This document shows, piece after piece, positions 1 to 64,000 of a DNA stretch of 64,000 nt; position 1 is the stretch's first letter; every line of letters starts with the position of its first letter. The notes below the pieces were generated by a model. The model saw only the letters and a program-made list of their open reading frames with translations. It ran no database searches and was not told the DNA's origin. The stretch lies in the NCBI RefSeq assembly GCF_008831285.2, contig NC_045145.1, positions 992,001 to 1,056,000 on the forward strand, given 5' to 3'. This DNA comes from Nymphaea colorata (taxonomy: Eukaryota > Streptophyta > Magnoliopsida > Nymphaeales > Nymphaeaceae). The translations under genes were made by a program, and so were the position numbers.

Positions 1-1039
1 TTTTTGTAAGTGAGATAGATCTGTATGATTGATGTATACACATGCAGCTACATTCTATAATGCAATTGTTACATTATGATGAATTTTTTGATGGAGGAGC
101 AGGATCTGTAATGTAAGCCGCAGCTGCATGTATAAGGGATTTTGAACAAATCGTCTTTACTTTACTCTATGCAACTAGAGTCTTCCCTGATTAAGTCTTG
201 CATTTAATTTTTATAAAGAACGGGTCAACCTAACCTCCACTGAAACCCAAAAGATTGCATGTTAATAATTGAAAAAAATAAAAGGGTCTTCACTGGAATT
301 GTGTACAAAACAACGGGTCAACGTCAAATTTCCCAATACAGGTATAAGTGGCTATTTGTCAACTTATTTTCCATTTCCTTCTTTCATTTTATCTTTCCTC
401 ACTCTCTTGAATCTTGTTTGTCCCCTTCTATTTTTGAGGATTTTACGTTGAGCAGCTGAAAGCATCTACTGTCACCAGCCATCTGTCGCGATCGGTGAGC
501 AGACCAGAGCTTGAGCAGCAGCAGTAAAAACCCAACAACAATAGGTATTAAGGCAAAATCTGGAGCGTCATTTTTTTATTCCTTTTTCGATGACTTTTCC
601 TCTTTCTTGTTTTCTTGCTGGTCTGGCAGATGCCCAGATCAGTTCTTTTTTTCTTTTTTCTTTTGTTGCTCGTACCACACCCTGCTGGAGTTCATTATTA
701 ACGGACCCCACCTGATGACAAAGAAGTAGCAGATTTGGCTGAAGAAGAGATTATGCACGCTGGTGTTATCTTCTTCCTTAGTGAAACAGAGTCAACCTGG
801 GATAGTAACAATGAACTTTTTTTTTATTCATTTATGCCCTTTTCTGTTGTTCTGGAGCACAAAGGCTCTATGTGGCACAGGAATTGCACCTCTGGTACTA
901 AAATATCACATACCATGCACTATATATGAATGAATGATGGCTTCAATGAAATTTTTTATTTCAACATCTGTTCAGGAAGGCTCCAAGCCCCAAAAATGCG
1001 CTTGAGTGCTCAAAATGTGACTTATGCACTGAATGAAGG
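1..1039. other. noncoding, no gene seen
   Basis: AT-rich DNA with T- and TTC-rich runs. Short open frames exist (for example 511-729) but they are dominated by Phe and Ser from homopolymer-like TTTTC runs, with no domain, splice structure or start context that would support a gene. I see nothing functional here. Confidence 0.5.
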
Positions 1040-1040
1040 T

Positions 1041-1420
1041 TTCAGATCGCTTGCTGGAACGAGGTTTTTCATGAACCTGAAAGCCCTCGCTCCAGCGCCA
1101 CCCTTTGCTGAGCGAGGGTTTCTGATTAATCTGAAACCCCTTGCAGTGTGAGGTTTTCAGAGTGATTTGAAACCCTTTGCTTTGCCGAGCAAGGGTTTCA
1201 TCCCTCACTTGCTGCGAACAAGGGTGTTTTGAAACCCTCGCTTGTTGGAGCAAGATTTTGGAGAAAGAAACCCTTGCTCCAGCGAATCAGGGTTTTAGAT
1301 TCCAAAGCTCCAGTGAACGAGGGTTTCATTTCTCACTCGCTGCTAGTGAAGGTGTTATGAAACCACGTTTGTTGGAGCAAGGGTTCTGAAGAAACCCTCG
1401 CTCCAATGAGCGACCCTTGA
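1041..1420. repeat. degenerate minisatellite of inverted 'gaaaccctcgct / agcgagggtttc' motifs
   Basis: The words GAAACCCTCGCT and its reverse complement AGCGAGGGTTTC, with variants (AACCCTTGCT, GAGCAAGGGTTT), recur about every 20-50 bases across 380 bp, mixed in both orientations and often separated by TCCAG or TTGGAG. The array can therefore fold into many short hairpins. Open frames on both strands (972-1253 minus, 930-1151 plus) are products of the repeat and I do not treat them as genes. Origin unknown: it could be a satellite-like array or the inside of an unclassified element. Confidence 0.7.
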
Positions 1421-1619
1421 CTTAGAGTTAGAGAGAGGGAGAGAGAGACAGAGGCATACCTTGACAGGCTTTGAAGCACCAAATGAGAAGGGCAACAGTG
1501 GTATTGGGCATTTGGATGAGACACTTTTCATTTGGATGAAGCATTGAAGAAGAAAAGAAGAGAGAGAACCACGGGGTGGCATAAAACGTGAAATGGAAAA
1601 AACAAAATAACTACTACTT

Positions 1620-1790
1620 TTGCTTGAGGCGAGTCAAGCTAAAAACATTCGAGTTCAATGAATTCGAACTCGGCTCGACTAAAAAAAGAGTTGAAAAATG
1701 AGCTCTAGTTTGGCTCATTTATTAAAATAGTTGGCCCGAACTGGATTTTCAGTCGAGGTTTAACGAGCCGTGCTCAGCTCGTTGTTCACC
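1620..1790. repeat. dispersed 'gagctcg / cgagttcg' repeat, copy 1
   Basis: A block rich in GAGTTCGA, ACTCGGCTCG and AGCTCG words. The same vocabulary appears at 28335-28735, inside each 1.5-kb tandem unit (about 45.5, 47.1 and 48.6 kb) and at 59030-59400. This looks like a dispersed nonautonomous repeat family. I see no terminal repeats that would classify it. Confidence 0.5.
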
Positions 1791-2073
1791 CTCTATAAAC
1801 CGTGTTTGGTAATGCAAAGCTTGCATCCTCACCCTCTCTCTCTCTCTCTCGGCCCTGACCATGGTAGTGTCTTTTGTTTTTCCCCGATCTTCTTGTCATC
1901 ATAAGCAAAGGGCATCTTCTATGGCTGAGCTCTCTCTTTTCAGTGGTGGTGGCTATTTTTTTTTTTTTTGAACTGATCTCCTCTTCATCATCACAGACGA
2001 AGGGCATCTTTTTTGGGTGAGTTCTCTCTTTTCAAGTGTCTGCAGATATACTCGGAGATGGTCAGGCAAGTCA

Positions 2074-2168
2074 TCTCCCACCCTTTCCCCCTCTCCCTCC
2101 CTCTATCCTTCTCCCTCTCCCTCCCTCTATCCCTCCCCCTCCCTCCCTCTCCTTCTCTCTCTCTGTCT
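2074..2168. repeat. CT-rich imperfect simple repeat (CCCTCTCCCTCCCTCTAT)
   Basis: Polypyrimidine tract of repeated CCCTCTCCCTCC and CCCTCTATCC blocks followed by (TC)n. It produces long Ser/Leu/Pro frames on the plus strand and Arg/Glu frames on the minus strand, which are artefacts of composition. A shorter (CT)n run lies at 1832-1850. Confidence 0.85.
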
Positions 2169-2394
2169 GAAATCATCAATAGTGCTGATGGTTTTTATTT
2201 CTCTTTCTTGAAATCCTCAGCATCATCAAAAGTGTTGAAGTTCCCTGCACTTAGGAGTGTTAAAGGTAGTGTCTAAAGAGGGCTTGGAGCTCTCATCAAC
2301 ATCGATGAGCTTCAACATCTCTCTCTTTATCTCTATCAAAAAGCTATTTCTGAAACCATTGCATTGCCAACAGTTTATTTTCGTAGTGTTCTTT

Positions 2395-2505
2395 GGTGGA
2401 GAGAAAGGGCCATGGACAGTCGATAGTTACAATTGCTTTTTGAAAGATTTTGAGAATCATATCTTCTAGTTGGTTTTAGGTGGAGAGAAAGGGCCATGGT
2501 AGGAG
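2395..2505 (+). repeat. short direct repeat pair
   Basis: The word GGTGGAGAGAAAGGGCCATG occurs at about 2397 and again at about 2480, roughly 83 bp apart, with different sequence after each copy. This is a small local duplication in noncoding DNA. Confidence 0.7.
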
Positions 2506-2779
2506 ATGGGTCGATAATGTTAGATGCACGCAAGTGATCAGATGGGGGTGGCTCGATTTCTAATCCATGGATTTCACTCCACACAGATTTGAAATTTGTG
2601 GATTAGAGATGCACGGTTTGTTTTGTTGTGGATCTTCTGAGTAGATCCAACCATGGCCGAATCTCGTCTCAATCATCATTTGTCTGGCTGAGAGCTATGA
2701 AACAAATCTGCGGCAGTTCAAAACTATCCAAAATAACCTACTCGATTGACAGGCATAGCTTTAGTAGCTGCTTTATCTG

Positions 2780-3730
2780 CCCGAAGTCGTGTGGACCAGA
2801 AATTAATTAACAAATAGGAAACAAGACCTTCCGACCCAACAGACCAATGAGACTATCCAATCCGACGGGCTTTGCAGGGTGCTCATGCTGGATACCTGAC
2901 TTAACTAGAGCTCGACTAGAGCAGTAGCTCATGCAGGAAAGTTCGACACCTCTGGTGCTTGACTCTGATCCAGAAGTTCTCATGTGGATGCCTGCCCTCT
3001 TTCTTTGACCACTTTGCGAAACAGAAATCCCCTCTAGTGCGGCCCGGCCTTCCATGAAGACTTGACTTGAATCTATGTCCTCAAAGCCTTTGTTTCGGAA
3101 GCCAAGCATTGGGAACCCCAATTTTGATCTTGAGAGAACAGGAGCTGTGGAGAGGTTCCAATGCAATGTCTGCTGTTTCAAGCTCTTCATCAAAGTTTCT
3201 GTCGATACATCTTTGTCTGCCAAAAGGACCTTTCTCTGACACAGGTCTCCGGTTGAGCACGTGGAATCCACTCACCATTTTTTTCCGTTCATGAAAGAGA
3301 CCTGAAACCTGTTCGGTCATTTTCGCTCGGTCCTCTCATAGCCTTGTAGCATTGGAATGGACTGGGTAAACTAGTGCTTCTTCGACCAGATCTAGGGCTG
3401 GATACCAAAAATTGTATGTCATTAGTACTTTGAAAAGACAAAACAAAATAGCAATTCTTTAGGAATTCGGGCAGGCACGAGTGGTCCTCGAGTCTATGGT
3501 TACCTCCAAACGAAGGGGCTTGAGTTCCAGAAGTCTCATGTTCTATCTTTTTCTTTCGGCAAGGTGGTGCATGCTATCTGCTCGGGAAGGCTAGCGATAG
3601 CTACAGGAAAGCCACTCATCCAAGCTGCAAGGGAGGGATGATTTGTTAGGCCCTTCTGCCAGTTCTCCGTACCAGCTTCTTCTACATATACAACAGTTGA
3701 AGCACCGAAAGGCTCCGAGATCCAAAGTAA
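2780..3730. other. higher-complexity noncoding block, possibly organelle-derived
   Basis: This stretch has visibly higher GC and sequence complexity than the AT-rich flanks, with abrupt edges near 2780 and 3730. The longest frame is a 154-codon minus-strand ORF (2807-3271) in which I recognise no family. The texture (words like CTCGGTCCTCTCATAGCC and GCTCGGGAAGGCTAGCG) resembles plant mitochondrial intergenic DNA, so a nuclear insertion of mitochondrial DNA is possible. That is an impression only, since I see no mitochondrial gene in it. Confidence 0.3.
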
Positions 3731-5640
3731 TCAAACACGGCCTAAGGTTTCTCTTGTGGATCTAATTGAATTAAATTCTTTCTATTTTGAACAAAGTTTT
3801 GACTATGAAAATGTGATGCAATTCATGATTGATGGTGATTGGATTCCGCACCATTTTATAGTAATAACACAAACTTATTTGTAGATTCTTTGTTGGGGTC
3901 TTCTTTTTGCTTACGATTTCAAACTAATACAATCTATTGCAATTTATCTAAGGACTGTGTTTTTTAATTTAAACGGCAAAATGAAGGCAGGAAGTAAAAT
4001 TCCTATTTTAAAACGTGAAATGTTAGCTGAAGTCATAAAAAATAATTTTGTGATAAGAGGATCGTATTAAAACAAAGAAATCAGCTTGGCTCCCCATATT
4101 AGTGGATGTTGGATTGAAATCTGTATTGGATAGTTTTTACGAAAAGCATGTTATTTAAAAAAATATGATGTAGTCCACTTTTAAAATTATAGAAAAGGTA
4201 GGCTTGGAAATGAATTTTTTTTGGAATTTATTTAAAGCACCAAAAACGTTTTTTCTTTGAAAATGCTTTGCTTTAGTTTTTTGCCAAATGCAATAAATAA
4301 ACGTGTTTGACACATAATTACCGACAAACATTTGATCCAGAGAATATCTTTTAATAAATAGGCAACGACAAAAATATTTAGGAGAAATTAAATGGTGTTT
4401 TCCAAATTCTCATGTTTTTTACAGAATGTGATGGTGTTGGCATACTTAACACATTTTTTTTCACTTTGAATCAATTCATGTTTTATAAATAAAATTACGA
4501 ATAATTTTAATTCCGTATTTTTAAATTTCCTTTTTTTGACGATCCACTAATTATTATATCATTGATTTTCTTTGTTCTACATTGAAATGATTAAAATTTA
4601 AAACTATGTAAAAGACATTTTGTAAAATGTATATTTCTATCACTTGACATGTTAAATTTAGGTCGAGGAACGTGGGTCAATGTTATTAATTATTAATGTC
4701 GTTCCACATCAGCGGATGTGGGTTGAATCGGCCATCTTGCCAATATGATGCAAGGCTAATAATATTCATGTTTCTTCTTTTTGTCATATTTAAAATCAAT
4801 GAAATTAGTTTGAATTATTCTTTAATTCAAGAATTTTAAAAATTAGGTGACAGACCGATACGTCCCATATATTCAAAGGAACACCATCCATGGAAAAAAT
4901 TGGATATTTCAACACATGGAGCATAGGTATGGTTACCAGTATCTACCTCTAGATACCCATTTTATATGGATTTGGTATTTACTGATGAGTCAAAGTAACA
5001 ATGAACCCAATAAATTGTGAGCATTATATTTGGCCTTGGGGGAAGAATAACAGTTACAAAAATCCTGCTCTGGCCAATACTGACAAAAGCACTAAGCTAA
5101 ACTTTACCCAATGGCCTATACAGATGTCATTGATAATTTCGATATTGCACTTTCCATCCTTCAAGGCTACAGCAAAAGAAGAATGAAGACATTCTTACCA
5201 CAATAATTTGCAAGGAAGAAAATCCAAACATCTTAAGTCCATCAAGTCTTCCCGAGAGTTGCAATGGTGGCAGTTCTGCACTTCAAGGCCTTGTAACTAT
5301 TTCTACATTATGCCTCTAACACACCAAGTCCCAGCACTTTCTAGGAGAAGCATGCATAAGACTTCAGTTGGATTGTCCTCAATGTAACCTGTCATATTAC
5401 ATTCACAAGTATATAAATTTCAAGAACGACGCCAACAGTAATCAAAATAATGTTTACCTAAATAGGGTTAAGGCAGTCAAAATATAGGACATGGAACTTG
5501 AGAAAGGAAGGAAAATCTTGGTGAAAATCGGAGGCCTCATTAATCATACAAATACATTCAGATTCAAGTTCCATTGGTCTAGCCAAAAAAGAGCCAGGTT
5601 CTATCCAAGCTTGGTATAATTAATGAAGGGATAAGGTTTA
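3731..5640. other. AT-rich noncoding DNA
   Basis: Strongly AT-rich sequence with frequent poly-A and poly-T runs and stops in all frames. Only one short frame (5001-5186 plus) exceeds 60 codons and it has no recognisable motif. It lies downstream of the minus-strand exon-like segments that begin at 5671. Confidence 0.5.
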
Positions 5641-5670
5641 CCTAGCAAAATTATTTATACTATCCAGCCA

Positions 5671-7639
5671 TTAAGTTTGAATCAAGGGCAGTTGGATAAA
5701 TACAGAGCTGCTACTTTGAATAGTTACTCCCAATTCCAAACCTGAATGCAGATTCCACAGCTTGGATGAGTCTGTGAACATGTCAAGCATCGTAACTAAG
5801 CTGGTATATGGTGCTCTCATTGTGAACATAGAAAAAATGGTTCCCATAGATAACTCCACTAAAGGTTAAGAAGACAATGTCCACCATTTACTTAGTGATA
5901 AGCCTTAAAAATATGATGCCTTAATTAGTTTAGCAATCAAATAAGTTGCCAGCTTACCTTAAACATGAGCCCAAGCAGTCCAACATCAAATACTTTCGAG
6001 GTATAGCTACAAATTTGTGTTGGATCAAGTATATCAAAGAACATGACACAACTCTTATATCCTATAGAAAGTTGGCAACAGTGACCCTTTATCATCAACA
6101 TATATTAACTCAAAAGGTGAACCAAGGACATCATTGGAGCACAAGAAAAACATAAGCATACCTTTATGAAATATGGCTTCCTTACTGCACCATAGCTTTC
6201 GAGGAACAATAGAGCCAATTTCTATTGGCACAGGTTCATGCAATGACTTTTTCAATATGAAAGGTACATGTATCTGATCCAGAGGCTGGACACACAACCA
6301 CAGTTGAATTGTATTTGTTTTCATTCATTATAGTACATCTGCATGAAGTAGTTTCTCAAAGACTGCCATCTAAAATAAGTGAACTGGATTTTGCATTCAT
6401 TGAAACATGCTCCCAGCATGGACAACCCTCCTCTCGGGAATAAGCTATATCGATGGTTTTACTATGCTCTTTCAATTTAATGAATATTTCAGCACTCAAA
6501 CCTTTTTATGCAGACGAGCATTTTATGCTTAAATAGCTATTGAGGTATATATCCTCAGACAACGAAAGCTGCTTTTCATTGACCTTATATCTATGCCTAC
6601 GTCTATGTTCTCTGCATTAGATGAACTGTTGCTTTGCAATTTCTGCTGTTTCTGGTCGTGATCAACATTCTTATCCTCCTCTCCAGAAATACATGATCCA
6701 TCTGGAGTGCTCCTTTTATGCTTTAAAAGAGGTCCTTCCCTACCTAGATGGCGAAATTTTTGCATGCATTAACCTTAGTCCCTGAACCTGCAGAAGTATC
6801 ATCTTAATGTGTGAAAGCATTCCAATATTCAACTCTTGATGATCGAAACCAATCTGAAATAACTTATCAGAGTTGGTGGTTGATGGAAATTCCAAAGAAT
6901 TCATATGTGTAGTTTGTTGACAAGATATGAAGCCATGTGGCTATTTTCTACTGAAGTAGATTGAAAGGCTCCTGAAGTATCCAACCATTTTCCTCAGATT
7001 TGCATGCTTCGTTCATGTCAAGCACTTTTGGACTCTTTGCACTAGAAGTTGATCCTTCTTTGAAGGATATTCAGTGCATTGCATTTCCTATTTTCCAATT
7101 CTGAAGAAAGGCCATCAGTTGCAACTGAGTCAACTGAATGCTCAGCCAAGAAGTCCAACTTTAGGCTCTAACTTACCTGCAATCTCTGACTGTGTGGTGG
7201 CAAGAGTTCCAAAGCCTGTTTCCCCTGATTTGGTGAAACTACTTCAACTTGTTTCTGGCTTCAAACAAAATGAGTTCTCAGGTGTTGTCATGGATAACCA
7301 TCAATGGACAACTTTCCAGTTGCCCAGTCGTACAGAGCGGTCAGATTTCCTTCTAAAGCTTTTACAAGGGTATGCAATTCATCCAAATCATAATGGAAGA
7401 GGAAATATCTTTTTCTTGGACCATATTATAGAGTAGCTTTGCATGCTCTAAGCCTGAGAAGCAGTTTCGTGAACATTCACAACCAATGGCTGAGAGATGT
7501 GAATCACAAAAACATAAAAGCATTCTTGATCATCAGTCAAACCAAAGTTTGCATAAATTCTTCTGGCTTCAAAAGGTTTAGGAAGTGTCTCTCTCCTCAT
7601 TTTATCCATTTGTACCCATGCCCAAACGAGTAATAACAA
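5671..7639 (-). CDS. exon-like minus-strand segments of an unrecognised gene (3' part)
   Basis: Several minus-strand frames look like exons or exon remnants. The frame at 7448-7639 (contains RRIYANFGLTDDQECF) is open and protein-like, but its downstream boundary reads CAG|GC rather than CAG|GT. At about 7177 a consensus donor (CAG|GTAAGT) ends a short open frame. The frame at 6529-6765 is Ser/Gln/Asp-rich, as in disordered linkers. The frame at 6055-6324 (contains PLDQIHVPFILKKS) follows a usable acceptor and contains a possible donor AAAG|GTATGC. The frame at 5671-5859 ends with TAA. I recognise no domain. The order on the minus strand is consistent with one gene continuing from the exon pair at 7715-8085, but I cannot prove the joins. 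A decayed copy is equally possible. Confidence 0.3.
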
Positions 7640-7714
7640 AAAATGTTACAACTTACAATAATGAATGAGTAACTTCAAGTAGCTAAAATATGTAATGCAT
7701 AAACATATGATTAC

Positions 7715-8085
<371 letters not shown>

Positions 8086-8564
8086 CTAAATGAGTTGTTA
8101 AAGATTAATGTTCAACTGAAAGCAGATTGAACCACTACAAAATGATCAATACCTCTTCGATTGTGAAGTATGTGCATTGTCAAAACCTAAAAATGATAAT
8201 CAACAGAACCAACTTTAGTTGGATTTATCCAAATGTAGAGCAAATAAAAAAAAGTCACAAAATTCTATAGAAAAAATATAAAGCGAAGCTAATTCTAAAC
8301 TTTACTTTGACATTAAAAAATAAAAACAGAAAACAAATAGGGGTACCAACTTTCTTGTGCACAAAAAATAATAAAATCTTGTAGTTTGAAGAAAATGACA
8401 ATAAGTTCAAACTTTAGCAAGCGAACCAACTTATTTTGTCTAAAAGCAAAAGGGCCATACAAATATTTACTATGTCCATCTTTCTACTACTTGTACTAAT
8501 CATGTCATTGACATATATAAAAGGAGAATGACTATACCAAAAAAAGTAACCTCAGCAAAATAGA

Positions 8565-8695
8565 GTTGTATCAGGATAACAAAGTTTAAAATTTATCATA
8601 GCAAAATATAGTTGTATCAAATAACAAGATTTTAAAATTTAGAGATGTAACAAATAACTTAAATTTATTAAAGCAAAATATAGGAGTTCACATTA
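8565..8695 (+). repeat. short degenerate tandem repeat (AGCAAAATATAG unit)
   Basis: AGCAAAATAGAGTTGTATCA, AGCAAAATATAGTTGTATCA and AGCAAAATATAGG recur with AT-rich spacers containing AACAAAGTTTAAAATTTA and AACAAGATTTTAAAATTTA. This is a local duplication of a roughly 45-60 bp unit with three recognisable copies. Confidence 0.55.
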
Positions 8696-9234
8696 CACTA
8701 TAAAACTTTCCTCAGGTGAAGAAAATACCATAGAATGTTTTGCCCAAAGAGGGATATTCATATAAACTTCTACACTTAATTCTTATTAAAAAAGCAATTT
8801 GACGTCAATTTGGTATATGTCCCAACCTTTAATAGAAATTTACAAGAACCCAAATTAATGTCATCTTAGCTGATGGAGAGAAGGCTGCTTCGAGTAGTCT
8901 ATGACTCATCATATTATTGATTATTACCCAGTCAAGTTCATTCTAAGACTCATAGGATAAAATGAGATAGCAGTCAGGCATGTCCCATGCTGAGAAGAAA
9001 ATGATTCATATGATGTAGTTAGCAAGCTGCCTATAGGTGTACTAGACCTTTTTTTAACTCAATGGTCTTTTCAGGTAGGCTATTGACGTCTTTACTAGCT
9101 TTTCAACTTCCTGTGAAATAGATAATGACCTAAGGGGAATTAAGGTCAGTGGATTTTATTACAGATGGTAGTTTAGTTCAAGAGTATAAAGACTAGGCAT
9201 ATCAGATTGTACAACATCTATGATCATAATTCTG

Positions 9235-9720
9235 AGCTAAAGCATCTTCTTTGTAAAGAAATACAATTCATTGTCTTCTTTAGGAACATCATCATAAATT
9301 TTTCCCTTACCAAGAAAACTATCATTAAAAACATATAATTTGCTATTCTAGGGATAACAACAACTATATCTGTTTGATTTAGGTATACCCAAGTAAAACA
9401 CAAGGATTTTCTAAACATCAAATAAAAATGTTCAAAGAGTTTGCATTATGTGCTTGTGTTTTACTTCTACATGCCCATTTTGTCGAGTACAACCACATGT
9501 TTCTTGTGAACAATTTCTTCAATTTTAAGGTAATTTTCAAATTGACCTAAGATGAATTGTCCTCCAAATTCTAAAAATTTTCAGATTTTTCTCAAACTCA
9601 GTTTTAAAAAGTTGAAGAAGCAAAGAAAGTCATTTCATCCTACAACTTAGTGAAAGAAGAAAGTACTCGCATGTTGTCACCATGACCTTGTTTAGTGGCA
9701 TGAATTTTCCATTCAAACTG
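9235..9720 (-). pseudogene. Ty1/copia integrase to post-integrase fragment, decayed
   Basis: On the minus strand, broken frames match the Ty1/copia pol order. First comes a GG(E/Q)F-type stretch with acidic and aromatic residues (about 9560-9600). Next is TRQNGHVEVKHKH (about 9455-9500), which corresponds to the family's hallmark TPQQNGVVERKHRH of the integrase. Then comes LGIPKSNRYSCCYP and SKLYVFNDSFLG (about 9290-9400), corresponding to the 'FLGY...GYKCYDP...KLYVSRDVVFDE' segment downstream of the integrase. Stops and frameshifts interrupt it and no LTRs are visible nearby. It is dead retrotransposon DNA. RT might lie further along the minus strand (8880-9060), but I could not support it. 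Confidence 0.7.
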
Positions 9721-9739
9721 ACGTCGGTAGACAATACCT

Positions 9740-12700
9740 TTTCTTGTACTTGTTCACTAAGGAAAAATGCATGCTTTAACAGAAATTGAAAATACCTGTC
9801 ATATTCCTTGGATTATTCACAAGCAATATTCAAGCTCTCATTTTGCAACCCTAACCGGTGTTTATATAGGTGAATCCATAGATTGTCATCATTGAGGACA
9901 AACAAAAAAATAATAAAATAATGCTTCAAATTCAAAGAGTCACTTTTTCTTTTCTCAATTTTAGTTCCTTCAAATAATAAAATAATGCCATTGTCATTTA
10001 TTGGCTCATTAATAGTTTATATAGCACTCCACATGTATGGATTTTGGAAGGACTTAAGAATAGTTTCATAACAAAGCTTTTGCCAACACTTTAGAAGTTT
10101 AGATACTCGTGGGTCATTATCAACCAATTAGTACTGTATATTTCCCCTACATCTGAGCTTATACAACTAAGCAGGAAATAAAAGGTATACCACTTAATAT
10201 GTGCAGATCAAACCCAATGGACGTTACAAAATTTATGCTAGTTGACTTATAACATCATAACTATGAGCTTCAAACATGTATGGACTATTTGGAACATACC
10301 CTCTATGGCAGTGGTAAATGGGCAGCAAAACTGTTACAAGACAAGATCAAATAGGCCCTCTTCAGCTGCACCAAGGCTTTCATCCGAATTTGCTGCTATG
10401 CTCCCATAAAAGAGGGTGGCTTTTCAGTTTTTGTAGTCCTGTTTCAATGCCTCATTTGTATTTATGTTAATTTCTTTACCAACACAAAAATAGTAATTTC
10501 CTTCTCATGACAAATTTGACCAGGCATCAGCAAAATTAGGCCATCAGTCCTAACTGCAAATGCTAGATAATCGTGAATTATATAAACAAATCTAACCAAT
10601 ATTTGGAGCTAGGAGAAGATAGGAGGATAAAACCTAAAGAACATACAATTTGAAGTAAATACTAAGAACTACAAGAGGCAGACCCAAATATAATTAAATA
10701 GATAAAAGTATTTAGCAACCAACTTAGGAATAGGTGACCATTGGCATTGAAGGCCCAAGCTTGAGCATCTTAATAGCAAAAATACAAGGAAATAACATTT
10801 GAAAGGAAATAACTCCATATTTTCATATTATGTACATGTTATGGATGATCAAGTAAGCATAATCCCATGAATAAAATAAAATGGTGATCCAGTTTATACA
10901 TGTTTTTTATATTTTTTTTTCACTTTCATTCAGGATCATTATATGAATCTTTGAACTCCCAGTGAAAAATCTCATTTTATTTATATATTCCATTCACTTA
11001 ATGTCATGAAGCAGCCGTAATGAAATATGATATGGAAAACTCAGGAAATGAGACAGAAAAATCAATTTCTTCTTTTTAGCTTATCAGACAGGAAATGCAA
11101 AAGGGAGTAAAACACATGGGAAAAAGTGTTGTCTGAGTGCAAGTGCATTAAAATAAAGCACTAAAGTAAAACATTCACATTCACTTATTATTAAGAAACT
11201 TCATTTAAAGAGAAATATCCATCTCAATTCAACATTAACCACTCTTGTTAAACTAGTTAGAAGCTAGCATCAACATAAATCCAAGTATAATACATAAATG
11301 AACTTATTTGAGGCCAATCTCCAATTGAAATGTTTAAAAAAAACAAACATAAATTAAGAAGGAGAAAGTGAAGCATGGCACAGGGAAGTACTTGATCTGC
11401 AGAAAATCAATTAATTTTAGGACAAAAGTGACTATAAGAGACAATAAAAGAAAAAACTTCAGATTGTAACAAGGGACTCATTGTTCATCTTTCAAAAGGG
11501 AGGAGCAAACACAAAACTCCCCATTGGCTCCTTCACATGTAAGTTTCCGCATACATATTTTCTTATCCAACTTATCTCTAGACGAATCCAATCCCAGGGG
11601 ACCCAGTCACAGAATTGCTTATATTATTGTAGAAGTTGGGGAAGGCTCAAACTAATAACGAAGCAATAAAATGAAATGCACTGGCACTTCATAAATGTGA
11701 TGAAATAGTTTAGAACTTAACACACTACCTTGTCTATATACACAAAAGTATTCTTCTTGACTGTTATATATGTTGCCATATTAACATCGGCTTACATATA
11801 TAAGAGAGAGAGATTAAGTCGGGGCTTATACATGAGAGAGGGAGAGAGAGGGAGGAAGCGAAGGGCTTGAATATCCTTTGTGCATATCCTTCATCATTTT
11901 TTGTACAGCCATTCGAGTTTCTCTTAGTCCAACATGAATCCATTTTGTTGTCGTTATGAAATTTATGTTTTTTCTTGTGAAGAACACATTTTAAATTGAT
12001 TTTTCTTGATGTTTTGATCTAGTTCGAGATGCGTGAAAGTTTGATTTAAAATTGTAATTTCTTCTTGCCTTCTTAGTTGTAGTTTAGTATAGTGGGGACG
12101 TGGTTTAGAGTGGTGCTCGTGGTTCAGAATGCCATGCTTGTTTGAGTCCTAGTTAAATTATTTGTAGTTTGTTAACTGTCGTGTTCTTTTCATTGAGCAT
12201 GTGATTCTATTTAAATGCATGTATGTTAGTTGCACATGTCATGGCTATACCTAGGTATATAAGGATGGATGTGTACACTGGAGTTGTATAGTCATCTATA
12301 TTTGCCGCTACTCCTTCTACATCGGTATCTTCACTTTGTTTTGTTTCTCACTTCAAGCCTCTTATTTATTGAAATGGCTAGCCGTTTTCTTTTTGAGTGC
12401 CTAGGACACTTGAATACGCTTTTTTTGTGGAGGAGACTCTACCTGTCTTCATAATTATTGATGGTGCAGTAGAACAAGGAGGCAATAGGATGATCTATAA
12501 AGATTTGATCCCTGATTCTGCATGCATTGTATTTTCTCATTAAAATTGGTAGCCAATTGAAGGGGTTGTGAAGGAAGGGATTAGGGGCATTTTTATCACC
12601 TCTTCCTATGCATCAATGTATAGTGCCATTTTTGAAGTTGAAAGTTCATCTACAAGCCAACATGAGCCATTAATAAGTATTTGTGTGACATGATGATGAT

Positions 12701-13400
12701 GTCATACAGAAAACCATGCATCCATGCATGCATGGTGGTGAAGCAAAGGTGTGTGGAGGTCTGGCAAGACTTCGATTGTGTGATGATGTTGTCACCCCTT
12801 TCATGTCTTGTTTCAAGCATGCATGTCGAAGAGAATTTTTTATTAGGATGTATTATTATTTTCTACAAATAGTTGAACAATCAATAGGATTGACAATTGA
12901 ACACCTTGTGTCAGCATTATCAGCATCTTGGACTGTTAGCAAATCTTGGACTCCAAGCGATTTGGCAATTTTGAAGATTGAGGTGCCTGATATTTAACTG
13001 CATTTTGAGTACTATGTTGCGGACAGAAAAATATGGTAGGAGAGAACAAGCAGTGCATCACTCTGGTCATCCATCTGAAGTGATACATCGTCAACAAGCC
13101 TTCAAAGATGAAACATCGGTGGTGGCATTGAAGCGTGGAGCTTTATGATCCTCATTCGCAAGTTGAAGTGTTTACATTTCAAATCAAGTGGAAAAAGATT
13201 TTTGACTTACTATTTTGTGCAAATCTTTGGTTTCTCTTTATCCTTGCTCATCCTTTTGATGGCCATTTATTCTTTAGTTCCTTAAATTGGTCAGCTTTCT
13301 TTTTCCTCTATTTTAGTGACTTCTTAAGCAAGTCCATACAATATTGCCCATTATAGTGAATATTGGAAAGAGTTTGATCCCAAGGGGTCACACATCACTC
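9740..13400. other. AT-rich noncoding DNA
   Basis: No gene supported. The sequence holds many A/T runs, a (GA)-rich patch at about 11803-11860 (two GAGAGAGAG blocks) and a CATGCATGCATG run near 12715-12730. The short frames at 11481-11669, 12269-12454 and 12681-12997 show no family motif. The 93-codon plus frame at 12716-12997 starts inside a CATGCATG repeat and I do not accept it as a gene. Confidence 0.45.
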
Positions 13401-13412
13401 TTTTGGAGTATA

Positions 13413-13617
13413 AGATTGTAGTGCGACTTCTTGGAATTCAGATGGTCTCGACCAAGTGTTTTCCCCATTCTCTGGCAAGATGACACCAGCTCTGGCTGAC
13501 GAAGTTGTCTTCATGATTTGGAGTGGCAATAGGGTTTGGGAAGATCAGGCGATCATCAAGTGGCAGAAGCGCAATACTCATGTGCTGCTGCAGTGCCACG
13601 ACATTGTCGAAGGTGAG
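13413..13617 (+). CDS. exon-like open frame ending at a consensus splice donor
   Basis: A plus-strand frame is open from just after a TAA near 13412 and reads through MTPALADEVVFMIWSGNRVW and KWQKRNTHVLLQCHDIVE. It then meets GAAG|GTGAGT, a perfect plant donor. The composition (Trp, Glu, Asp, His) is protein-like and the local GC is higher than in the flanks. Read through the donor, it terminates in-frame a few codons later. I do not recognise the family. It could be a single exon of a decayed gene, and no partner exons were identified. Confidence 0.3.
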
Positions 13618-16285
13618 TCGCATTTTCGTTCTTGATGAGACACTTGCTCAAACGATCTTTGCATGTTGCTGAATTGCCTCGTGGCCTTGGAGTTGGATGA
13701 GGATCGACTGCATCTTGTGTGTGCAAGTGATTGTCTATGCACATTCTTTTGTTTTTTAGATTTGGTTAGTTGCTGTTGTTTACTGAATTATAATATTATG
13801 TTGTTTTCAGGATTAGTAGATTATTTGGAAAACTTTAGATAGGGATTTGCATCTGAGTTTGTATAATTAAACTTGTTTAGGTATAAAGCTCAATTTGTGA
13901 TGGCACATGTACTGGGTTCATCTCTTTCCTTTTTTCTTTTTTTTATTGCAGATAGTTGAATTTGGCATTCTTCATATATTTCTGCTATGTATTCTTGACA
14001 TACTTTTAAAAATTAAAGTTATTCAACTGCTGTTTGCTGGACCTCTCATGTATTGGTGCAAGAGAAGCAAAGTTGATGTGCTGGTTTCCAACTTAGCCAC
14101 ATGGAATGACGATGCTGTTTCTAGTTCTTTAGAGTGTTAGCTATTGGGTTGAGGGCTTGCCATTTGTTCACTCATTGAGTGGTTACTGAAAATATTATTT
14201 GGCAACTAGCCCCACAAGAACACCTGTGAGGTTCTATGAGAGTACATTTGAAGATGTAAATTGGAAACAGCGACCAGGTTTGTCTTTTTCTCTCATATGC
14301 AAATCAGTGGAAGAGTTAGAAAGTTGAGCCACAGGGGCCATTGTCTTGTCATTTAGTAAAATATAAAATGTCATTGCATGTAAGATTTTCCTGAAAAGAA
14401 GATGTGGTTTCTTCTTTTGAGGAAAAAAATGCTATTTTTATCTATTATGAACAAGGCAGTAATTGTTGTACTATAATATTCAAAAGCAATGTTATTTTAC
14501 ACTATTCTATTTTTGTAAAATCCAATTAATTCTAAAACTTCACACCTTTTTCATTACCTTATATTGTTTTCTTTATATTTATAAAGCTGTTCTAAAAAGT
14601 TTGAAAACCTCATTCACTTTATTTACCAGAATTTTTTAAAATGTGGTTTTAAATGGCAACGTTTATCCTTATGTCTTTCAAAACATGCACGAACAAGGTG
14701 TTCTTGCTTTCAACATTCTGAAAATGGGAATCAAACACTTTCCACATGCAATGAAGAACCATGGGAGGACTAGACCTGTTAAATTTAATGGGGCCCTCTA
14801 GAAAGAAGCCAACTGCCATGGCTGTGCCTTACAAAGACAACATCATGATAAAAAATCATAGATTTGAAAGGGAGAAGGAGGGCTTAAAGCATGTGACGGC
14901 ACCAAAGGAGCAGGGCAAAGCCAAAAGAAGGAAAAGGTCTAGATTTCAGTCTTCCTCATCTTCGATGAATATTTGTACTTGCTTGTCACCCAAATCTCCT
15001 CTTCCCACCCTGATTTCAGGAAGCTGCACTTAAAGTCTCTTCTTTCAATACAGTAGAAACAGGTTTGATTATTTTTTCCCTCTTCTTCTTTAAATTGGAA
15101 AAACATGTTGCTTGTCCTAAACAAAAGAAAGAGTTGCTGCTCAATGTGAATATTCTTTTGATTAAATTCAATTTTCCCCAATGGAAGATGCTTTCTTTGG
15201 TTTTTGTGGCAACTTCAGAGGCATCAAACAGTTGGATGCATGAAGCCCAAACTTCTTTATTTTCTTCCTTTTGTTATTTTTTCTTCCACTTTAGGTTAAA
15301 TAACTCTCTTTGAATGTCTTGTGAGGAACACATGCCTTCATGTTGACTCATCATCCTTCAACTTGAAGATCTTGAAGTACAATGGCTCATCACTAATAGA
15401 ATTCATGCGGCGATGGTAAAATGAAAAAGTGGGGAAGTCGGCCTCAGAGGAGTTTGACTCTTTTTTTCCTCTTCTCAATGCGGTAATCTCATACGCCGTT
15501 GGTCTTGGATCGGCCACAATAAATTAAGTAAAAAAAATACATTCTTTTATTATCTTGTTGCAACATTTCCTCCTCATTATGAATGCAAGATTATTGCAAT
15601 GAGCATTTGATAAGAATAATATTTTGTGTATTGTTGGGTTACGTTTTCAAAATACATGACGTAAAAGTTATCATAACATAATGTCAACAATTAGACGTAA
15701 GACATGATTACACATTGTGCTTTGAAACAATAATGTAAAGGTTTTGAAATACATTTTACAAGCACACAATGTTCCTCTTATCAAACACACTCATATTCAT
15801 TTTATTCTCTTAGCTATCTGTTGCCTAATGGGTCAATATCTGTGAAAACAACAACAGTAACAACCTGATTTGATATCCCAACTAAACTAAACCTGATTAT
15901 TTCAGTCTCAACAAGTCTAGGTCCTGTGTGTGTGTGTGTGTGCAACACAATGGTTCAAGCCGGTTGAAGATCATGGCATAATGTCAAGTAAGTCTTTCAT
16001 ATACATGGGGAAGAAAAGGAAGACAAGGCATGCTTTGTTGGAATAATATAACTGACCACTGTCTTAATCCTCCTGAAAAATAAAACGAGGAAAAAAATAT
16101 AGAAATAAAGTAAAGAAAAAGAAAAGATCCCTAGGACTAAAGCATCGATAAGTCAAATTTTCTAACTTGGCCACAGCAAGGTTCTATTCCATACAGCTCA
16201 CACAAATTCGTTTTGGCCTTTTCCCACATGATCACAGCTACAAATAAGGCCTCTGGAGGAGGAAGAACACCATTAATCTTGACGT
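13618..16285. other. noncoding or unassigned, with one weak basic ORF
   Basis: Mostly AT-rich. An ATG-started frame at 14761-15033 (90 codons) is Lys/Arg- and Ser-rich in its second half (contains KRRKRSRFQSSSSS). Its first part is unremarkable and no intron or family was recognised, so I rate it unlikely. A (GT)n microsatellite lies at about 15926-15942. A coding role for the rest is not visible. Confidence 0.35.
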
Positions 16286-16290
16286 CACCC

Positions 16291-16740
16291 ATGGAAAAAA
16301 CCAGGCTGCTCCTCTTCTTCCTGGTCTCTGCTTCTGTCCTTCTCCATGGGGCTTCAAGTAAAGCACCAAAGGTAGGTATACTTGATATGATACTCCATGA
16401 TTGTTATGTTGGGAAGTACGTTGAGTAGCAGCAACGAAGTTGAAGGAGAAAATTATGAGGAAGAAAACCACTTAAAGTTATTGTCATCCGTTGTTCTATG
16501 GCAAGAAAGTCACTTGTAATTGTTTCATTAACTTGAGAAAGGAATCACTTAATCTATGATTTTATTGTACAGTGAGGGCAGTGCCCGGGTGTCATTAATT
16601 CATGTGTATAAGCACTGCCTACGAGGATTTGCTACCATGCTCACAACGAAAGAAGCGAACACATTGTCCTGTAAATTATCTTCCTTGGTCCCCAGGGGAT
16701 TTCCAGAATCTGTAACTGAAGATAACCTGACACACTATTT
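16291..16740 (+). pseudogene. subtilisin-like protease (SBT) fragment: signal peptide exon plus propeptide exon
   Basis: ATG at 16291 starts a 27-codon exon encoding a typical secretory signal (MEKTRLLLFFLVSASVLLHG then ASSKAPK), ending at donor AAG|GTAGGT (16372). An exon with acceptor TTTTATTGTACAG begins at 16573 and contains HVYKHCLRGFATMLTTKEAN. This matches the inhibitor I9 propeptide of plant subtilases (family pattern Y.YKHGF.GFAA.LT..EA..L). The usual exon carrying VYIVYMG is missing and the phases of the two visible exons do not join. No catalytic Asp, His or Ser domain follows. A truncated, nonfunctional subtilase is the best reading; the signal peptide belonging to the same gene is inferred from the short distance and order. 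Confidence 0.6.
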
Positions 16741-17254
16741 CATGTTTGGCAGAATATCCCATAATCCTATCGGTTTTCCCTCATCCAGTTCTTAGACCTC
16801 ATACGACATGTTCATGACACTTCTTGCAAGTTGTGTTCGGTGAGCTGGGGGCAAAGCTTGCGACGTCACTGGTCAATGGGGACATAATAATCAGAATGAT
16901 CAATACAGGTGAATCCTGATCCGGAGAAAATTATTTGTTTCTCTTAACCAGCATGATTTTGATCGTGTTGCTGCTTGTTTCCCATACTCCATTTGAATTC
17001 TCCAGTCACTTTAGAATATTATTCATTTAGAGAAGGCCCAATCTGTTAAGTATGTCGAGCTATATGTTTGAATGATGGAGAAGAAGGTGTGACTCAGACC
17101 TTTTGTCTCAGACATACTCTTGCCATTCAAACAAAGGGGAAGGCATTTGGACAACCTTCAAAGAACATATGAAATTAAAGTGCACAACCTTTTGTGGCAC
17201 TTGTGGTGGTGCCACATAGCTTTCACCAGCATTCGACTGTGCAATAAATGCTTC

Positions 17255-17330
17255 AAGGGGCGTAGTTTAACCTGGTAGCATGGTGGTTTACACTCAAAAG
17301 ATCTAGGTTTGAGTCTCATGCTCTAGATGT
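17255..17330 (+). repeat. tRNA-related sequence, probable SINE head
   Basis: GCGTAGTTTAACCTGGTAGC resembles an RNA polymerase III A box, and AGGTTTGAGTCTC about 32 bp later resembles a B box (consensus GGTTCRANTCC, here with changes). The stretch between includes ACTCAAAAGATCTAGG, as in tRNA-derived plant SINEs. It does not fold into a convincing functional tRNA and has no clear anticodon arm, so I call it a SINE-like head. The 3' end of the element is not defined. Confidence 0.45.
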
Positions 17331-20300
17331 TATGCCTCTAGGCCACAAATGGTGGCAAAGGCAATGATGCAGCCCTTCCTACAGGAAGGCCAAGAACCAG
17401 GGCCAGCATGGCCAAGCGAGGCCAAGAGAGCCGAGTGCCTTCGGCCAGGTTTGCGGCCAGCATAATGGAAAGCGTAGATGGGCTAAAGGAGGCTCACGTA
17501 GAACTTGAAGTTGATGCAGCAGGCGGTGTGGGCGGAGCATCATCAACGGAGCGCAGGCAGCGGGCTGAAGACTTCAAGGCTGGGCAGGGACAAGAACTAG
17601 ACCTAGATCCGGTTATAGCGAGTTCGAACCCTGAGTCTAGTCCTGACCCGGTCCACACGTGGTAAGCCTAAGGCCGAACTTAGGCAGGTTATATGGCTGA
17701 ACCCGTGAGAGAGAAGCCAAACTCACTGAAATTCAGAGACATCTTGTCGCGATTTCCCTTTCATGCATTTGCTTATAGTCGAGTCCTTTATTTCAGCAAG
17801 TGTCTCGGTTCATGTGTTAGAACCAGTTTTATTTCTAGTACTCAAACTCTTTTGTAAGTCTTTTTTCAGTATGCAATCAAGAATTAAAAGTTGAGTTTTT
17901 CATGTGAATTGGCTCTTGCCTCTCTCTTCCTCTCACCGTCTTACCGCCGGTGACTGGAATCCCAAGGCTCCAACCCGTGGCTCTAGTTGAAGCGAAACAG
18001 GTTTGGAGATGACCTTTGAGGCCACTGGAAATCCTCTTAGAGCGTCTTCATCCTACGCACAAATTCCCCGACCGAATTGCCATCATTTCATGGTGCAACT
18101 TCTTCATCCCCAGAAGAAGTTAGATGCTGGAGAACTATCTCGGGAAGGCTTGACGGAAATCGACTCGTGGCTCTAGTCGACTAGTAATCAAGCAACGACT
18201 CCAGCTGCTAGAGATTAAGGGAGGAACCGAATTCATCACCTGGTTCCTTCCACCTCGAGCAGAGCTTAAGACAGGTTAAGATCGAACCTAGTAACCTTCT
18301 TAATCTCTGTCAAAATCAGAGAAAGAGATGCCGAACAGGTAGATCACAGCCTAGTCTATCAGACTGATTGTCAAGGTGAGTATCCGAAGGTTCATCGGAA
18401 TCCATTGGTAGAAGGCCGGTCGGATTTCTATGAATTTGACGGTGAATCAACCTGAGAATTCTGTCCTCGGCAGCAGCAAGTCACTCCGCATCAATTCGAG
18501 AATTGCTGTCTGGGAAGGAGATGGATTTTCCCCAATAGCCGACCCTTAATCAACCACATCGCTCGCTTGGCTTGGCCGAAACCAAGTAGTGCCTGGGCAG
18601 AAGTTGCAGGTGAAATCTGAAGCAACCAAGGGCGAATTTCACTCTCTCGTTCACTCCAGCATAATCACCCAGATCTTAGCAACATCCCCACCAAGTTTCA
18701 AGCGAATCCTACTGGCCATCGCGAAGAACTCACTCCCAGTCAGAAATCTGTGTGCTACCACTGGAGTAACCAATCGCTGTTACTTTTCCGATCAGTTTTC
18801 GGTCCAGCCCGATCATTTCAGTGGATTCCAAATTTGCCCATGGTCAGTTTGATTCATTACTAGAGTTGAAATAAATTGGCAAGGGTATTTCCATCAAGAG
18901 GGCACTAAATCGAGTTAAGGAGAGGGCGTAGGCTGCAACCGTTACACCTCGCAGCCTCCTCTTGAGCTCCCCATCTTAAAAGACGAGAGTTACAAATCCC
19001 TCCACCAAGTATCTCATCCAGCCATCATGGAGGAGTTAAGGCACATATTCAATTTCCTTAACTAGGGAGACCCTTCTCAAACCTCTTCACCTCTCATAAC
19101 CGACCCTTTCCACTTCACGCAAGCCTTAATCAACCTCCACCTCATGCTAACTCCTCCTCCTCGTCATTACTAGCCTTCACCCATCATTAGTGAACCACTC
19201 CCCTCACATGTCTCTTGACTTAAACCCCTTAGCCTAACTGATCCTAATCATTAGTGTCATCTTCTCTCGTGTAACTTTCCACCCACTCTCGCACAACCCT
19301 TTACCTGTCTCTAAGTCATAACTGACCCTCTTAGCAATTAACCTCCATCTCACGTCTAGACCAAGCCCACTCCACTACCGAGCCACTTCCAACTAGACCT
19401 AACCCGCTTCACCTAAACCGTGCCTACCTAAACCCATACCAAGCTCACCCCCTTGTTCCGAGCTCGGCTTGTCCCCTTGGAGTCTAACTAGTTAGGTTCC
19501 CTTTCCAAGGATTGGTCGTGTGCATCTCAGTTCACCACCTCCACTTCATCGGACAACCTCTTCTTGCAGCCTCCAGTGCTGCACCCTTCCACGAACATAC
19601 TCATAAGCACCAAGGTGACCTCAGCCAGGCTGGCCGAGCCGCAGCCTCCATCCGACGCTCCTCCATCATGTTGCTGTCTCTCTTGGCAGTCAGAGGCCTG
19701 CAGCAACCACACTCCATCCATCAGGTGTAGCAGGCAGCCCCTGTGCCGTCCCCTTACATTGCCGGGACACTCCATCTCTCTCGGCCAGCGTCCATCAGTC
19801 CACAAGCCGTCCTAGGCCAGGCGGGCCTAGCCTTCGTTCCACCTCCTTGCTGAGATATCCGAGAGTGGCTTTGCCACTGGTTTTCTCTCAGATCTATTGC
19901 TGTTTAAGTCGATCTCTCATCGGCTAGGTAATTTCTCAGCATCCTATAGAATGGGGTTACGGGTGTAATTGTTTTCTAAACCAGGCTCTAGCCGATTGCT
20001 ACTGTCGGTAGTCCCTCCAAGGAACCTTGCCAAGGACACGGCTGCGGGTAGCTAGAACACCAAAGGGTAAGGGCATGGTTTGGCCATTCTAGGGATTTAT
20101 GAATGGTTTGTGAATGAATGTTGAGTGAGTTGTGAGAGTTAAATTTCAATCACTCACGTTTGTACAAGCCTTGATCCCCTTAGTGTTGTAGTAGGATTTA
20201 AACCATGGGTTAGGGAAGACACTTGTGTCTTTCACCCAGGGTACTATTTAGTTGGGGTTGCTGTCCGATGGGGATATAATTTGTAAATATAATTTGCTTA

Positions 20301-20400
20301 AGTTTAGACTTTAGGCTCCCGCGAGTTGATTCTGGACTTGGGATCTATTCTCGGGCGTCGAAATCGCTAGCTGGGTCTAGGTTCCCACCATGCAACAAGT
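17331..20400. other. GC-richer repetitive block, unclassified (possible LTR retrotransposon remains)
   Basis: GC content is clearly higher than in the surroundings over about 3 kb. A plus frame at 17408-17665 is open for 85 codons (Glu/Ala/Gly-rich) without a known domain. The stretch at 17700-17960, with a T-rich segment and GAATTAAAAG, and the text after it resemble an LTR or leader, but no paired copy, PBS or pol motif is seen. Short frames at 18589-18852 and 19512-19815 are unrecognised. I suspect a partial gypsy-like or unclassified element, by texture and context only. Confidence 0.35.
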
Positions 20401-20424
20401 TCTAAATTTGAAATTATACTGGAT

Positions 20425-20727
20425 ATGGATCTAAATTTGATCTGCCGACATAAAAGATCGAAAAGCCCCCCACTACATTCAACTGACATTCTCCAAATAA
20501 ATCCTCTTCATCTCCTTGCCCTTATGAGTTGTTTGGATATAATTTATGAGCATCCCAGGAATCTTGGTTCATTACGCAATAGAGAGATGCAAAAAAACAG
20601 TCAACCACTTTCCTTTTCAAACACCTTATACCTTGCTTACAAACTTTTCGAGAAAGGGATTCCGTTGTACAGATCACTCTTGCTTTTAGATGGGAGCGGG
20701 GAATTTGGTGCTTTGAGATTTGGATAG
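20425..20727 (+). other. 100-codon open frame of unknown origin
   Basis: An ATG-started frame that reads protein-like (PLSFSNTLYLAYKLFEKG, then a C-terminus SLLLLDGSGEFGALRFG) in a segment distinct in texture from both neighbours. I could not assign a family. An organelle-derived insertion or a fragment of a retrotransposon leader are alternatives. There is no splice or promoter evidence. Confidence 0.25.
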
Positions 20728-21680
20728 GAAACCTTTTAAATTTTACGAAGCAGGGATCTGGTCGAGCTTCTAATTTTTACTAATGCTATTCCATGCCGCA
20801 CCTTATTTCTTTTATGTCTATCTATTTATTCCCACAACCATGAGATCCCATGTACGTGCCATTTATCGATTTCAATCACATATGAAGCATATGTCAATCG
20901 ATAATATGTCAATCATTCGCTACCCAAACTACAATTTTAATTCAAATTTCAATATCATTAGGCATTTGGTAAGAAAAAATTTGTGCTCTTCGAACACATT
21001 TTCTTAAAACACATGTTATGTTCTTATTTTGAGAAGAATGATCCAGTTATGGTTATCATTCCTAAATTAAGCAATCAAATTCTAGAAGTAAGTAATTAGA
21101 TCATGTTTCCTAAAACAAAAGCATAGCATTCTTGAAACACATGTTCTAAAAATGTTCTATGTCCCAAGTGCATAATATTCTCTTTTAGTAGTCTACTTAG
21201 ACATAATAACAGGTATTACTTAACCAATTCACCTTCTCTCATGGCATGCATTAGGAATTTGGCCCGAATCACCGAGTTTCAATGATGTACCATGAAGAGG
21301 GAAAGGAACGTGCATGGTAGTTCCTAACTACAAAGAATGCAACTGGAACAGGTTTAAAATCTGTGCTCTAATTTGAAATCACATGCCTATAGCCAAAATA
21401 GAGCTGATGGGCGAACTTCGACTCCGGAAGGTGATCGATGCTTGGTATTATAACTCATTCGGGGTGGCAAAAGTCCCTGAGTCAAACGGGCCCAGTACGC
21501 TGATGAGCTCAGCTCGTCTAGGGACATAGTGGGGCACGGAAGCCACACCAAGTCAACTGCAGCTGGCTAGCACCATCATGCACAACGCGACCTACTGCGG
21601 GCTGGGGATGGGAGCTTCCAGGGGTGGGTCATCGACAAGCCGACTTGGATTCTACGATTGGAGACTCTTAGAATTCTGGA
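20728..21680. other. noncoding, no gene seen
   Basis: AT-rich up to about 21230, then GC-richer from 21400 on. Nothing recognisable besides the promoter-like site that follows. Confidence 0.4.
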
Positions 21681-21688
21681 AATGGGAT

Positions 21689-21697
21689 TATAAATAG
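21689..21697 (+). promoter_or_regulatory. TATA-box-like site TATAAATAG
   Basis: TATAAATAG sits in a GC-richer context, about 30 bp upstream of a CA/ACC start-like stretch and a (TC)n leader at about 21757-21785. The arrangement (TATA, then a pyrimidine-rich leader) fits a plant core promoter or an LTR promoter. No supported gene follows directly; the next recognisable coding sequence is the truncated copia pol at 22365. Confidence 0.4.
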
Positions 21698-22364
21698 AGG
21701 CCGTGCAAACCATTTTTGCCACGGCTTCTTCTCCTCAGTTTCTTCTTGTTTTCATTCTCTCTCTCTCTCTCTGTCTCTCTCTCTTCCTGCGTGAGTGCTG
21801 TTTTCTGGTTACAGATATTGGTGCTAGATTTCTATCAGAGGGCAGGTCTGCTCAAGCCATCTTGAGTCAGCAGGGGGCTCGAATGGGGGTCAACACAGGA
21901 GGGCCCTTCTGCGCTGCCTACAGACATTGGGAAAAACAGGGTGCAGGGTCGACAACTCCATGCAAGCCAGTTTATTTTTGTTGGATGGGGGCCAGGCATT
22001 GAACTTGACACTTGACAGTCCTCGGCTAAAGTGACTCAGCAAGGATTCCTCCGACCTCCTTGAAAGAATAAGTAGGATCCTTGGGGAGGGTAGTGAAAGG
22101 GTGACCATATTTGACTCGGGAACCAACAGCCCATCATGAATGCCTTGAGTTTTGAGAGAACCACCTCATACCAAGGTAAGGGGGCAACCAGTGTGAGGCG
22201 AACAGATGGGCCAAGACTGCTGAGCTGGCCAAAGAGGATGACTAGCACACAGCTTAACAAACCACATCAATTCGGGTCAAGTAAGGGGAACAGAAACAAT
22301 TTAGATTTCAGCATACGCAGCCACCAAATTCTACCGGATCCACTGGAGTGCATCATGGGCTAAA

Positions 22365-23336
22365 ATCTATCACTATTCTATTACTATATGTTGATGATAT
22401 CATTCTTACAGGAAATTCACATTCATTTATAATGTCATTCCTCGTCACCATCAGACAACAATTTGCTATGAATGATCTGGGTGATATGAATTACATCTTG
22501 GGAATTCAAGTTGCAAGGACTTCCAATGGCTTGTTTATGCATCAGTCTTATGCTCAAGACATTATTTCTAGAGCACAAATGCAGCAATGTAAAATAGTGA
22601 GTGCACCTATTACTGTTGGTTCCAAATCTCCTGAAGAAGTTGATGCTCCTTATTCCAATGCTACCGCATATCGAAGTCTTGCAGGTGCACTTCAATACTT
22701 GACCCTTACATGGCCAGATCTCTCCTATGCAGTAAATTTTGCATGTCAATTCATGCATGCCCCAGCGATGAAGCATTTTCAAATCTAGAAACGCATTGGA
22801 CAATATGTTCGAGACACATCTCAATATGGTATGCAGTTCTATAAATCCCAAGATTTGACTCTCTGAGTGTACTCTGATGCAGACTGGGCAGGCTGTCCAG
22901 ATAAATGCCGATCGACTTCAGGATACTGCACATTTCTTGGTCCAAGTTGTATATCCTGGAGCTTTAAGAAACAACCGACTGTTGCTTGCTCGTCCTGTGA
23001 AGCTGAATACCGGGCCCTCACCGGAGCTGCTGCTGAAATCAAATGACTTACCTTTATTTTACAACATCTCGGTGTCTACCTCTCCAAAGCTCCAATTCTA
23101 TTGAGTGACAACATTTCAGCACTACATACCACTATCAAGACTGTCTTTCATTCACGTATGAAACATTTTGGAACTCGATTATCATTTTGTTTGTGAACAA
23201 GTTGCATTGCGAAATATGAATACTCAATTCATCACAACCAAAGGTCAGCTTGCAGATCTTTTTACCAAACCATTGTCTCAGCAACGATTCAGCATCTTGG
23301 CTTACGTATGCAACCTTCCCTTCGGTTGAGGGGGGA
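22365..23336 (+). pseudogene. Ty1/copia reverse transcriptase C-terminus and RNase H
   Basis: The frame from 22365 gives SITILLLYVDDIILTGNS. The YVDD catalytic box of reverse transcriptase is at 22387-22398, followed by LGDMNYILGIQV and YRSLAGALQYLT, all standard copia blocks. An in-frame TAG at 22786 and TGA at about 22866 break it, then RNase H follows: SDADWAGCPD, CEAEYRAL and SDNISALH, with another W-to-TGA change near 23043. Frames decay further towards 23300. The N-terminal half of RT, integrase, protease and gag are absent, and the upstream sequence changes abruptly near 22360. The segment ends at a polypurine tract (GAGGGGGGA at 23328-23336), so this is the 3' end of a 5'-truncated element. 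Confidence 0.92.
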
Positions 23337-23981
23337 TGATAACGCACCAGCTCACTCCAGAAAATTAGATGCATCTTCAACGATTCATAACTCCAGGAGA
23401 TCAGGCATGGATCATAACCGCAGGAAATCAGGCGTAACCAATATGGCAGAAAATCAAATCAGCCACGAGAGTCAAGAAACTAAAACACATCTTGATAAGG
23501 CTCCAGCAATAAATCAGAATGCGTGCAAATTAACAGCAATAAATATGGAAGCAAAGCCAATCGGACAAGCAACAAAAACGCCTCTTCACAATGATGAAGG
23601 ATTTCGGGAGAATGTCAGTTCCTCCTATTCAAAACCAAAGGAGAAATTCAAGCAAACAGATTGTACGCCCTTGGAAACTGATTCAAATTCGGATCAGACG
23701 TAGCAATGTATAAATATAGTTCTAAGGGAACCAGATCGTCAAGAAATTGATGACTGAGTTGTGGAGTAGGAATTTTTCTTCCGAACCACATTAATTTCTT
23801 TTGTTCATCATTTTCATCCTTCTTTCTCGTTTACAGGCTTACAATTAAGTTTATGCCAAAGTACTTGACAATGTTAGAGCGGCAGAATGCAGCATTTTCA
23901 AAGATCAGAGAACAGAATCCTGCGAACTACATAAGGAGTCAAGAAGAGCAATCTTGCTCTCTGTCTCCCTCTTGGGTAACA
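23337..23981 (+). mobile_element. 3' LTR of the Ty1/copia element
   Basis: It begins TGATAACGCACC immediately after the polypurine tract GAGGGGGGA and most plausibly ends GGGTAACA near 23981, giving about 645 bp with TG...CA termini. A TATA-like TATAAATATAG lies at about 23709, so the U3/R boundary would be close downstream. The start is well supported. The end is inferred from the TG/CA rule, since no second LTR is present in the window. A frame at 23308-23703 runs through U3 and is not a gene. Confidence 0.7.
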
Positions 23982-26345
23982 CGTCTATTGTTATTTTTCT
24001 TTAGTCCATGTCTTAATTGATGAAGTTTCTTCAAGAATTCGTGTGGCATCTATGGGCTTTCCTTGGCATATTTATGAACGTAGGAAAATTGGTCTTATTT
24101 TATACCCTCTTGTTGGGTTTTCCTAGGGTAAAAAGGCATGTCCTGGAGAGTTCCATTTGTTTGCTAGGAAATGGAATTAATTCCTGTTGCGACTTGAAGA
24201 ATTAAGAGTTTTCAATGGAAAGGTAAGCTACTTAAATGTGATTGCCAAGTGTAGTTCCCTGAAAGACGATTTCAGTTTTGATATTTGAGTTATTTCTTTA
24301 TGTATAAAAAGTTTGTCCATTATACAGCTGTGCCAAACACTTGAATATTGAGCTGCAACCATGGAAAGATTGTATTTTATGGTTATGGTATGTTAAAGGT
24401 AAAATACTTAGTCATCAGTGTTTAACCATCGATAATATTCTCTTGTGCAACTGATTTATTAGCAAGTAGCTTATGATGCAGACTGTTTACAACTGGTTGT
24501 TTACTGTTTAAGCGATTGTGCTTTCAACGACCAAAGACTAAAATACCACCTCTTCCTTTCTCTTTGACTTTCTCTCTCACTTTTCTCCTGGAAAAATCAA
24601 ATGGTCACGTGCTTACCAATTTCTCTCTTTCCAAATCAACCTTTTTTTCATTGTTTTCCAAGATATCAGGCTATTTTCCATTTTTTTAATGGCCAAAGAC
24701 TAAAACATAACCTTTTCTCTGTTTGAATTTCTCTCAAACTTTTATCCTGGAAAAATCAAATGGTCAAGTGCGTACCAATTTCACTCACTCTCTCTCTCTC
24801 TATATATATATATATATGTATATGGAAAAAGCAGAGAGGGAAAAAGAGAATGAATCTCGAGTTCTTTTAATATGAAAATTTGATTGCATTCATCTTTCAT
24901 CTCAGCATCCTCCTTTCTAAATCAAAATTAAACAAAGAGAGAAAGGATGGTATACCAATAAGAACAACTTATGAGAATTAGTGGAAGAGCGGCCTGCTCA
25001 TGGTTCATTTATTTGGCTGCTTTTCTAAAAGCAGCCACATAGATGTGTTTGAGATGTTTTAAAAAAAAGTTGAGTGTTTAGTTGTATAAATTAATTTATT
25101 ACTTGAAAAGGCTACATATTTTTTTATTCTTATAAATCTTGATCTATTGCATTGGACGTTGGTGATTTCTTTATCTTGTAAAATTGGAAATTCCAGACTT
25201 CGAGTGCTTATTTTACTCACTAAATAAATGGCCCTATTTTTGCGATATAGAAGAGTTTTGACAACATATAACTATAAATTTTTTATGATAAAGCAAATAC
25301 CTGTTAAGCAGTCCGTGGGCACAAGAAGGGTTTCTATTAAGAAATTGAAAATGTGAAGGCACTTTTCAAAATTACAGCAAGTTATCAAGGACGATGTGAA
25401 AATTTTCTATAATAACCCCGCCAACCGCTATGGTTCTCTCAAAAATTTCCTGCCAAAATCAAGAAGCCGGGAAGAGAGGGAGAGAGAGAGAGAGCATCAG
25501 AGCACTGACACGTAGACCTGGGTGGCAGGACGAGCCGCCGCGGGGTACCCGGGACCCAGGCCAGCTGACACAAGTGGCCTTGCCGATTAGTAATTCTTTT
25601 TGTCAGTCTTGTTTTTAAAATTATTTTGAGAGCCTGAGATTGATTGAAACTTAAGTACTGATCGTATTTGATGTGTATGAATTTAGTTCTTTCTTGCCCT
25701 TCTTTTTCAGTGTCCTTCATTCTCAATCAACTGATTGAGTTGATAAGCCTAGTAGTTGTCTCTTGCTTGATCTTTTCCAAGAAACTCTGTTGAAGAATGT
25801 TTTTGGGATTTCTAGGTCCAATGGCCTTTAGATGACTGGATTTGTGGAAGACCATTCAGTATGCCCATGGATTGGATGTATTCATGATTGTTTCATTCCT
25901 TCTCGTTCTTATTTCTTGGACATGAAAATAAAAATTTCCAACTTCGTCTGCTTTGGTGTGTAACTCTATGATTTCTGGTTGAATTGTTGGTTTCGGTGAT
26001 AGGGTTGCTGGAAGATCGTTTAGTGTGTGATGCATTAGAATTTTCAAATTCTCCTTTGGATTCACACTCTTGAATTCGTTGATGTTGTCTGTTTTTGTTA
26101 TACCTTTGTGTGTTGTTTGTGCCATCTTCCATGGATGGATCACTCAATCTCTAGTTCAATATGTTTGTTCAGGAGAGGACCGTTTGTCCTTGATAACGTC
26201 ATGTCTTGTGATCTGTTCCTTTGACCATTTTGTTTGACAATCTTCTTTGGGCTGGCAGTGAATATCTGCAACTTTCTGCTCAAACCATCCAAGAACAAAA
26301 AGTTCATATATATATAGTGATGCGGACAGGACCGAATGCCCAAAT
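23982..26345. other. noncoding with small repeats
   Basis: No gene supported. It includes a 162-bp tandem duplication (24531-24850), a (TC)n(TA)n microsatellite (24788-24817) and a short GC-rich island with GA repeats at about 25470-25580. Minus-strand frames at 25856-26143 and 26140-26409 have no recognisable motif. Confidence 0.45.
24531..24800 (+). repeat. imperfect tandem duplication, period about 162 bp
   Basis: CCAAAGACTAAAA at 24531 and 24693 begins two diverged copies that both continue into TCCTGGAAAAATCAAATGGT and then a CAATTTC(T/A)CTC tract. The second copy runs into a (TC)n(TA)n microsatellite. Confidence 0.75.
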
Positions 26346-26347
26346 GA

Positions 26348-26680
26348 TTGATCGATGGACAACATTTATGCAGCGTTCTTGGGACTGAATCTTGTTGCAG
26401 GAAGTTCAAAGAAACAGCAAGTTATTTCTCAGTCTAGCATAGAGGCTGATCGAATAAGAACGAAAAAAATCCACCATTCATATGGTGTGACAATGTGAGT
26501 GCAAAATATTTAGTAGCTATTCCAACTTTTTCATAATAGAAGCCAGCACATTGAAGTGGATGTTCATTTTGTTGGGGACAAAGTTGCTCAAGGCACCATT
26601 GTTGTGAGTTGAACATCATCCAAAGAGCAGATTGAAGGAGGTTGCAGGCAATCAGATCTTAGTGGTAAGACTGTTGGGAT
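26348..26680 (+). pseudogene. Ty1/copia RNase H and C-terminal fragment
   Basis: The frame reads NLVAGSSKKQQVISQSSIEA, matching the copia RNase H block 'SWSSKKQ..V.QSS.EAEY'. After a frameshift it continues with WCDNVSAKYL and HIEVDVHFVGDKV, matching 'CDN.SA..L' and 'HIE.D.HFVRE.V'. Stops interrupt it and there is no LTR or polypurine tract. A second, shorter copy of the first part is at 58547-58650, in the same context, so the fragment was duplicated after it was already broken. Confidence 0.85.
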
Positions 26681-26975
26681 AGGCTTGAGCATCAAGCTGG
26701 CTGGTTAGATAAGAGTCGGACTTAAGCTAGCACGACACCTAAAACTTGAGTTCGGGCTTGATTCAATTAAAATAAAAAAATATTTTTTAAATATAAAATA
26801 AAATTTTTTACTATAAAAGATATTTTTAATAATAAAATATATATCATTATTAAAATAAAAAGATATTAAAAAATATATTGAATGGAGCCCCGTCGAATCA
26901 ACCCAACTATTTTTTTGGACTTGCTGGATGCTTAGCCCTACGAGGGGAGATAGGCTTGGGTTTGACGATTGAAAG

Positions 26976-27350
26976 TTAACAAAGGCACAGGAGGTCCCAA
27001 CCTTGTGGTTTGTTCAAGCTGACCCCATTTTGGTTTGAAGTTTCGATGTAAGTTGTGCTTACTCTAAACTGACGGAGTTCCAAAGAACTTGTAGTGATCA
27101 ATTCGCATAGTTTTTCAACCCTTGGGCATTTGTTTGGTGTAGCCATTGGCCTAACGGTTGACTGCTCTGTTTTGGTTCTCAGGCTTCTACCTCTTGGTGT
27201 ACGTGCCATCACCCACATCCCAAGTGATCCATTTTCTTCCCTATGAGTTCCCCGGAATCTGCAATCTTCCGTCCTTATGGGTTCGGCACCTAAGGGTTTG
27301 GTACTTCTTAGACAGAGAGAAAGTTGTGTGGGTAAAGAATGGAAGGACAT
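26976..27350 (-). other. 124-codon open frame, unrecognised, in inserted DNA
   Basis: The minus frame contains GMWVMARTPRGRSLRTKTEQ and is open for 124 codons. The sequence between about 26650 and 27330 is missing from the paralogous copy at 58.65-58.69 kb, so it was inserted here or lost there. I do not recognise a protein family and there is no supported start or splicing. Confidence 0.2.
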
Positions 27351-27705
27351 TTTGGTTATTTGTTTAAAAGAAATGTCCTTTACAATCTTTTTATTTTTTT
27401 ATTTCTATTTTTGTCTTTACAAAAAGGTTTTTTTTGTGTGTGAACTATGGGTATTTTAGTTATTAATCATAGTTGCACTGGAAAATTTGTGCACCGGTAT
27501 TGTCCATATTACCAGGTTTGCTATTTGAGGCTTTCCTTCTCGGTTTAGATGGTCTTATTTGTTCACTGCATGAAGTATTGCAGCGTTTCTTGGACAAACC
27601 AAGGCATGATGTATCTTCTTCAGAGAAATGGGCTTGGGCTGAATGGGGTTGCAGTGACCCATGGGATGTTCAATTACTCTATAGCCAGGACACAGCCTCT
27701 GTCTT

Positions 27706-27862
27706 GCCCCTTAGTTATCATTTAGATGGCGGTCCAGACCCACTTCCCTCGTCAACTCCTCCTGCAGCTTGACCATCTCCCTGGGGTTGTGCATGAGCTC
27801 AGCCATGGCCCATTCTATGGCCGACGCCAGCGTCTCGGTGCCACCAAACATCACATCCTGAT
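27706..27862 (-). pseudogene. cytochrome P450 fragment, CYP84 (ferulate 5-hydroxylase)-like
   Basis: The minus strand from 27860 reads DVMFGGTETLASAIEWAMAE and continues LMHNPREMVKLQEELTREVG up to a TAA near 27706. GGTET is the I-helix oxygen-binding motif of P450s, and the whole stretch follows the CYP84A pattern 'DVMFGGTETVASAIEWAMAELM'. CYP84 enzymes hydroxylate coniferaldehyde and coniferyl alcohol in syringyl lignin synthesis at the ER membrane. An AG (TATCAG) lies directly before the first codon, so the fragment may begin at a true exon boundary. The K-helix, PERF and heme-binding Cys regions are absent, so about 50 codons of a roughly 520-residue protein remain. GC is higher than in the flanks, suggesting a recently captured piece. 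Confidence 0.8.
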
Positions 27863-28179
27863 ACTCCATAAGGACAATATTTAATTAATTACAATTAAAC
27901 GCAGCAAAATTTCCTCCACCAATAAGCAAAAAAATAAATAAATAAATAAATTTCCATTTTTTGGTCTTATTATTTTGGATTATTTGGTGGCAAGCGAATG
28001 AAAGATGTTGACCTAATTACTCTGAACCAATCATCTAGATGGACTTATGCAGCCAGCCATATTGGGCCAAACACTTGCACTGTAATTCTCAAACTTTGTA
28101 GAGTTGCTTCTGTCATGACAGCTAAAAATATACTTGTTGGTGGCACTCTACCGTCTGCTGTGAACAAGCAAATGGCCCA

Positions 28180-28181
<2 letters not shown>

Positions 28182-28214
<33 letters not shown>
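28182..28214. repeat. (TA)n microsatellite
   Basis: Uninterrupted TA run of about 33 bases. It is missing in the paralogous region at 58.9 kb. Confidence 0.95.
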
Positions 28215-28217
<3 letters not shown>

Positions 28218-28334
28218 TGTATATTCTATCTTAGTTCACATCTAAAAATAATTTTTTACAAAGCTAATGAATTATGGAACGTTGGAATCGACTGAACAAC
28301 AGTGGTTTTCATTATTTGAAGCAAAGAGTTCAGA

Positions 28335-28735
28335 TTTTTTAAGCAAGCCAACTCCGATTCACTCTTGGCCTCTCTTAGTTAAACTCAGATCGAGCTCAAC
28401 TTATCTAATAAACGAGCCGTGTTTGGGTTAAATTTAAGTAAATGAGTAGAGTTCGAGCTTGGCAAGCTCAACTTACGTAAACTTGAGTAAGATCAATAAG
28501 ATAACATGTAAGAGATTATTTACAATATCATCACGACAATAAACAGCTACATCAGATGTCCCCCTTGCTAGCAAGTTCCAACTCAATTCGGCTGTTTCTA
28601 CTCATGTTCAAATTGATTTTTTTTTTTAAATAATGGCCCGGCTAAGCTTCAGCCCAATCTTGGCCTGAGTTTAGCATCAGCAGTTTGAGTTCGAGTGAAG
28701 TTCAAGCCAACAATGCTGCATATACTTATATCTTA
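28335..28735. repeat. dispersed 'gagctcg' repeat, copy 2
   Basis: Shares long stretches with 59030-59400, for example CTCTTGGCCTCTCTTAGTTA, GAGTTCGAGCTTGGCAAGCT and AATAATGGCCCGGCTAAGCT, including a T-run before the last word. Same family vocabulary as the other 'gagctcg' blocks. Confidence 0.8.
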
Positions 28736-28739
28736 TCTT

Positions 28740-29500
28740 GATTTTGGGTACCGTTTGGCAACAATAACAGTATGTAACTATTCTATATATCTGTCGCAAA
28801 TATTATGCTGATTTATGTAATATTATGTTACAACATTCCATGAATCTGCCCTAAATATTAGGGCAGATACATACCACAATAATATACTGTTGTGATTACC
28901 AGTTGACCCATACTTCCTGCTTTGTTCCTAGAGCTGCAAGCATTTAAATGATATTTTGATTTTTTATTTTTTTGGAGCATCAGCTTATCTTCCACAGGCA
29001 TATATGATTGTGATATTTATACAGTCTTATGTGAAATAATTGCTTATTTATGTGCTTTAACTTATGTATGCTGGATTCTTGTCATTCCAGTAACATAGTG
29101 ATCCAAATGCTAGAATCTGTATGTGATGGTCACATCTACTGGATCAGTGATTTATTATCAGCTATAATAAGTATCACCAATCACAGGTTTGATTACTAGC
29201 CTGAAGCAAGATATAAGCATCCAAAATATATATGCAGCATACTAAGTGCGTGATTGAATTTTTATACTCATGTACAGGCCTGAATGTGACAAACAACATT
29301 TAGGAAGCACTTTGATAAAAGTGAAATCCATTCAATTGATTAAAACATCAATAGAATATGTTATGAAACATTGCCAAAAGAAATCTCATTAAATTCATGT
29401 TCTTTTGTTGCTATGATTTTCGATTGTTGATTTTTGGCTTTTGCCTTTTTATTATTGGGTAAATCATTAAGCTAATAAAATTCCACAACAACTAACAGGA
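28740..29500. other. AT-rich noncoding DNA
   Basis: Nothing recognisable. A local inverted pair, CTGCCCTAAATATTAGGGCAG at about 28849-28869, forms a near-perfect palindrome. Confidence 0.4.
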
Positions 29501-29504
29501 TATT

Positions 29505-30300
29505 ATGTATCAAGCCAAAATTGCTAGTAGTACTTCAGACAGACCCATAGTTACAACACACACCAGGGACGGATGAAGAAATTCAAACATTGATATGTAA
29601 ATTTAATAAATTTTAGTTTAACGTATATAAAAAATTTGAAAAATTCTATTTTGGTGCCTATTAAAATTTTGAAACTATAGTTTGGTTCTGACCACACATT
29701 TTAACATATAGAGCACTGATATGCTTGTGCAAGTAATGTTGATCTTATTTTTCTTGTGGATTAAATATTTGAGTACCGGTTATGCTATAAGTCGCCAAAG
29801 AAATGATTGTCAATAATACACTTTTTGGCACCTTCAGTCTTACATAGAAATTAAGCTCTCTTTTTGTGCAGTTTAACCGCTAACATGTATCTGTCTGTTT
29901 TGGCTTGCTTCCTTCTGTGTGCTTTTGAAGGGTTGAGTCAATTCTTGGCAAACATCACCGTGTATATCAGCATTAGTTAATTGCAGCTCTGCTGATATTT
30001 CTCCATTGCACAGATTGATTTTGCTTCACAATTAGTTCCCCAGCAAGCTGTTCATGCAACATAAATTCTGCTTTTGACTAACAAGTAACAAGTAATACAA
30101 TGAAATGACAGAGAGCCTTTCTTTCACTTCTGTTTTGAGAAATTTGGTAGTGATTCTGCCGTCGACTGTTGAATGTTTGTTTCTTTGTCCTGATCAGGCA
30201 GCAACAGGATGCATTACTTGCCTCAAATTAATCCCAAAGTTCTTTCATGAATTTAAAAGTTCCAGCATAACCGAGAAACCATTTGTAAACTAGGTACTAT
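29505..30300 (+). repeat. segmental duplication Y, copy 1 (partner 49690-50460)
   Basis: Shares order and sequence with 49690-50460: AGACAGACCCATAGTTACAA, AGTTTAACGTATATAAAAA, GTCGCCAAAGAAATGA, GTGTGCTTTTGAAGGGTTGA and TTGACTAACAAG are all found in both. No coding capacity is recognised; the plus frame at 30105-30293 is not supported. It marks the left edge of the duplicated receptor block. Confidence 0.85.
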
Positions 30301-30344
30301 GTGTTGGTGGTGATGCATGAGTCTTTTTCTTGGTCTTGCAAAGT

Positions 30345-30540
30345 TGTCAATTGCCCACCTGTTTTTTAAAAAAAAAGTTGTTTTTAATTAGTTTTTTATA
30401 CTGTTTGTTTATTTTTCAACAAGAATATAATTTTTCATAGTTTATGTTGATTCACAAAGAAGTCATTTAAATCACCAGATCGGCTGACAACATGGAATTT
30501 TCTAGGCAACTTCATCCACTCATTTCAAAAGCTGATTTTG
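30345..30540 (+). repeat. ~200-bp dispersed repeat R, plus orientation
   Basis: Begins near CCACCTGTTTTTTAAAAA, passes AGTTTTTTATACTGTTTG and AAGAATATAATTTTTCATA, and ends TTTCAAAAGCTGATTT. Related copies in plus orientation lie at 35040-35160 (partial) and 51105-51300. Copies in minus orientation lie at 31925-32100, 35160-35355 and 52110-52330. No clear terminal inverted repeats are visible. Confidence 0.75.
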
Positions 30541-31924
30541 TCAAGTCACAAGCAAATTTCGAACAAATTTCAAAGTCAAGGTCAATGTACATGTCATTCA
30601 AAGTTCAAGGCCAGCCAGTTTTTGAAGAATTTGCCAGTTAGGAAGACAACAAAGCTTTGGCTTTGCCATTTCGTACTTTCAAGACATCGCCATCTCACCA
30701 TGATGGCTAGCTGTACTGAGTGCCCATTGATTAAAAAATCGGACAGGAAATTAATGGTTGATGAATGAGATCTTATATTTTATCACTCAACAACTCCATT
30801 CATATTTTGCCCTGTACTAAGGGCAGACAATGGAGCAAGGCAGAAATGGTCTCATCAGCCAGAAGGACAATCAATATGTTCCCCTTGTAGTGATTGACAC
30901 AATTAACTACTTACAGAAGGCAGTTGGTGTGCAAAATAATCTGAAGATCATCATCATATATAGAAGAAAAGCAATGTTTTCTTGCATGTGCGTCATCCCA
31001 TAATCAGTTTGGTCATGCAATGGCAGGAAAACTCAATCTAATTATATATGCATGTCCTCCTTAGAAGTAGTTTTGCAGCATGGATATTTTTTGAGTGTCC
31101 CACGAATCCATCCCACAATTGGAGCAGGTTTGTAAAATAATAGTTCTAGTGCTCAAATGAACCTTTCTCAATCTTTGGGGCAAATTCATGGGACACTTAC
31201 AAAGTGTCTCTACCGTTAAATGATCCCTTAAGTCATAATAATACACACCAAGCTTTTATGGGCTCCTCAATAATACAGTTATGTCTTTGATCTATTAGAA
31301 AACCTAGTGGCAACTGACGAGTGTAATGGCCATGCGCTGCACAGCGCATTTGCTTAGATTGATGCCTTTGGCATTCAAGACGCTGGGCAGAGTAGGTCAG
31401 CGATAAATGCAGCTGACTCACTCAATATGAGTCAATTCTTTGGAGGTCTTCGGTAGGAAATTCTACTTAATCCTCATCATATTTGGATCCATGATAAGCC
31501 TTAGGTCTGAACACGACTTTTGTATATTATCGCATCTTCGGATAAAGAAAAAATTAAAAATCCAAATTTCCTTTCAGAAAAAAATGAATTGAAGAATATA
31601 AAAATTAATTAACAATAAAAAAGAAATATCACATAAGGAAAGAACTATGTCGAGTTTGACCACTGAACGGAAGCATTTAATATACTGGAAATGCATGTCT
31701 CGTCCCTTTCGAGCCGATTTGACTCTTAAATACCCAACTAAATCTGAATCTAACTTTTAAACACACAGTCGGTTGCCTCAGATACTTGGCCAAGGGGAGA
31801 CATCCTCAGCCCTTGTTTCTCTGTGCAACCATGGTGAAAAAAGTTGAAAAAATATATGAATCAATAGGCATTCATATATAACACAGCCAGCCACAACAGT
31901 GTGACTGCGATGCTGAAAAAAAAA
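30541..31924. other. noncoding, no gene seen
   Basis: A segment at 30690-30780 (GATTAAAAAATCGGACAGGA) recurs at 51340-51400. The rest holds short unsupported frames only. Confidence 0.45.
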
Positions 31925-32100
31925 TCAGCTTTTGAAATGATTGGATAAAGTTGGCCTAACTCCAGTCCGGTGGTTTAGATGATGTAGTTGCGAGTCAAAA
32001 CAAAATATTAAAAATTATATTATTTTTAAACATAATTGAACAAGGTATAAAAACTAATAAAAAACAATAACAGGTGGACAGAATCAAATTGATTTAGTCA
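31925..32100 (-). repeat. ~200-bp dispersed repeat R, minus orientation, upstream of receptor copy A
   Basis: The reverse complement reads from TGACTAAATCAATTTGATTC through TTTTTTATTAGTTTTTATAC to TCATTTCAAAAGCTGA, aligning with the plus copy at 30345-30540. It sits about 470 bp before the first codon of receptor copy A, as the corresponding minus copies do before copies B and C. Confidence 0.75.
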
Positions 32101-32568
32101 TTTTTTCACTGTAGGCGTTTTTTCACTCATTTTTATTGTCAAACTGCTTGTTTCAACTTTCTAATTCCTATCTATTTCTTATCCATTTTTTTAATGTCAC
32201 CTTATTAGTTCCTCATTTATTTGATTTTTCTCTGACTTTTAAGTTTTTTCCATTTTTTCTAAAATGTACCATATTTTCCATTATTTTTATCTGTTTTAAG
32301 CTCGTCCATGAGAAACAGCTCCTCCACTTAAAAGGAAAAAACAATCTTTGTGACTATGGTCGAAGCGCAGATCTGGGAATCTTAAAAAAAATTTCAAATT
32401 GGCAACTTTCATTTGGGTCTGAATAGAGTGGAAAACTGGTAAAGTAAAATAAGATAAGGGCCGCCAACAGAAAGTCTTAGTCTTCTTCAATTTATAAAGA
32501 AACGTGCAAATTTTCTAGAAGTCAATCCATACATAAATTAAAGACCTACCTTCTTCTTCTGTAAGTGC

Positions 32569-33934
32569 ATGTTTTGCATAGAAAATTGGACAGACAAGGT
32601 AACCACCGGCCGGTCACCTTTTCTGCTTACCTTTCTTTTGTGTTTGTCCTCCTTCACCTTCATTGTGGTTCTCTATCAAGGGGAGGTTCCCTCAGCCCTT
32701 GTTTCTCTGAGCAACGTGACTGATCAATTCGCATTGCTGTCTTTCAAATCCCTCGTCACTAAAGACCCTCATAATGTGTTATCAAATTGGAATTCCAACA
32801 TCTTCTTCTGCGACTGGACTGGAGTTTCATGCGGTCGTGGTTCACAAAGGGTAGTTGCTCTGAACCTCTCCGAAAAGGCACTTTAAGGTACTCTCTCCCC
32901 ATACATCATCAATCTCTCCTTCTTACAGGTCCTTGATCTCTTGAACGACAGTTTCCATGGTCAACTTCTCGTTGATTTTAGTCGTCTCCCTCTATTAGAG
33001 AATCTTTTCATAAGCAAAAACAATTTTGAAGGGTTGATCCCACAAACACTGAGCCATTGTCCTCGTATCCAAGTACTTTCAGGGATAGAAAATGAATTTT
33101 ATGGAAGCATTCCAGAGTTCCTAGGCAGTTGGCTGGACACTTTTGCTAGCCTCTCAAAGCTGGAGCACCTTAATATTGGTCAAAATCATATGCACAGGAA
33201 CATCCCTTCCCAGTTGGGAAGCATAACCCGCTTGACATTATTTATTGTCGAAATGAACAATCTCACTGGTACACTACCTAAGAGCTTGTTTAACCTATCT
33301 GCTATTGAGACTTTGAGTTTCATGACCAACCAACTAACAGGGCATCTCCCAAACGATGCTGGCTGCTTCCTGCCCAATCTCCAAGGACTCTATATGGGTA
33401 CAAACAATTTTGATGGCCCGCTCCCGGCTTCTCTTTCTAATGCTACAAGACTTCAACTTCTTGCTGCAGAAAACAATGAATTTAGTGGTACGATACCATT
33501 AGAATTAGGTAGTCTGTCACAACTCAGGCACCTTATCATTTGGGGAAATATGTTGACCAATGTCCCTGGCAACCGTGAGCTCTCCATTCTCACATGCTTC
33601 ACCAACAAGCGACTGCTAGAGGAAGTAGATCTGTCACAAAACCTTCTGAATGGCATTTTTCCGGCCTCTGTTGGACATCTGACAACTACCTTGTGGAGAC
33701 TTCATCTTCCCTCTAATCTGATTGAAGGTACTATCCCATTGGGCTTACCCAACTTGACCAAGTTAATTTCCTTATATTTGAGTTCCCACAAAATAAAAGG
33801 GCTCATTCCACCAAATATAGGACAGATGCACAGCTTACAGCTGTTGTATCTTGATAACAATGCATTAGAAGGCCCCATCCCACTATCGATCTACGAGTTG
33901 GTCCGCATGTATGTTCTTTATATTGATCACAACA
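32569..33934 (+). pseudogene. LRR receptor-like kinase copy A (subfamily XII, FLS2/EFR/Xa21-like), ectodomain only
   Basis: The frame encodes a hydrophobic leader (LLTFLLCLSSFTFIVVL), an LRRNT_2 cap (SNVTDQFALLSFKSLVTKD, CDWTGVSCG) and then about a dozen 24-residue plant LRRs (pattern LxxLxLxxNxLxGxIPxxL), ending at HN near 33934. One in-frame TAA at 32884 (ALEGT in copy B, AL*GT here) splits an otherwise continuous frame. At the start codon used in copies B and C (MATTG) this copy has Lys (AAG), although an upstream in-frame ATG at 32569 exists. After 33934 the sequence jumps to DNA shared with 50560 onward, so the last LRRs, transmembrane segment and kinase are lost. The family senses microbial or peptide ligands at the plasma membrane. 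A truncated secreted ectodomain would be conceivable only if the stop were read through. Confidence 0.9.
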
Positions 33935-33944
33935 TGCCACGAAC

Positions 33945-35040
33945 ACGAGTTGAAGGTTTAATGCTTTGTAAAGTGTTTGCATCACATTTCATGCATGTGT
34001 TTTTTTCTTGCCTCTGGCCACCTAACATGTCCTTGAATTTGACAAATATTTTATGAAATTTGACCGATAATTAAGGCCATCGCACATAGTTGATATATTT
34101 TACAACTCACCTACCTCCAAACATTTCATTGAATCCTGATTAGATATTCGGCTAGAGGTTCAACAGCGCTCAGGCTTTTTCTTCGTAAGTCCGTGTCAAT
34201 GCTGCAAACTGTAGGGTCCTAGTCTGTGCAGAAAAATACAAAAGAAAAAGACTTGAGCTTCTTTTTCAAAGAAATCAAACGTGGATTGGTCCCGTAATGG
34301 ATCTGAAATTTCATTGCGCATGAAGAAAAATCAAGGAAGATGCTCTTTCTTTCCAAATGCGAGGACAATATTTGTCTAATTTTTTCAAGGAAATCAAACG
34401 TGGGTGGGTCCGGTAACGTATGGCTGATTACATGCATGAGTATTTTTCTTGGTCTTGCCGGTATCTTATTTCTCTTTACCCCTTTTCAACTCTATTCAAT
34501 TTCAAACCAAAGTTGTCAACTGTCAACTTTTTTTTTTAATGTATCCATAAATAGGTTTCTACCATAATCACAAATATTCTTTCTTGCTCTTTAAACAGGG
34601 AAGTTTATCTATCATATAATACAGTGAGCATGAAAAATGAAAGCAAAAAATGCAAAAAAAAATATGGTAACTTTCTAAAAAATTGAAAAAAATATGAAAA
34701 AGACAGGAAAACCACATTTTTTATGTATCCTTTTGCCGTTTTATTCAGTGGGCTTATTTTTGTGTTTTATCACTGTTTTTTCAAAAAAAAAAAGATGTGA
34801 TTTTTATGACTATATTTACTACCAAATTTTGGTTGTCATATCTCACAACCTATATGTAAGCAGGGGTTTTCGTTAGTCATGAAAATGTTTGCAACTACTA
34901 CGATGCTTGATTAGTGCAACATGGGGAACCATGATAGCACGAATGGCATAGTTGCATCAAATCTTCGCTAGCACGACTGGATGGGATTAGCTAGAAATAT
35001 TATTGGCTTGAATCGGCCGGGCGCTTCAAGTCTTTGATAA
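33945..35040 (+). repeat. segmental duplication Z, copy 1 (partner 50560-51105)
   Basis: Shares GAGTTGAAGGTT, GGCTGATTACATGCATG, AACCAAAGTTGTCAA, GGTTTCTACCATAATCA, GTAACTTTCTAAAAAA and GAATGGCATAGTTGC with 50560-51105. It is noncoding. It begins exactly where receptor copy A is truncated. Inside it, TTTTCAAGGAAATCAAACGT echoes TTTTCAAAGAAATCAAACGT about 120 bp earlier. Confidence 0.85.
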
Positions 35041-35355
35041 GTCATTTTGATCAAGTCCACCTGTTTTTAAAAAAAATGTTTTAATTAGTTTTTATACTGT
35101 TTAATTACTATTCAAAAAGAATATAATTTTTCATATTTTATGCGACCTTTGCAAATTCAGCTTTTGAAACGAGTGGATAAAGTTACTAACTTCCACGTGC
35201 TGGTCGATCCACTGATTTAAACGATTTGGATGTTAATCAGCACAAAATATGAAAATTATATTCTTTTGAGAAATAAATAAACAATCTATATAAGATAATA
35301 AAAAACAATAATTTTTTTTTAAATAGGTTGGACTAGATCAAATTGATTTAGCATA
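35040..35355. repeat. repeat R: partial plus copy abutting a minus copy (inverted pair)
   Basis: A plus-oriented partial copy (TCCACCTGTTTTTAAAAAA to AATATAATTTTTCATATTTT, 35058-35145) is followed directly by a minus copy (CAGCTTTTGAAACGAGTGGA to ATCAAATTGATTTAGCA). Together they form a large inverted repeat upstream of receptor copy B. Confidence 0.75.
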
Positions 35356-38300
35356 GATTTGAATGAACCAGCCAATTCGAGCAATTTTTTGGAAAAAAAA
35401 TGCCACACCAAAGATATGCTTTTTTCCTTTTTTTTTGTTTTTTTCCCTTTTTTTCATTTGAGACATTTTTTCATACTTTTTTATTGTTAAACTGCTCATT
35501 TCCAACTTCTAATTTTTATTTGTTTCTCATCTACTTATTTTTTTAAATTTGCCAACCCTTCATCTTATTTTCCCTTAACTTTTAAATTTTACTCAATTTT
35601 TTAAAAATTTACCACATTTTTCCTGTTTTCTCCATGCTAACCATATTATAAGATAGAAAAACCTTGCCATTTAAAAGGCAGACAGCATATCTAGGGAAAA
35701 AAGACGTTCAATTGACAACTTTGATTTGGAATTGAATAGAGTTCAAGTGGTAAAGGGAAACAATAAAGAGTCTCATTTATGTAATCATCAGCTGTGCCCC
35801 TAGATTTGGAAATATGAAGCAATGCATTCCAAAGCAGTAAAACCCGAGCCTTCTACCACTTGAAAAAATAAAAGAACAAATTTTCTAGAAGAGAATCTAT
35901 ACATAAATTAATGACCATGAATTCCTGCACATGCATGTACTGCATAACAAGTTGGACAGGCATGGCTACCACCGGTCGGTCACCTCAACTGCTCGTCTTT
36001 CTATTGTGTTTCTCCTCCTTCAACTTGGTTGTGGTTCTTGGCCAAAGGGAGGTGCCCTCAGCCCATGCTTCTCTGAGCAACGTGACTGACCAACTCGCAT
36101 TGCTGTCATTCAAATCCCTTGTCACTAAAGACCCTTATAAGGTGTTATCAAATTGGAATTCCAACATCACTTTCTGCGATTGGAATGGAGTTTCATAAAT
36201 GGTAGTTGCTCGGAACCTCTCTGAAAAGGCACTTGAAGGTACTATCTCCCCATACATTAGCAATCTCTCATTCTTACAGGTTCTTCATCACTCAAAAGAT
36301 AACTTCCACGGTCATCTTCCCATTGATTTTAGCCGCCTCCCTTGGTTGCAAAAACTTTCCATATGGAGAAACCATTTTAAAGGGTTAATTCCACAAACAC
36401 TGAGCCATTGTCATCATCACCAAGTGCTTTTTGCAGCAGAAAACGAATTCTATGGAAGCATTCCGGAGTTCTTAGCAGTCTGCCAAAACTCAAGTTCCTA
36501 AATCTTTATGATGACAAGCTCACGGGCACCGTTCCAGTCACTTTTGCCAACCTCTCCAAGCTGAAGCACCTTAATATTGGTCAAAATCAAATGCACGGGA
36601 ACATTCTTTCGGAGTTGGGAAGCATAACCCGCTTGCAATTCTTTAGTGTGAAAAAGAATAATCTCACTGGTACACTGCCAGACAGCTTGTTTAACCTATC
36701 CGCTCTTCAGACTTTGAGTTTCATGACCAATCAACTAACAGGGCATCTCCCCTAAAGATGTTGGCCGCTTCCTGCCCAATCTCAAATTGCTCGCAATGAG
36801 TGACAACAATTTTGATGGCCCTTTCCCACCTTCTTTTTCCAATGCTACTAGTCTCCAAACTATAAGTGCAGGACACAATAAGTTCAGTGGTCCGATACCA
36901 TTAGAATTAGGTAGTTTGACACAACTCAGGCACCTGTACCTCCACGACAATATGTTGACCAATGCCCCCAGCAACCATGAGCTCTCCATCCAGTCTGACA
37001 TCCTTCACCAACTGTCGACAGCTAGAGGACGTTGATCTACTACGCAACCTTTTGAACGGCATCCTTCTGGCCTCTGTTGGAAACCGGACAACCACCTTGT
37101 GGAGACTTCGCCTTTCCTCTAATCTGATTGAAGGCACTATCCCATTTGCCTTAGCCAACTTGACCAAGTTAATTTCCTTAGATTTGAATTCCAACAAAAT
37201 AAAAGGGCTCATTCCACCAAATGTAGGACAATTGCACAGCTTACAGGTGCTTTCTCTTGGTAACAATGCATTAGAAGGCTGAATCCCACTAACAATCTAC
37301 CAGTTGGTCCGCATGTTTTCTTTTTATATTGGACACAACATGCTAATTGGGTGAATTTCAAACTCCATAAACAATCTTACTAGTTTGCAAGCGCAGGATC
37401 TAAGCTCAAACAATTTGTCATCAACATTACCGCCTGGTCTTTGTGAGTTGAAGGATTTGTTGGTGCTATACTTGCAAGGCAACTCTTTCAAAGGTCACCT
37501 ACCTCTGGGTCTTGGGAATTTTGCCATGATGATCAACATGGATATCTCTGTAAATAAGCTGAGTGGAGAGCTGCCTTCACTATTATCAAAGCTCCAAATG
37601 CTAGAGTATTTGAGCCTCTGTCAGAACGCATTTGACGGTAACATTCCTCAACAACTTGATCATATGGTAACCATTAAATCTATTGTCCTTTCCCATAACA
37701 AACTTTCCAGTGAGATACCAAAATCATTGGAGAAACTTCAATACATCCAGGTGTTAGACTTGTCCTCCAATTGATTAGAAGGAGAGATTCCAAGTGGTGG
37801 AAAGGTTGCAAACCTTTCTGCTGGGTCATTCCTAGGGAACTATGCACTATGTGGAGCTCCCAAATTCCATGTCCCTTTGTGCTTAGACAAAACAGAGAGG
37901 CAAAGTAAGAGCAATGTGGCTAGAGTCATTGCTGCTTGCGCAATTGGTGGCTTAGCACTTTTGGTCATTGTTTGCACACTCATTGGTATCTCATGCTATA
38001 GAAAGAGGGGGTTGTCGAAGCGTCCTGACGACATTGAAAGATTACGATGAATTACACTCCTAATGATTTTTTACAGAGAGCTATTGCATGCAACGAGCAA
38101 TTTCAGTGATGCAAACTTTCTTGGAAGTGGAAGCTTTGGCTCAGTGTACAAAGAAATTCTATTAGATGGAAGGACAGTGGCTGTTAAGGTCCTTAATTTG
38201 TCATTTGAGAGAGCATCTAAAAGTTTTGACATTGAATGCACTATCTTGCACCAAATCAGGCACCAAAACCTTGTTAAAGTCATTACGTCTTGCTCTAATG

Positions 38301-38608
38301 AAGATTTCAAGGCTTTAGTTCTCCAATACATGCCCCTTGGCAGCCTAGAAGTCTATCTACATTCAGGTGCCCATCATTTGAATCTCTTCCAAAGATTGGA
38401 TATCATGATTGATGTTGCTTGTGATTTAGAGTATCTTCACCATGGTTACTCGGGGATGATATTTCATTGTGATCTGAAGTCATGTAATGTACTTCTAGAT
38501 GAAAGCATGTCTGTGTACATTGGTGATTCTGGCATTGCAAAGTTTATAGTTGGTGCAAGTCATCGACTCTTACCACCACCCTTGAAACCATGGGTTACAT
38601 TGCGCCAG

Positions 38609-38891
38609 GTACTATCTCTTAATTTGTTTTCTTTTCATAAATTGTCTCTCTTGATGTGCAAGTATATTGACCATTTCTTTGAGTCAACACAGGAAGACTC
38701 ATAAATTGTCTCTCTTATATGCGTGTGTGCACTCTCTCTCTTCAATAATGCTCTGATGGAGAGATTGAGAAAGGGAGGGGGAGTGTATGGAAGGGGTCCA
38801 AGAGAGGTGAGGTGAAATAAAGAGAGATAGAGAGAGAGAGTGGTTTTGACAGTTCTAGTGGGCTGTTTTGTCTTTTTTTTCTTTTCTCTCT

Positions 38892-38926
<35 letters not shown>

Positions 38927-39692
38927 TAGAAACCAGACCAACAGGTCAGGGACAAAATCCAGACCCTTTAATTATGTTATTTAAAGTGTTTTTTTTAATC
39001 TAACCTTACCAATATAATCTTAAATTTAAGAATAGATTGACACAAAATATATATTAAGTTGATCATTTTTTGGGCTTTAATAGTGTTTTCATAATTAGCA
39101 AAAATGATTGGCTATTATAGCATCAACATTTTGATAATAGACAAATCAACTTTTTTCATAAAAACAACTTGATTCAAAGCATGTTTTTATATCAAAATAG
39201 TTTTTATGAATATATTAGGATGTAAATATTTTCTTTAATATATTTTTTAAGGAAAATGTTAAAGTGTCTGGTTTATACCAATTTCTCTCTCTCTTTCTCT
39301 CTCATAAGGACATGCAAAAGCAGTTCCTAGCTCAATAAAGTAAGTCATTGATTAACTATTTTACATGGACGACCTATTTGTTGTTCATATGGCTTGTGGT
39401 GTTGCATACCAGTTTTTGCATTCTTTTGTGCTCGTGTACACAAATATGTGTTGGTGACATATTTTCAACAAGCAATAGTGTTCAATTGATCTTTTTCCTT
39501 TAACATAAATTGTAATTTTTGTTCCTTGCTTGTATTAAAAATCCCTAATCACACATACCTGTCTACCAAATGGCTTAAGTTTGGCTGACAATTGACACTA
39601 TTAAATAATTCACACCATTTATGAGAACCTGCAGATCTGTTACGGGAGAACTAAAAGCAACACCATACAATTAATGAATTTCAGCTAACCTC

Positions 39693-39769
<77 letters not shown>

Positions 39770-40020
39770 TATATATATATATGGATACATGTTTGATTTC
39801 TTTAAGGGAACATCATATATATTGCACTTCTGTTCTATATAATAATATTGTATTCTTTTTTACATGTGTATCATAATACAAAATGAGGAAGCCAGGATTG
39901 GTGGTTCAATTGATCTTAAGTCCATTAAGGAGAAACCAATTCTATTGTGTCACCCTTTAGCATTATCCAATCATTTTGCGCTTGCTAATCATGTTTAAAA
40001 TTGATGAATGGTTGAATTAG
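38609..40020 (+). other. conserved phase-1 kinase intron of copy B
   Basis: Intron in the APE motif of the kinase, the typical position in this receptor subfamily. It holds a GA/CT-rich stretch (38760-38895), (TA)n at 38895-38923 and a long (AT)n at 39694-39782. The same order of landmarks recurs in copy C and, before the window edge, in copy E, so the intron is a good tracer of the duplications. Confidence 0.85.
39694..39782. repeat. long (AT)n microsatellite
   Basis: Nearly uninterrupted AT dinucleotides over about 88 bases with one G. It lies in the intron of receptor copy B and has a counterpart in copy C (54873-54949) at a different intron position. Confidence 0.95.
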
Positions 40021-40375
40021 AATTTGGGTTGGCTGGAAAGGTGTCAACCAATGCCGATGTCTACAGCTACAGAATTCTCCTCCTTGAGGTGTTTACAAGA
40101 AGAAAGCCTACTGATGAACAGTTTGATGGGGATTTTAGTTTGAGGCAAGTGGTGGCTGAAGCATTTCCTGTTGCACTTTCAGAAGTCATTGACAGCAATC
40201 TTTTGAACGAAAGTAATACTACTCCAACTCAGCTGCTATGAACAAGCAGCTGGTGATGATCTTGGAGATAGGCTTGTCATGTTCAAGTGTGTCTCCAAAT
40301 GAGAGAATGGACATGAAGGAAATGGTTGTAGGGCTGCGAAGGATACGACGGAAGACAAGAATGATAGAAGGATAA

Positions 40376-41430
40376 TTCAAATATATCCATAGATACAAAT
40401 GTAGTTTGATTTCTTTCATTGAGAGCTCTCACTTGCATTTCTCAATTACAGATGCATATAGGATTTAATAAAGACATGCTTAATATGCTTGTGTGTTCCC
40501 CTCCTAAGGCATTTGGGTGACTAATCTTGTAGAACAACTCACACATTTCCAGTGCAAGTTACGTGAAAGAGGCTTTGAACTTTGTCCATTATTGCAGCTT
40601 GTGCCTTATTTTAAGTAAGGACACCTCAATAGTGAATGAACAATCAATGCTATTGTGTCCAGTGAAACCTATCAAAAAAATGCACAACAAGAAGGATGAA
40701 CAAAAATGCACAATTCCAGTAAGTTTTGGACTGAATTCAATTTTATCAAAAGAAGAGCCCTTGAATGAGGAGGATGAGAATTATATGCTGTGAGCATCAT
40801 GTGTTATTGGAGCATGCTATATGTGATGGCCCTCTAACAAAGGACCATGTGTTATGGACTAAAAATTGTCAAAAAGATTAAAATGACGCTGTTAGTTAAA
40901 TAGAACACCCCTCCCCTTACAGCAAAAGTGGAATTTGGAAGATCTTCTTCTACTTCCTAGGAAGTGAATCCAGCATCGTTAAAAGGATGCTTGGTGTTGT
41001 CTCAAAGAATGTAATATCTTTAATCTTTTCAAGCATGCAAAAGTGCATGAAACCAAACCCATGAACTTGCCGATGGCCATGTTCATAAATTATTTGCCAG
41101 TCACAGTTCGAAGTTCAAGGATACTACTTTATATTGAATTATTGTGGCAGCATTGCAATATGTGTCCCAAAATTATTGTGGCTTGATATTGCCTTCTGTG
41201 CAAATAAGGTTGTTTGCATCCCAAAATTTGTTTGGGTTTTGTTTTTGGAGTGTATTAAAAAACGTGAGTAGAAAAATGAAAAAGAACTAGACCATCATTT
41301 TGAGGCTTGGCCATTCCTGACACCTTTACCATGGGTAACTAATCTTAAGGCCATGTTCATTCTTCATGCGTTTCATATTCACCTAAACATTATCTTCAAC
41401 TGGTGTGGTATTTGGTAAAGAAGTTAAAAC
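40376..41430 (+). repeat. 3' flank of copy B, shared with the 3' flank of copy C
   Basis: TTTCATTGAGAGCTCTCAC, AAAGAGGCTTTGAACTTTGT, CCTTGAATGAGGAGGATGAG, GGCCCTCTAACAAAGGACCA and TTGTTTGCATCCCAAAATTT have counterparts at 56030-56830. The plus frame at 40563-40793 is within this flank and lacks support as a gene. Confidence 0.85.
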
Positions 41431-41703
41431 TTTATAAAGCGAAGGAAGGAAATTCTTTTTAAAGGAAAGTATTTCATAAACTTTTATCAAGACACTTAGA
41501 GAGAGTCAGATAAAGATTTTTAAGAGAGAGAAAATATAGATAGAGAAAAACTAGTAAAAGAGCAAGAGATTTTAAGAGAAAATTAAGAGAGAGAGAAATA
41601 AAAATTTATAAGTGAGTGGGAAGAAATAAAGCGAAAAACTGGTAGAAGAGAAAGAGATTTTAATTGAAAAACTAGTAGAAGAGAAAGAGATTTTAAGAGA
41701 AAA

Positions 41704-41740
<37 letters not shown>

Positions 41741-41990
41741 AAATATTTTTAAGAGAACAATGTGTGCAAGAGGGATAGAGAGATGAAGATTTTGAAAAGA
41801 AAGGAAATAAATAAAGAGAGAAAAAACTAGTAGAATAGCAGAAGATTTTAAGAAAAAATTAGAGAGAGAGAGAGATGTAAAGATTTTTAAGGGAGAGAAA
41901 AGAAATAGAGAAAGGAAAATTTGTGAAGATAGATTTTAAGGGATAATTAGAAAGATATAAAGATTCCAAGAGAAAAAAATGAAAAAATGA
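41430..41990 (+). repeat. purine-rich GA/AAGAGA array
   Basis: Repeated blocks of AAGAGAAAAACTAGTAGAAG, GATTTTAAGAGAAAA and (GA)n. It starts with the same sequence as 57500-57720 (TTTAAAGGAA, AAACTTTTATCAAGACA, GAGAGAGTCAG), which marks the right end of both duplicated blocks. Here the array has expanded to about 560 bp. Confidence 0.85.
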
Positions 41991-43840
41991 GGAAGATTGA
42001 TGAAAAAATGATTTAACAACGAGATATTTTAAGCCCTTTTTTTCTTATATAGAAATTTAAATTTATGAGATAATTTTGAAAATTTTCAACTTCAATATTT
42101 TTATGTAAGCAGGGGAGGAACTTGTGCTTCAATCCCGTTAGGATGACACTCTTTTAAAGGTGGATCACTGCTTTAAGACTACAAATAGGATGATCAATAG
42201 GTATTTTCTCAAGGGAATGAGGATTTGAAGGATGTAAACTAATTGTTTCTTCCCTGATTTGGACTATCCCCAACCTCAAAAATCAATATAAAAGAAAAAA
42301 AATCCAACCACAAGCTCTCATCCTCATCGTTCATCCATCTATCAACAGAAAAATCAACTGGCGAAACATGCACATTTTCTATCTGTAGAGACATAACGAA
42401 GGCATAGATTCAATGGAAGGTGAAAAATAAAAATAATTTTTTTTAAAAAAAAAACATATCATGCCTATTTGAGTTGAACAAATAAACAAGACTTGGTTCA
42501 CGTTGCTCATGGCTGTTAACTCTAAATAAGAAATTTCAAGAGCTCACTTACATGGCCATGGGGAGATGATGAAGGGAAGAGAAAGAAAAAATGAGATTGC
42601 ATGCCTCACGATGGTATGTGCTGGGGTGAAAGATTCCCCAACCTGATAAAAAAAACTTGCTTGGCTAAGCTAGGCTAGGCTAGGTTGGCCTGACTCTGAG
42701 TCGGGTATAGGAGGCCTAATTCTGTTCAATATACACATTTAAACCCCACCTCTCCACTTTTATTTTTTTTGTTCTTTCTCTCTCTCTAAAATCTTTTTCA
42801 CCATAACGCCAACATTTGGCTTCCTTATTACGTTGATTCTTTTTAAAAGCTCTTTGGTGCATCCCCAAACATCTCTTAAAAAGTAGTGATGTGTCGCCAA
42901 AGGTTTTGAAGATATTAGAAAAGGAAACTTTTTAGTTTTAAATAAAAGTTGACATCAAACCGGCTACATGACGGACAGAAGCATGATGGTCTGACTCTGC
43001 CCAATAACTGATAAGAAGACCTTCATGAATGCATAGAGCCCGATTTTATTGAGCATCAGACCAACCCCACCCAACCTGATGCACAGCCCTAGAAGAATTA
43101 AAGGCGTTGTAGTATGTGCTGGGGTAAGTCACAAGCGAGCTCTATTAGAATAGTGTTTTATAGGACAGTGGTTCCTGAGTGGGCATTATTTTCATATTTT
43201 AGTTAGGAAATTTGGGTCAGGCTGAGATACCGGAGAAACTTTGACATAGAACCTACAAAAGGCATTCATGAAGTTGGTTAATGAACACAAGTTCATACTT
43301 GTAAGTAATAACACATTGCACCAAAATTTTGTGTCAGTATGGTTAATGAATATGTTCCTGTTTAAATAGAAAAAAGAAATTTGTTTTACAGATAAAAAAA
43401 ATTGAAAAAAGTGAAAAAGCTGAAAAAGACAGTTCGTTTTCTGTAATTTCAAAGGTGCCCCCTTTTTGTTTTTCTTTTCGCATATGATTGTTGCATGCAC
43501 TGGCCAGTGCACACAACTCGAACTACTCTTTTGAGTCCCACCACCCCCTTCCTCCCTTTCTCTTATACGTTTTCTGTATTCCTTTATTGTTTTTGACAAT
43601 TATTGCAAAATCATAGACAATTTGTCACTTAATTATATGTTCTCTCTCTCTCTCTCTTTCTGCCTTTATCTAGATATCATGCCTTTCCATGTAACGTAAA
43701 CAAAAGAATTGGAACTGCCCAGTCATTTACTTGGTAAGATGGATAGACTTTAAATGTCATTTTCCATCTTGATCACATGCCCAATTGAACCGTTCCAAAA
43801 AAAAAAAAACAGATATGGGAAAGAAATTAATCTCTGACTA
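41991..43840. other. noncoding between duplicated blocks
   Basis: AT-rich. Contains a short CTAGGCTAGGCTAGGTT run at about 42670, (CT)n at 42775 and 43640-43660, and a 135-codon minus frame at 43192-43599 that is Lys/Phe-rich with no recognisable family. I see no gene. Confidence 0.4.
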
Positions 43841-43849
43841 AAAAATGAA

Positions 43850-44100
43850 TCGTCTTCGCACTTAAGAAATAACATTCGACTGGATTCAGATTACGATATA
43901 TATAAGTATCAGATCGGATACGGATTCAGATCATATTTAGTTTTAAGTAATTAATCATATCCAATGCTCTTACATTTTGAAAATCTTCTAGATACAGTTC
44001 AAAATTCGGATTCGGATTGTGAAACCAGATCTTGAATTCAGATTCAGAGATGACATCTCTCCATTCCATTAAAATCTGAGTTCGAATACCAGTATGTGAA
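43850..44100. repeat. degenerate GATTCAGATT-type repeat, leading fragment
   Basis: TATATATAAGTATCAGATCG, AGTTTTAAGTAATTAATCAT and many GGATTCAGAT and GATTCGGATT words. The same string recurs at 44600-44710, directly before tandem unit 1, so the receptor remnant D at 44197 lies between two copies of this sequence. Confidence 0.75.
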
Positions 44101-44196
44101 TACCTAAAGAAACGGACATGATGAAGAGTATACCCAATTTAAATCCAATCCATCAACATCCCAAGAACATTGCTTTAGACAGAAAAAGAAAGAAAG

Positions 44197-44469
44197 GCAC
44201 TGGGGGCCGAAGCACTTCCCGTACCAATCTCAGATGTCATTGATGGCCATCTTCTCCAGGAAAGCAATGGTACTGCAACAGAAAAACTGACTGCTTGGAA
44301 TGAGCTGTTGGTGATGATCATGGAGATAGGGCTGTCATGTTCATGGGAGTCATCATTTGTAAGAATGGACATGAAGGAGGAAATCGCCGGGCTTAAAATA
44401 ATACCCCTGAGCCTAACGAGTGACATCCCCAAATCTTGGGCATGGTTGCACAGTGAAGATCAAAGATGA
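44197..44469 (+). pseudogene. LRR receptor-like kinase remnant D: C-terminal kinase lobe
   Basis: The frame is open for 90 codons and ends in TGA: EALPVPISDVIDGHLLQESN, then NELLVMIMEIGLSCSWESSF and RMDMKEEIAGLKII. It matches the end of copy B (EAFPVALSEVIDSNLL, MILEIGLSC, RMDMKEMVVGLRRI), which is the kinase C-lobe of subfamily XII. The rest of the gene is absent on both sides and flanking repeats replace it. The remnant carries fewer lesions than B and C but is the most diverged in sequence, so it comes from a different paralog. Confidence 0.85.
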
Positions 44470-44691
44470 GGGTCACAGTCGACTCTAAGTTGAATATCTC
44501 AAGTCATCCTCTCCTGCTTTTGAATCTGCTAAGAATAATTTCTATCGCATAACCAGAAGGCCACAACCCAAATCTGACTAAGAAATGGATTGTCTTCGGG
44601 TTTAAGAAATAACATCCGACTGGTTTCCGATTCAGATTCTGATATATATAAGTATCGGATCAGATACAGATTCAGATCAGATTTAGTTTTA

Positions 44692-46210
44692 AGTAATTAA
44701 TCATATCCAAAAGGCCACCACCCAAATATGGAACCATTTCTCAATGTCCACAAGCTCCAGCATGCTAAAACTGTTGGAGAAGCTGAAGTTATTCGGCAAC
44801 CTTCTCATTAAGAACATCGTGAACAGTCATCACCGACACTCTTGGAGGAGATGGGAGGACTCAAAGAGAACGATTGACCATGGTTTTCTTGAAAATCGAT
44901 GGACCTAAATACAAAAATAAAAGTGCAAAATATTAGAATACGATTCGACTTTGGATACGAATGACCAGGGATCCGATTCAAATAAAATACATTCTTGACA
45001 GTATGGCTACTTATATACTCAGATTCGAGCTTGGATACGAATTTAAAAAAGAAGTTATATCCAAATTTGAATCCCAAATCAGATTCCACAACCTGAATCT
45101 GTTCTCTTTCCTCGTCCAAAACTGAATCGAAAATCAGATTTCATAATTTGAATCTGAGCTAAATCCATTTTTTTCATCCTAATATGAATCTGAAATCAGA
45201 TGTCACAATCAGAATCCAATCCAAATCCGATTTTTATATTCATATTTGAATTTGAATCTGAATCCATATTTTGAACCGAATCTGGCTCATTTACAAACTG
45301 TAAGAGCTTTGAATACAGAATTTTTATTTAAATATAAATCCCATCTGGATCTGATCGGATATTTTTGCATATTTGAATCTAAATCTGAATTCGATTGAAT
45401 ATTTTTATATGACTAAATCTAAATCCGTTCGGATATTTATGCATACATGAATCTAAATCTAATCGGACGTCATTTCTTAATTTCAAATCCTATCTGATTT
45501 TTTAGTTGATTAGTAAATTTCTTTTCTTCATCCAAATGTTTTTGAAACACTTGGCTTGGACATTCAATTCAAATCAGAGTCAACTCAAGCTGGACTCGAA
45601 TTTGCCCTGTTAAGCTCAAGCTTAACTCAATACTCACGATTATAAACAAGTGAAGTTCAAGTTTTATAAAATTGATTTGATTGAACTTGAGTAAACCATT
45701 TATCTAGGAATTCTTTTGAAAATTTTCAAACTAAAAACCAAAAAAAGAAATCAGGTCAAATGGGGAGTTGGTAAATGAGCTTAAAAGAGTCATGCTCGAG
45801 CTGTGGCTTGGTCTATCGGATGGAGTTCGAGCTGCCATTGTATAGCTAACTCGAGCTCGAGCCAAGCTGAATGAGTTCAATTTTGACTCGGCCCTTATAT
45901 AGCCCTACAAGTGGATCAAGTGTGTTCTGTAGTGGTGTGAGGTGCCCGTGTATTGAGAGTGCTCACAGCATGAGCAACTGTCAATGATTCACTTCTTAGT
46001 TTTAAGTTCGACAGCACAAGTGATGAATCTTTAAACTTTTAGGTGGCATCCTCCCTCAAAAGGATATAATGAGATCATTCTCCTAAAAGATGTTCCCTTC
46101 GTCCAACTGACCTCAGAATGGATCACTTTGGCCCCTTAAAAAAATTTTAAAAACATAATGGGTTCAGTGACTGCTGTTGGAGTGTTGAGTCTTATCCATA
46201 CTTGATAGGC
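44692..46210. repeat. 1.5-kb tandem repeat, unit 1
   Basis: Starts TTTAGTTTTAAGTAATTAAT. Order inside: a 230-bp unique-looking head (AAGGCCACCACCCAAATATG, AGCTCCAGCATGCT, AACATCGTGAACAGTCATCA), a GAATCTGAATCC-rich stretch, a 'gagctcgag' stretch, then a tail with CATGAGCAACTGTCAATGAT and CTCAGAATGGATCACTTTGG. Length about 1,519 bp. A minus frame (44808-45119) is also open in the other units. Confidence 0.93.
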
Positions 46211-47739
46211 TTTAGTTTTAAGTAATTAATCGTATCCAAAAGGCCACCACCCAAATATGGAACCATTTCTCAATGTCCACAAGCTCCAGCATGCTGATAC
46301 TCTTGGAGAAGCTGAAGTTATTCGGCAACCTTCTCATTAAGAACATCGTGAACAGTCATCACCGACACTCTTGGAGGAGTTGGGAGGACTCAAGAGAATG
46401 ACTGACCATGGTTTCTTGAAAATCGATGGACCTAAATACAAAAATAAAAGTGCAAAATATTAGAATACGATTCGACTTTGGATACAAATGACCATGGATC
46501 CGATTCAAATAAAATACATTCTTGACAGTATGGATACTTATATACTCAGATTCGAGTTTGGATACGAATTTTAAAAAAAAATTATATCCAAATTTGAATC
46601 CCAAATCAGATTCCACAATCTGAATCTGTTTTCTTTCCTCATCCAAAACTGAATTAAAAATCAGATTTCATAATTTGAATCTGATCTAAATCCATTTTTT
46701 TCATCCTAATATGAATCTGAAATCAGATGTCACAATCAGAATCCAATGCGAATCCGATTTTTATATTCATATGTGAATTTGAATCTGAATCCATATTTTG
46801 AACCGAATCTGGCTGATTTACAAACTGTAAGAGCATTGAATACAGAATTTTTTTTGAAATATAAGTCCCATCTGATTCTGATTGGATATTTTTGTATATT
46901 TGAATCTAAATCTCAATTCGATTGAATATTTTTATATGACTAAATCTGAATCCGTTCGGATATTTATGCTTATATGAATCTAAATCTAATCGGACGTCAT
47001 TTCTTAACTTCAAATCCTATCTGATTTTTTAGTTGATTAGTAAATTTCTTTTCTTCATCCAAATGTTTTTGGAACAGTTGGCTTCGACATTCAATTCAAA
47101 TCAGAGTCAACTCAAGCTGGACTCGAATTTGCTCTGTTAAGCTCAAGCTTAACTCAAAAATCGCGATTATAAACAAGAGAAGTCCAAGTTTTATAAAATT
47201 GATTTGATTGAACTTGAGTAAACCATTTATCTAGGAATTCTTTTGAAAATTTTCAAACTAAAAACCAAAAAAAGAAATCAGGTCAAATGGGGAGTTGGCA
47301 AACAAGCTTAAAAGAGTCATGCTTGAGCTATGGCTTGGTCTATCGGATGGAGTTCAAGCTGCCCTTGTATAGCTAACTCGAGCTCGACCCAAGCTGAATG
47401 AGTTCGATTTTGACTCGGCCCTTATATATAGCCCTACAAGTGGATCAAGTGTGTGCTGTAGTGGTGTGAGGTGCCTGTGTATTGCGAGTGCTCACAGCAT
47501 GAGCAACTATCAATGATTCACTTCTTAGTTTTAAGTTTGACAGCACTCGTGCTGAATGTTTAAACTTTTAGGTGGCTTCTTCCCTCAAAAGGATATAATT
47601 AGATCATTCTCCTAAAATATGTTCCCTTCATCCAACGGACCTCAGAATGGATCACTTTGGCCCCCTCAAAAATTTTTAAAAACATAATGGCTTGAGTGAC
47701 TGCTGTTGGAGTATTGAAGCTGATCCATACTTGATAGGC
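46211..47739. repeat. 1.5-kb tandem repeat, unit 2
   Basis: Same order of landmarks as unit 1, about 1,529 bp, differing by scattered substitutions and small indels. The corresponding minus frame is 46359-46646. It ends GATCCATACTTGATAGGCTT, directly joined to unit 3. Confidence 0.93.
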
Positions 47740-49265
47740 TTTAGTTTTAAGTAATTAATCATATCCAAAAGGCCACCAACCAAATATGGAACCATTTCTC
47801 AATGTCCACAAGCTCCAGCATGCTGATGCTCTTGGAGAAGCTGAAGTTATTTGGCAATCTTCTCATTAAGAACATCGTGAACAGTCATCACCGACACTCT
47901 TGGAGGAGTTGGGCGGACTCAAGAAAACGACTGACCATGGTTTTCTTGAAAATCGGTGGACCTAAATACAAAAATAAAAGTGCAAAATATAAGAATAGGA
48001 TTCGATTTTGGATACAAATGACCGTGGATCCGATTCAAATAAAATACATTCTTGACAGTATGGCTACTTATATACTCAGATTCGTGTTTGGATACGAATT
48101 TAAAAAAAAAGTTATATCCAAATTTGAATCCCAAATCAGATTCCACAATCTGAATCTGTTTTCTTTCCTCGTCCAAAACTGAATCCAAAATCAGATTACA
48201 TAATTTGAATCCGATCTAAATCCATTTTTTTCATCCTAATATGAATCTGAAATCAGATGTCACAATCCGAATCCAATCCGAATCCAATTTTTATATTCAT
48301 ATATGAATTTGAATGTGAATCCATATTTTGAACCGAATCTGGCAGATTTACAAACTGTAAGAGCATTGAATACAGAATTTTTATTTAAATATAGGTCCCA
48401 TCTGGTTCTGATCGGATATTTTTGCATATTTAAATCTAAATCTGAATTCGATTGAATATTTTTATATGACTAAATCTGAATCCGTTTGGATATTTATGCA
48501 TATATGAAGCTAAATCTAATTGGACGTCATTTCTTAATTTCAAATCCTGTTTGATTTTTTAGTTGATTAGTAAATTTCTTTTCTTCATCCAAATGTTTTT
48601 GGAACAGTTGGCTTGGACATTCAATTCAAATCAGAGTCAACTCAAGCTGGACTCGAATTTGCTCTGTTAAGCTCAAGCTTAACTCAAAACTCGCGATTAT
48701 AAACAAGTGAAGTTCGAGTTTTATAAAATTGATTTGATTGAACTTGAGTAAACCATTTATCTAGGAATTCTTTTGCAAACTTTCAAACTAGAAACAAAAA
48801 AAGAAATCAGGTCAAATGGGGAGTTGGTAAACGAGCTTAAAAGAGTCATACTCGAGCTGTGGCTTGGTCTAACAGATGGAGTTCATGCTGCCCTTGTATA
48901 GCTAACTCGAGCTCGAGCCAAGCTGAATGAGTTCAATTTTGACTCGGCCCTTATATAGCCCTACAAGTGGATCAAGTGTGTGCTGTAGTGGTGTGAGGTG
49001 CCTGTGTATTGAGAGTGCTCACAGCATGAGCAACTGTCAATGATTCACTTCTTAGTTTTAAGTTTGACAGCACTCGTGCTGAATGTTTAAACTTTTAGGT
49101 GGCTTCTTCCCTCAAAAGGATATAATGAGATCATTCTCCTAAAATATGTTCCCTTCATCCAACTGACCTCAGAATGGATCACTTTGGCCCCTTCAAAAAT
49201 TTTAAAAACATAATGGCTTCAGTGACTGCTGTTGGAGTGTGGAGTCTGATCCATATTTGGTAGCC
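47740..49265. repeat. 1.5-kb tandem repeat, unit 3
   Basis: Same landmarks again, about 1,525 bp. It ends GATCCATATTTGGTAG and then leaves the repeat. The minus frame is 47919-48188. A plus frame (47802-48182) exists only here and is not conserved in length. Confidence 0.93.
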
Positions 49266-49689
49266 TTCCCTAATTTTTGTAAGGGTATTTATATAATTTT
49301 TTATTTGGTGGGTTTTGCTCTAATCTCATGTTTAAGAGGACATCGTTTTAGCTTGTACTTTGTAATTTTTTTCTGATAGTGAAAACTGCTTTGTGTGGTG
49401 GCCATGGACCTAAGAAAACATTGTCTCAAAACCATGTAAAATCTTTGTGTGTTCTTTCCATGTCCTTCTTTTCTTCTGATTCAATTTTCTTGGTGTGTTA
49501 AGAAAGTGAGAGAGAGAGAGAGAGAGAAAGAGGGAGGGAGAGTTTGTTCACACCGGATGTTCTAAAAACAAAATGTAAACTTAGTCTCCTGTTTGTTTGT
49601 GGAGATGGACTTTTGTGACAACATATTGTATTCTTGGAATTCCATCCATTCCATCCATTGGTTTTGGCTTGGGTGTGTATAACCCCCCA
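49266..49689. other. noncoding spacer
   Basis: A (GA)n run at about 49506-49530 (GAGAGAGAGAGAGAGAGA) gives a false Ser/Leu frame on the minus strand. Nothing else recognised. Confidence 0.5.
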
Positions 49690-50460
49690 TCTAGGACTGG
49701 CTAATAGTACTTTAGATAGACCCACAGATACAACACACACACCAGGCAGGGACTGAGGCAGGGGTGCCGGCAGAGGCCTTGGGCCCCCACAGTCAAATTT
49801 AAAAAATTAAAACATTGATATGTAAATTTCATAAACCTTAGTTTAACGTATATAAAAATTTTTTATTCCAGTCTCTGTTAAAATTTGGAAATTATAGTTC
49901 AGTGCTTGCTACCAAAAAATTTCTGGCTCCACCTCTGACACACACATTCCAACATATACAGTGCACTGATATGCTTGTGCAAGTAATGTTGATCATTTTT
50001 TTCTTGTGAATTAAATATTTGAGTACTGGTTATGCTATAAGTCGCCAAGGAAATGAATGTCAAATAATATGCTTTTTGGCTCCTTCGGTCTTACGTAGAA
50101 ATTAAGCTCTCTTTTTGTGCAGTTTAACTGCTAACATGTATCTGTATCTTTTGGTTTGTTACCTTTCGTGTGCTTTTGAAGGGTTGAGTCAATTCAAGGC
50201 AAACATCACCATGAATATCAGCATTAATCTGCTAATCTTTCTCCATTGCACAGATTGATTTTGCTTAACAAACGCAGGGGACCTAATCCCTAGCAAGCTG
50301 TTCATACAACATAAATTCTGCTTTTGACTAACAAGGTAACACAATCAAATGACACACAGCATTTCTTTCACTTCTGTTTTGAGAAATTTGGTGGTGATTC
50401 TGCCATTGACTGTTGAATGTTTGTTTCTTGGTCCTGATCAGGAAGAACGACCGAGAAATA
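49690..50460 (+). repeat. segmental duplication Y, copy 2 (partner 29505-30300)
   Basis: Collinear with the first copy. It contains an extra insertion-like stretch near 49745-49790 (GGCAGGGACTGAGGCAGGGG, GGGCCCCCAC) that is GC-richer than its surroundings and absent at 29570. Confidence 0.85.
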
Positions 50461-50507
50461 ATTTCTGAACGAGGTTATGCATGACCAACAACTTGGTTGA
50501 CGGTTTG

Positions 50508-50533
50508 CATATATATATATATATATATATATA
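50508..50533. repeat. (AT)n microsatellite
   Basis: Short AT run between duplication blocks Y and Z. Confidence 0.9.
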
Positions 50534-50559
50534 AAGATAAAGCAACTAGTGATAGTCCT

Positions 50560-51104
50560 GCCTGTCCGGTACCTGCTCGAACAGGAGTTGAAGGTTCACT
50601 GCTTTGGAAAGTGTTTGCCTCACATTTCCATGTTCAGCGGCATGGCTGATTACATGCATACACTTTTTCTTTGTGCAACCCGTACCTTATTTCCCTTTAC
50701 CACTTCTCCACTCTATTCAATCCCAAACCAAAGTTGTCAATTGAGCTTTTTTTTTTATATCCATAGCTAGGTTTCTACCATAATCATGAATATTATTTTT
50801 TCTTTTTAAACAACTACCTTGTAATACTGAGCATGAAAAATAAGAAAACAAAAAATGCAAATAAAAAAAAAGTAACTTTCTAAAAAAAATTGAAAAATAT
50901 GAAAAAGGCAGGAAAACCAAGTTTTTTGTTTGGGGATTCTTTTCAAAAAAGATTATCTTTTTGCCATTTTGTTCAGAGGACTTATTATTCACGTTTTATC
51001 ACTGTTTTTTTTTAAAGATAAGTTTTTAGTGTTGGTTGTCATCTCTCACAACCAACATGGGGAGCCACGATAACACGAATGGCATAGTTGCTTCAAATAT
51101 TCGC
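50560..51104 (+). repeat. segmental duplication Z, copy 2 (partner 33945-35040)
   Basis: Collinear with 33945-35040 but shorter. The minus frame at 50717-50992 consists of A/T-run product and is not a gene. Confidence 0.85.
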
Positions 51105-51300
51105 TAAGTCAATTTGATCCAGTCCGCCTGTTTTTTTTTTAAAAAAATTGTTTTTAATTATTTTTTTGTACTGTTTATTTATTTTTGAAAAAGAATATAA
51201 TTTTTCATATTTTATGCTGATTCACAAAGAAGTCATTTAAATCACCAATCGGCCGACAACATGGAAGTTTCCACTCGTTTCAAAAGCTGATTTTCACAAC
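51105..51300 (+). repeat. repeat R, plus orientation, upstream of copy C
   Basis: Runs from GTCAATTTGATCCAGTCCGC through TTTTTGTACTGTTTATTTAT and TTCACAAAGAAGTCATTTAA to CGTTTCAAAAGCTGATTTTC. It aligns with 30345-30540 and is followed by the same GATTAAAAAATCGGATAGGA segment. Confidence 0.8.
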
Positions 51301-51902
51301 GTCGCAATCTGACTAAGATGGCTATCTGTATTGGATGCCCATTGATTAAAAAATCGGATAGGAAATTAATGGTTGAAGAATGTGATCTTATATTCCCTAT
51401 CCTTATTTGAATCAATGGGCATTCAATTTTTAAATGTTGTCTAATCAATTTTACATTCTTCAGTTCATTTTCTGAAAGAAAATTTGAATTTTTAAATGTT
51501 GTCTTTTTGCTGATTTGTATCTAAATCGTTTAGATTATTGGATTGGCCAGTTTACCATACTGGCAGCATTGTCGACTCGCTTCAAAAACCGGTTTTACTA
51601 ATTAAGGCAGACTTGGTTCTCCTTTGCTCAAAAGGTCGATGATAGTGGTCAGCCATTCCGAACTGAAGAGCAATATACAGTGGTTCCAGTAACGAAATTG
51701 GTCAGGTTCACACCTAAGGCTTATCTCAGATCCAAATGTATCATGAGGATTTTTACTTGGATTTATTTTCAGTTCTTGAATTTATTTGCTTGGGGATGCA
51801 ATGGCTTAGCTATTGGACCATTGGTGATGGTGTTGCCCTTTTTCACCTTTGACACTTCAAATCCAATCCAAATAAAGGTTTTTATTCTCTCTCTCTCTCT
51901 CA

Positions 51903-51945
<43 letters not shown>

Positions 51946-52109
51946 TATATACAAGCAGGACATTAGCGCAATTAACTATGACCCTGTCACAACGCGTGCC
52001 TTTATGGATTGGGTCTCGATTTGAATTAACCCAAATAAATCAGATCCAACCCGGATATAAAAAAATTTGGACTCCCTAAAAACTAAGAACTGGGCATTGT
52101 GGTCCGTCT
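51301..52109. other. noncoding, with (TC)n and (AT)n
   Basis: A truncated R-like stretch at about 51495-51590 (TCGACTCGCTTCAAAAACCG), and a (TC)n(AT)n microsatellite at 51888-51951. The plus frame at 51680-52024 runs through the microsatellite and is not credible as a gene. Confidence 0.5.
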
Positions 52110-52330
52110 GATTGCGACCTTTGAAAATTCAGCTTCTGAAATGAGTGGATAAAGTTACTAAGCAACTTTCATCTGCCGGTTGATCTAGTGATTTAAATGA
52201 TTTGGTTGGGAATCAGCACAAAATATGAAAATTATATTGTTTTGAAAAATAAACAAACAACCTTTATAAGATAATAAAAACCAATAACTTTTTTTAAAAA
52301 CAGATGGACTACGTCCAATTGATTTAGCAT
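52110..52330 (-). repeat. repeat R, minus orientation, upstream of copy C
   Basis: CAGCTTCTGAAATGAGTGGA to CCAATTGATTTAGCATAAAT. It is collinear with the minus copy at 35160-35355 and in the same position relative to the receptor start. Confidence 0.8.
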
Positions 52331-52880
52331 AAATTTGAACGAACCAGCCGATTCAAGTACATTTTTGGAAAAAAAATGCCACACCAAAGAAACGCCCTTT
52401 TCCAGTTTTTTTTTTGTGTTTTTTCCCTTTTTTCATTTTAGACATGTTTTCATACTTTTTTATTGCTAAACTGCTCATTTCCAACTTCTAATTTTTCTTC
52501 ATCTACTTATTTTTTAAATTGCCTACCATTCTTCTTATTTTCCCTTATAAGTTTTACTCAATTTTTTAAAATTTACCACATTTTTCCTGTATTCTCCATG
52601 CTAACCTTATTATATGATAGAAAAACCTCGCCATTTAAAAGGCAGACAACATATATGTGACTATGGTTGAAACCAGTTCGGGAAATCTCGGGAAAAAAAA
52701 ATTTCAATTGACCACTTTGATTTGGGATTGAATAGAGTTGAAAGTGGTAAAGGAAAAGAAAGAGTCTCATTGATCCAATCATCAGCCGTGCCCCTCTACT
52801 TGGAAATATGAATCTATACATAAATTGAAGGACAAATTTTCTAGAAGAGAATCTATACATAACTTGAAGACCTTGAACTC
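52331..52880 (+). promoter_or_regulatory. duplicated promoter-proximal region of receptor copies (partners 35356-35910 and part of 32100-32568)
   Basis: ATGCCACACCAAAGA, TTTAAAAGGCAGACA, GTGCCCCTCTACTTGGAAAT and ATTTTCTAGAAGAGAATCTA occur here and before copy B; part of it also precedes copy A. No unambiguous TATA box is distinguishable in the AT-rich sequence. Conservation reflects duplication and does not by itself show regulatory function. Confidence 0.5.
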
Positions 52881-52917
52881 CTGCTCATCCATGTTCTGCA
52901 TAACAAATTGGACAGCC

Positions 52918-54648
52918 ATGGCAACCACCGGTCAGTCACCTAGGTTTGAGTTCCAACAAAATAAAAGGGATCATTCCACCAAACATAGGACATATGCACA
53001 GCTTACAGATGCTTTCTCTTGATAACAATGCATTAAAAGGCCCAATCCCACTATCAATCTACCTGTTAGTTCACATGTTTATTTTTTATATTGAACACAA
53101 CATGCTAATTGGGTCAATTTCAATCTCTATCAACAATTTCACTAGTTTGCAAGCGCTGGATCTAACCTCAAACAATTTGTCATCAGCACTACCGCCTAGT
53201 CTTTGTGAGTTGAAGGACTTGTTGGAGCTATACTTGCAGGACAACTCCTTCATTGGTCACCTGCCTTTGGGTCTCGGGAGTTTTGCTATGATGATTGACA
53301 TGGATATCTCTGCAAACAAGCTGAGTGAAGAGTTGCCTGCATCATTATCAAAGCTCCAAATGTTAGAGTATTTAAATCTTTCTCATAACACATTTGTTGG
53401 TCACATTCCTGAACAACTTGATCACATGCTAGACCTTGACACTATTGACCTTTCCCATAACAATCTTTCCGGTGAGATACCAAAATCATTGGAGAAACTT
53501 CAACACATCTAGGTCTTGGACTTGTCCTTCAATCTATTGCAAGGAGGGATTCCAAGTGGTAGAAAGCTGCAAACCTTTCTGCCGAGTCGTTCCTAGGGAA
53601 CTATGCACTGTGTGGAGCTCTCAAATTCCATGCCCCATTGTGCTTAGTCAAAATAGAGAGTCAAAGTAAGAAAAACATGTCTAGAGTCGTTGCCGCTTAC
53701 TCCAGTGGAGGCTCAGCACTTTTGGTCATTGTTTGGATACTCAATGGTATCTCATGCTATAGAAAGATGGGGTTGTCGATGCATCATGATGACATTGAAA
53801 GGTTACGAGGAATTACACTCCCAGTGATTTCCAATAGCTATTGCATGCAATGAGCAATTTCAGTGATGCAAACTGTCTTGGGAGTGGAAGCTTTGACTCA
53901 GTGTAGAAAGGAATTCTAGCAGATGGAACAACAATTGCTGTTAAGGTCCTTAATTTGTTGTTTGAAGGAGCATCTAAAAGTTTTGATATCGAGTGCACTG
54001 TCATGCATTAAATCAGGCACCGAAACCTCGTTAAAGTCATTATGTCTTGCTCTAGTAGAGATTTCAAGGCTTTAGTTCTCCAATACATGCCTCTTGGGCG
54101 CCTAGAAGTCTACCTACATTTGCATGGCCATCACTTGAATCTCTTTCAGAGATTGGATATCATGATTGATGTGGCTTGTGCTCTAGAATATCTTCACCAT
54201 GGTTACTCGGAGACTATAGTTCATTGTGATCTGAAGCCAAGTAATGTGCTTCTAGATGAGAGCATGACAGCATACGTTAGCGATTTTGGCATTGCAAAGA
54301 TTCTAGTTGGTCTGAAGTCTTCTACTCTTACAGCGAGTCTCGGAACCACTGGATACATTGCACCAGTTACGTACTATCTCTTATTTTTTGGTCTTTTTAT
54401 TAATTTTGTGTCTCTCAAAGTGAGTATAATTGCCTGTACCGTTTCTTGAGTCAACCTGGCCTGGCTTTGAGTTCTTAAGTGTGTGTCTGCATGTGTGAAC
54501 ACACTCTCTTTCTCTTTAATAATGCTCTCATAGAGAAAGTGGAAGAGAAGGTGGGATTGCATGGAAGCGGCTGGAGAGGTGATGAGGTGAGATAAAGAGA
54601 GACAAAGAGAGAGTGGGTAGGTTTTCCAGTCCTAGTGGACTCTCTCTT

Positions 54649-54687
<39 letters not shown>

Positions 54688-54870
54688 ATTCATTACTTAT
54701 TTATATTGTAATCAGCTGACTAAGCATTTTTTTTTAAATTTTGTATTGTTTAAAGCATTGCAAAAAAATGCATTGATGATAGTCAATGTTTTGGCAACCG
54801 TTTTTGGAATTGAGACAGTTTTTTTAGGGTCACAAAATAAGAAATGGAGTCATCAGGAACAGGTAGCCCA

Positions 54871-54952
<82 letters not shown>

Positions 54953-55935
54953 GTTCCTGGCTTATGTGATTTAACTAATTATACTCTTCTGTGGTTTGCA
55001 ATATATCATCAATAAATATATTAATTGATATGAAAACACCCATGATCTATCTAATCATCATGATTTGGTAGTTCACACATAAAGACATGCACAAGTGGTT
55101 TGTAGCTCAATAATGTAAGGGTCATTGATAAACTATTTTACATGGACAATGCATTCGTTGATCTGTACACATTAGTTGTTTGCGTGTCCTCAATAGACAA
55201 GAATCTTCAATTGACCTTCTTCTTTTAACAGAAGTTATAAACTTTTTTCCTTTCTTTTATAAAAGAATCCTAATCGTAAACACCTTTCTACCTAATGGCT
55301 TAAGACTGGCTAACAATTGGCACTACTGAATAATTCACTCGATTTAGGAGCCATTTAAGAGAACCTTGAGATAGGTCAACAGTAACCACATCTAGATCTA
55401 AATCATAATCTTGTATTCTTTTTTAGATGTATATTTGAGAATACAACAAGAGAAAGGCAGGATTGGAGGTTCAATTGATCTTAAGTACATTAATTTTCAG
55501 TCCTCTTGCCCAAAACCAATTAGTGCAATTGTGTCATACATGAGCTAATTATATTTTGCTTGCTAATCATGTCTAACATTGTTGAGTGGTTGAATTAGAA
55601 TTTGGGATGGCTGGAAAGGTGTCAGAGAAAGCCAATGTCTACAGCTACGGAATTCTCCTCCTTGAGGTGTTTACAGGAAGAAAGCCTACTCATGAACAGT
55701 TTGATGGGGATTTTAGTTTGAGGTAATTGGTGGCTGAAGCATTTCCTATTGCAATTTCAGATGCCATTGACAGCCATCATTTTAATGAATGCAATACTAC
55801 TCCAACTGAAAGATCAGCTGCTATGAATGAGCCGCTGGTTAGGATGAGAACGACCAGAATGAGAGAATGGACATGAAGGAAGTGGTTGTAGTGCTGAGAA
55901 CGATACGACAGAAAACAAGAATGATGGAAGGATAA
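52918..55935 (+). pseudogene. LRR receptor-like kinase copy C (subfamily XII), internally deleted and disabled
   Basis: ATG at 52918 encodes MATTGQSP, then the sequence jumps near 52942 straight to the LRR text SSNKIKGIIPPNIG, which in copy B lies about 1.2 kb further on. The rest of the signal peptide, the LRRNT cap and most LRRs are deleted. About eight LRRs remain, followed by the Cys pair, a transmembrane stretch (GGSALLVIVWILNGISC) and a kinase with intact [11 protein letters not shown] and SDFGIAKIL. Lesions: TAG at 53510, 1-nt loss near 53562, 5-nt loss near 53832, TAG near 53905, TAA near 54008, and a 4-nt TTAC insertion at the donor (CCAG-TTAC-GTAC). Exon 2 begins at 55601, has a Q-to-TAA change near 55723 and lacks about 46 nt of the EIGLSC segment. 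The kinase motifs are better kept than in copy B, yet the gene cannot make a receptor. Confidence 0.92.
54873..54949. repeat. (AT)n microsatellite in copy C intron
   Basis: About 76 bases of AT repeats. A second short (TA)n follows a (CT)n at 54645-54685. Confidence 0.95.
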
Positions 55936-57720
55936 TTCAAATATATCCATAAATGCAATGACATTTAATTCCAGGGAGTGACCAGCCATTGGCTAAAATA
56001 GTTGGAGGTGGAAATGTAGTTTGATTGCTTTCATTGAGAGCTCTCACATGCATTGCTCAATTACAGTTGCGTATAGGATTTAACAAAGATATGCTTAATA
56101 TGCTTGTGCATTTGAGTGACTAATCTTGTGTGAAAGAGGCTTGAAACTTTGTCAATTATTGCAGTTTGTGCTTTGCTGTAAGTAAGGACACCACTATAGC
56201 CATAGTTCACATAAATCCTTTCAATTTTCTAAAATTTTGATGTACCATATCCTCAGCACAATTTCTCAAACCTAGCAAAAAAAAGCACAACAAGAAGAAT
56301 GAATAAAAATGCACAATTCCAGTAAGTTTTGCACTGATGTCCAATGTTATCAAAAGAAAAGCCCTTGAATGAGGAGGATGAGAATTATATTGCTGTGAGC
56401 ATCATTGTGTTATTGGAGCATGTAATATGTAATGGCCCTCTAACAAAGGACCATGTGTCATGGACTAAAAGTGATCAAAATGACCCCGTTAGATAAATAG
56501 AAGACCCTTCCCCCTACAAGCAAAAGTGAAACTTGGAAAATCATCATTGTATTTCCTAGGAGGTGATAAGAGTAAGCTTGGTGTTTATCAAAGAAAGTAA
56601 TATCTTTAATCTTTTAAAGCATACAAAAATGCATTAAGCCAAACCCATGAACATGCGATGGCCACATTCATAAAATTATTTGCCGGTGACAGTTCAACGT
56701 TTATGGATGCTACTTTATATTGAAGTATTGTGGGTGGGTGCATTGCGAATATGTGTCCCTCACCCAGCCAGATATTTCCTTTTATGTAAATAGGGTTGTT
56801 TGCGTACCAAAATTTGTTTAGGTTTTGTTTTTGGAGTGCATTAAAAATGAGATTGTGATGTTCTAGTTGGTGGGTGTACCATGCTTCAGTTTCAATACAG
56901 TTATACCGATAGAGGTAGGAGGAATGTAAAACTTTTGCTTACTAGAGGATGAAAAAAAAAAGAGTTATATGGACAAGGATGAAGTCAAAATTTTGTCATG
57001 AAGAGAGTCAAATTAAAGTTCTTAAATTTTGATAGAGAGCGAATTTTCATTTTTGAAAATTTTTGTATGAGACAAGTAAAATATATATATATATATATAT
57101 TTTTAAATTTTGAGATAGAACCAGGATCCATGCAAATAGTATGTAATTTCAAGCACAGGCCTCACACAGTTTTGCCTTTGACTTTTTAATAGTCTTGAAT
57201 TTTCTGGACAAGTGTGACCCGAGGGCATTTACTGCATGAGTACTTACGTTCGGTTAAAAAAGGTTGAGTTGAGTGCAGCAGCAATAATTTTGCTCCATGT
57301 TCTTCGATTGACAAGATGACTTGAAGAAGTAAATTAACTTCTGCCTTTTATTTGATAGCTTTCAGTAAAAAGAAAAAATGAAAAGAAGAGCTCGTACAAA
57401 AAATTCAGAGAGCCTTGTCAATGGTGCTGCACTTGAAAAACTTGGCATGAAGTTGGTCACTGACTCGATATTAGATTTAACTTCCAATCAAACAGTATTT
57501 AAAGGAAGGAAATTATTTTTCCAGGATAGTATTTCACAAACCTTTATCAAAACAGTTAGAGAGAGTGAGGTAAAGATTTTTAAGAGAAAGAAAATATAGG
57601 CAGAGAAAAACTAGAAAAGAGCAAGAGATTTTAAGAGAAAATTAAGAGAGAGAAATAAAGATTTATAAGTGAGTGGAAAGAAATAAAGAGAAAAACTAGT
57701 AGAAGAGAAAGAGATAATTG
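55936..57720 (+). repeat. 3' flank of copy C, collinear with the flank of copy B
   Basis: Parallel to 40376-41700 through GGCCCTCTAACAAAGGACCA, TTGGTGTTTATCAAAGAAAG, CATTAAAAATGAG and the GA-rich end (57500-57720). A stretch at about 56860-57480 has no counterpart in the B block and includes (AT)n at 57081-57101. The plus frame at 57378-57599 overlaps the GA-rich start and is not supported as a gene. Confidence 0.8.
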
Positions 57721-57954
57721 AGAATTGACTCTTGGGCTCGGCCCCGCACCCACCCATATTCCCACCCAAATTGAGTGAAAAGCGAGGGGGAGCTTACAAA
57801 TGATGTTGAGAATTGATTCTTGGGCTCAATTTCAAACATTTGAGTGATCTAATATAGACCTATGGGCGATTTTCTGTATCTATTTTCCTTGTTTGGGCTC
57901 GATTTTGATTCTCGAGTGTAATTATGAACTTTTAACTTTCTTTTTGGATCTAGG

Positions 57955-58250
57955 GCAGGATTTTGGATTTGGTGCTTGGATTTAGATTTGGATATAGATC
58001 TAAGTTCCAATTTGGATATAAGGCTTAGTTTTAGATCTGGAGCTCAGTCCTAGATCCAAATTGGGATCTAGGGATCTATCTTTTATCTAAAGTTGGGATT
58101 TGGATCCAGATCTGGATCTAAGCCTTGGTTTTTTGGATCTTGACTTGGGATTTTGGATTGAGTTTAGATCTAGATTTGACATGAATTATCAGCCTAGATT
58201 GAGGTAGGGCTTGGGTTGGAAGTTTAGATTTAAATTCAGGTGAGTTCAAA
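57955..58250 (+). repeat. degenerate GGATCTAGATTTGG-type repeat
   Basis: Words such as TTGGATTTAGATTTGGATAT, GGATCTAGGGATCTATC, GGATCCAGATCTGGATCT and GAGTTTAGATCTAGATTTG repeat with no fixed period over about 300 bp. This is a different word from, but similar in style to, the GAATCTGAATCC stretches in the 1.5-kb units. Confidence 0.75.
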
Positions 58251-58494
58251 AATATAGTCGATAACCAGATTAGAGGGTAATTGGATCAGAACTCTGATAA
58301 ATTGAAGTATTTGATATCCCAAATTGTTGAAAATAATTGTGAAAATGCTAGATATATATGAAACTTGAAAACTTGGGGGTACTTACAAGGTTCAGCCAAT
58401 TTATTAGGATCATGTAGAATGTCAATGGGAGCTGTCAGAAGAATATTAAGATTCATAAAATCTACCGTTCATTATGGTCTAATCTTCAAAGTTC

Positions 58495-58985
58495 AAACCA
58501 TCCAAGAACAAAGTTCATAGGCCGAATGCCCAAATGATCGATCGATGGTCAACATTTATGCAGCCTTCTTGGGACTGAATCTTGTTGCAGGAAATTCAAA
58601 GAAACAGCAAGTTGTTTCTCAGTCTAACATAGCGGCGGATCAAATGTCATGCAGTGGCGAACATAGCAGACGTTATGCAGCAAAGGATGGAAGGACATTT
58701 TGGTCATTTGTTAAAAAGAAATGTTCTTTACTTTTTTCATTCTACTTTTGTCTTTACAAAAAGTTTTTTTTAAGTGTCAACTAAGGGTATTTTAGTCATT
58801 AACCATACTTGAGCACAAAATTTTGCACCACTATGGCGCATATAACCAGGTTTGCTATTTGATGCTTTCCTTCTCAGTTTAGATGGTCTTATTTGTTCAC
58901 TGCATGAAGTATTGCAGCATTTCTTGGACAATCCATGGCATGATGTCTTCTTCAGTGACACACGGGATATTCAATTACTCCATAG
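58495..58985 (+). repeat. segmental duplication X, copy 2 (partner 26280-27680)
   Basis: Collinear pieces: CAAACCATCCAAGAACAAA, GAATGCCCAAATGATCGATC, the copia RNase H fragment (58547-58650), GGAAGGACATTTTGGTCATT, TTTGTCTTTACAAAAAG and GTTCACTGCATGAAGTATTG. Relative to copy 1 it lacks about 650 bp (26.65-27.33 kb), and after 58985 it lacks the P450 fragment. Confidence 0.88.
58547..58650 (+). pseudogene. Ty1/copia RNase H fragment, second copy
   Basis: NLVAGNSKKQQVVSQSNIAA parallels the fragment at 26348. It is shorter and stops before the CDN.SA block. Its presence in both copies of block X dates the copia truncation before the duplication. Confidence 0.8.
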
Positions 58986-59029
58986 GAGGACGCCGCCACA
59001 GTATTATAAATGTTTATGAGTAGAGCCAT

Positions 59030-59400
59030 CTCTGGTTCACTCTTGACCTCTCTTAGTTAAACTTGGATCGAGCTCCACCCATCTAATAAACAAGTCGTGT
59101 TCGGGTTAAAGTTAAGTAAACTAGTAGAGTTTGAGCTTGGTAAGCTCAGCTTACGTAAACTTGAGTAAGATCAATAAGATAAGATGTAAAAGATTATTTA
59201 CAACATCATCACGACAATAAACAGCTACATCGGATTTCCCCTTGCTAGCGAGCTCCAAATTCTCAAATTCTAACCTGGCTGTTTCTAATCATGTTCAATT
59301 TTTTTTTTTTAAATAATGGCCCGGCTAAGCTCCAGCCCAATCTGGGCTTGAGTTTAGCATCAGCAATTTGAGTTTCATGCCGAGTTTGAGCTAGTCCACT
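59030..59400. repeat. dispersed 'gagctcg' repeat, partner of 28335-28735
   Basis: Collinear with the first copy over most of its length (CTCTTGACCTCTCTTAGTTA, GAGTTTGAGCTTGGTAAGCT, AATAATGGCCCGGCTAAGCT). Confidence 0.85.
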
Positions 59401-59574
59401 CACAGTGCCTTTATTTTGAATGGAAAGAAAGTTGTTAAAAGCGACTTGTTTAAAGCAAAGCATCTTCAATTTCCAGTCTAATTATAAGTATCATTTAAAG
59501 AGCAATAATGAACAGGGTGACGAATGGAAGTTGCTTGGTACATTATGCAATTTTGGGTGCAGCAGGGCTGCCGA

Positions 59575-59735
59575 CAAAGGCTGAAATTATTTGGCAACCT
59601 TCTCGTTAAGAACATCATGAAAAGTCATCACCAATACTCTTGGAGAAGTTGGGAGGACATGAGAGAACCACCGACCTTGTTTTTCTTGAAAATCGGTGGA
59701 CCTAAATACAAAAAATAAAAATGAAAAATATTTTA
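59575..59735 (+). repeat. diverged fragment of the 1.5-kb tandem unit
   Basis: CTGAAATTATTTGGCAACCT, AAGTCATCACCAATACTCTT and GGTGGACCTAAATACAAAAA match the head of the tandem units (near 44786, 46316 and 47843). Only the first ~160 bp after the head are present and the GAATCTGAATCC stretch is absent. Confidence 0.85.
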
Positions 59736-59739
59736 TTAT

Positions 59740-60130
59740 AACTGGAGAGAAAACAGAGGAACCCTGAAAGATAAAGCTGGAGAAAACTTGTTTTTGTTGA
59801 TTCCTTTGAGCAACATATATATAGTAGAAAAAAAGGTTATCTCTTACAAGATTTTTGGTATACAAGATCATGATAATACACAATTTCTATCTCAATCCAT
59901 TAACCACTGAAAATGTAGTCTGCATAACAATAACATGTCTTGATAAGATATCTGATCCCTTTTTTCTTGACACTTTGTTTATCACGCAGGATTCTTGCGT
60001 GATTATCTTACATAAAATGGTCTGGCCTGTACTCTATATATTGAGAGTCCATCTTCTTTCAAGAACATCAGAGAATGAATAAAGAGAGAGCTCTCTTTCC
60101 CATGGATGCAGGCATCAAAATGCCGATCCA
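59740..60130 (+). other. LTR-like segment, unconfirmed
   Basis: ATCACGCAGGATTCTTGCGT (an inverted pair), CTCTATATATTGAGAG (TATA-like), then GAATGAATAAAGAGAG (polyadenylation-like) in the order seen in copia LTR U3-R regions. Without a paired copy, PBS or polypurine tract, this is a suggestion only. Confidence 0.35.
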
Positions 60131-60611
60131 CAATCACGTACATGCTTCACTTCTTTTCTTTTTTCCATGTTTTAACACTTCTTCCATAGGAGGCTGGTAG
60201 ATATGTGGTTCTAATAGTTCATTCTCATGCCTATGCGGTTGCAGTTTGCACAGGGAAATCATAAGCTGCGGCCGGTGCCTCAGAGGAACAAGCCCGAGGT
60301 ATGGCTTAAGAAACCACATTGTTACTAGGCCTACTGAAGCATGATAACCATTCACACTTCGTGACAAATTATGAAACCGGTGATGTTTTCAAGGAATTGA
60401 TTTGTGTCTTCTGCATTTGGGCAGGTCAGCAGGCCTAGGGTGAGTGGTCATGGATTAAGCACGCCTCTGGAAGTGGTGCCAAGCGAATAGGAAAAGAAGA
60501 TAATGCCTCAGACAGAAGAATTTGAGGTGATGGTGGAAGCGGTTATCAATCCCAATGCTGATGTGGCTTGCAACAAGCGGCTACACATCTTTGTTGATCT
60601 AACGGATCCCT

Positions 60612-60650
<39 letters not shown>

Positions 60651-60849
60651 CTCTCAACATTCTTCATCACCTTACCATTCTTTCTGTGTATCCAAAATAT
60701 AATAGTGGGTAACCCACTCGAAGGGAGTTTTGGCTTAAAGAAGCATTGGAGCCTTGTTTAGAGCATTAGCTTGACCAACATTGCCTTACCATTCTTTCTG
60801 CATATATTTGTTATCTTGCATAGCGTAAAGAATTTTCCATTGTGAGAAG
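60131..60849. other. noncoding, with (CT)n microsatellite
   Basis: A (CT)n run of about 42 bases at 60613-60655. A GC-richer stretch before it (60240-60600) contains short open pieces that I cannot assign. Confidence 0.45.
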
Positions 60850-60852
60850 TTG

Positions 60853-61197
60853 TGACTAATAAGAGAATCTACGACAATCAGGGAGATTACAACAATCAAG
60901 TAGAGGATAACACCAACACTGCGTTATTCAAAACTGAAGGATTTTCTCTTGATAAGGCAAGATCTATTTCTAAAAACAGTCTCCTGTAAACTTGCCAAAG
61001 ACTATCTAGATCCTAAATCAAGGATCTCAATTGTACATAGTGACTATAAATATTTGTACTCCCTCTTAGTTGAGTCATTGAAGAATAGAGAGAATTGTTA
61101 GTGTCGACGTAGGCTTGTTTAGCCAAACCACGTTATCTTGTGTGTCCTTCTCTTTCTCTCCTTCTCTCTTTCTCTTGTATGCTTTCAGTTTCTTAAC
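60853..61197 (+). mobile_element. probable 5' LTR of a second Ty1/copia element
   Basis: The region just upstream of the PBS contains a TATA-like CTATAAATATTTG (about 61049), a start-like region and a pyrimidine-rich R/U5 (TCTTTCTCTCCTTCTCTC), as in plant copia LTRs. The right edge is set by the PBS. The left edge is uncertain; 60853 is only a candidate TGTGA start. Confidence 0.5.
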
Positions 61198-61198
61198 T

Positions 61199-61211
61199 TG
61201 GTATCAAAGCC
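61199..61211 (+). other. primer binding site (initiator Met-tRNA type)
   Basis: TGGTATCAAAGCC equals the copia consensus TGGTATCAGAGCC with one change. It is complementary to the 3' end of initiator methionyl-tRNA and is followed, after a leader of about 0.9 kb, by gag. Confidence 0.85.
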
Positions 61212-62128
61212 AAGAGAGCTTTGGAGTTGCAGAGTATTCGTATCGATCACAGCAGCATCCAAGAACTGCTGAACTGGGAGAATACTGACAGTTATCAGCA
61301 AGATAAATCCACCGGCGTTATCGACTCTGGTGACCCTAGCAGTTGAGCAGGGATTCATTAGAATTGTCTGCACTTGAGGATTAACAGGTGCTCAGCCGGA
61401 ATCATTGTCATCACCGGTCTGTATTGTTTCTTGTCGCCTGTCCCCTGTTGCGTTCTCTGTTTCTCCCATGTTTCTTATTATATGCTACGACAACCTACTC
61501 ATAATTTCGGTCTGCATTGTCAGCTCCGGCAACACTAGGGGACGTGTAATAGCTCCTTGGAATCATCTTCTCAGCAATCTCCATACCAATTTTCAAAATT
61601 TTTTACACTGTCTGTGAGGAGATATGAATTTTTGAAGGGACCCTGTCGTTGGAAGCTTGCCTGCAACCCTTGAATACCGCCTGAGAACTGGTCACAAAAT
61701 CATGTTGGCACTCTCAGCTCCAGCGACGACAAAGGTCGAGCAAGGGCTCTTTGGAATTGTCTACATATGAGGATTCTTCCTACGAAATTTCAGATTTTTT
61801 GGAGCTTGCTTTAAGGAGTTACGGATTTTTCTTTACCAACTAGCTTTCTAGTGTTACAGAAGCCTGAGAACGCACTTCTGCCGGTGACCAGCGGTAGATC
61901 AGTCACTCCCCTGTGTGATTTTCCATGGGGATCAACTATCGGGCAGTATACCATCTGAAACCTAGTTGCATTGGAGATCCTTGGGTATAATTTGGCGTTG
62001 ATTGGAGCTAAAGGGAGCTAACGCCAAACGTCTGAAGCATCACCTAATTCTGTGAAGTCTCTCCTTCGACACATAGTTTTTTAGAGGAGCTCTTATGCTC
62101 ACCAACTATTGTTCTGCCTGAGTATAAA
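61212..62128 (+). other. long copia leader with internal repeats
   Basis: About 0.9 kb between PBS and gag. Two or three diverged copies of a phrase occur: GAGCAGGGATTCATTAGAAT with GTCTGCACTTGAGGAT (about 61346), GAGCAAGGGCTCTTTGGAAT with GTCTACATATGAGGAT (about 61737), and weakly GTAATAGCTCCTTGGAATC (about 61546). No credible coding sequence. Confidence 0.6.
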
Positions 62129-62686
62129 ATGGCTGCGTCATCTTTGTCCAATGTCTCTTCACCTGCTTCTGCTGCACCAGGTACACAATGGAATGCTTTC
62201 TCAAGTTTGGTTTCAATTAAGTTTGATCGATCAAATTATCTCCTATGCACTCTCAAATTTAAAGTGTTATGAAAAGTCAAAATCTGATTAAGTATGTGAA
62301 TAGAAAATGTTCTGCGCCTCCTGAATTTCTTGATGAAGCACACACTCAAGAAAATCCTGCTTATGTGTTATGGTATCATGAAGACTAACTTGCATTAAGT
62401 TGGATCAAAGTCATTGTGACTCAACCAATCATGTCACAACTGGTTTGTGTTGGCACCGCTAGAGATGCTTGGTGCATCCTTGAAAAACAGTATGCCTCAC
62501 AAAATAATTTTCATATTATTCAACTCAAACAAGAACTACAAAACGTCAAAATAGGAGGACTGTGTATGACTAATTATCTTCAACATATCAGTTTATTACA
62601 TGATTCTCTTAGCACTGTGCAACATTTTGTTTCTGATACAGATCTAGTTCTCCATACTCTGAATGGGTTGAGTTCTGAATATGAAT
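62129..62686 (+). pseudogene. Ty1/copia gag (Retrotran_gag_2/UBN2 type), truncated
   Basis: ATG at 62129 starts MAASSLSNVSS and continues FSSLVSIKFDRSNYLLC, the usual 'KLDRSNYLLW' opening of copia gag. A frameshift near 62270 moves the frame, after which it reads LIKYVNRKCSAPPEFLDEAH, SQLVCVGTARDAWCILEKQY and LVLHTLNGLSSEYE, all typical gag blocks. One stop (GAC TAA) occurs near 62386. At about 62686 the sequence changes without transition into receptor-kinase intron DNA, so the zinc knuckle and pol are missing. Confidence 0.88.
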
Positions 62687-62794
62687 TGTATGGGAGGGGT
62701 CCAAGAGGAGGTGAGGTGAAATAAAGAGAGGTAGAGAGAGTGAGTGGTTTTGCAAGTTCTTGCGTGCTGTTTTCTCTCTTTTTTCTTTTCTTTC

Positions 62795-62805
62795 TTCACA
62801 CACAC

Positions 62806-62877
<72 letters not shown>
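62795..62877. repeat. (CA)n(TA)n compound microsatellite
   Basis: (AC)n of about 24 bases followed by about 58 bases of TA, at the position where copy B has only (TA)n (38895). Frames that read Ile-Tyr through it are artefacts. Confidence 0.95.
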
Positions 62878-62881
<4 letters not shown>

Positions 62882-63081
62882 TGGTAGAAACCAGACCAAC
62901 AGGTCAAGTTTAAGAATAGATTGACACAAACTAAATATAAGTTAATCATTTTCTGGGCTTTAATAGTGTTTTCATAATTAGCAAAAATGAATGGCTATCA
63001 TAGCATCAACATTTTTATAATAGACAAATCAACTTTTTTCGTAAAAACAACTTGATTCAAAGCATGTTTTTATAACAAAAG

Positions 63082-63219
63082 CGTTTTTATAAATATATTT
63101 AGATGTAAGTATTTTATTTAAAATACGTTTTAAGCAAAATGTTAAAGTGTCTGGTTTTTACCAATTTCTCTCTCTCTATCCATATATATATACACATACA
63201 TATATATATATATATATGC

Positions 63220-63276
<57 letters not shown>

Positions 63277-63477
63277 TATATGCATATATATATATAAAAA
63301 TTGTCCCTCACTTATGTGTGTGTGTGTGTGATTTGCAAAATAATATCAATAATCGTTTTTATAAATATATTTAGATGTAAGTATTTTATTTAAAATATGT
63401 TTTAAGCAAAATGTTAAAGTGTCTGGTTTTTACCAATTTCTCTCTCTCTATCCATATATATATACACACATACATAT

Positions 63478-63553
<76 letters not shown>

Positions 63554-63600
63554 TGTCCTTCACTTATGTGTGTGTGTGTGTGATTTGCAAAATAATATCA
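63082..63600 (+). repeat. tandem duplication of a ~260-bp intron segment with (TA)n cores
   Basis: CGTTTTTATAAATATATTTA at 63082 and 63354, AATGTTAAAGTGTCTGGTTT in both, then TATCCATATATATATACAC plus a long (TA)n, then TTGTCC(C/T)TCACTTATG and (TG)n in both. The period is 272 bp at the left and 250 bp at the right, the difference being microsatellite length. Confidence 0.92.
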
Positions 63601-64000
63601 ATAAATATATTGATTGATGTGCAAACACCCATGATCCATCTAATCATCATGGTTTGTAGTTCACACATAAAGACATGCACAAATGGCTTGTGGTGTTGCA
63701 TACTAGTTTTTGCATTCTTTTGTGCTCATGTACACAAATATGTCTTGGTGACATGTTTTCAAACAAGCAATAATCTTCAATTGATCTTTTTCCTTTATCA
63801 TAAGCTCACTTTTTTGTTCCTTTTTTGTATTAAAAATCCCTAATCACACGTACCCATCTACTGAATGGCTTAAGATTGGCTGGCAATTGACACTATTAAA
63901 TAATTCACACAATTTATGAGATATTTAGGAGAACCTGGAGATCTGTCACAGGAGAATTAAAAGCAACACCATACAATTAATGAACCTCAACAAACCTCAC

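Follow-up and report, generated by a model that had tools for sequence, protein, structure and literature searches.

A three-unit array in a receptor-kinase cluster of Nymphaea colorata: a probable local tandem triplication of spacer sequence

Introduction

Plant resistance and receptor gene clusters undergo local tandem duplication, unequal exchange and spacer reshuffling, and local duplications of such a kind are frequent in plant gene clusters. Here we describe an array from Nymphaea colorata that lies in a setting of this type. Like the duplications of plant receptor clusters, the array points to unequal exchange and to reshuffled spacers in a row of receptor genes; unlike them, the repeated segment consists of spacer alone, and no gene was recognised inside it.

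Two described systems are close to this array. For composite satellites, a 2025 review (PMC12628747) proposes an origin of the monomers in mixed transposon debris that became tandemised. For maize, another paper (PMC3648361) describes the tandem repeats CRM1TR and CRM4TR, whose origin is attributed to illegitimate recombination; each derives wholly from one retrotransposon subfamily, and gene conversion is given as the main source of variation.

Like the 'TE graveyard' composite monomers of the review (PMC12628747), the unit described here appears to consist of fragments of several decayed repeats that were tandemised as a block; unlike them, it has three copies in the window and lies in a gene cluster, not in established heterochromatin. 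The units share with CRM1TR and CRM4TR (PMC3648361) one end inside an LTR (tentatively LTR-like here), but the unit is mixed and a conversion signal was not seen. By analogy, the array may be regarded as a small-scale instance of the process that gives rise to composite satellites and CRM1TR/CRM4TR. We consider it likely that the array arose by local tandem triplication of a seemingly noncoding stretch of spacer, composed of several decayed repeat fragments, within a tandem cluster of LRR receptor-kinase genes or pseudogenes.

Results

Architecture of the array

The window is the whole stretch of 64 kb that was analysed, and all coordinates refer to it. It holds three whole copies of the unit, arranged head to tail with boundaries at 46210/46211 and 47739/47740 (Table 1). 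The first-pass annotation had described three tandem, near-identical units of 1.5 kb, and pairwise alignment confirmed them at 94.8-95.2% identity. Substitutions number 79, 80 and 74 in the three pairs, whose alignments span 1527, 1526 and 1525 columns (identity 94.83, 94.76 and 95.15%), with 3, 4 and 5 gap openings in the same order. The array starts 10 bp earlier than first reported, at 44682. Tandem Repeats Finder was used with a longest period of 500, which put the 1.5-kb period outside its reach.

A profile built from the three units was run across the window with E up to 0.1. It returned nine rows: the three units, a relative of the head, four inverted rows and one further weak row at 43937-43964 (E 0.018). 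The row 48210-47987, inverted inside unit 3, is also weak (E 0.059).

Table 1. Positions of the array, the parts of unit 1 and related sequences in the window
Feature	Start	End	Strand	Remarks
Inverted degenerate relative of GAATC section	43775	44153	-	profile 44018-43775, E 1.6e-14; 44153-44007, E 8e-6
Inverted partial copy of GAATC section	44573	44701	-	profile row 44710-44577, E 1.6e-7
Unit 1	44682	46210	+	1529 bp
Unit 1, leftmost 29 bp				common to unit start and older copy 43936-43964
Unit 1, head	44711	44940	+	~230 bp
Unit 1, GAATC-rich section	44941	45570	+	~630 bp, 30% GC
Unit 1, 'gagctcgag' section	45571	45915	+	~345 bp
Unit 1, tail	45916	46210	+	~295 bp; last 36 bp = LTR-like start
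Unit 2	46211	47739	+	1529 bp
Unit 3	47740	49266	+	1527 bp
LTR-like sequence TGTTGG...AAACA	49230	49570	+	341 bp; end placed by eye, tentative
Head relative	59578	59738	+	matches unit 1 part 44780-44939; profile E 1.3e-38

Composition of the unit

Partial profile rows never span two sections, so the unit is read as a mosaic of head, GAATC section, 'gagctcgag' section and tail, and not as one element. Section limits within the unit were placed by eye. The sections are candidate old, decayed repeat fragments, with a putative origin in transposon debris.

The stretch of degenerate words noticed in the first reading was far above chance. In 580 bases of unit 2, GAATCY occurs 12 times, whereas 1000 dinucleotide shuffles gave 1.06 on average and never more than 5; RGATTC, the opposite-strand form, did not exceed chance in this unit (2 occurrences, with a mean of 0.6 and a maximum of 4 in shuffles). 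Tandem Repeats Finder gave degenerate inner periods of ~34-40 and 62 bp for this section. Among the literature matches listed for GAATC-type strings, none was about plant repeats, judged by title.

The 'gagctcgag' section was recovered in units 1 and 3 as word-rich bins, and no bin of unit 2 reached two words. The 250-base bins with at least two words of this type are 45751-46000 (4), 48751-49000 (4) and 18251-18500 (2), the last of which is unrelated to the array. This section is at most a weak foldback: its single-strand fold has a z of -2.15, with 2 of 100 shuffles equally good, and its two halves aligned to each other did not score above shuffles (19, with a maximum of 24 in 200 shuffles). 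A strong hairpin at 44560-45540 was also considered and set aside, the fold barely beating shuffles (z -1.76, 1 of 20 equally good).

The array segment is apparently noncoding. No Pfam domain was found up to E 0.1 in the six frames of 47740-49800 (unit 3 and its right flank) or of 41700-44700; for units 1 and 2, Pfam was looked at in single frames. A protein-coding head was rejected: a 143-codon frame in unit 3 matches Pfam Myb_Rap1 only below the cut-off (E 0.086, 13.7 bits versus 27.1), and the corresponding frames run for 71 codons in unit 1 and 59 in unit 2 before a stop. No Rfam family reached its gathering score in the window, ARAGORN (bacterial code) found no tRNA, and a single sub-threshold snoRNA match in 43700-49800 (E 0.43) was dismissed as evidence of a structured RNA. 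Most likely, the array has no function of its own and is a by-product of rearrangement in the receptor cluster.

Junctions and origin of the triplication

Both inner junctions are identical (GATAGGC/TTTAG, the slash marking the join). At the outer edges of the array, the two unrelated parents of this junction are kept unjoined, as CAGA/TTTAG on the left and GTAGCCT/TCCC on the right, which fits the expectation for a tandem duplication. One novel junction, repeated between units and with its parents unjoined at the outer edges, is the pattern of a tandem segmental duplication. The 20 bases past each outer edge agree with the matching unit end at 5 of 20 positions, so long homology at the first join was not seen. 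Little or no homology, as in illegitimate joining, was thus found. The overlap of ~2 bp is at chance level, since two cuts placed at random in the window have at least 2 bp in common in 18% of cases, and microhomology-driven joining is therefore not claimed.

The right breakpoint lies 37 bp into a sequence at 49230-49570 that we tentatively take to resemble a retrotransposon LTR. Its first 36-37 bp form the end of every unit, and it continues only after unit 3. The sequence has TG...CA ends and differing flanks (ACTGC versus AAATG). A target-site duplication around it was not found, nor was a second copy (partner LTR) in the window, and a primer-binding motif with up to 2 mismatches gave just two matches in the window, at 36889 and 61199, which does not exceed chance.

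The left edge falls into an older feature. The segment at ~44573-44701 is apparently a copied insert between direct repeats, CATAACCAGAAGGCCACAACCCAAATCTG (44548-44576) and CATATCCAAAAGGCCACCACCCAAATATG (44702-44730), which agree at 25 of 29 bases (alignment score 38, with a maximum of 24 in 300 shuffles). The stretch 44573-44710 is 86% identical to 43833-43964, and the right repeat copy has CATATCCA in common with a possible donor, which we infer to lie near 43.96 kb. Break repair or template switching could have copied such a piece in, or it could be a small insertion that made a long target-site duplication. All three units start within it, so it predates the triplication. The inverted relative at 43775-44153 aligned to the GAATC section with a score of 76, against a maximum of 30 in 100 shuffles. 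Together, the older insert and this relative appear to show an earlier rearrangement at the locus. The inverted relatives at 43775-44153 and 44577-44710 were absent from the first-pass annotation. Between these two GAATC-family copies, 44201-44378 is a further, diverged copy (73%) of a segment that the receptor blocks contain at 40150-40320 and 55726-55910.

The triplication probably proceeded as follows. The ~130-bp GAATC-family insert and the LTR-like sequence would already have been present when a break-repair or replication error connected two breakpoints, one 37 bp into the LTR-like sequence and the other within the insert. The first product would have been two tandem units, and unequal exchange between them would soon have given three, which then diverged independently to ~5%. 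Amplification by unequal exchange had been proposed before, and it accounts well for the gain of the third unit, given the identical junctions and equal distances. If the array did arise in this way, the locus illustrates on a small scale how mixed repeat debris turns into a tandem unit, and the junction parents, the relative order of the steps and the absence of later homogenisation are directly visible in it. The triplication changes no general view.

Divergence of the units

The aligned units vary at 115 sites, spread about evenly over them. Units 1, 2 and 3 carry 41, 35 and 37 unit-specific substitutions, and 2 sites differ in all three. The bootstrap intervals for unequal unit distances all include zero, and the units are equidistant. 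This suggests that the second step was quick, that a single event made all three units, or that early exchange equalised them. The K2P distances of 0.050-0.054 would correspond to ~2 My at 1.3e-8 and to 10-11 My at 2.5e-9 substitutions per site per year, general rates that may not be those of the host. Gene conversion between units was rejected, the singleton labels being unclustered (73 runs versus 76.1 expected, p 0.29). Methylation-type decay was rejected as well: G>A plus C>T make up 33 of 113 singletons versus 28 for A>G plus T>C, with no strong bias.

These data bear on the reading of the array as an early satellite, either one of several arrays or the seed for longer ones. The head-to-tail units, fixed junction and composite monomer are as in the 'TE graveyard' proposal of the review cited above (PMC12628747). 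However, the window contains only three units, which differ by 5%, a fourth whole copy was not found within its 64 kb, and the unclustered unit-specific sites give no signal of homogenisation. An early satellite is very improbable. The earlier phrase 'satellite in formation' could here only mean a three-copy array; the array is ordinary, of modest note as a possible early composite tandem repeat.

Edges of the unit

The array had also been proposed to be an amplified nonautonomous element, and we considered a transposable element of this type that was either inserted or amplified in tandem. Relatives of unit parts do occur nearby (the inverted GAATC-section copies and the head copy), and the weak foldback of the 'gagctcgag' section would suit such an element. 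However, the relatives in the window cover separate sub-sections and never the whole unit. Terminal repeats were not seen at the unit edges: the region 43700-46300, which holds unit 1 with its flanks, contains 10 inverted pairs of 16 nt or more, and none of them links one unit end to the other. Two of these pairs, I4 and I7, have one arm across the left edge, but the second arm lies within the GAATC section. Comparison of the outer flanks by eye (...GATCAGA versus TCCCTAA...) showed no target-site duplication. The left edge falls inside another insert and the right edge inside the LTR-like sequence. Because the edges look like arbitrary breakpoints, we rejected the transposon reading for the whole unit and consider it very improbable. 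Of the first overall reading, unequal exchange is retained and a nonautonomous element for the whole unit is not.

The tail of unit 3

Unit 3 is the copy closest to the downstream receptor block. Its tail shows a pattern that plain neutral drift predicts poorly and that counts against a wholly inert array. Over columns 1156-1505 (48893-49239 in unit 3), 23 consecutive singleton sites contain 0 unit-3-specific substitutions (permutation p 0.003 over all three labels). Gap column 1465 lies inside this run; there unit 3 is gapped, and units 1 and 2 differ. Selection on the tail at 48893-49239 is possible, and chance also remains as a reading of the sequence. A bolder joint claim would see here the birth of a composite satellite: its patchwork monomer would still show both founding breakpoints, it would have started at a site that inverted GAATC-family copies had already destabilised, and selection would have kept the unit 3 tail as a regulatory piece of the receptor gene that follows; taken as a whole, this is highly improbable. 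An assembly artefact is likewise highly improbable, since a falsely repeated segment is expected to be near identical and the units differ at 115 aligned sites, and the near-constant 1.5-kb period makes a haplotype duplication unlikely.

Setting in the receptor-kinase cluster

The preferred reading, a local triplication of spacer, places the array inside a tandem cluster. Its position between receptor blocks, as first described, agrees with two sets of LRR and kinase domains, one at 32.5-38.7 kb and one at 52.9-54.4 kb. These domains are in separate frames, and the copies (32542-38704 and 52904-54449) could be either intron-containing genes or pseudogenes. Parts of 29.6-41.7 kb recur in 49.8-57.7 kb, and three collinear pieces connect 26.3-28.7 kb with 58.5-59.4 kb. 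Between these collinear segments (26276-28707 versus 58490-59391), the intervening stretches differ greatly in length. The second receptor block, which resembles the first from 49696 onwards, comes directly after the array.

The lone head fragment reported at 59.58 kb is real: it matches the units over 153 bp with 86% identity and starts 187 bp after the cluster segment 59020-59391. Three neighbouring segment pairs are 92.7, 84.4 and 87.1% identical, and the other pairs of at least 500 bp between the cluster blocks are 67-83% identical. Since the 86% identity resembles that of the neighbouring pairs and the fragment adjoins a cluster segment, the head is probably cluster spacer sequence and the 59.58-kb copy its paralogue. 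The unit profile did not find a head relative in the first cluster spacer (28.7-29.5 kb), which counts against the simple version of a paralogous spacer. The letters just past the head relative, at 59.74 kb, suggested a copia LTR, but it could not be established. Copia-type fragments occur elsewhere in the window, with reverse transcriptase RVT_2 at 22285-22788 (E 1.3e-12) and gag at 62389-62724 (E 4.7e-9).
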